Shown: in pieces, positions 1 through 32,905 of the stretch | How positions within the stretch are numbered: the first letter of the stretch is position 1 | Layout: each line of letters opens with the position of its first letter | Source of the DNA: an uncultured Bacilli bacterium | Lineage (GTDB): Bacteria > Bacillota_I > Bacilli_A > RF39 > UBA660 | NCBI GenBank assembly: GCA_947627435.1 | Contig: CANQWB010000013.1 | Location: 1-32,905, forward strand | DNA: 32,905 bases | Reading direction: 5' to 3' | Translations under genes and position numbers: made by a program | Notes under the pieces: generated by a model | The model's database searches: none | Seen by the model: the letters and a program-made list of their open reading frames with translations, nothing else | What the model was told of the DNA's origin: nothing

Positions 1-158
1 GTTTAAAAGAGGGTAAAAGTATTGGTTTAGAAGAAGGAAAGATAGAGAATCAAAAAGAAGTAGCAAGAGCGATGTATAAAGAAGGAATCCCAATTGAAGT
101 GATTTCAAAATGTACGTCACTATCGATTGCTGAAATTGAAGTGTTAAAAGAATCATAA
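1..158 (+). CDS. C-terminal fragment of an Rpn/PD-(D/E)XK-type transposase-like nuclease (truncated by window edge)
   Basis: Frame from nt 3 reads LKEGKSIGLEEGKIENQKEVARAMYKEGIPIEVISKCTSLSIAEIEVLKES*, the typical C-terminal tail of this family; stop at 156-158. Confidence 0.6.
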   Translation, partial: LKEGKSIGLEEGKIENQKEVARAMYKEGIPIEVISKCTSLSIAEIEVLKES

Positions 159-285
159 GGTTCTTTTTAAATGTTTTGAAATTTTTAAAACAATAGTAAA
201 ATAATCATATATTTTCAAATCATATTTCAAAAAAAATCGAATAATATAAAAATATGTCAAAAATAGTAAAGTATTTAGTAAAAAA

Positions 286-314
286 TTGATAATTCAAATA
301 AAACGTGTTATACT
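286..314 (+). promoter_or_regulatory. Sigma-A-type promoter for the pilin operon
   Basis: TTGATA (286-291), 17 nt spacer, TATACT (309-314), about 30 nt upstream of the ATG at 346. Confidence 0.65.
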
Positions 315-345
315 ATTACTATAGAAAGTATAAGGTGGTGATAGA

Positions 346-522
346 ATGAAAGAAGTAACAGGAGAAGCAAATATGACTGTTGTAACCATCATTTTGATTG
401 GTGTTATTGTTGCAGTTGCTACACCAATTATTACAAATATGATGAATAATACAAGAGAAAGAAGTGAATGTCATAACAACGGTGGTATTTGGGAAAATGG
501 ACAATGTACTCAAGCTCAATAA
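346..522 (+). CDS. Small Flp/class III-like pilin candidate (58 aa)
   Basis: ATG after a ggtgg RBS; MKEVTGEANMTVVTIILIGVIVAVATPIITNMMNNTRERSECHNNGGIWENGQCTQAQ; short polar N-terminus ending in G-E, one hydrophobic helix, small tail. Absent from the ORF track because of its size. Confidence 0.65.
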   Translation: MKEVTGEANMTVVTIILIGVIVAVATPIITNMMNNTRERSECHNNGGIWENGQCTQAQ

Positions 523-553
523 AAATCAGACATAATTTTAGGTGGTGTAGGAT

Positions 554-1000
554 ATGAGACAAGCGATTGGAAGTACTTTTCTCTATAATGTGATTATTAT
601 TTTTATTGTAATCACTTTTTGTTTCCTAGCGGCAACATTAAGTTATATGAAATCTTACAAAATGAATGGTAAGATTGCAAATTTATTGGAAAAGTATGAA
701 GGTTATAACACATTATCTGCAGCAGAAATTGAAACTTCACTTAGCAATTTAGGTTATCGTATCAGTAAAGATGGTAATATAAGTTGTTCAGAGAGAAAAC
801 ATAATGGAAAAACCTATTCTCCAATTAAAGAATTTGGAACAAATTATAAATATTGTATCTATGAATATCCAAAAAAAGATGGATATTTTACCTATGGAAT
901 TGTAACATATATTTATATGGATATTCCTATAGCAAGCGGTACATTTTCACTTCCTGTTTATGCAGAAACAGAACGTATTTATGAATTTACGCAGAAGTAA
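554..1000 (+). CDS. TadE/TadF-like pseudopilin, paralog of the next ORF
   Basis: Short polar N-terminus, hydrophobic helix, small extracellular domain with YCIYEY and IPIASGTFSLPVYAET motifs shared with 1012..1434. Confidence 0.5.
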   Translation: MRQAIGSTFLYNVIIIFIVITFCFLAATLSYMKSYKMNGKIANLLEKYEGYNTLSAAEIETSLSNLGYRISKDGNISCSERKHNGKTYSPIKEFGTNYKYCIYEYPKKDGYFTYGIVTYIYMDIPIASGTFSLPVYAETERIYEFTQK

Positions 1001-1011
1001 GAGGTGATGAA

Positions 1012-1434
1012 ATGAAAGAATCCATTGCAAATGCATATATATTCAACATCGTAATTGTTTTTGTTGTAATCTTTATTTTCTTTTTTGCAGGTTCATTAAC
1101 ATATTCAAAAGCATTTAAAGTAAAGAATAGAATTGTAGATATTATTGAAAAGTATGAAGATTATAACACAGATGCGGTTACTGAAATTTCTTCAACATTA
1201 GGAGAAATGGGTTATCGTGTAAATACAAGTAACAAAGGATGCGATATACGTAATGGAAAAGAATCATTGACTATGACTTTTAATTCTTATCGTTATTGTG
1301 TTTATGAATATGAAACACCAAAAGGTAAATATTATGGTGTTGCAGCCTACATGTATTTTGATTTACCAATCATAGGGCAGTCTTTAGAATTTCCTGTATA
1401 TGGGGAAACCAAAATACTAGGCATTTTAAGATAA
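1012..1434 (+). CDS. TadE/TadF-like pseudopilin, paralog of the previous ORF
   Basis: Shares I(V)xxxEKYExYNT, GYR, YRYCVYEY and DLPIxGxxxxFPVYxET patterns with 554..1000; RBS gaggtgatga. Confidence 0.5.
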   Translation: MKESIANAYIFNIVIVFVVIFIFFFAGSLTYSKAFKVKNRIVDIIEKYEDYNTDAVTEISSTLGEMGYRVNTSNKGCDIRNGKESLTMTFNSYRYCVYEYETPKGKYYGVAAYMYFDLPIIGQSLEFPVYGETKILGILR

Positions 1435-1454
1435 AAAGGGAGGATATCAGTCTC

Positions 1455-2459
1455 ATGAATGTTATTATAGCAAACAAGCAGCAATCAATGTTACAAAATC
1501 TCGGTATTGATATCATTAAGACTTTAGAAGGAGAATTTGATGTTGATGATATTGTGTCACAATTTCGAAATTTCTTTTTTCAAAGAATGATTTTAGACAT
1601 TACTGCAATCAAAAATTATAAAGATATAAGAACATTACAAAAATTATCTATAGCATTAGATATGGATAAAGTTATTTTATTATTAGATGATTCTGAAGAA
1701 AGCGGTTCTAATGAATACTTGTCTAAATTGATTTCAATGGGAATTTATAACTTTACAAAAAATGTAGAAGGTATTATGTATTTATACAATAATCCAAATA
1801 CATATCGTGATGTTGCCCATATTCATCAAATCGACAATAACCAACCACAACAAGTAGTAGTAGAAAAACATGTTGAAGTAGAACCAATAGTTGGAACAAA
1901 AATTATTGGAGTAAAAAATGTAACCAAACAATCTGGTGCAACTACTTTAATTTATATGATGGTAAAACAATTAGAAAAAAATTATTCTGTGGTAGCTTTA
2001 GAGATCAATAAAAGCGATTTTCGCTATTTCAACGATAAAAAACTAATTTCTATTCCAAATACAGAACTCTCTGATACAATTTCTAAGTATAGCTATTGTA
2101 ATACGATTTTGATTGATATTAACGATAGCAAAGAAGCTGAAGACTTATGTGATGAAGTGCTTTATTTAGTAGAACCATCTATCATTAAATTAAATAAATT
2201 AATGCTTGTTAATAGTAATGCATTCAAAGAACTTAAAAATAAAAAAATCATTTTAAATCAAAGTTTATTAAATGCAAAAGATGTATTGGATTTCGAATAT
2301 GAATCTGGTTCAAAAATTTATTACAACATGCCACCACTTGATGAACGAGAAAAAAGCATTCATGCATTAAACTTATTATTAGTAAGATTAGGTTTTACAA
2401 AGCAACAAACAGATGAACAAGAAAAGAAAAATAGTATTTTAGGTTTGTTTGGAAAATAA
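1455..2459 (+). CDS. TadZ/CpaE-like pilus localisation ATPase-like protein
   Basis: Receiver-like N-terminal region followed by a degenerate deviant Walker A (IIGVKNVTKQSGATTLIYMM), typical of TadZ/CpaE-type ParA relatives. Confidence 0.55.
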   Translation: MNVIIANKQQSMLQNLGIDIIKTLEGEFDVDDIVSQFRNFFFQRMILDITAIKNYKDIRTLQKLSIALDMDKVILLLDDSEESGSNEYLSKLISMGIYNFTKNVEGIMYLYNNPNTYRDVAHIHQIDNNQPQQVVVEKHVEVEPIVGTKIIGVKNVTKQSGATTLIYMMVKQLEKNYSVVALEINKSDFRYFNDKKLISIPNTELSDTISKYSYCNTILIDINDSKEAEDLCDEVLYLVEPSIIKLNKLMLVNSNAFKELKNKKIILNQSLLNAKDVLDFEYESGSKIYYNMPPLDEREKSIHALNLLLVRLGFTKQQTDEQEKKNSILGLFGK

Positions 2460-2463
2460 AACA

Positions 2464-2492
2464 TTGACAAACAAAGAAAAAAAAGGTATAGT
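2464..2492 (+). promoter_or_regulatory. Strong sigma-A promoter upstream of the T4SS genes
   Basis: TTGACA (2464-2469), 17 nt, TATAGT (2487-2492). Confidence 0.75.
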
Positions 2493-2500
2493 AATAGTGT

Positions 2501-2516
2501 TAAAGCAAAAGCTTTA
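2501..2516 (+). repeat. Inverted repeat at the predicted 5' end of the T4SS transcript
   Basis: TAAAGC-AAAA-GCTTTA perfect 6 bp stem just downstream of the 2464/2487 promoter. Confidence 0.55.
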
Positions 2517-2542
2517 TAGAAAGTTTTATAGGAGGTTTTCAA

Positions 2543-2899
2543 ATGTTGAACGTATTAAAAATGGTAACTTGTAATGGATTAAATGGATCAATTGATTATA
2601 TTGTTCCTGGAACAATTAGTACAGTAATCACAATTATTAAAATTGGGATCCCAATTTTATTGATCATCTTTGGTATGATTGATCTTGGAAAAGCTGTTAT
2701 GTCAAATGATGAAAAGGAAATGAAGAGTTCCCAAACAAGATTAATTAAAAGAATTTTATATGCCGTAATTGTATTCTTCATTGTTGCAATTGTACAATGG
2801 ATATTCCAAATTGTAGATGCCGATGTTGTAGAAGAAAAAGGTGGAACAAAAAGTTGTCTTAACTGCTTTATCAACGGTAATTGTACTACTACTGAATAA
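2543..2899 (+). CDS. TrbC/VirB2-like two-helix membrane protein
   Basis: Two hydrophobic helices separated by a charged loop (DLGKAVMSNDEKEMKSSQTRLIKR); aggagg RBS; adjacent to VirB6/VirB3/VirB4 homologs. Confidence 0.55.
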   Translation: MLNVLKMVTCNGLNGSIDYIVPGTISTVITIIKIGIPILLIIFGMIDLGKAVMSNDEKEMKSSQTRLIKRILYAVIVFFIVAIVQWIFQIVDADVVEEKGGTKSCLNCFINGNCTTTE

Positions 2900-2994
2900 T
2901 AAATTTCAAAATTTAAAAAGTAATAAGATAAATATTTCTTATTCTTTTTTTTTATGTTATAATGTATATGTGGAAAAATATATGGGTGATTGAG

Positions 2995-3378
2995 ATGAAA
3001 AAAACAGTGAAAATTATAAGTATTATTATCATGTTATTAATGATTTGTAATATAGAAAATGTAGGAGCAAGTGATCAAGTAACCGGTTGTAATCTTTTAG
3101 GCGATAACACTACTCCAATTGTACAGTGGATAATTGATCTGATTCAAATTGCAGTTCCAATAATAATTATTATTATGACAATCATTGATTTTACAGGAAT
3201 TGTATTATCTGGAGAAGAAAAAAATTTTAAAGCTGCAGGAAGCAAATTATTGAAAAGGTTAATTATTGGTGTTGTGATTATTCTATTACCGATGTTATTA
3301 GCATATATTATTGACTTAAGCGGTGTCTTAGTACCCTATGGTATTGATCGAGGCCAAATATTTTGTTCGTTATTTTAA
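2995..3378 (+). CDS. Second TrbC/VirB2-like membrane protein with signal peptide
   Basis: ATG at 2995 preceded by gggtgattgag; signal-like N-terminus, then two helices with loop SGEEKNFKAAGSKLLKRL. The ORF-track start at 2962 lies inside an extended -10 (TGtTATAAT, 2955-2963). Confidence 0.55.
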   Translation: MKKTVKIISIIIMLLMICNIENVGASDQVTGCNLLGDNTTPIVQWIIDLIQIAVPIIIIIMTIIDFTGIVLSGEEKNFKAAGSKLLKRLIIGVVIILLPMLLAYIIDLSGVLVPYGIDRGQIFCSLF

Positions 3379-3394
3379 AGAAAGGAGGGTTTAA

Positions 3395-5521
3395 ATGACA
3401 GAATCATGGATTTTAGACGGGGTTCGTAATGTATTTGGAGTAATTGATAATATTATTTTTTCATTAATTGCAATTGTATACGACATTATATTACAAATTA
3501 CCAAGATTGAAATATTTTCACCAGATAGCAAAAGTGTTCAAGATATTACAGGTAGAATTTATGGCTTACTTGCCATTATTATGTTATTTAAAGTTTCTTT
3601 TTCTTTAATTTCTTATTTAGTCAATCCAGATGGAATGACTGATAAATCTAAAGGTGCTCAAAAAATCATAGCGAATGTATTGATAGTACTGATGTTGATT
3701 ATAATAACTCCAACTGCTTTTACAAAATTATATCAAGCACAAAATGCCATTCTTGAAGATAATATTATTCCCAAATTTATTTTGGGTAGGCCAGAGGAAA
3801 CATTAGAGGGTAATAAGAGCTATTATATGTCATCCAAATGTGAGGAGGAAGGATTTAACATGTCTTCCACCAATACAGATGGAAATTTTATTTCTCTTTT
3901 AATTTTTAGACCTTTTTATCAAATAGAGTCATCAAGGGGGAATAGTAGAGATGACATTGCTTCTTATTGTGAAATTGGAACAAATGGAAATGCTCAAGTA
4001 GCACTATATACATTGAATCTTTCTATTTTAAATTCAGCACCAAATGGAATAAAAGATACATATGTTATAGATTATAAATTTTTTCTTTCAACTATAACAG
4101 GAATTATTGTTTTACTCATTTTCATTTCATTCTGTTTTGATATTGCCGTACGTTGTATTAAATTAGGATTTTTGCAAATTATTGCACCAGTGCCTATCAT
4201 ATCATATATAGATCCAAAATCTGGTAAAGATGGAATGTTTAAAAAATGGTTGAAAGAGGTAGGTAAAACATGGGCATCTTTATTTATACGTTTAGTAGGA
4301 TTGTTCTTTGCGGTTAGTATTATTGAATTGATTGTAAACCAAAATATATTTGCACAAGTAGGAAGTCATAAACTATGGGTAGAATTATTTGTTATTATCG
4401 GTGCTTTCATATTCGCAAAACAATTGCCAAAATTGATAGAAAATATTTTAGGTATTAAATTAGATAGTCATTTGATATTAAATCCAATCAAAAAAATCAA
4501 AGAAGAAGCTCTTGGAGGAAAAACAATTAGTAGTGTTCCAGGAAAAGCATTGGGTACTACAACTGGAATGATAGGTGGAGCGATTGCAGGACATATTGCT
4601 GGACAACAAGTAGGTATGGCTAAAAGAGGAACCATCATAGGTGCTGTAGGTGGTATGCAAAACGGTTTCAAAGAAGGTAAGTTCTCATTTACGAAAGGTA
4701 TGCAAGAGCAATATAAAAACCTAACGGGTAATGAGATGGCTAGACTTTCTGTATCCAAACTTTTAGTGCATGATGCAGCTGAACTTGAAGTTAAAAAAAT
4801 TAAAGACAACTTGAGTCTTGCTTACGCAAACTTAAATGATCGCCGATCTGCATTAAATGACTCTGAAAGAATGAGTTCTGAACTCGCATTGACACTTAGC
4901 AATAAGGGATACAATGTCCATGATATATCAGGTACTCAAAATCAAGTGAATCATAATATAGCAGATCAAACTGCTAAGATTGAAGAATTGAGAAAAAATA
5001 GTGCAAGTGAAATAGATAAATATCAAGATAGTATCAATAAATTTAATCAAGAAATGGAAAGATATAATTCGGCTAAAAAAATATTAAGTGAACCGTCATC
5101 TTCTGTTATCGACCCTAAAACAGGACGTTCTATTGATGCACCTAAACGTTTAGACGCAGAAAATATTATTAAACAATTTGAAAATAACGAAGGAGCATAT
5201 TTAAAACAGATTCAATTAGACCGTGATCGTGCTGAAGAATCTCATCGTCGATATCATCAAGACATTTCACGTGCAGAACAAGTGCTAGAAGGTTATAAAG
5301 AAGATTATAAGTTCCTTGAAAGATATGTATCAAATAAGAATTATGAAGATGAAATTAGAACTGAAATTAGTGCAATCGAAAAAGATATTGAGACATTCAA
5401 AAGTCAAAAAGGACAAACAGAAAGATTTGGACAATTGGATCGATCACCACAAGGAGATTATAGAAAGGCAGAAGCTAACCAAAGAAAGATGGCAAATAAA
5501 CATGGCATCAAACCAAGATAA
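3395..5521 (+). CDS. VirB6/TrbL-like polytopic T4SS membrane protein with long coiled-coil C-terminus
   Basis: Multiple N-terminal TM helices, glycine-zipper stretch (GTTTGMIGGAIAGHIAGQQVGMAKRGTIIGAVGG), then charged coiled coil; precedes PrgI and VirB4. Confidence 0.65.
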   Translation: MTESWILDGVRNVFGVIDNIIFSLIAIVYDIILQITKIEIFSPDSKSVQDITGRIYGLLAIIMLFKVSFSLISYLVNPDGMTDKSKGAQKIIANVLIVLMLIIITPTAFTKLYQAQNAILEDNIIPKFILGRPEETLEGNKSYYMSSKCEEEGFNMSSTNTDGNFISLLIFRPFYQIESSRGNSRDDIASYCEIGTNGNAQVALYTLNLSILNSAPNGIKDTYVIDYKFFLSTITGIIVLLIFISFCFDIAVRCIKLGFLQIIAPVPIISYIDPKSGKDGMFKKWLKEVGKTWASLFIRLVGLFFAVSIIELIVNQNIFAQVGSHKLWVELFVIIGAFIFAKQLPKLIENILGIKLDSHLILNPIKKIKEEALGGKTISSVPGKALGTTTGMIGGAIAGHIAGQQVGMAKRGTIIGAVGGMQNGFKEGKFSFTKGMQEQYKNLTGNEMARLSVSKLLVHDAAELEVKKIKDNLSLAYANLNDRRSALNDSERMSSELALTLSNKGYNVHDISGTQNQVNHNIADQTAKIEELRKNSASEIDKYQDSINKFNQEMERYNSAKKILSEPSSSVIDPKTGRSIDAPKRLDAENIIKQFENNEGAYLKQIQLDRDRAEESHRRYHQDISRAEQVLEGYKEDYKFLERYVSNKNYEDEIRTEISAIEKDIETFKSQKGQTERFGQLDRSPQGDYRKAEANQRKMANKHGIKPR

Positions 5522-5553
5522 ACAAAAAAATATAAGTAAAAGGGGATGGATAA

Positions 5554-5871
5554 ATGAATTTTTTGATACCGGCAAATTCAAAAAAATCAATGATGATATT
5601 TGGGCTATTTTACCCATTTGATCTCATATTATTTGGAAGTGGCATTGGTATTACATTATTACTAATGATGTTTCTTCCAATTAGTGATACAATGTTGGCA
5701 CTTATTTCTATTGCACCAGCATTGATAACAGGTTTTCTGGTCTTTCCAGTGCCTAATTATCACAATGTATTGACAGTTATAATAGGGGTTTGGAATTTCT
5801 TTACAACACGACAAAGATTCGTGTGGAAAGGTTGGTGTGTAACAGATGAAGAACAAAAAGAACAGAAGTAA
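5554..5871 (+). CDS. PrgI family (VirB3-like) protein
   Basis: About 105 aa, two TM helices, terminal YHN...FFTTRQRFVWKGW pattern typical of PrgI; directly upstream of VirB4. Confidence 0.7.
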   Translation: MNFLIPANSKKSMMIFGLFYPFDLILFGSGIGITLLLMMFLPISDTMLALISIAPALITGFLVFPVPNYHNVLTVIIGVWNFFTTRQRFVWKGWCVTDEEQKEQK

Positions 5872-6394
5872 ATATACAGAACAATTTGTACCTATTAAAA
5901 GTATTACAAATGGTATGATTATATTGGACAGTAATGAAAAAGTAAGTGGAATCAAAATTATGCCAAGGAACATTTTCATTGCTGATTACGACACACAAAC
6001 AGCAATCATTAATAATCTAAAAAATGTGTATAACATGATTGATTATGAATTTTGGATTATTGCAGCAGATCGTCCAGTAGATATTAATGTATATTTATCA
6101 CAATTACAATTACTATTTAATTCTGTAAATGATCAAGTAAAGAGAAAATTGATTATGGAAGATATTAATAAAGCAAATTTGTTTATGAATAACAATATTG
6201 TAGATACAGAATATTTCTTATTGTTTAAAGAAAAAAATAATGATGTTATTGCTAAAAGAATTCGTCAATTGATTAATGCTTTTGCAAGTGCAGGACTAAA
6301 TTCTCATCAGGTTACCAATGATGACTTAAGAATTATACTAGACAATTTCTTAAATGGTGGTCAGACGACTACGTTTGGAACGGTGGTGGCATAA
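5846..6394 (+). CDS. VirB4/TraE N-terminal domain encoded as a separate ORF
   Basis: FVPIKSITNGMIIL... resembles the N-terminus of Gram-positive VirB4/ConE proteins; stop overlaps the next ATG (TAATG). Confidence 0.6.
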   Translation: MKNKKNRSKYTEQFVPIKSITNGMIILDSNEKVSGIKIMPRNIFIADYDTQTAIINNLKNVYNMIDYEFWIIAADRPVDINVYLSQLQLLFNSVNDQVKRKLIMEDINKANLFMNNNIVDTEYFLLFKEKNNDVIAKRIRQLINAFASAGLNSHQVTNDDLRIILDNFLNGGQTTTFGTVVA

Positions 6395-8178
6395 TGGATG
6401 TAAAAAGTCAAATTGCTCCAAAAGGTCTTGAATTTAAATCCAATTCCTTTATTATCAGTGATAAATATGCCACAATATTAACAGTAATTTCCTATCCACG
6501 ATATATTCAACCAGGATATCTATCTTCATTAACAAGTATGTCTGGAATCAAAGTTGTCATTAAACATATTCCTTTACCATTTAGTGTAATTAGTAAAATG
6601 TTAAACAAAGAAATTGCGGACTTAAAAGTAAGATTTCAAGATACAAACGATCGTACGATACAAGAAAGAATTCGTCAAGATTATGAATCTTTAGAACAAT
6701 TTATTTCACAATTGGCTGCATCACAAGCAAAAATTTATGATTTTCAAATGCATATTATGATTACAGCAAATAGTGAAGATGAATTAAACACTAAGAAATT
6801 ACAAGTACGCAGTTACTTAGAAGCAATGGAAATGAGAGCGTTCCCATTGCGATTTGAACAAGAAAAAGTATTAAAATCAATTTTACCAATTTTTCCGAGC
6901 CAAGATATTGAATCTAGAATCGGAACACCAATTCCAGCTCCTACTATTGCGGCTATGTATCCATTTATATTTGATAGTATTAAAGATCCAGGACTTTCTG
7001 CATTACTTGGTGTAGACTTTTCCGGAGGAGTTATTCTATTCAATCAATTTTTATATCAAATTCGAAAAGAACACAACCGTAATAATGCCAATATGATTAT
7101 TTTAGGAACATCTGGTAGTGGAAAATCCACTGCTGCAAAAATATTACTAAGAACACATATCCGTAACAATTGTCAGTTAGTAATTATTGATCCAGAAGGA
7201 GAACTAGAAGATATGGCACGACGTTATGGAGGAGATTTCATCGACCTTGGAAAAGGTGGAGAATTTGGTATGGTCAATCCACTAGAAGTTATTATTGATG
7301 CCGATGATGAAGAAATCGAAGGTGGCTTAGGTTATACAGTTTTAACGAGAACACTACAAAGTATTAAAGCGTTCATGAAATATTATGATCCTAGAATTGA
7401 AGAAGATGTTCTTAACATGTTTAGTGAAGTAGTACAAGAAACTTATAGACGTTTCAATATTAGTTTTGAATCAGATTTTACACAATTGAAATCAATAGAT
7501 TATCCAACCTTTAAAGATGTTTATGCAACTATTAAAGGACGTTTAGCTTCTATGACGGAACCAACCCATGAAAAAGAAATCATGGAAAAATTAGAATTGA
7601 AAGTTCGCCCAATCGTAAAAGAATTAAAATATTATTTTGATGGGCATACAACTATTACATCTCAAAGTGATTTCATTGTGTTCAATATTCGTGAACTTAT
7701 GAATGCAGATACAAATATAAGAAATGCATTATTCTTTAATATTTTGAAATATGCTTGGGGTCTTACATTAGATAAAAGAGTCAATACTGTATTAATGGTA
7801 GATGAAGCACATGTGTTATTAAGTGGTAATAATACACTTGGGGCTGACTTCTTGGCACAGATTCAAAGAAGATCTAGAAAATACAATACGGGAACTATTA
7901 TTATTACACAACAACCAAGTGATTTCAGTAATCCAGATGTAATCACACAAGGAAAAGCTATCTTTGATAATGCTTCTTATTATTTAGTCATGGGACTGAA
8001 AAAACAAGCCGTAGAAGATTTATCACAATTGATAGATTTAAATGATAATGAAAAGGAAAATATCAAAAGATACAATCAAGGGGATGCGTTATTTGTGTGT
8101 GGTAGTAGAAGAATGCAGATTAGTATAATTGTAACAGAACAAGAATTAGATTCCTTTGGAAGTGGTGGAGGACTATAA
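6394..8178 (+). CDS. VirB4/TraE/ConE-like T4SS ATPase
   Basis: Walker A GTSGSGKST, Walker B VLMVDEAHVLL, DPEGE, and the IITQQPSDF motif. Confidence 0.9.
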   Translation: MDVKSQIAPKGLEFKSNSFIISDKYATILTVISYPRYIQPGYLSSLTSMSGIKVVIKHIPLPFSVISKMLNKEIADLKVRFQDTNDRTIQERIRQDYESLEQFISQLAASQAKIYDFQMHIMITANSEDELNTKKLQVRSYLEAMEMRAFPLRFEQEKVLKSILPIFPSQDIESRIGTPIPAPTIAAMYPFIFDSIKDPGLSALLGVDFSGGVILFNQFLYQIRKEHNRNNANMIILGTSGSGKSTAAKILLRTHIRNNCQLVIIDPEGELEDMARRYGGDFIDLGKGGEFGMVNPLEVIIDADDEEIEGGLGYTVLTRTLQSIKAFMKYYDPRIEEDVLNMFSEVVQETYRRFNISFESDFTQLKSIDYPTFKDVYATIKGRLASMTEPTHEKEIMEKLELKVRPIVKELKYYFDGHTTITSQSDFIVFNIRELMNADTNIRNALFFNILKYAWGLTLDKRVNTVLMVDEAHVLLSGNNTLGADFLAQIQRRSRKYNTGTIIITQQPSDFSNPDVITQGKAIFDNASYYLVMGLKKQAVEDLSQLIDLNDNEKENIKRYNQGDALFVCGSRRMQISIIVTEQELDSFGSGGGL

Positions 8179-8207
8179 AATAATATAAATAGTTTGGTGG
8201 TGGTACT

Positions 8208-10553
8208 GTGGAAGATGAAGAATTAGAACAAGAAGAGATTCAAGAAGAATCTCTTGAAATAGTTGAGGAAGAAATTGAACAACCAGAAGAAGAAATCGTA
8301 TCCTCTTCTTCCACTGCAGCCCCAAATTTTTTTCATGATTTCAGTTCTAAAATCAGCAGTGATACTGGTAAACGAATTGCAGACACGATTCGTGCACATA
8401 AAAATAATCAGATGCAAAAACCGCAATCTAATGTAGATTCTGCTGAAACACCAGATAGTAATTCTGATGCAAGTACAGATAACGATTCTGATACAAGAAT
8501 AGATATTAGTTCTAATAATAACCAAAATCAAAAACAGAGTACAGTAAAAAAAGTACATGATGCAGCAACAGAAGTAGCTGGACAAGCTGTTTCAAAAGCT
8601 GCTTCCGCGGCATTACAAGCAGAAGGTGTTCCAACTCCGGTTGCAGATATAGTAGGATCTGTTGCAGGATATGCTGTAGAAGAAAAATTAAATAAAAAAA
8701 CAATTTCTCAAAAAATATTAGAATTTTTGGGATTTCCTGATGTCATTACAGTGAGTCCTCGCTTGTCACGAATTATTGTTGGTGGTACCATCTCTACCAT
8801 AACAACGCTTATAGTATTCATACTTTTATTTTCGATTTTTAATAATAAAAATAGTAATAACAAATTTCCATTATTGAGTTATCTTGCATATGGTGTAGTA
8901 GATGATAACAATGTATCACAAACTCTAACAGAATATTTGATGTCAAGTGGCTATTGTAAAAGTACAACTAATTGCTGGCAAACACCTGCATATGAATTTT
9001 ATGCTAGTTTTCGTAGTAAAATTGAAGATAAAATCAATGAGTTAGATGAAAAGTATAAAGGCTGTAATGTAGATAGTACCATAGGACTAAATGAGGAAGT
9101 AGCTGCTACATGGTTAGCTACATTGCTCTTTCATCGTGCCGAAGATGAATTATTATCATCGTATGGTTCAGAAAAATCTACCTCATTGGCACAATATAAA
9201 CAAGAAATGGATTTTTTAATAGATTCTACTTTTGGATTCGATGAGACCAATGATGAAGAAAATAATGCAGCAGGAAACAGCTGCCCTATGATTGATATGG
9301 ATAAATATCATGATAATATTACTAAACTTTCAGGTTATATTGATTTATATCGTGATGATTTAGAAATTAGTACATGGTCATCTACAGAAAAAGAAGAAGC
9401 TTATGCAGAAATATTAAAAGAACGCGATGCTTATTTAGGTATTAATATTGGAATATCAGGAATTAGTGGTTATGCTGAATGTTCAGGTGTTACTGTAGGT
9501 AAGGTAGATAATAAGGGAAATATTATTGATATTATTGGAACATATTCATTAGAAGATTATATAGCTGGAGTTTTAACAGCAGAGTTTGATGGATATCCAA
9601 TAGAAGCTATGAAAGCCCAAGCTGTTGCAGCCAGAACATATGTGCTAAATAAAACTAACTCATGCCAAAATGTTATAGGTAATAGTTCATATACTCAAAA
9701 TTTCAAAGCAAATGCATCTGCTACTGCAAAACAAGCTACCAATGCAACTGCAGGGGAGATATTAGTAGATGCATTAGGAAATATTTTCTCAGCTGAATAT
9801 GATTCTTGGAATTGTAAAGGAAGTACTACATGTACATATACAAAAAAACCAAATGGTGAAAAACATACTGTAACAATTTCGAACAAATATCTATCAAGGG
9901 CAGCTGGTGGACATGGCCGAGGAATGAGCCAACTTGCAGCAGCCGATATGGCAGATAAGGGAAGTAATTATCGAGAAATATTATCATTCTTCTATTCGGA
10001 TGGGGTCCAAATCACAAATCTAACAAAAATGAGTGGACCTGGATTAAGTGCTGCAAATCCATATGGGTTCCGTAAACGTATTTCTCAACCAGCAAAAAAT
10101 AGCGAAGGCGCACAATTTTACTTTTCTAATTTGAATAGATCTTATAGTAGTGGATATACAGGACAATGTACCTGGTATGCCTATGGCCGTGCCAATGAAA
10201 TTTTATCAGATGTCGGTAGTAATCTAAAATGGGATATTGCCAATAATGCAGGATTGTGGTACAGCACGAATTTACAAAATGGTGCTAGAGGATTTCAGTC
10301 TTCATCAGATTATACCAAACCAAAAGTAGGTGCAATTGTGGTATGGAAAAATGCTGGAGCACCTGGGCATGTTGCTATAGTAGAGGAAGTTCATGCAAAT
10401 GGAACTATCACGATTTCAGAAGCAAATATACCTACCAAAAAAAGTAATTCTAACCCATATGGATGGCAAACCGTTACTTTAACATTAGAAGAAGTACATC
10501 GACGTTGGAAATCGTATATATTTGCGGGATATATTTACTTGTTAGAATCCTAA
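8208..10553 (+). CDS. Membrane-anchored SpoIID-domain plus CHAP-domain peptidoglycan hydrolase of the T4SS
   Basis: GTG start; acidic cytosolic N-terminus, one TM, SpoIID motifs (LTAEFDGYPIEAMKAQAVAARTYVL; GHGRGMSQLAA), C-terminal CHAP motifs (GQCTWYAYGRA; GHVAIVEEV). Confidence 0.85.
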   Translation: MEDEELEQEEIQEESLEIVEEEIEQPEEEIVSSSSTAAPNFFHDFSSKISSDTGKRIADTIRAHKNNQMQKPQSNVDSAETPDSNSDASTDNDSDTRIDISSNNNQNQKQSTVKKVHDAATEVAGQAVSKAASAALQAEGVPTPVADIVGSVAGYAVEEKLNKKTISQKILEFLGFPDVITVSPRLSRIIVGGTISTITTLIVFILLFSIFNNKNSNNKFPLLSYLAYGVVDDNNVSQTLTEYLMSSGYCKSTTNCWQTPAYEFYASFRSKIEDKINELDEKYKGCNVDSTIGLNEEVAATWLATLLFHRAEDELLSSYGSEKSTSLAQYKQEMDFLIDSTFGFDETNDEENNAAGNSCPMIDMDKYHDNITKLSGYIDLYRDDLEISTWSSTEKEEAYAEILKERDAYLGINIGISGISGYAECSGVTVGKVDNKGNIIDIIGTYSLEDYIAGVLTAEFDGYPIEAMKAQAVAARTYVLNKTNSCQNVIGNSSYTQNFKANASATAKQATNATAGEILVDALGNIFSAEYDSWNCKGSTTCTYTKKPNGEKHTVTISNKYLSRAAGGHGRGMSQLAAADMADKGSNYREILSFFYSDGVQITNLTKMSGPGLSAANPYGFRKRISQPAKNSEGAQFYFSNLNRSYSSGYTGQCTWYAYGRANEILSDVGSNLKWDIANNAGLWYSTNLQNGARGFQSSSDYTKPKVGAIVVWKNAGAPGHVAIVEEVHANGTITISEANIPTKKSNSNPYGWQTVTLTLEEVHRRWKSYIFAGYIYLLES

Positions 10554-10564
10554 GGAGGATTTAT

Positions 10565-11230
10565 ATGAAATATAAAAAATGGTATTTAATATTGCCAATA
10601 TGTTTGTTATTAGTAACTGGTTGTGATGTTACATATCAAATTGAGTTTCAAGATGATAAAATCATTGAAACCAATACTTTCTATTTACCCAATAGCGAAT
10701 TAGAGAATGATGACATTGTTACTACTTTAGAAAAAAAAGCACTAAATTATACCATGAATACGGACTTTTTGATTTCTCCTAAAACAGATATTATCAGGGA
10801 AGAAAATCAAACGGGATACGCAGTAACAAATGAATATAGTTATAATGATTATAGTACTATAGACAACTGTTATGATGCATTTAATATCATAAAAAAAGAT
10901 GGAACTGTAACAATAAGTACTTCTAATCAATTTCAATGTTTTCAGAATTATAATGAACTCAATCAAGTGAAGATCATGGCAAAAGTTAACTATAAAGTTT
11001 CGCAACATAATGCAGATGAGGTAAAGAAAAATACCTATATTTGGTATATAGATAAAAATAATGCAGCTAGTAAGCCTATTCATCTTGTATTCAATTTAAA
11101 TCAAAAAATAAATAATTTTGCATTCACAAATTGGCAAACTTATGTTATAGTAATTGCATCATTCGTTATAATTGTGTTATTAGTTATATGGATGATTTCT
11201 AAAATATCAAAGAAAAACAACCAAATATAG
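10565..11230 (+). CDS. Lipoprotein with C-terminal TM helix (T4SS-associated)
   Basis: aggagg RBS before ATG 10565; lipobox LLVTGC; C-terminal hydrophobic helix and KISKKN. The track's 10463 start overlaps the upstream gene and lacks this context. Confidence 0.65.
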   Translation: MKYKKWYLILPICLLLVTGCDVTYQIEFQDDKIIETNTFYLPNSELENDDIVTTLEKKALNYTMNTDFLISPKTDIIREENQTGYAVTNEYSYNDYSTIDNCYDAFNIIKKDGTVTISTSNQFQCFQNYNELNQVKIMAKVNYKVSQHNADEVKKNTYIWYIDKNNAASKPIHLVFNLNQKINNFAFTNWQTYVIVIASFVIIVLLVIWMISKISKKNNQI

Positions 11231-11241
11231 GAGGTTTTGTT

Positions 11242-13329
11242 ATGAAATTAAAATTTAGAGCGGAAACAAAAGATGTCGTAATATTTATAATATTTTCAAT
11301 TGCCTTACTTTACTTTATTGCAATAGCAATTTTGAATGTAGTTGCATTCTTAAATGATTCGACCTTACATGGATTGAATCCGTTACCTGCTTTTCAAGGA
11401 CAATATTTAGCACCAACGATGGTATTCTATATTGCCTTCATGATTGCCATTATTACTGGTGTTTCATCTTACTTTTTTGAACGTGAAAAAGGTATTGGTT
11501 TTGCAACTGGAGGAAAAAAGGAAAATGGATATTCACATTGGGCAAAAGACAAAGAAATGAAAAAGCAATTAAAATTGGTTCATCCACATGATGAAAAAAG
11601 TGAATATGCTGGAATTCCACTAATCAATAATGGTCATGAACTGTGGGTAGACAATGGTGAGTATCACAATATTGTAATTGGTAGTACAGGATCTGGAAAA
11701 ACCGAAATGTTAGTACAACCAATGGTTAAAATATTAGCAAAAAAAGGGGAATCTATGATTATCACCGATCCAAAAGGTGAAATTTATGAAAACAATGCCA
11801 ATGAATTACGAGAAAGAGGATATAATATTGTATTATTGAACTTTCGTGATCCTCAAAACGGAAATTGTTGGAACCCACTTTCTTTACCATATGAATTATA
11901 CAAAAATGGAAATTCAGATAAAGCCAATGAGTTATTAGATGACTTAGCAAAAAATATTCTTTATGATGAATCTGCAAAAAATAACGATCCATTCTGGGAA
12001 AATACTTCAGCTGATTATTTTGCAGGATTGGCTTTAGCATTATTTGACGATGCCAAAGAAGAACAGATTAACTTAAATAGTATTAACTTAATGACAACTG
12101 TTGGAGAAGAAAAAATAGGCGGAACAACCTATATGAAAGAGTACTTTAGTGATAAAGATCAAAGTTCTCCAGCATACATCAATGTGGCAAGTACATTAAT
12201 GGCACCATCGGATACAAAAGGTAGTATTTTATCTGTATTTAAACAAAAGATAAAATTATTCTCTTCTAGAGAAAATCTATCAGAAATGTTATCTCGTAGT
12301 GATTTTGATATGGAGGATATCGGACGTAAAAAAACAGCGGTATTCATTGTTATTCAAGATGAAAAGAAAACATATCATTCACTTGTTACCATTTTCTTAA
12401 AACAATGTTATGAAACATTAATTCGAGTAGCACAAGAAACAGGTGGTAAACTATCTTATCGTACAAACTTCATTTTGGATGAGTTTGCCAATATGCCACC
12501 ATTAAAAGATGTTACTACTATGGTTACAGCAGCACGTAGTCGTCATATTCGTTTTACCTTTATTATTCAAAACTTCGCACAATTATATCAAGTGTATGGA
12601 AAAGAAAATGGTGAAACAATTAAAGGTAACTGTGGTAATATCATTTACTTAATTAGTAGTGAACTTGCTGCACTGGAAGAAATTAGTAAGATGTGTGGAG
12701 AAGTAAAATCCAAAAAAGATGATAAAACAGCAAGTACACCACTTGTAACTGTAAGTGATTTACAACGTATGAAATTTGGATCTATGATTTTACTTCGTAC
12801 TAGGTGTATGCCATTTAAGACTACATTAACACCAAATTATGATATGGTAAAACAAGGCCTTTGGGGACATGATTACGGAAAAGCTAAATATCCACAAAGA
12901 GAAAAACAACCAGTAAAATTATTTGATTTAAAAGCTGTAGTGAATGAAAAAAGACAAAAGAAAATGGATGATATGTTAAATGGAAAAGGTCCTATGCCAA
13001 ATATGTCAGGAATGCCAGGAATGCCGGGAATGGGATTTCCAAATATGCCAAGAATGTCAGGAATGGGTGTTCCAACACCAAATAATATGGGTAATAATAA
13101 CTTTAATGTGGATGATTTGGTAAAACGTATCGATGCTCAAATTGCAGCTTTAGAAGAAGAAGAGCGTAGAGAAAAAGAAGCACAAGAAAAAGCAAAGAAA
13201 GAAACAGAACAAACTACTATTATTTCGGAAGATTCTTCTATTAAAGAAATATCACAACCAAAATCAATTACCACAGATGAAATTACCGATGATCAGTTTT
13301 TTGATGATTTCTTTAGTGACGATGATTAG
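11242..13329 (+). CDS. VirD4/TraG-like type IV coupling protein
   Basis: N-terminal TM helices, Walker A GSTGSGKT, DPKGE, NFILDEFANMPPL, FIIQNFAQL; Met/Pro/Gly-rich C-terminal linker. Confidence 0.9.
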   Translation: MKLKFRAETKDVVIFIIFSIALLYFIAIAILNVVAFLNDSTLHGLNPLPAFQGQYLAPTMVFYIAFMIAIITGVSSYFFEREKGIGFATGGKKENGYSHWAKDKEMKKQLKLVHPHDEKSEYAGIPLINNGHELWVDNGEYHNIVIGSTGSGKTEMLVQPMVKILAKKGESMIITDPKGEIYENNANELRERGYNIVLLNFRDPQNGNCWNPLSLPYELYKNGNSDKANELLDDLAKNILYDESAKNNDPFWENTSADYFAGLALALFDDAKEEQINLNSINLMTTVGEEKIGGTTYMKEYFSDKDQSSPAYINVASTLMAPSDTKGSILSVFKQKIKLFSSRENLSEMLSRSDFDMEDIGRKKTAVFIVIQDEKKTYHSLVTIFLKQCYETLIRVAQETGGKLSYRTNFILDEFANMPPLKDVTTMVTAARSRHIRFTFIIQNFAQLYQVYGKENGETIKGNCGNIIYLISSELAALEEISKMCGEVKSKKDDKTASTPLVTVSDLQRMKFGSMILLRTRCMPFKTTLTPNYDMVKQGLWGHDYGKAKYPQREKQPVKLFDLKAVVNEKRQKKMDDMLNGKGPMPNMSGMPGMPGMGFPNMPRMSGMGVPTPNNMGNNNFNVDDLVKRIDAQIAALEEEERREKEAQEKAKKETEQTTIISEDSSIKEISQPKSITTDEITDDQFFDDFFSDDD

Positions 13330-13384
13330 TCAAATCTCATATGTATGATACATAGCCCTGCATATAATGTAGTAGGGTGGTTAT

Positions 13385-13675
13385 ATGATATCTAATATTT
13401 CCATATCAGATTTGTTACAAATCACAAGTCCTATTCACTTAATTGATTTAAGAAGTGTACAAAGTTATAATAATAATCATATGGATGGAGCAGTGAATAT
13501 TCCTTATGAAAAATTAATTGCCAATCCAAGCCATTATTTAAATCCGAATATTCGTTATTATATTTATTGTCAAAAAGGACTTACTAGTAATAAAGTATGT
13601 CAAATTTTAACAAAAATGGGTTATAAAGTAACAAACATTATAGGTGGATATGAAGAATGGATATTGCATAATTAG
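13385..13675 (+). CDS. Single-domain rhodanese-like sulfurtransferase
   Basis: LIDLRS, HMDGAVNIPYE, active-site loop CQKGLTS, GGYEEW. Confidence 0.85.
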   Translation: MISNISISDLLQITSPIHLIDLRSVQSYNNNHMDGAVNIPYEKLIANPSHYLNPNIRYYIYCQKGLTSNKVCQILTKMGYKVTNIIGGYEEWILHN

Positions 13676-13698
13676 ATAGAGATTTTCTCTATCTTTTT
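13674..13698 (+). terminator. Intrinsic terminator
   Basis: AGATAGAGA-TTT-TCTCTATCT followed by T run. Confidence 0.8.
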
Positions 13699-13804
13699 AA
13701 AAATAAAAAAATTGTAAAAAAAATAGAAACAACATACAAAAAATAGGAAATAATCTTGTGAATTTGGTTCATAATGTATTATAATAGAATAGAATGGTGA
13801 CCTT

Positions 13805-14389
13805 ATGGAAGCAATAATTCAAAATATAATTGAACTATTAAAAGATATTGTGGGAAACAGTAATTATCTGGTAAGTTTATTTACAGGAATTTTTATTATT
13901 GTGTTAGAATCAGTAATACCTGTTTTACCGCTTGCATTGTTTATCGCAATTAACATATTGGTATTTGGAAATTTAGTTGGATTTTGTTTATCTTGGTTTG
14001 CAACTATTTTGGGTTGTTCACTTAGTTTTGCAGTATTTCGTATTCTTAAAAACAAAATTCAACCAAAATTAAAAAAAAGACAAGTAATTGAAAAATGTAT
14101 GGATAAAGTAGGACATATGAAATTTAGTAACTTAGTTATTTTACTTTCGATTCCATTTACCCCAGCTTTTTCCATTAATATTGGAGCGGGACTTTCTAAT
14201 ATGAAATATATTAAGTATTTATTTGCTTTAATTATTTCTAAAATATTTTTAGTATACTTCTGGGGCTATGTTGGTACTACTTTTGTTGATAGTATTACAG
14301 ATATTGGAATATTACTCAAATTAGGAAGTATGATTATAATCGCGTTTGTATTATCTAAAATTGTAATGTATAAATTTGATATTGATTAG
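13805..14389 (+). CDS. TVP38/TMEM64 (VTT domain) family membrane protein
   Basis: Polytopic; FxxxLESVIPVLPLALFIAxN and PFTPAFSINIGAGLSNM motifs typical of the VTT/DedA superfamily. Confidence 0.65.
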   Translation: MEAIIQNIIELLKDIVGNSNYLVSLFTGIFIIVLESVIPVLPLALFIAINILVFGNLVGFCLSWFATILGCSLSFAVFRILKNKIQPKLKKRQVIEKCMDKVGHMKFSNLVILLSIPFTPAFSINIGAGLSNMKYIKYLFALIISKIFLVYFWGYVGTTFVDSITDIGILLKLGSMIIIAFVLSKIVMYKFDID

Positions 14390-14400
14390 GAGGACGTTGT

Positions 14401-15468
14401 ATGGAGTATATTATAATTGGACTATTGGTTATTATTTTAATATTCGTAGTTATCTCTTTTATGAAAAGTACAAATGAATCTAATATTACAGAACGTATTG
14501 GAAAATTAGAAACAACTACCATAAAAGAATTGGGAGAATTTAAAAGTGATTTATCGCAAAATTTGAACAATGATTTTAATTCTTTAACAGAACGCATGGA
14601 TAATAGACTTCGTTTCATCAATGATCATGTCAATGAAAGATTAGACCAAAATTTTGAAAAAACCAATCAAACATTTACATCCGTATTAGAACGTTTATCA
14701 AAGATAGATGAGGCCCAGAAACAAATTGATCATTTATCTAGTGACATTGTATCATTACAAAGTGTTTTAACTGATAAAAAAACAAGAGGAATTTTTGGAG
14801 AAGTAAATTTAAAACATATTCTTACTAATGTATTTGGAGAACAGAATACGAAAGTATATCAATTACAATATACTTTAGAAAATGGTACTATTGTAGATTG
14901 TGCTTTGTTTGCACCAGAACCATTAGGATTAATTGGGATTGATTCCAAATTTCCACTTGAAAACTATCGTACGATGGTAGATAAAAATGTATCAAATGAA
15001 ATACGCGAACAAGCAGAAAAGATGTTTCATTCTGATATGAAAAAACATATCGATGCGATTGCTTCTAAGTATATTATCCCAGGAGTTACTTCTGATCAGG
15101 CCATTTTATTTTTACCTGCAGAAGCAATTTTTGCAGAAATTACAGCTTATCATACAGATATTATCGAATATGCTTATAAAAAAAGAGTATGGTTAACCAG
15201 TCCTACCACTTTAATTAGTACTTTAACGACAATTCAAGTCATTATGAAAAATATGGAACGAGATGCTTATGCATCCATCATTCATCGTGAATTAAAGCTA
15301 TTAGATGAGGAATTCAAACGTTATAAGGATAGATGGGACAAGTTATCTAGAAGTATTGAATCGGTTGGTCGTGATGTCAAAGATATTCATACCACGACAG
15401 AAAAAATTACGAAACGATTTGAATCCATTAATGATGTTGAAGTAGAAAAAATCGATCATAAAGAATAG
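14401..15468 (+). CDS. rmuC: RmuC family protein
   Basis: N-terminal TM, coiled coil, then RGIFGEVNLKHIL, DSKFPLENY, ILFLPAEAIFAEI, LTSPTTLISTL motifs. Confidence 0.88.
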   Translation: MEYIIIGLLVIILIFVVISFMKSTNESNITERIGKLETTTIKELGEFKSDLSQNLNNDFNSLTERMDNRLRFINDHVNERLDQNFEKTNQTFTSVLERLSKIDEAQKQIDHLSSDIVSLQSVLTDKKTRGIFGEVNLKHILTNVFGEQNTKVYQLQYTLENGTIVDCALFAPEPLGLIGIDSKFPLENYRTMVDKNVSNEIREQAEKMFHSDMKKHIDAIASKYIIPGVTSDQAILFLPAEAIFAEITAYHTDIIEYAYKKRVWLTSPTTLISTLTTIQVIMKNMERDAYASIIHRELKLLDEEFKRYKDRWDKLSRSIESVGRDVKDIHTTTEKITKRFESINDVEVEKIDHKE

Positions 15469-15478
15469 GAAGTGTAAC

Positions 15479-15991
15479 ATGGAGGATATCAGGCAAAAAT
15501 ATATTCAAGATATGATATATGCAGAGCAATTACTGGTCTGTGTTATGAATGATAAAACCTTATTAGAAAATTTAGAAGTGACTCGTGAAGCAAAGAAGCT
15601 TCAAGATTGTCTTATGCTTCCTAAATCCATTGAAAATCTACTTACTTTAGAACAAGTTATTCAAACATTAAAACAAGCAGTAGAATCTTTTCATAAAACT
15701 CAATCTGATGGAGAAGCGGTAGGCTATATGAAAGTAAAAAAATCAGGAAATGGATTCGTATCAGTGGATGAAGAACCAAAAGATATTGAAGTTCCTAATT
15801 ATCATCCGTTTGATGTACAAAAATCTTCATTAAGACAAACTCCTGATTATATATTTCATGATAAAGTGATTCGAGTTTCTGGTGTAACACCTGCCAATAG
15901 AGGAAGTTCCCATGTACTGATGCTTGCCTTTTTATCCTTCTTCTTTGAATCTATTTTCTTAGTATTATCCTTTTTGCTATATAAGGGGTAA
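15479..15991 (+). CDS. Hypothetical protein with C-terminal TM helix
   Basis: Long ORF in RmuC operon context; ends in a single hydrophobic helix (VLMLAFLSFFFESIFLVLSFLLYKG). Confidence 0.55.
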   Translation: MEDIRQKYIQDMIYAEQLLVCVMNDKTLLENLEVTREAKKLQDCLMLPKSIENLLTLEQVIQTLKQAVESFHKTQSDGEAVGYMKVKKSGNGFVSVDEEPKDIEVPNYHPFDVQKSSLRQTPDYIFHDKVIRVSGVTPANRGSSHVLMLAFLSFFFESIFLVLSFLLYKG

Positions 15992-16013
15992 TGAAAAGTG
16001 ATGAGGTGAAAAA

Positions 16014-16547
16014 GTGAAACTATTTATAGGTTGTTCTTCTAGCAATGATATTCCTAATATGTATTTTGATGACTGTAAGGAATTATTAAATGTTTTATTA
16101 AAAGATCATGATTTAATATTTGGTACTGCTCATTCTGGATTAATGGGACTATCCCATGATATTGCACTTGATCATCATAGAGAAATCACAGGTATATGCC
16201 CAGAAATATATCAAGATGATTTCAAAAAATTAAAGTGTAGTGTTGAGATAACTACAAAAAATATTGAGGAACGAACAAGTCAGTTAATTAATAAAAGTGA
16301 TGCCTTACTATTTTTACCAGGTGGTATCGGTACAATAGATGAATTATTTACTGCCATTGACCGTAAAAGGTGCCATGAATTTGATAAACCAATTATCATC
16401 TATAATTCAAATGGATACTTTAATTTATTATTAGAATTTATGGATAAACTATATCAGGAACATTTCTCTCCTTTGATAGATCAATCTAGTTATTTTGTTT
16501 CTGATTCCATTCCAGAAATTATAGAGTATATTAATCGTAATAAATAG
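16014..16547 (+). CDS. LOG family protein (lysine decarboxylase-like fold)
   Basis: LPGGIGTIDELF motif plus overall LOG pattern; GTG start. Confidence 0.8.
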   Translation: MKLFIGCSSSNDIPNMYFDDCKELLNVLLKDHDLIFGTAHSGLMGLSHDIALDHHREITGICPEIYQDDFKKLKCSVEITTKNIEERTSQLINKSDALLFLPGGIGTIDELFTAIDRKRCHEFDKPIIIYNSNGYFNLLLEFMDKLYQEHFSPLIDQSSYFVSDSIPEIIEYINRNK

Positions 16548-16576
16548 TATGATAAAACTTATCAAATAGAGGGTTT

Positions 16577-16869
16577 ATGATGCAAATTAAAACGACAAAG
16601 GAATTAGAAAGTACAGGATATCGATGTTTATTTGAATGTATCAAACAAAAATAGTTTAAAAAGAAAGAAAAATGAATAGAACATTTCGTTATTTTACCAT
16701 TCCGTTTTGTTGTACCAATGCCTCATTCTTATTAGATGTATCTAATGCTGAAAAATTTTATCAATGTAGAAATATTCAAATCAAAGACTTTTCATTCAAT
16801 GGAAATAATTTACCAACTGAAGAAGAAATTCAAAGTTATGAAATACCAAAGGAGTTTATCAAAAAATAA
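16577..16869 (+). pseudogene. Possible decayed gene (two short ORF fragments)
   Basis: ATG with RBS at 16577 stops after 25 codons; a second short ORF (16672..16869) follows; no recognisable domain. Confidence 0.3.
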
Positions 16870-16890
16870 AAATCGCAATCAGCGATTTTT
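16868..16890 (+). terminator. Intrinsic terminator
   Basis: AAAAATCGC-AATCA-GCGATTTTT plus T run. Confidence 0.8.
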
Positions 16891-16974
16891 TTCTTTTGAG
16901 TTTGTCAAATTCAGTAGACATTTTTTAATTTTGTGTTATAATAGGAATCAATTTAGTTTGGAGGTGTCATTTGC

Positions 16975-19308
16975 TTGAAATCAAATTTACCAGTTATTGT
17001 ACTAAAAGGCATTGTTTTACTTCCAAATAATGACATTCGTTTAGAATTTGAAAATGATGGAAGCAAAACTATTATAGATACAGCAGAACTATTCCATAAC
17101 AATAATGTATTATTAGTCAATCCCATTGATCCTTTAGAAGAAAAACCAAAAATTGGCGAACTACCAACGATTGGTGTCGTTTGTAAAATTAGTCATAAAA
17201 TGGAACTTCCAAACGGGAAAATGCGAGTTGTTTTAACAGGATTATATCGTGCACATGTAGTTGAATATTTGAATTTAAATCAAATGGAAGAAGCACTAGA
17301 ATCTATTGTTGAAAAACTAGAAGCACCATACTTAGATGAAAAAGAAGAAAAAGTATATCTTCATAAATTATATAAAGAATTAGAGGACTATACCAAACAA
17401 ATTCCATATGTTGGTAATAGTATTTTATCTTCTATTCAAGATGTTAGTTCTTTAAGCAAAGCAACGGATATTATTGTACCTTATTTACAAATTCCATTAG
17501 AACGTGGTAATTTATATTTAAATACAATGGATCCCAAAGAACGTCTAGAAATGATATTAAATGATCTTCACGAAGAAGAAGAAATGTTTGTGATTGAACA
17601 TCAAATTGATTTGAAAGTAAAAAAAACATTAGATGATAGTCAAAGAGAATATCTACTTCGTGAAAAAATGAAACTCATCAAAGAAGAATTAGGAGATTCT
17701 GCGATTAAAGATGACGAAACAGAGCAGTTAAAAAAGCGTATCGATGAATTAAATGCACCCGAAAAAATCAAAGATAAATTATATGCTGAGTTGCATAAAT
17801 ATGAAACATTATCTCCTATGTCACCAGAAATTAATGTGGTGAGAGATTATATTGAATGGCTATTATGTTTGCCTTGGAATTACAATACGATTGATAATGA
17901 TGACTTAGAGGATGTTAGAAAAAAATTAGATAGTTCTCATAATGGTCTTGAAGCTGTAAAAACACGTATTATTGAATATTTAGCGGTAAAGCAAATGACC
18001 AATAGTTTAAGAGGACCTATTATTTGTTTAGTAGGGCCTCCTGGTGTTGGAAAAACTTCTTTAGCATTTAGTATTGCCGAAGCGATGAATCGTAAGTTTG
18101 TGAAAATGTCAGTTGGCGGTATTAGTGATGAAGCAGAATTAATTGGACATCGTAGAACCTATGTAGGAGCAAGTCCTGGTCGCATTATTACAGCACTGAA
18201 AAAAGCAAAAAGTAGTAACCCTGTATTTCTAATTGATGAAATTGATAAAATGACTAAGAATTATCGTGGAGATCCTGCTAGTGTATTATTAGAAATTCTA
18301 GATCCCGAACAAAATAAATATTTCAGTGATCACTATATTGAAGAAGAATATGATTTATCAAAGGTTATGTTTATTGCAACCGCAAACTATATTGAAAATA
18401 TTCCAGAAGCATTAAAAGATCGTTTGGAAATTGTCAATTTATCTAGCTATACAGAATATGAAAAAATTGATATTGCCCAAAATTATTTGGTACCAAAGAT
18501 ATGTAAAGAACATGGTGTTAATCCCGTGGGTATTCAGTTTAAAAAAGAAGCAATTATTAAAATTATTCGTCATTATACAAAAGAAGCTGGGGTACGTGAA
18601 TTAGAAAGGCAAATCGCAACTATTATTCGTAAAATTATTACAACGATGGTTACCAAACGTATTGTTGTCAATAAATATATTATCGATATGAAAAAAGTAA
18701 AAGAATATTTAGGAAAAGAAAAATATACGGATATGCATATCAAAAGTGGTGAAGTAGGTGTGGTCAATGGACTTGCTTATACAGCATTTGGTGGGGATAC
18801 ATTGCCAATTGAAGTTAATTATTTTGAAGGAAAAGGAAATTTAATTTTAACTGGTTCTCTAGGCGATGTGATGAAAGAAAGTGCCATGATTGCTTTAAAT
18901 TATGTCAAATCAAATTACAAGATATTTGGAATTGATTATCAGAAATTGATTGAAAACGATATTCATATCAATGTTCCAGAAGCAGCGATTCCTAAAGATG
19001 GACCGAGTGCTGGAATCACACTTACCACAGCTATTATTAGTGCTTTCACAAGTAAAAAAGTAAGTAATAACGTTGCGATGACAGGAGAAATTACTTTACG
19101 TGGAAAAGTATTAGCGATTGGTGGCTTAAAAGAAAAAAGTATTGGAGCTCATCGAAATGGTATTACTACTATTTTCATTCCTGAAGAAAATAAAAAAGAT
19201 TTAGATGAAATTCCAGACGAAATTAGAAAGGATATTACTTATATTCCTATTAAACATTATAAACAATTATATACTTATTTATTTGACACCAATGATTTGA
19301 AGAGATAG
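16975..19308 (+). CDS. lon: Lon ATP-dependent protease
   Basis: TTG start with ggaggtg RBS; Walker A GPPGVGKTS; catalytic PKDGPSAGIT motif. Confidence 0.97.
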   Translation: MKSNLPVIVLKGIVLLPNNDIRLEFENDGSKTIIDTAELFHNNNVLLVNPIDPLEEKPKIGELPTIGVVCKISHKMELPNGKMRVVLTGLYRAHVVEYLNLNQMEEALESIVEKLEAPYLDEKEEKVYLHKLYKELEDYTKQIPYVGNSILSSIQDVSSLSKATDIIVPYLQIPLERGNLYLNTMDPKERLEMILNDLHEEEEMFVIEHQIDLKVKKTLDDSQREYLLREKMKLIKEELGDSAIKDDETEQLKKRIDELNAPEKIKDKLYAELHKYETLSPMSPEINVVRDYIEWLLCLPWNYNTIDNDDLEDVRKKLDSSHNGLEAVKTRIIEYLAVKQMTNSLRGPIICLVGPPGVGKTSLAFSIAEAMNRKFVKMSVGGISDEAELIGHRRTYVGASPGRIITALKKAKSSNPVFLIDEIDKMTKNYRGDPASVLLEILDPEQNKYFSDHYIEEEYDLSKVMFIATANYIENIPEALKDRLEIVNLSSYTEYEKIDIAQNYLVPKICKEHGVNPVGIQFKKEAIIKIIRHYTKEAGVRELERQIATIIRKIITTMVTKRIVVNKYIIDMKKVKEYLGKEKYTDMHIKSGEVGVVNGLAYTAFGGDTLPIEVNYFEGKGNLILTGSLGDVMKESAMIALNYVKSNYKIFGIDYQKLIENDIHINVPEAAIPKDGPSAGITLTTAIISAFTSKKVSNNVAMTGEITLRGKVLAIGGLKEKSIGAHRNGITTIFIPEENKKDLDEIPDEIRKDITYIPIKHYKQLYTYLFDTNDLKR

Positions 19309-19329
19309 TCATAATCTATCTTTTTTTTT
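19303..19329 (+). terminator. Intrinsic terminator of lon
   Basis: AGATAG...CTATCT followed by T9. Confidence 0.7.
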
Positions 19330-19337
19330 CATATAGT
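19309..19337 (+). promoter_or_regulatory. Putative sporulation sigma-E-like promoter
   Basis: TCATAAT (19309-19315), 14 nt spacer, CATATAGT (19330-19337), upstream of a SpoVID-like gene. Confidence 0.4.
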
Positions 19338-19365
19338 TGAATGAATAGGAAAGGAGAACATAAAA

Positions 19366-20088
19366 ATGAAAAAAATAATTCCTTTTAAAAAAGATATTAT
19401 TTTTAAAACAAATATCGCAGAAATTACTAGTATTTCACTTGACCATACCTTACATATGGAAGAAAATAATTCCATCAGCGGAGATTTTACAGTGAGTGGA
19501 GACTATAAAATGACAGAAGCTAGTATTCATGTAGAACCTTTTTCATATAATTTACCATTTGATATTTCCATTGATGAAAAATATGAGGTAGATCAGGCAA
19601 GTATTGATATTAATGATTTTTATTATGAAATTGTAAATGAAAATGTACTTTCAGTAAATATTGAAGTGGTAATTGATGGGTTAAATGAATCCCTTATTTT
19701 GGAACAATCTCAAACAGATGAAAATGAGGAGGTGTCAGAAGAATTGGAACCAATTGTAATTGATCGATCTTTTGCCGAAGCTACATTAGATAACGAATTA
19801 CTAGAACCAGTTTCATCAGAAGCATGTGATGAAGAAGTTCCAGTAGAAGCAACAGAAGTCGATAGATGTATTGAACCAGAAGATGAAAAAATAAGTTCAT
19901 TATTTGATGCTATGGATGATAGTGTTGAAACATATCAAAGCTATAAAGTGTATATTGTAAGAGATGGAGATACTTTAGAAACAATTTTAGAAAAATACAA
20001 TATTACAAAAGAAGAATTAGAATCTTATAATGAAATGAAAGAAATTCATATTGGAGATAAAATGATTATTCCAACAGTACATGCGTGA
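19366..20088 (+). CDS. SpoVID-like protein with C-terminal LysM domain
   Basis: FKxDIxFKTNIAEITSISLDHTL N-terminal domain as in SpoVID; acidic middle; LysM at C-terminus (VYIVRDGDTLETILEKYNIT...IHIGDKMIIP). Confidence 0.7.
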   Translation: MKKIIPFKKDIIFKTNIAEITSISLDHTLHMEENNSISGDFTVSGDYKMTEASIHVEPFSYNLPFDISIDEKYEVDQASIDINDFYYEIVNENVLSVNIEVVIDGLNESLILEQSQTDENEEVSEELEPIVIDRSFAEATLDNELLEPVSSEACDEEVPVEATEVDRCIEPEDEKISSLFDAMDDSVETYQSYKVYIVRDGDTLETILEKYNITKEELESYNEMKEIHIGDKMIIPTVHA

Positions 20089-20977
20089 GTTAAATGCCAC
20101 TTTAAAAAAATATCATTTAAAACCATATCATTATCAAAAACTAGGAAAAGCCAATTTAGTTGAAACCGATCAAGGTGCTTTTGTCTTTAAAGGAAAAACT
20201 AGAAATTATAATAGTTCAATATTTGATTATCTAGAGACAAGAAATTTCTCATATTATCCAAGAATAATTAGTGATAGTACCGATGATTATACAATTACAG
20301 AATATCAAGAATCAATTGATATGCCAGAAGAACAAAAAATGATGGATATGATTGATTTAGTTACGTTATTACATAATAAAACGACTCATTATCGTGAGGT
20401 AGATGAAGCTGATTATAAAAAAATATACGAAGATATTTCTAATAATATTGAGTACTTGAATAGTTATTACATAGATATTATTACTATGATTGAAAGCAAA
20501 GTATTTATGAGTCCTTCCGAATATTTATTAGCTCGTAATATATCTAAAATATTTTCAGCAATCAATTATTGTCGTCATGAATTAGAAAATTGGCTTGACA
20601 TGATCAAAGCAAAAAGAAAACAACGTTTTGTTGTTCTTCATAATCATCTTGAATTAGATCATTTTATTCGTAATAAAAATGTATATTTGATTAGCTGGGA
20701 TAAAGCTCGAATAGATTTACCAATTTATGATTTATATAAATTATATAAAAAACATGGATTGGATTATGATTTTGAAAGTATTCTCAGTCATTATGAAAAA
20801 AATTATCCTTTATTGGAAGAGGAAAGAAAATTACTATTTATTTTAATTTCTCTACCAGATAAAATAGAATGGAATATGACTGAATACGAAATGTGTAAAC
20901 AAATCAGTAGACAGATTGATTTTCTTTATAAAACAGAAATGGTTTTATCACCATATTATGTGAAAGATAAAAAATAA
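20081..20977 (+). CDS. YsxE/CotS-like spore coat kinase-fold protein
   Basis: Aminoglycoside-phosphotransferase-like fold with degenerate loop (VVLHNHLELDHFI...ISWDKARIDLPIYDLYKL); overlaps and follows the SpoVID-like gene. Confidence 0.65.
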   Translation: MRELNATLKKYHLKPYHYQKLGKANLVETDQGAFVFKGKTRNYNSSIFDYLETRNFSYYPRIISDSTDDYTITEYQESIDMPEEQKMMDMIDLVTLLHNKTTHYREVDEADYKKIYEDISNNIEYLNSYYIDIITMIESKVFMSPSEYLLARNISKIFSAINYCRHELENWLDMIKAKRKQRFVVLHNHLELDHFIRNKNVYLISWDKARIDLPIYDLYKLYKKHGLDYDFESILSHYEKNYPLLEEERKLLFILISLPDKIEWNMTEYEMCKQISRQIDFLYKTEMVLSPYYVKDKK

Positions 20978-21133
20978 TAAGAAAAATATAAATAAACAAA
21001 GTAGAAATACATTGAATCTTGTAATAATGAAGAAAGTTAAAATTAACTGATAAAAAATAAGAACGGAACAAATAAATAAACCAATAAACCATTTTCCACG
21101 GATACCCCACCAATTATTATGTCTATTTGGCAT
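20948..21133 (-). CDS. Small hydrophobic membrane protein (61 aa)
   Basis: Reverse-strand ATG preceded by aGGTGattcat RBS; MPNRHNNWWGIRGKWFIGLFICSVLIFYQLILTFFIITRFNVFLLCLFIFFLLFFIFHIIW; polar Trp-rich head plus two hydrophobic stretches. Confidence 0.4.
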   Translation of the reverse strand: MPNRHNNWWGIRGKWFIGLFICSVLIFYQLILTFFIITRFNVFLLCLFIFFLLFFIFHIIW

Positions 21134-21456
21134 ATGAATCACCTAGTATATCATATGAAATAGTCCAAAATGAAGCATGATAAAAACCTAAAAAGGGGTC
21201 TTATATAGCGAAATTGATATCATCATTTTATATTGCAAGATTACGTGTTATTATAAATCCATCTTAATTTTCATTTTGATAGGTGGGTTTTTTTATGGAG
21301 AAAAGACATAAAATATTTTTTAATTATTCTATATATGCAGTTTTATTGAGAATTTGAAAATATACCTCAAGTAGGATATTTATATATTCTTTGAAAGCAA
21401 TTGAAATTCATATTTTTATATGTTAAAATGAAATATAGTGGAAGTAGGTAGAACTT

Positions 21457-21978
21457 ATGGAAAAGTATATTCCTGATATATATCAAAAAAATATTTTCAG
21501 CATTGATTATATGAAATTAAAAGAAAAAGGAATTCAATGTCTTTTATTTGATTTAGATAATACACTCGTTCCTTATTCTGCAAAAAAACCAGATGATAAA
21601 ATTATAGAATTATTCTCGCAATTAAAAGAATTAGGATTCTGTGTTATTTTGTTTTCTAATAGCGGTAAAAAAAGATTAAGACCATTTAAAGAAGAGTTAG
21701 AAATCGATTGTTGTGCAAGCGCAAAAAAACCGCTTACCCAAAATTTTTATCGTATATTAAAGGAATATCGATTCAAAGAAGATGAAGTTGCTATTATCGG
21801 GGATCAAATGATGACGGATGTTTTAGGTGGAAACCGTGTGGGCATTACTACAATACTTGTAAATCCAATTAGTTTAAAAGAATCAATTTTTACAAAACCA
21901 AATCGAATGTTAGAACGACATATGATGAAAAAATTACGTGATCATGATCTCTTTTTCAAAGGAAGATACTATGAATAA
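21457..21978 (+). CDS. yqeG: YqeG family HAD-type phosphatase
   Basis: LLFDLDNTLVPY, SNSGKKR, KPL, GDQMMTDVLGGNRVGI motifs; followed by YqeH. Confidence 0.9.
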   Translation: MEKYIPDIYQKNIFSIDYMKLKEKGIQCLLFDLDNTLVPYSAKKPDDKIIELFSQLKELGFCVILFSNSGKKRLRPFKEELEIDCCASAKKPLTQNFYRILKEYRFKEDEVAIIGDQMMTDVLGGNRVGITTILVNPISLKESIFTKPNRMLERHMMKKLRDHDLFFKGRYYE

Positions 21979-22960
21979 ATGTCTTGGCTGTGGGGCAGTA
22001 TTACAAAATAATGATCCTAAAAAAGAAGGATATGTTTGTGCAGATGCCAAACACAAAGATTTATGTGAAAGATGTTTTCGAATACAACATTATAATGAGT
22101 ATAAACGAATTACGAAAGACAATAATCAATTTATTGACAATTTAGAGTATATTAAAAAAACAGGGGATTTAACCGTTCTTGTGATTGATTTATTTCAAAT
22201 GAATCAGAATATTCAAATGATTTGTGAACATTGTTCTTCTAATTTACTTGTTGTATTTACCAAAAGAGATATTTTACCTCTCTCTGTTTCAGATGAAAAA
22301 TTAAAAGCATATACTGAGATTTTAGGGATAAAAGCCTTAGATACCATTATTATAAGTTCCAATAAAAATTATGGATTAGATGATTTATATGCAGCGATTC
22401 ATAAATATCAAGTCAGCCAGTATGTTTATGTCATTGGATACACCAATTCAGGAAAATCTACATTGATTAATCATATGATTCAAAATTATTCTGACTTGAA
22501 ACAAACGATTACAACCAGTATGTTATCATCTACTACATTAGGAAATTTGGAAATTCCCCTAACAGAAAATGTCATTTTAGTAGATACACCAGGAATATTA
22601 GAAGAAGGAAATATTTGTGAACAATTAAATGTTTCTGATTTAAAAAAAATTTTACCCAAAAAAGAAATCAAGCCAATTACTTATCAAATTAAAACCAAAC
22701 AAAGTATTTGGATTGAATCATGGGTTCGAATAGATACAGAATTAAATAATTTAACCATTTATGTATCTAACCAACTAAAAATAGTACGTACATTTCACAA
22801 TACTCCTATAACTCACTTCATTCCACATGTCATACGTGTCAAAGAACAGGAAGATATTGTCATTTCGGGACTTGGATTTATTAAGGTAGGTAAACCAGAA
22901 GTGATTACGGTGTATACATTACCAAATGTACTTGTTTATACCAGAAAGAGTTTAATATAA
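21971..22960 (+). CDS. yqeH: Ribosome biogenesis GTPase YqeH
   Basis: Zinc finger CLGC...CERC, circularly permuted GTPase motifs (TKRD, GYTNSGKST, DTPG). Confidence 0.93.
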   Translation: MNKCLGCGAVLQNNDPKKEGYVCADAKHKDLCERCFRIQHYNEYKRITKDNNQFIDNLEYIKKTGDLTVLVIDLFQMNQNIQMICEHCSSNLLVVFTKRDILPLSVSDEKLKAYTEILGIKALDTIIISSNKNYGLDDLYAAIHKYQVSQYVYVIGYTNSGKSTLINHMIQNYSDLKQTITTSMLSSTTLGNLEIPLTENVILVDTPGILEEGNICEQLNVSDLKKILPKKEIKPITYQIKTKQSIWIESWVRIDTELNNLTIYVSNQLKIVRTFHNTPITHFIPHVIRVKEQEDIVISGLGFIKVGKPEVITVYTLPNVLVYTRKSLI

Positions 22961-22970
22961 AACTCTTTTT
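22945..22970 (+). terminator. Intrinsic terminator of yqeH
   Basis: AAAGAGTTT...AAACTCTTT plus T run. Confidence 0.75.
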
Positions 22971-23030
22971 TGTATAGATATTTTAATGAAAATAGTGTAA
23001 AATAGAAATATAGAATAAAGGGTGAGGTAT

Positions 23031-24800
23031 ATGTTTGGAAAAATAATAGGAATTGATAATAATTTGGTTTTAGTAGAAATGAATCATTCCAATCAATATA
23101 AAGATATTATGAATAGACATGTATATTTAATCGATGATAGAACTGTAGTAGGCGAAATATCCGATATCAAAAATAATGTTGCATATATCATGTTACTAGG
23201 GGAAATGATAAACCAAAAATTTGTATTTGGAGTCATTAAAAAACCATCTTTTCAGTCAAAAGTGTCATTTGTATCTGATAAAGATGTTGAAAAAATCATT
23301 GGTGTTACAGATTATCATGAAGAAACAGATTTGTATATTGGTACGAGTCCTATCTATGAAAATATTCCAATTGGATTTCATATTAATGATTTTTTTAATA
23401 GTCATTTTGCTATTTTTGGATCTACTGGTGCTGGAAAGTCATGTGGAGTGGCGCGTATTATCCAAAATTTATTTTCTAAAAAAGTGCAAATTCCATATCG
23501 TGCCAGTTTGTTTATTTTCGATGCATATGGCGAATATCATAGTGCTTTTCATGATTTATATAAAACTGTTCCGGAAATTGCCTTTAAAGCATACACAACA
23601 GATATTCATTCACAGGATGAATTAATCAAAATCCCCTTATGGTTGCTTGGAGTAGATGACATTGCACTATTGTTAGGAGCAGAAAAACATTCACAATTAG
23701 TCATGATTGAAAAAGCTTTAAAACTTGTTACTGTATTTGCACGAGAAGAACAAATGGTATTAAAAATTAAAAATGATATCATCGCAAGAGCCATTTTAGA
23801 TATTTTATCGAGTGGTGGAACTTCTGCACAAATACGTGACCAAATATTCTCTGTTTTATCTCACTATAATACAAAAGAATTGAATTTAGAAACACCTGTT
23901 TTTCAACCTGGATATACAAGACCTTTGAAACAATGTTTGAATATTGATGCTAGTGGAAAAATTCGTGAAATGGAATTAATTGTTGATTTTATGGAGAAAT
24001 TTTTGACAGAAGATTACGAATTAACCTTACCAGATGGAAGTTTTTTATACACTTTGAAAGATTTACAAGATGCGTTTGATTTTGCTTTAATATCAGAAGG
24101 AATTTTTAGTAGTGAAAAAATTTATGATGAAGCCAATATCTTGAAAGTTAGATTACATGCTTTAGTAGCAAGTGATGATCGTTTTTATTTCGATTATCCT
24201 GAGTATATTGATCGTACTAGCTATATTAAAAAATTATTAACAGCATCTAATGGAAGAAAAGCCCAAATTATTAATTTTGACATTAATTATATTGATGATC
24301 GATTAGCAAAAAATATTACAAAAATTTATTCGAAATTACTATTTGATTTTTCTAAAAATATGAATCAACGTGCATCTATGCCTTTTCATATCATTTTAGA
24401 AGAAGCCCATCGTTATGTCCAAAATGATAATGATAAATTTTTATTAGGATACAATATATTTGAACGTATTACAAAAGAAGGTAGAAAGTATGGTGTCCTT
24501 TTAGGATTGATTTCACAAAGACCTTCGGAGCTTTCTGAAACTTCACTTTCTCAATGTAGTAATTTCCTCATTTTTAAGATGTTACATCCAGCTGATGTAG
24601 ATTATATTAAACAAATGGTGCCAAATGTAACGCAAGAAGTGATGAAACAATTGCGAATTTTACAACCAGGAACTTGTATTGCATTTGGTTCTGCCTTTCA
24701 TGTACCGGTATTAGTGAAAATGGATATGCCATCTCCTGAGCCATCTAGTAGTAATTGTAATATTTCTGCTTTATGGTTTGTACACAAGGATAAATCATAA
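23031..24800 (+). CDS. HerA-like DUF87 ATPase
   Basis: Walker A GSTGAGKSC, FIFDAYGEY, IILEEAHRYV, LISQRPSELSETSLSQC; ATG 23031 with ggtgagg RBS. Confidence 0.87.
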   Translation: MFGKIIGIDNNLVLVEMNHSNQYKDIMNRHVYLIDDRTVVGEISDIKNNVAYIMLLGEMINQKFVFGVIKKPSFQSKVSFVSDKDVEKIIGVTDYHEETDLYIGTSPIYENIPIGFHINDFFNSHFAIFGSTGAGKSCGVARIIQNLFSKKVQIPYRASLFIFDAYGEYHSAFHDLYKTVPEIAFKAYTTDIHSQDELIKIPLWLLGVDDIALLLGAEKHSQLVMIEKALKLVTVFAREEQMVLKIKNDIIARAILDILSSGGTSAQIRDQIFSVLSHYNTKELNLETPVFQPGYTRPLKQCLNIDASGKIREMELIVDFMEKFLTEDYELTLPDGSFLYTLKDLQDAFDFALISEGIFSSEKIYDEANILKVRLHALVASDDRFYFDYPEYIDRTSYIKKLLTASNGRKAQIINFDINYIDDRLAKNITKIYSKLLFDFSKNMNQRASMPFHIILEEAHRYVQNDNDKFLLGYNIFERITKEGRKYGVLLGLISQRPSELSETSLSQCSNFLIFKMLHPADVDYIKQMVPNVTQEVMKQLRILQPGTCIAFGSAFHVPVLVKMDMPSPEPSSSNCNISALWFVHKDKS

Positions 24801-24882
24801 TCACTGTATGATTTAAATGATAAAAATGATATATAATATATTAAGTTACATGTTATAATAATATTCAGTAGGAGGATATCAT

Positions 24883-26178
24883 ATGGAATTTATTTGCAAT
24901 CTAGATCGTGAAACCTATGAAACATTTGTAGAAAATAATCCTTATAAATCACATTATTTGCAAAGTTATGCTTGGGGAGAATTTTCGCGAAAAGCTAAAA
25001 ATTTTATTCCTCATTATGTTGGACTAAAAGAAAATGATTCCTTAATAGCAGCGACGTTATTGCTTGAAAAAAAATTACCAATGCATTATTGTTATTTCTA
25101 TATCCCACGTGGATTTGTTATGAATATGGATGATTCCAATTTATTAAATCAATTCGTAATGGAACTGAAAAAATATGCCAAGACGAAAAAGGCAATTTTT
25201 ATGAAACTGGATTCTGATATTGTATACCATCAGGAAGACTGTAATGGAAATCCAGTAAAATTACCTTATTCAGGAGATAAAATTTTAAAAGATTTAATTC
25301 ACTTAGGATTTCGTCATCTGGGATTTACCAAAAATTTTAATTTAAGTCAACCCCGTTATACATTTCGAATTGATTTCAAAAAACCATTAGAAGAAATTAA
25401 AAATAACTTTTCTAAAACAACCAAACAGCGTATTAAAAAAGCAGAAGAACTGGGTATCGAAGTAAAAATTGGCACAGAAAAAGATATTGAAACTTTCTTT
25501 CATCTTATGCGTGTTACAGAAGATAGAAAAGATTTTATTACACATGACATAGATTATTATAGAGATTTATATCATATTTGGAAGGAACATAATGATTGTA
25601 ATTTATTCTTAGGAATTGCCAATTTACAAAAAATTATCACAATATTACAAAGTAAAAAAGAAACAATACAAATCGAATTGAATCCACTGCTGCAATTGGA
25701 AAATGCAAGTAAAAGTCAAAATACGAAACGAAAAGAATTAGAAAGACAATTAGAAAAAATAGAAGAAGATATTCGTAAATATGAAGAATATCAAAAAACA
25801 TATGGAGATGAAGTTACATTAAGTGCCCATTTTATTATTGCATATGGAAATAAAGCTTGGGTTTTATATGCTGGAAATCATAATATTCTATCAGAAACTT
25901 ATACGAACTATAAAACTTATGAATCTCATATTGAATATTACTACCATAAGGGAATTGAAATTTATGATCAATTTGGAACCATTGGTGATTTAAGAAAAGA
26001 AAACCCATTATATGGATTACATGAGTTTAAGAAAAAATTTGGTGGAGATTATGTAGAATTTATTGGTGAATTTGATTTCATTTTAAATAAACCAATGTAT
26101 ATTATATTTCAAAAACTTGTTCCATTTTACCGAAAAATGAAATTTCATATGACAAAACACAATATAAAAAACCAATAG
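24883..26178 (+). CDS. FemAB/FemX-type peptidoglycan bridge aminoacyltransferase
   Basis: YLQSYAWGEFSR, coiled-coil insertion, YDQFGTIGD...YGLHEFKKKFGGDYVEFIGEFD motifs. Confidence 0.87.
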   Translation: MEFICNLDRETYETFVENNPYKSHYLQSYAWGEFSRKAKNFIPHYVGLKENDSLIAATLLLEKKLPMHYCYFYIPRGFVMNMDDSNLLNQFVMELKKYAKTKKAIFMKLDSDIVYHQEDCNGNPVKLPYSGDKILKDLIHLGFRHLGFTKNFNLSQPRYTFRIDFKKPLEEIKNNFSKTTKQRIKKAEELGIEVKIGTEKDIETFFHLMRVTEDRKDFITHDIDYYRDLYHIWKEHNDCNLFLGIANLQKIITILQSKKETIQIELNPLLQLENASKSQNTKRKELERQLEKIEEDIRKYEEYQKTYGDEVTLSAHFIIAYGNKAWVLYAGNHNILSETYTNYKTYESHIEYYYHKGIEIYDQFGTIGDLRKENPLYGLHEFKKKFGGDYVEFIGEFDFILNKPMYIIFQKLVPFYRKMKFHMTKHNIKNQ

Positions 26179-26192
26179 ATTGGTTTTTTTAT
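26166..26192. terminator. Bidirectional terminator between convergent genes
   Basis: AAAAACCAAT-ag-ATTGGTTTTTT with A and T flanks. Confidence 0.75.
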
Positions 26193-27340
26193 TTCATAAT
26201 TGGAGAATTTTTATACTCACTTTCTATTAATTTTATTTTTTCTCTTTCTTCTAATGTACTTGCATAGATAGCAGTTGCTCTTAACTCAAAATCCAACATA
26301 GGATGATGTATAGAAGAAAAATTGGTCACAATGGGAACTGGGATAGATGATTTTAATTCTTTCAGTAGGTTTCTACCTTTTTTACTAAAGCCAAGTACAC
26401 GTATGTATTCTATTTTTGTAAATTGTTTTATTTCTTTTTTTGTAACATTACAAAGAATATGCATAAACATACGGTTTAATTTGTTATAAGTATAACGTTT
26501 TGTTTTGGTTTTGAGAATCAACTCATCTAAGTTTTTGGAACTTACAATAAATTTACGAATACGATTTTCGATACCTTCATCGACTGTTTGATATTGTTCT
26601 AAATGATCCATATCTGTTAATATTTTATATTTTAATAAAGGAAAGTAGTCTTTGGTAAAATGTAGTGAAGTTAAATAATCTAATGTTTTAGCTGGAACAT
26701 AAGGCGCAATATCAACTCCATTTTCTAAAGCATGACGTATACTGGTAGCACTGCTCATGGGTCCTTCTAAATCAAGGGCATTATAATTGTTTTGTCGAGG
26801 AATACAAACAGGTTGGATAGAACTATTTGTTTTAAATATTTCACGAATATATGTAAGTCCTAAAATATCGTTTGGTTCTTTTATTTTTTTCCCAGATAAA
26901 TCATATAATGCTTTTGAAAGAGCAGTAGGATAATTGAAACCATCATCTAGGTATTGTTTCACAAGCGTATTGTATTTAGGATGGTCTAATTGTATTTTAG
27001 CAAGTTCAATCAAACGACTTATTTGATTGCATTCACTTCCAAAGACGAGATATTCAACTTGTAATAGATTGAGCAATTCAATACTTGCTTTGGCAAATAC
27101 ATCAGCACTCTGTGTGGCAAATACAAAAGGAAGTTCTACGACAAGATCTACACCATAGAAAAGTGCGATTTCTGTTTTATCCCATTTGTTCATAATGCTG
27201 ACATCTCCACGTTGTGTGAAATGACCGCTCATGACCAATACAATACTATGATGGGGAAATTTTTCTTTGATTTGTTCAAGATGAAATAAGTGTCCATTAT
27301 GAAATGGATTATATTCACAAATAATACCAACACTACGCAT
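26189..27340 (-). CDS. tmcAL: tRNA(Met) cytidine acetate ligase TmcAL (YlbM family)
   Basis: GIICEYNPFHNGHLFHLEQIK, VMSGHFTQRGDVSIMNKWDKTEIAL, ELPFVFATQSADVFAKASIELLN. Confidence 0.93.
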   Translation of the reverse strand: MRSVGIICEYNPFHNGHLFHLEQIKEKFPHHSIVLVMSGHFTQRGDVSIMNKWDKTEIALFYGVDLVVELPFVFATQSADVFAKASIELLNLLQVEYLVFGSECNQISRLIELAKIQLDHPKYNTLVKQYLDDGFNYPTALSKALYDLSGKKIKEPNDILGLTYIREIFKTNSSIQPVCIPRQNNYNALDLEGPMSSATSIRHALENGVDIAPYVPAKTLDYLTSLHFTKDYFPLLKYKILTDMDHLEQYQTVDEGIENRIRKFIVSSKNLDELILKTKTKRYTYNKLNRMFMHILCNVTKKEIKQFTKIEYIRVLGFSKKGRNLLKELKSSIPVPIVTNFSSIHHPMLDFELRATAIYASTLEEREKIKLIESEYKNSPIMK

Positions 27341-27418
27341 ACAATCACCAATAACATCATATCATAAATTGATTGAAAAATATAGTGAACCATGTTATAA
27401 TGAGACAGGTGATTCAAT

Positions 27419-27904
27419 ATGCAAATAGATATCACAAAACTAAAAAGTGGACTTGTTTCCAAAATTATCATTGCTGAGATGAAAACATTTACAAAAAAAG
27501 AATTAGAAGGAACAGAACTTTTGGAACTACAAGATGTACATGTAGATGGAACTTTATATAAAAATAGCATAGATGGATATGAAATGGATGTAACGATTTC
27601 AGGTACTATGGTCTTGCCTTGTGCAATTACACTTGTACCAGTATCCGTTCCATTTACCACAACTGTGCAAGGTAATATAGAAGAAATGCTTTTAGAAATT
27701 GGAAAAATTGATAAAAAAATGGAAAATACTATTGATATTTTTCCAATTATATGGGAAAATATATTGGTAGAAATTCCTTCTCGTGTGATTAGTGAGGATG
27801 CTAAAAACGTTTCTTTAAAAGGAAATGGTTGGAAATTATGCACAGAGGAACAAAAAGAAGAAATCAATCCTGAACTTCAAAAACTAAAGGATTTGTTAAA
27901 ATGA
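27419..27904 (+). CDS. YceD family (DUF177) protein
   Basis: Domain pattern and position directly upstream of rpmF. Confidence 0.82.
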
Positions 27905-27923
27905 AAAGCGAGGTGTGACTGAA

Positions 27924-28133
27924 ATGAAATTAGAATTACAATTATTTGCGGTACCTTTTCGAAAAGTAAGTAAAACAAGCGGTAGAAAACGTCGTACACA
28001 TTATAAAATAAGTGAAAATGCAACTGTAACTTGTCCAAAATGTGGAGCTGCAGTAAGAGGACATAGAGTATGTGCTAGCTGTGGTACATATAAAGGGAAA
28101 GAAGTTGTAGAAAAAAAAGAAGTAACAGAATAG
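27924..28133 (+). CDS. rpmF: 50S ribosomal protein L32 with atypical N-terminal leader
   Basis: [29 protein letters not shown]..., CPKCG...CASCG zinc motif; RBS AGGTG 8 nt before ATG 27924. Confidence 0.95.
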
Positions 28134-28146
28134 TTACTTTTTTTGT
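28120..28146 (+). terminator. Intrinsic terminator of rpmF
   Basis: AAGTAAC...GTTACTT plus T run. Confidence 0.75.
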
Positions 28147-28221
28147 GTACTATTTTTACAAATATAAAAATATAGATTTTATATTATAAAATGTGTTATA
28201 CTAACAATAGGATGTGATGGT

Positions 28222-28617
28222 ATGAAGAAAAAAGGATTTACATTAATAGAAATGATTGGTGTTGTACTCATTATGGGTTTGCTTACATTACTAATATTAC
28301 CATCAATTGTAAACCAATTAAGCGCCAAAAAAGAAGAGATCAGTCAAGCATCATTAAAGCTAATTTATGATGCAACAGATTTATATGTGAAAGAAAGAGA
28401 AAGTACATATACAATGACAACAGGATCAACCTATTGTATTACATTAGAAACACTAGTAAATGATGGAAAATTAAAAAATACAATAAAAGATTTTACGACA
28501 GAAAAAGAAATTCCATTGAATAAAGTTGTAAAAGTGACAGTGAATGAATATGAAGAGGGAGAATATGTATTAGTCAATTCTGGAGAATGTGAATCGACTA
28601 TTGTGATGGAAAAATAA
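28222..28617 (+). CDS. Type IV prepilin-like protein (131 aa)
   Basis: MKKKGFTLIEMIGVVLIMGLLTLLILP: prepilin peptidase site G|FTLIE. Confidence 0.85.
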   Translation: MKKKGFTLIEMIGVVLIMGLLTLLILPSIVNQLSAKKEEISQASLKLIYDATDLYVKERESTYTMTTGSTYCITLETLVNDGKLKNTIKDFTTEKEIPLNKVVKVTVNEYEEGEYVLVNSGECESTIVMEK

Positions 28618-28642
28618 TGCAAATAAAAGATTAGCAAAGGAA

Positions 28643-28802
28643 TGGAAATTTACAGTACTATATACTGGAACTCATAAATTAGAAGTATGTGGAGCATAGA
28701 GAGGAAATGCTAATTACGGTGGAGGAGTTATCAATAGTGTTACACAATCAAAATATTGGAAATGAAAAAGCTAAAATTATTTTAATATCAATAGCCAAAT
28801 AA
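28643..28802 (+). pseudogene. Decayed remnant of a glycine-rich (ALK/LTK-like) domain coding sequence
   Basis: WKFTVLYTGTHKLEVCGA*RGNANYGGG ... NIGNEKAKIILISIAK* parallels VETFTVPCNGTYKLEVWGAQGG ... NGKAQITLVSLK* of the giant pilin; stops and a frame change intervene. Confidence 0.65.
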
Positions 28803-28810
28803 TATAAGAT

Positions 28811-28842
28811 AAAAAAGAATCTTGAAATATAGATTCTTTTTT
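28811..28842 (+). terminator. Intrinsic terminator
   Basis: AAAAAAGAATCT-TGAAATAT-AGATTCTTTTTT, 12 bp stem. Confidence 0.8.
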
Positions 28843-28850
28843 GCTATAAT
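28822..28850 (+). promoter_or_regulatory. Sigma-A promoter overlapping the terminator
   Basis: TTGAAA (28822-28827), 17 nt, TATAAT (28845-28850). Confidence 0.65.
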
Positions 28851-28919
28851 TGAGATGTCAAATAAAATCATAGAATAGTTTGCGATAAGTATAGAATTTC
28901 AAGTATGCTATTTGTAAAC

Positions 28920-28927
28920 GGGGGGGG
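28920..28927 (+). repeat. G8 homopolymer tract in the 5' UTR of the giant pilin gene
   Basis: Eight consecutive G, then TACTCCC and T7, 36 nt upstream of the ATG at 28964. Confidence 0.7.
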
Positions 28928-28963
28928 TACTCCCTTTTTTTATTGTCTAAAGGAGAGATGTAT

Positions 28964-31555
28964 ATGAAGAAAAAAGGATTTACATTAATAGAATTATTGG
29001 CAGTAATAGTGGTACTATCTGTAATCGCATTAGTGACAGTACCAATGATAGTAGGAGTAGTAGAAAAAGCCAGAATGGGAGCATTCAAAGATAGTGTATT
29101 GGGAGCAATTACAACTATAGATTACTATCTATTAGAAAATAATTTAAGTGAAATACCCGAAGAAGGAATAGAAGTAACAGATTTGGAATTAAAAAATAAT
29201 TCATTAAAATATGGAATGATTACAAAAAATAGTGAAGGCAAAATAGAGGTAGTGGATGTAAGTGATGGAAGATACTGTGCACAAGGAGAGCAAGCAAAAT
29301 TAGAAATATATAAAGGGAAATGTGATTTAACAGTACCAACATGTAAGTTAGAGATAAAAGGAGAAAAAGGAATTAATGAATGGTACGGAAGTAAAGTTAC
29401 AGTAGAAATGGAGACAAGTGAAGCCTTAACAGGAGGACTACAATTTGGAATAGGAAAAGAAGAGAAATATGATAAAAGAGTAGAAAAAGGAAAAAAAGGG
29501 AAAGCAGAGATAGAAGTAGAAGAAAAAGGGAAAATAAGTTGTTATGTAAAGAATGCCGGGAATAAAGCAGGAAGAAATGAAATAGAAGTGAAAATAGATA
29601 GAAGTGAACCAACAGAAGCGAACTTCAGTACAACAACGACAAGTAATAGTATAAAAGTAATAGCGAGAGGAAAAGACGAAGAAAGTGGAATTGTAAGATA
29701 TCAATTCAGTAAAGATGGAGGAGCTAGTTGGACAGAAATACAAGAAAGTGAGATATATGAATTTGAAGGATTAAAACAAGAAGAATATGAAATAAAGGTA
29801 AGAGTATATAATGGGACATATGTAGAGAGAAAGGGAGATAAAAATTTAAAAGCAGAAAGTGAAATTCAAAAAATAAAACCAACTGCAATCAATAATCCAA
29901 GTATAGAACAAACGAGTGCTACAATTGCAACAGGATATACATGGGCGACCAAAAGAGTAATGGAGATAACATATAATCATGAGAATATAACTAACCCAGA
30001 ATACTATTTAAAAAGTAGTGTCACTTCAACAGTAGAGGATGGAGTGATAGAAGGAAGATGTGGAGAAGGGAATACACCAAGTGAATGTAATACAGAAACG
30101 ATAACGACACTACAAGCAAATACATGGTATAAAACAAATCAAGAGACAGTAAGAGTAACATATCAAACGAATGGAGAATTATATGCAGTAACAAGTGATG
30201 GATTAAATATATCAGGGACTGCAACAGCAACCATAGGAGAAACGTCATCAGGGACACCAAGTAAACCCGTGATAACAGGAGGGAACAGTAGTAACTGGTC
30301 AAAAGTAGATATGACAATAAGTGTATCGACAGAATCAAAAGAGGCAAGTGGAATTAAAAAATATCAGTATTACGTAAGTACAAGTAATAGTAGTCAAGCA
30401 GGTGGACAATGGTTAGATTGTACAACAAGTCAAAAGAGTCAAAAGATAACGGTAGAAGGAACAAAATATATTTATTTTAAAGCAATAGCCAATAATGGAA
30501 AGGAAAGCGAAATAAGTGGAAATCAAGTAACGAAAATTGATAAAGGGAACCCAACAGTAAGTGTAAGTGTAAGTGGAAAGATAGCGACAATTACATTAAA
30601 AGATAGTTTAGCGTTAGCGGGCTATCAAGTAACCCAAAACACAAGTACACCATCTAGTTGGACTGCAATAAGTGGAACAAGTGTAAATAAAACATATACA
30701 GCAACAAGTGCAGGTACATACTATGTACATGTTAAAGATGGAGCAGGGAATACAAGTTATACAAATTTTGCGATAGCACAAAATGCATTTTGTGCATATA
30801 AAGCAGGAGATGTAGTAAAAGAATTTGCATATAAAGGCTCAGTAGAAACATTTACAGTACCATGTAATGGAACTTATAAATTAGAAGTATGGGGTGCTCA
30901 AGGCGGTTTAGGTTATAACAATTCTGGAGATAACATGAATAATAGAACACCGCCTAGTGCTGGAAAAGGAGGATATTCTTACGGAAATAAAATATTAACA
31001 AAAAATACTAAATTGTATGTAGTTGTTGGAGGAAGTGGTACTGGTAGTGCTTCAATAGTTAATGGTGGCTATAATGGAGGTGGCTCTAATGCTAGTGGAT
31101 CGTCTGCTTTTTATGGTGGTTCTGGTGGTGGTGCTACTCATATAGCTACAAAAACGGGAGTGTTATCATCATTATCATCTGCAACAGACCGAACGACTGT
31201 GCTAATTGTTGCTGGTGGAGGTGGTGGCTCTGGACAATTTGGAAGTGGTGGTGCCGGTGGTGGGAATACCGGTGGTAGTGGAACCGGAGGCTATTCAAAA
31301 CCAGGTACTGGTGGAGCAGGTGGAGGACTTTCTTCTGGTTATGCATTTGGCATCGGTCAAAATGGGACTTCATATTACGCCGGTGGCGGAGGCGGTGGCT
31401 GGTATGGTGGATATGCTGGTGGACAAGCTGAAGCCGGTGGAGGTGGTTCTGGTTACCTCAATGCAACTTTATTAATTGCAGGAACTACAGGAATGCAAAA
31501 TGGAAAACAATCCGGAAATGGTAAAGCTCAAATTACCCTAGTATCACTTAAATAA
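28964..31555 (+). CDS. Giant type IV pilin-like surface protein with Ig-like middle region and ALK/LTK-like glycine-rich C-terminal domain
   Basis: MKKKGFTLIELLAVIVVLSVIALVTVPMI prepilin signal; repeated DxSxP/KIDxGNPTV-type Ig-like segments; C-terminal FTVPCNGTYKLEVWGAQGG...VLIVAGGGGG...AGGGGGGWYGG. Confidence 0.85.
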   Translation: MKKKGFTLIELLAVIVVLSVIALVTVPMIVGVVEKARMGAFKDSVLGAITTIDYYLLENNLSEIPEEGIEVTDLELKNNSLKYGMITKNSEGKIEVVDVSDGRYCAQGEQAKLEIYKGKCDLTVPTCKLEIKGEKGINEWYGSKVTVEMETSEALTGGLQFGIGKEEKYDKRVEKGKKGKAEIEVEEKGKISCYVKNAGNKAGRNEIEVKIDRSEPTEANFSTTTTSNSIKVIARGKDEESGIVRYQFSKDGGASWTEIQESEIYEFEGLKQEEYEIKVRVYNGTYVERKGDKNLKAESEIQKIKPTAINNPSIEQTSATIATGYTWATKRVMEITYNHENITNPEYYLKSSVTSTVEDGVIEGRCGEGNTPSECNTETITTLQANTWYKTNQETVRVTYQTNGELYAVTSDGLNISGTATATIGETSSGTPSKPVITGGNSSNWSKVDMTISVSTESKEASGIKKYQYYVSTSNSSQAGGQWLDCTTSQKSQKITVEGTKYIYFKAIANNGKESEISGNQVTKIDKGNPTVSVSVSGKIATITLKDSLALAGYQVTQNTSTPSSWTAISGTSVNKTYTATSAGTYYVHVKDGAGNTSYTNFAIAQNAFCAYKAGDVVKEFAYKGSVETFTVPCNGTYKLEVWGAQGGLGYNNSGDNMNNRTPPSAGKGGYSYGNKILTKNTKLYVVVGGSGTGSASIVNGGYNGGGSNASGSSAFYGGSGGGATHIATKTGVLSSLSSATDRTTVLIVAGGGGGSGQFGSGGAGGGNTGGSGTGGYSKPGTGGAGGGLSSGYAFGIGQNGTSYYAGGGGGGWYGGYAGGQAEAGGGGSGYLNATLLIAGTTGMQNGKQSGNGKAQITLVSLK

Positions 31556-31561
31556 AGTAAG

Positions 31562-31590
31562 AGATTCGAATACTTTTCGAATCTTTTTTA
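31562..31590 (+). terminator. Intrinsic terminator
   Basis: AGATTCGAA-TACTT-TTCGAATCT plus T run. Confidence 0.8.
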
Positions 31591-31621
31591 TTCGTTTTGG
31601 AAATTAAAAAATAGTAATATT

Positions 31622-32761
31622 TTAATTTGTATATCTAATATTTTCATTAGAAATACGAAAAATAATTCCTGCCATAATCATATAACTTAATAAACTTGAT
31701 CCACCATAGCTAATAAAAGGAAGCGTAATACCTGTAATTGGCATAATACCATAAGTCATTCCAATATTTTGAAATTGCTGGTAAATTAACATACCTACAA
31801 TACCAGAAATCATATATTTATAAATAGTTGAGTTTGTTTTGATTGCCATATTAATTAATTTAATATCAAAAAAAGCAATTAAAGATAGTAAAAATATAGA
31901 GCCAATAAATCCAAAATTACTTGCATATACAGCAAATATAAAATCAGTTTGTGGTTCTGGAAAATAAATTGGGGTATGTAAAAAACCATGTCCTAAAAGA
32001 CCAGCAGAACCAATTGCAGTCATACCATATTGTAATTGAAAGCCAGTTCCATTAGACCAATCGAGAAGACGATCGACACGCAAAAAGAAACTTGTCCCAA
32101 AAATTTGAATAAATAAATCCTTATTTAAAAAGTAAATAAGAAGTATACTACCGACAGATACTGAAAGTAAAATAAATAGGAGAATAAACCATCTGTACCG
32201 AATACCCGAAACAAATAACATAACAATTGTAATTAATAAATAAATTAAAACAACACCAGTATCTGGTTGTAAAAAAGTCAATATACTTGGAATCAAAACA
32301 ACACCAACAATTTTTAATAAAAATAAAAATTCTTCCCATAACGTTGGATTCGTATAATGACTATGAAATTCTTGTATTAACTTACCAATTAAAATAATCA
32401 GAATAATTTTCATAAATTCACTTGGTTGGATGGTTCCAATACCAGGTAAAGAATACCAACATTTTGCTTCATTGATTTCTTTACCAAAGAAAAATAGACC
32501 AAAAAGGGTAATATTTCCAATAATATAAAGAATCCATGCATTTTTGAGAATATAGGTAGTTCCCATTTTCAAGATAAAAAATGCGATAATAAATCCTACA
32601 AGATACCATAACAGTTGTTTGAAGGCTAAATCTTGCATATTGTCCGCTAAAAGTTTTTGTGCACTAAAAATAGTCATGACACTAATGATTGCGAATAAAA
32701 CCATGCAGGCGAGTAAAAATGGATCTACTTGATACTTTGATTTTTTTAACATAATTTTCAC
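31622..32761 (-). CDS. SEDS family protein (RodA/FtsW-like)
   Basis: Polytopic; KWYSLPGIGTIQPSEFMKI-like (KCWYSLPGIGTIQPSEFMK), PQTDFIFAVYASNFGFIG, PFISYGGSSLLSYM. Confidence 0.9.
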   Translation of the reverse strand: MKIMLKKSKYQVDPFLLACMVLFAIISVMTIFSAQKLLADNMQDLAFKQLLWYLVGFIIAFFILKMGTTYILKNAWILYIIGNITLFGLFFFGKEINEAKCWYSLPGIGTIQPSEFMKIILIILIGKLIQEFHSHYTNPTLWEEFLFLLKIVGVVLIPSILTFLQPDTGVVLIYLLITIVMLFVSGIRYRWFILLFILLSVSVGSILLIYFLNKDLFIQIFGTSFFLRVDRLLDWSNGTGFQLQYGMTAIGSAGLLGHGFLHTPIYFPEPQTDFIFAVYASNFGFIGSIFLLSLIAFFDIKLINMAIKTNSTIYKYMISGIVGMLIYQQFQNIGMTYGIMPITGITLPFISYGGSSLLSYMIMAGIIFRISNENIRYTN

Positions 32762-32905
32762 CTAATATTATCTTACAAGAAAAAAATAAGAACTACAAAC
32801 GAATACCGTTTCTTCGACAAAATTAGTGGCTCAAATGAAAAGTTAAATTTCAGAAGATAGTATTATATAGAATATGTAAGACTAAATTGGTAGAAATAGT
32901 AAAAA

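Follow-up and report, generated by a model that had tools for sequence, protein, structure and literature searches.

A pLS20-type conjugation machine, relaxase-free and probably domesticated, in the chromosomes of an RF39 family

Does a type IV secretion system (T4SS) that lies between Tad-type pilin genes and chromosomal housekeeping genes belong to a mobile element, or is it a resident machine of its host, and what would such a machine move? This question is raised by a window of 32,905 nt that makes up an entire contig in a metagenome-assembled genome (MAG; 87% complete) of an uncultured Bacilli bacterium from the order RF39. An initial annotation had described a co-directional cluster of Tad-like and T4SS genes there, with a coupling protein and no relaxase, and had read it as a possibly domesticated T4SS rather than an ICE. 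Here it is proposed, with good confidence and apart from any claim on cargo, that the locus is a domesticated pLS20-type conjugation machine.

Gene content of the locus

The locus comprises 13 genes on one strand, from flp to virD4 (Table 1), and the open reading frames, their order and the small gaps between them are as first described. Pfam and NCBIfam recognize VirB4 (AAA_10 4e-12, TraG P-loop 9e-11, VirB4_plasma 356 bits), VirD4 (with a CD1115 family score above the NCBI cut-off), VirB6 and the SpoIID-CHAP protein, and give weak matches for VirB2, and the original VirB/VirD4 labels are kept. Size and topology, together with position and context, are the basis of the Flp-, TadE/F- and TadZ-like labels; Pfam returned nothing significant for the scanned proteins of these three types, nor did NCBIfam for Flp. 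The virD4 gene is directly followed by genes for rhodanese, a VTT-domain protein, RmuC and Lon, in agreement with the housekeeping genes annotated downstream.

Table 1. Features at the left end of the window, with their positions, strand and the basis of each assignment
Feature	Position	Strand	Basis or remark
Rpn/PD-(D/E)XK nuclease-type ORF, 3' fragment cut by contig start	3..158	+	family by reading, no profile match
Promoter-like site TTGATA-17-TATACT, 5' of flp	286..314	+	consensus match only
Flp-like short pilin, invariant GE motif	346..522	+	motif by reading
TadE/F-like pseudopilin 1	554..1000	+	in 47/80 relatives; no Pfam match
TadE/F-like pseudopilin 2	1012..1434	+	in 50/80 relatives; no Pfam match
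TadZ/MinD-like protein, degenerate P-loop (lysine lost)	1455..2459	+	label from context and topology
Promoter-like site TTGACA-17-TATAGT, tadZ-virB2 gap	2464..2492	+	1 match vs 0.04 expected
VirB2-like pilin a	2543..2899	+	weak Pfam/NCBIfam support
VirB2-like pilin b	2962..3378	+	weak Pfam/NCBIfam support
VirB6/TrbL-like channel protein	3395..5521	+	TrbL_4 3e-5, pLS20_p028 39.5 bits
VirB3-like protein	5554..5871	+	
VirB4 N-terminal part, separate gene	5846..6394	+	
VirB4 C-terminal part, motor domain	6394..8178	+	
VirB1-like wall hydrolase, SpoIID + CHAP	8208..10553	+	Pfam/NCBIfam
LppM-like lipoprotein, C-terminal membrane helix	10565..11230	+	start corrected from 10463
VirD4 coupling protein, CD1115 family	11242..13329	+	T4SS-DNA_transf 3e-56
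Rhodanese, conserved chromosomal neighbour	13385..13675	+	
VTT-domain membrane protein, chromosomal neighbour	13805..14389	+	
RmuC, conserved chromosomal neighbour	14401..15468	+	

The division of virB4 into two genes, already annotated, is genuine, being found in 79 of 80 relatives, and the two reading frames overlap by 1-4 nt in nearly all of them. The one label that was moved is that of the lipoprotein, which most likely starts at 10565 and not at 10463, because its lipobox comes after the methionine at 10565. The predicted fold of this protein is LppM-like and not VirB8-like, and a VirB8 role for it was rejected on this basis; no VirB8 (NTF2-like) subunit was identified, with region 215-430 of the SpoIID-CHAP protein outside the fold modelling. 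The VirB part may be on a transcript of its own, given the promoter-like site in the tadZ-virB2 gap.

The Tad-type half and its link to the T4SS

The annotation had found no Tad motor in the window. The missing motor is a contig-edge artefact, and the assembly break lies between tadC and flp. The end of another contig of the same genome (C17) carries TadE-CpaB-CpaF-TadB-TadC and then breaks off in the 5' part of an Rpn-like ORF, and the window opens with the 3' part of an ORF of this type, where an Rpn-type fragment had been recorded (both parts were assigned to the Rpn/PD-(D/E)XK type by eye); in a congener, tadC adjoins flp. The genome also encodes a prepilin peptidase, on contig C10 and unlinked to the locus, and a second, canonical Tad locus on contig C20. 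CpaB has an RcpC match (5e-6), and the linked CpaF ATPase has an intact P-loop and matches T2SSE (1e-26), scoring higher as VirB11 (110 bits) than as TadA (90 bits). TadB and TadC, which Pfam does not recognize, were called from position, similarity to the proteins of pLS20 and G335 and a weak fold match; for the TadC model, EpsF was the top structural match and was not significant. The thioester-motif surface protein (TED) was called by its motif LCID...QAIIW only, with Pfam silent. In the TadZ-like protein the P-loop lysine is absent in all relatives checked, and a search of the PDB with its profile gave no match. When profiles were compared, the linked TadB, TadC and TadZ showed no similarity to the Tad proteins encoded by the canonical locus on C20.

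The relation between the two halves was followed in 145 family genomes, sampled at close to one per genus. CpaF and the conserved VirB4 occur together in 109 genomes, neither in 14 and only one of them in 22 (Fisher p=7e-7). They share a contig in 52 genomes, in 49 of which they are on the same strand and 7.7-13.6 kb apart, while in three genomes they are 36-50 kb apart; in 57 more genomes they are on different contigs, many of these cases being probably contig breaks. The Tad motor is present without the conserved VirB4 in 10 genomes and the reverse holds in 12; the two halves are therefore separable. These 22 genomes, the promoter-like site 5' of virB2 and the canonical Tad locus elsewhere in the genome would fit two independent machines whose operons, one for a Tad pilus and one for a T4SS, happen to be adjacent. 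This explanation is considered doubtful: the co-occurrence of CpaF and VirB4 is strong, the linked ATPase is nearer to VirB11 than to TadA, and the TadA-TadB-TadC cassette is integral to the pLS20-type operon in other species and families. We infer instead that both halves operate as one machine.

Distribution, inheritance and the lack of mobility genes

VirB4 was found in 123 of the 145 family genomes, with 121 of the conserved type, nearly always in single copy and with 63-94% identity across the family, and a separate sampling of the order gave 265 of 288 genomes, all of them members of this family. Among 296 genomes of the class, VirB4 matches outside the family reached at most 413 bits, as opposed to whole copies within the family, which scored about 870-1315 bits. 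VirB4 identity tracks that of the unlinked housekeeping GTPase YqeH (Spearman rho 0.79, n=107), and its correlation with CpaF identity is 0.66 (rho). Rhodanese follows VirD4 in 45 of 57 loci, mostly the same chromosomal place, and in many relatives a long contig carries the complete operon, flanked by chromosomal genes and lacking a relaxase. The VirD4 tree groups the resident copies in one clade (98/99). In the VirB4 tree they do not all form one clade, and a single clade is not rejected (AU p=0.12); the VirB4 tree was not taken as proof of a single origin. The T4SS gene set is near-universal, vertically inherited and chromosomal in this RF39 family. The window also encodes HerA, which was considered as a T4SS partner by analogy with Ted loci and rejected, as it is present irrespective of the T4SS (141 of 145 family genomes) with no co-occurrence signal.

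The hallmarks of an ICE were sought as a relaxase near the relatives' copies and as an integrase in the window and in part of the relatives' flanking ORFs. No MOBP relaxase was found within 70 kb of any of the 121 resident VirB4 copies, on any contig; as a control, such a relaxase lies within 20 kb of 17 of the 25 divergent VirB4s in this family. Neither MOBV nor MOBT was found near the conserved VirB4 in the relatives searched, and the window has no relaxase, integrase or tRNA gene. The annotated lack of mobility genes holds for the window and for the vicinity of the resident copies, but not for the genome as a whole, which carries MOBV relaxases on other contigs. MOBV relaxases are patchy; the genome has elements with a MOBV relaxase and a serine recombinase, and only one VirB4.

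The locus could still be a decaying or recently inserted ICE or plasmid remnant with its relaxase hidden by contig ends, since the window is a whole contig of an incomplete MAG whose left end falls in a repeat-like Rpn ORF. This is extremely improbable, and the family survey contradicts it: relatives' long contigs show the complete operon among chromosomal neighbours and no relaxase, and VirB4 identity follows the unlinked housekeeping gene. Neither an upstream relaxase or integrase, within the flanking ORFs scanned, nor variable, ICE-like positions were found, and the earlier view of a resident, non-ICE T4SS is upheld family-wide. Being lineage-wide, vertically inherited and with no nicking enzyme beside it, the machine therefore looks like plasmid machinery that the host has made its own.

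Possible cargo and comparison with known systems

Across the lineage, the motors are conserved and the exposed parts diverge. The Walker A motif is intact in VirB4 of 79 of 80 relatives and in all 67 VirD4s, with a median VirD4 identity of 68%, and identities are 30% for the SpoIID-CHAP protein, 29% for the lipoprotein and 28-38% for VirB2; VirB2-like pilin b has 410 aa in the congener G138, with a large extra N-terminal region. Much of the operon consists of pilins, TadE-like proteins, the thioester-motif surface protein and hydrolases, as would be expected if the Tad-like and VirB2 pilins formed an adhesion or contact filament and nothing were translocated. Such a pilus-only function is quite unlikely in view of the retention of VirD4 with its intact Walker A motif; VirD4 is not known to be required for pilus building.

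For the domesticated conjugation machine, it is proposed that an ancestor of the RF39 lineage captured a pLS20-type Gram-positive machine, which would later have been inherited vertically in the chromosome. The Tad-type half (thioester-motif surface protein, TadE-like protein, CpaB, CpaF/VirB11 ATPase, TadB, TadC and Flp-like pilin) would form a short pilus for contact or an adhesin platform, and the T4SS half (VirB2, VirB6, VirB3, split VirB4, wall hydrolase, lipoprotein and VirD4) would move a VirD4-chosen substrate into a neighbouring cell. The likeliest cargo, put forward tentatively, would be DNA, either chromosomal or as relaxase-bearing elements acting in trans. Since the machine has no conserved relaxase of its own, a DNA substrate would need another nicking route. 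DNA uptake, a role suggested in the initial annotation, is unlikely as the main job because the genome has a separate ComEA/ComEC and type IV pilus system. Protein is the second likeliest cargo and lies on the unlikely side: in such a T4SS, effectors or toxins would be exported into nearby bacteria or the cells of a host, contact being provided by the pilus, and the lack of a conserved relaxase, as well as VirD4 combined with fast-diverging exposed parts that suit varying targets, agrees with this, but the operon contains no conserved gene resembling an effector, and its VirD4 is of the CD1115 family, which is conjugative. That neither DNA nor protein is moved, or that there is only a pilus, is doubtful.

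The Tad-type set shares with Tad/Flp pili CpaB, CpaF, two platform-like membrane proteins, and Flp-like, TadE-like and TadZ-like proteins, but its ATPase is closer to VirB11 and it is linked to a T4SS. The best named VirB4 family is that of Mycoplasma-type ICE T4SSs (Mbov_0397), matched at full length with a score below the cut-off of 590; these systems are mobile and their VirB4 is modelled as a single piece of 894 positions, whereas the RF39 VirB4 is split.

The closest counterparts are pLS20 of Bacillus subtilis natto and its kin, pZB18 of E. faecium and a plasmid of Paraclostridium bifermentans. Profile matches to pLS20 were significant for CpaF (9e-55), VirD4 (7e-71), VirB4 (1e-41), TadC (3e-6) and TadE (7e-6), with VirB6 at 9e-4 and TadB at only 2e-3, and the similarity of both TadB and TadC is weak; VirB3 has a match on pZB18 (5e-6) and none on pLS20 itself. 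The order TED-TadE-TadA-TadB-TadC is the same in C17, the congener and pLS20. Shared with these plasmids, in one co-directional block, are an adhesin, a TadE-like protein, TadA/CpaF-VirB11, TadB-like and TadC-like proteins, small pilins, VirD4 (CD1115), VirB6 (p028), VirB3 and a split VirB4; the adhesin of pLS20 is a thioester adhesin and has a role in conjugation (PMC8092201), and pZB18 has an isopeptide-forming pilin-type protein in its place. The TadA-TadB-TadC cassette accompanies the same T4SS genes in the three plasmids and in an element of another Bacilli family. The composite of Tad and T4SS parts, which the first description implied to be novel, is a known architecture; what is new is its relaxase-free fixation across a whole lineage. 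pLS20 is a plasmid with a MobP2/MobL relaxase, whereas the RF39 locus is chromosomal, without a relaxase and near-universal in its lineage; VirD4 comes last in the RF39 locus and before VirB6 in pLS20, and no pLS20 counterpart was found for the CpaB, TadZ-like, SpoIID and LppM-like parts. The cassette is suggested to be a regular part of pLS20-type T4SSs, despite the description of Gram-positive T4SSs as apparently pilus-free in two pLS20 papers (PMC8092201, PMC11730352).

The literature search gave nothing pertinent on relaxase-free domesticated T4SSs in Gram-positives or on RF39 bacteria with a T4SS. In Sulfolobales, the archaeal Ced/Ted DNA import systems are chromosomal conjugation-type machinery without a relaxase that works with type IV pili (PMC9905601, PMC11868833), and the authors of a 2023 paper knew of no report, outside those archaea, of conjugation machinery domesticated to transfer DNA (PMC9905601). 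The present lineage, which is bacterial and of which about 145 genera were sampled, retains a relaxase-free pLS20-type machine with VirD4; the cargo of this machine, and the ways in which gut bacteria with small genomes exchange material, thereby become directly testable. Chromosomal, lineage-wide, relaxase-free machinery of conjugation type is common to Ced/Ted and the RF39 locus, and weak NCBIfam matches to CedD and CedB were obtained; the RF39 machine differs in being bacterial and monoderm and in having VirD4, VirB3 and wall hydrolases. By analogy, and more tentatively than for DNA as cargo, RF39, a lineage of uncultured gut bacteria with reduced genomes, may have a bacterial counterpart of Ced/Ups, in which a captured conjugation machine and a pilus, retained by almost all species, would exchange cellular DNA with neighbours or move relaxase-bearing elements in trans.

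Composition of the locus and its Tad motor

The locus is read here as a domesticated pLS20-type conjugation machine, in which the Tad-type part would act as a contact pilus. Re-examination reproduced the ORFs, gene order and direction initially annotated in the T4SS cluster, and the labels of VirD4, VirB4, VirB6 and SpoIID+CHAP are backed by Pfam and NCBIfam, that of VirB2 weakly. The Flp, TadE and TadZ labels stand on size, topology and context, with no significant Pfam or NCBIfam match. The lipoprotein start is better placed downstream (see table), and the predicted model of this protein resembles LppM. The split VirB4 is genuine; the same two adjoining genes occur in 79 of 80 relatives, which rules out a frameshift as its cause. 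Gene order is not absolute, since VirB6 has been relocated behind VirB4C in G111 (L102). Many of the loci L115-L157 contain a membrane-anchored ORF of 360-417 aa between the virB2 genes, and many have up to five VirB2-like genes. In G102, a second VirB4 (40% identity) adjoins the resident one.

The initial annotation found no Tad motor. In the same genome (1.21 Mb, 55 contigs, 87%-complete), the end of contig C17 encodes a TadE-like protein, CpaB, CpaF, TadB and TadC, followed by the 5' part of an ORF, and the window, which covers all of contig C13, opens on the 3' part of one, with flp next; both parts were read by eye as Rpn-type. In the congener G138, tadC adjoins flp without insertion. The missing motor is thus best explained by an assembly break. 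A further Tad locus, of the canonical kind, is on contig C20 (TadE, TadE, TadZ, CpaF, TadB, TadC); profile comparisons detected no similarity between it and the T4SS-linked locus.

Promoter-like sites in the region number 112 against 91 expected and are consensus matches only. Two of the top-scoring ones on the coding strand are intergenic, one ahead of flp and the other ahead of virB2; the latter may give the VirB part a promoter of its own.

The window also encodes two type IV pilin-like proteins, the second of which contains a glycine-rich ALK/LTK-type domain; C10 encodes similar proteins, glycine-rich or pilin-like. Its HerA-like ATPase is present in 141/145 family genomes, most of which have a second copy (~50% identity).

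Coordinates of features in the window and in other loci
Feature	Locus or contig	Position
Lipoprotein start	window	10565
HerA-like ATPase	window	23022-24800
Type IV pilin-like protein (N_methyl)	window	28222-28617
Type IV pilin-like protein (N_methyl), 870 aa	window	28943-31555
Canonical Tad locus	L039 (C20)	9861-15019
Second VirB4	L055 (G102:C18)	9075-13489
ComEA, ComEC	L195 (C10)	1762-4522
Prepilin peptidase	L195 (C10)	16255-17070
Putative mobilisable element (MOBV relaxase, serine recombinase)	L193	8910-12634
Putative mobilisable element (same)	L192	9292-19123
Putative mobilisable element (same)	L039	18655 with C20:21038

Distribution and inheritance

The related loci come from MAGs that bear the label Bacilli, Tenericutes or Mollicutes, and one locus belongs to Candidatus Coprosoma intestinipullorum, assigned to the GTDB order RF39 by its authors (PMC8035907); reduced genomes are typical of RF39 (PMC6784871). 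The resident VirB4 is present in 121/145 family genomes, sampled at nearly one per genus, almost always as a single copy. A second sample, as far as listed all of the same family, gave VirB4 matches in 265/288 genomes, five of which (G083, G094, G194, G271, G284) have weak or mobile-type matches only. Outside the family, matches among 296 class genomes reached at most 413 bits.

The pattern is one of vertical inheritance. VirB4 identity to the window tracks that of the GTPase YqeH (rho 0.79, n=107), unlinked to VirB4 in the relatives mapped, and VirB4 is by far the more conserved of the two (median identity 75% vs 43%). The locus has chromosomal genes beside it: rhodanese follows VirD4 in 45/57 loci, often with VTT and RmuC next in line, and a few members are placed elsewhere, for example beside L32 in G099 and G190. 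The VirD4 copies form one clade (support 98/99); long outgroup branches disturb the VirB4 tree, which did not recover a single clade but did not reject it (p 0.12).

Across the relatives' loci, identity falls from the motors (median to the window: VirB4 81, CpaF 74, TadB 73, VirD4 68) to the exposed parts (VirB2 28-38, VirB6 34, hydrolase 30, lipoprotein 29), and the hydrolase slot freely swaps SpoIID, M23, CHAP, C39, glucosaminidase and NlpC/P60 domains. VirB4 (79/80), VirD4 (67/67) and CpaF (17/18) keep intact Walker motifs, whereas all 54 TadZ-like proteins checked have lost the lysine. The main caution to reading both halves as one machine is their separability (22/145 genomes have one half only), partly due to MAG incompleteness.

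Cargo and relaxases

DNA is the likeliest single cargo, since VirD4 scores above the family cut-off for a conjugative coupling protein and the operon has no conserved effector gene; the lack of a relaxase conserved with the machine counts against it. DNA uptake, among the functions first suggested, is unlikely as the main role because other parts of the genome encode ComEA, ComEC, a prepilin peptidase and a PilB-type ATPase; those on C10 are competence and type IV pilus genes apart from the T4SS.

The lack of a nearby relaxase, initially described for the window, recurs in the family: none of the 121 resident copies has a PF03432 relaxase within 70 kb on its contig, many contigs being short, and 17 of 25 divergent VirB4s of the same family have a match within 20 kb. 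The window's genome gave no PF03432 match and no MOBT, and has MOBV relaxases on C1, C3, C20 and C26, directly after a serine recombinase on C26 and some kilobases from one on C1 and C20. With a single VirB4 and a single VirD4 in the genome, the resident machine could serve these MOBV elements in trans.

Kinship with pLS20-type systems

A plasmid search with the linked CpaF retrieved Gram-positive conjugative plasmids annotated with a thioester adhesin, CpaF/VirB11, two hypothetical proteins, VirD4 (CD1115), pLS20_p028 VirB6, DUF5592 VirB3 and ATP-binding VirB4. Upstream of TadE, RF39 encodes a protein with no Pfam match that carries the motif pair LCID and QAIIW, matching a thioester adhesin; the RF39 search pattern has no match in the corresponding protein of pLS20, for which YCID is the published motif. 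Efficient conjugation of pLS20 requires its thioester adhesin (PMC8092201). In G335, from another Bacilli family, CpaF-TadB-TadC adjoins VirB6-VirB3-VirB4 in an element with an ArdC-like gene, by reading. The 98 kb plasmid CP074574.1 (L203) of Mycoplasmatota strain zrk4 has a T4SS with split VirB4 and, after it, a Tad locus; the plasmid is non-mobilizable per PLSDB, yet encodes VirD4. Profiles made from RF39 proteins match CpaF, VirD4, VirB4, TadC and TadE of pLS20 itself, and weakly its VirB6 and TadB, and the order TED-TadE-TadA-TadB-TadC is common to pLS20 and RF39.
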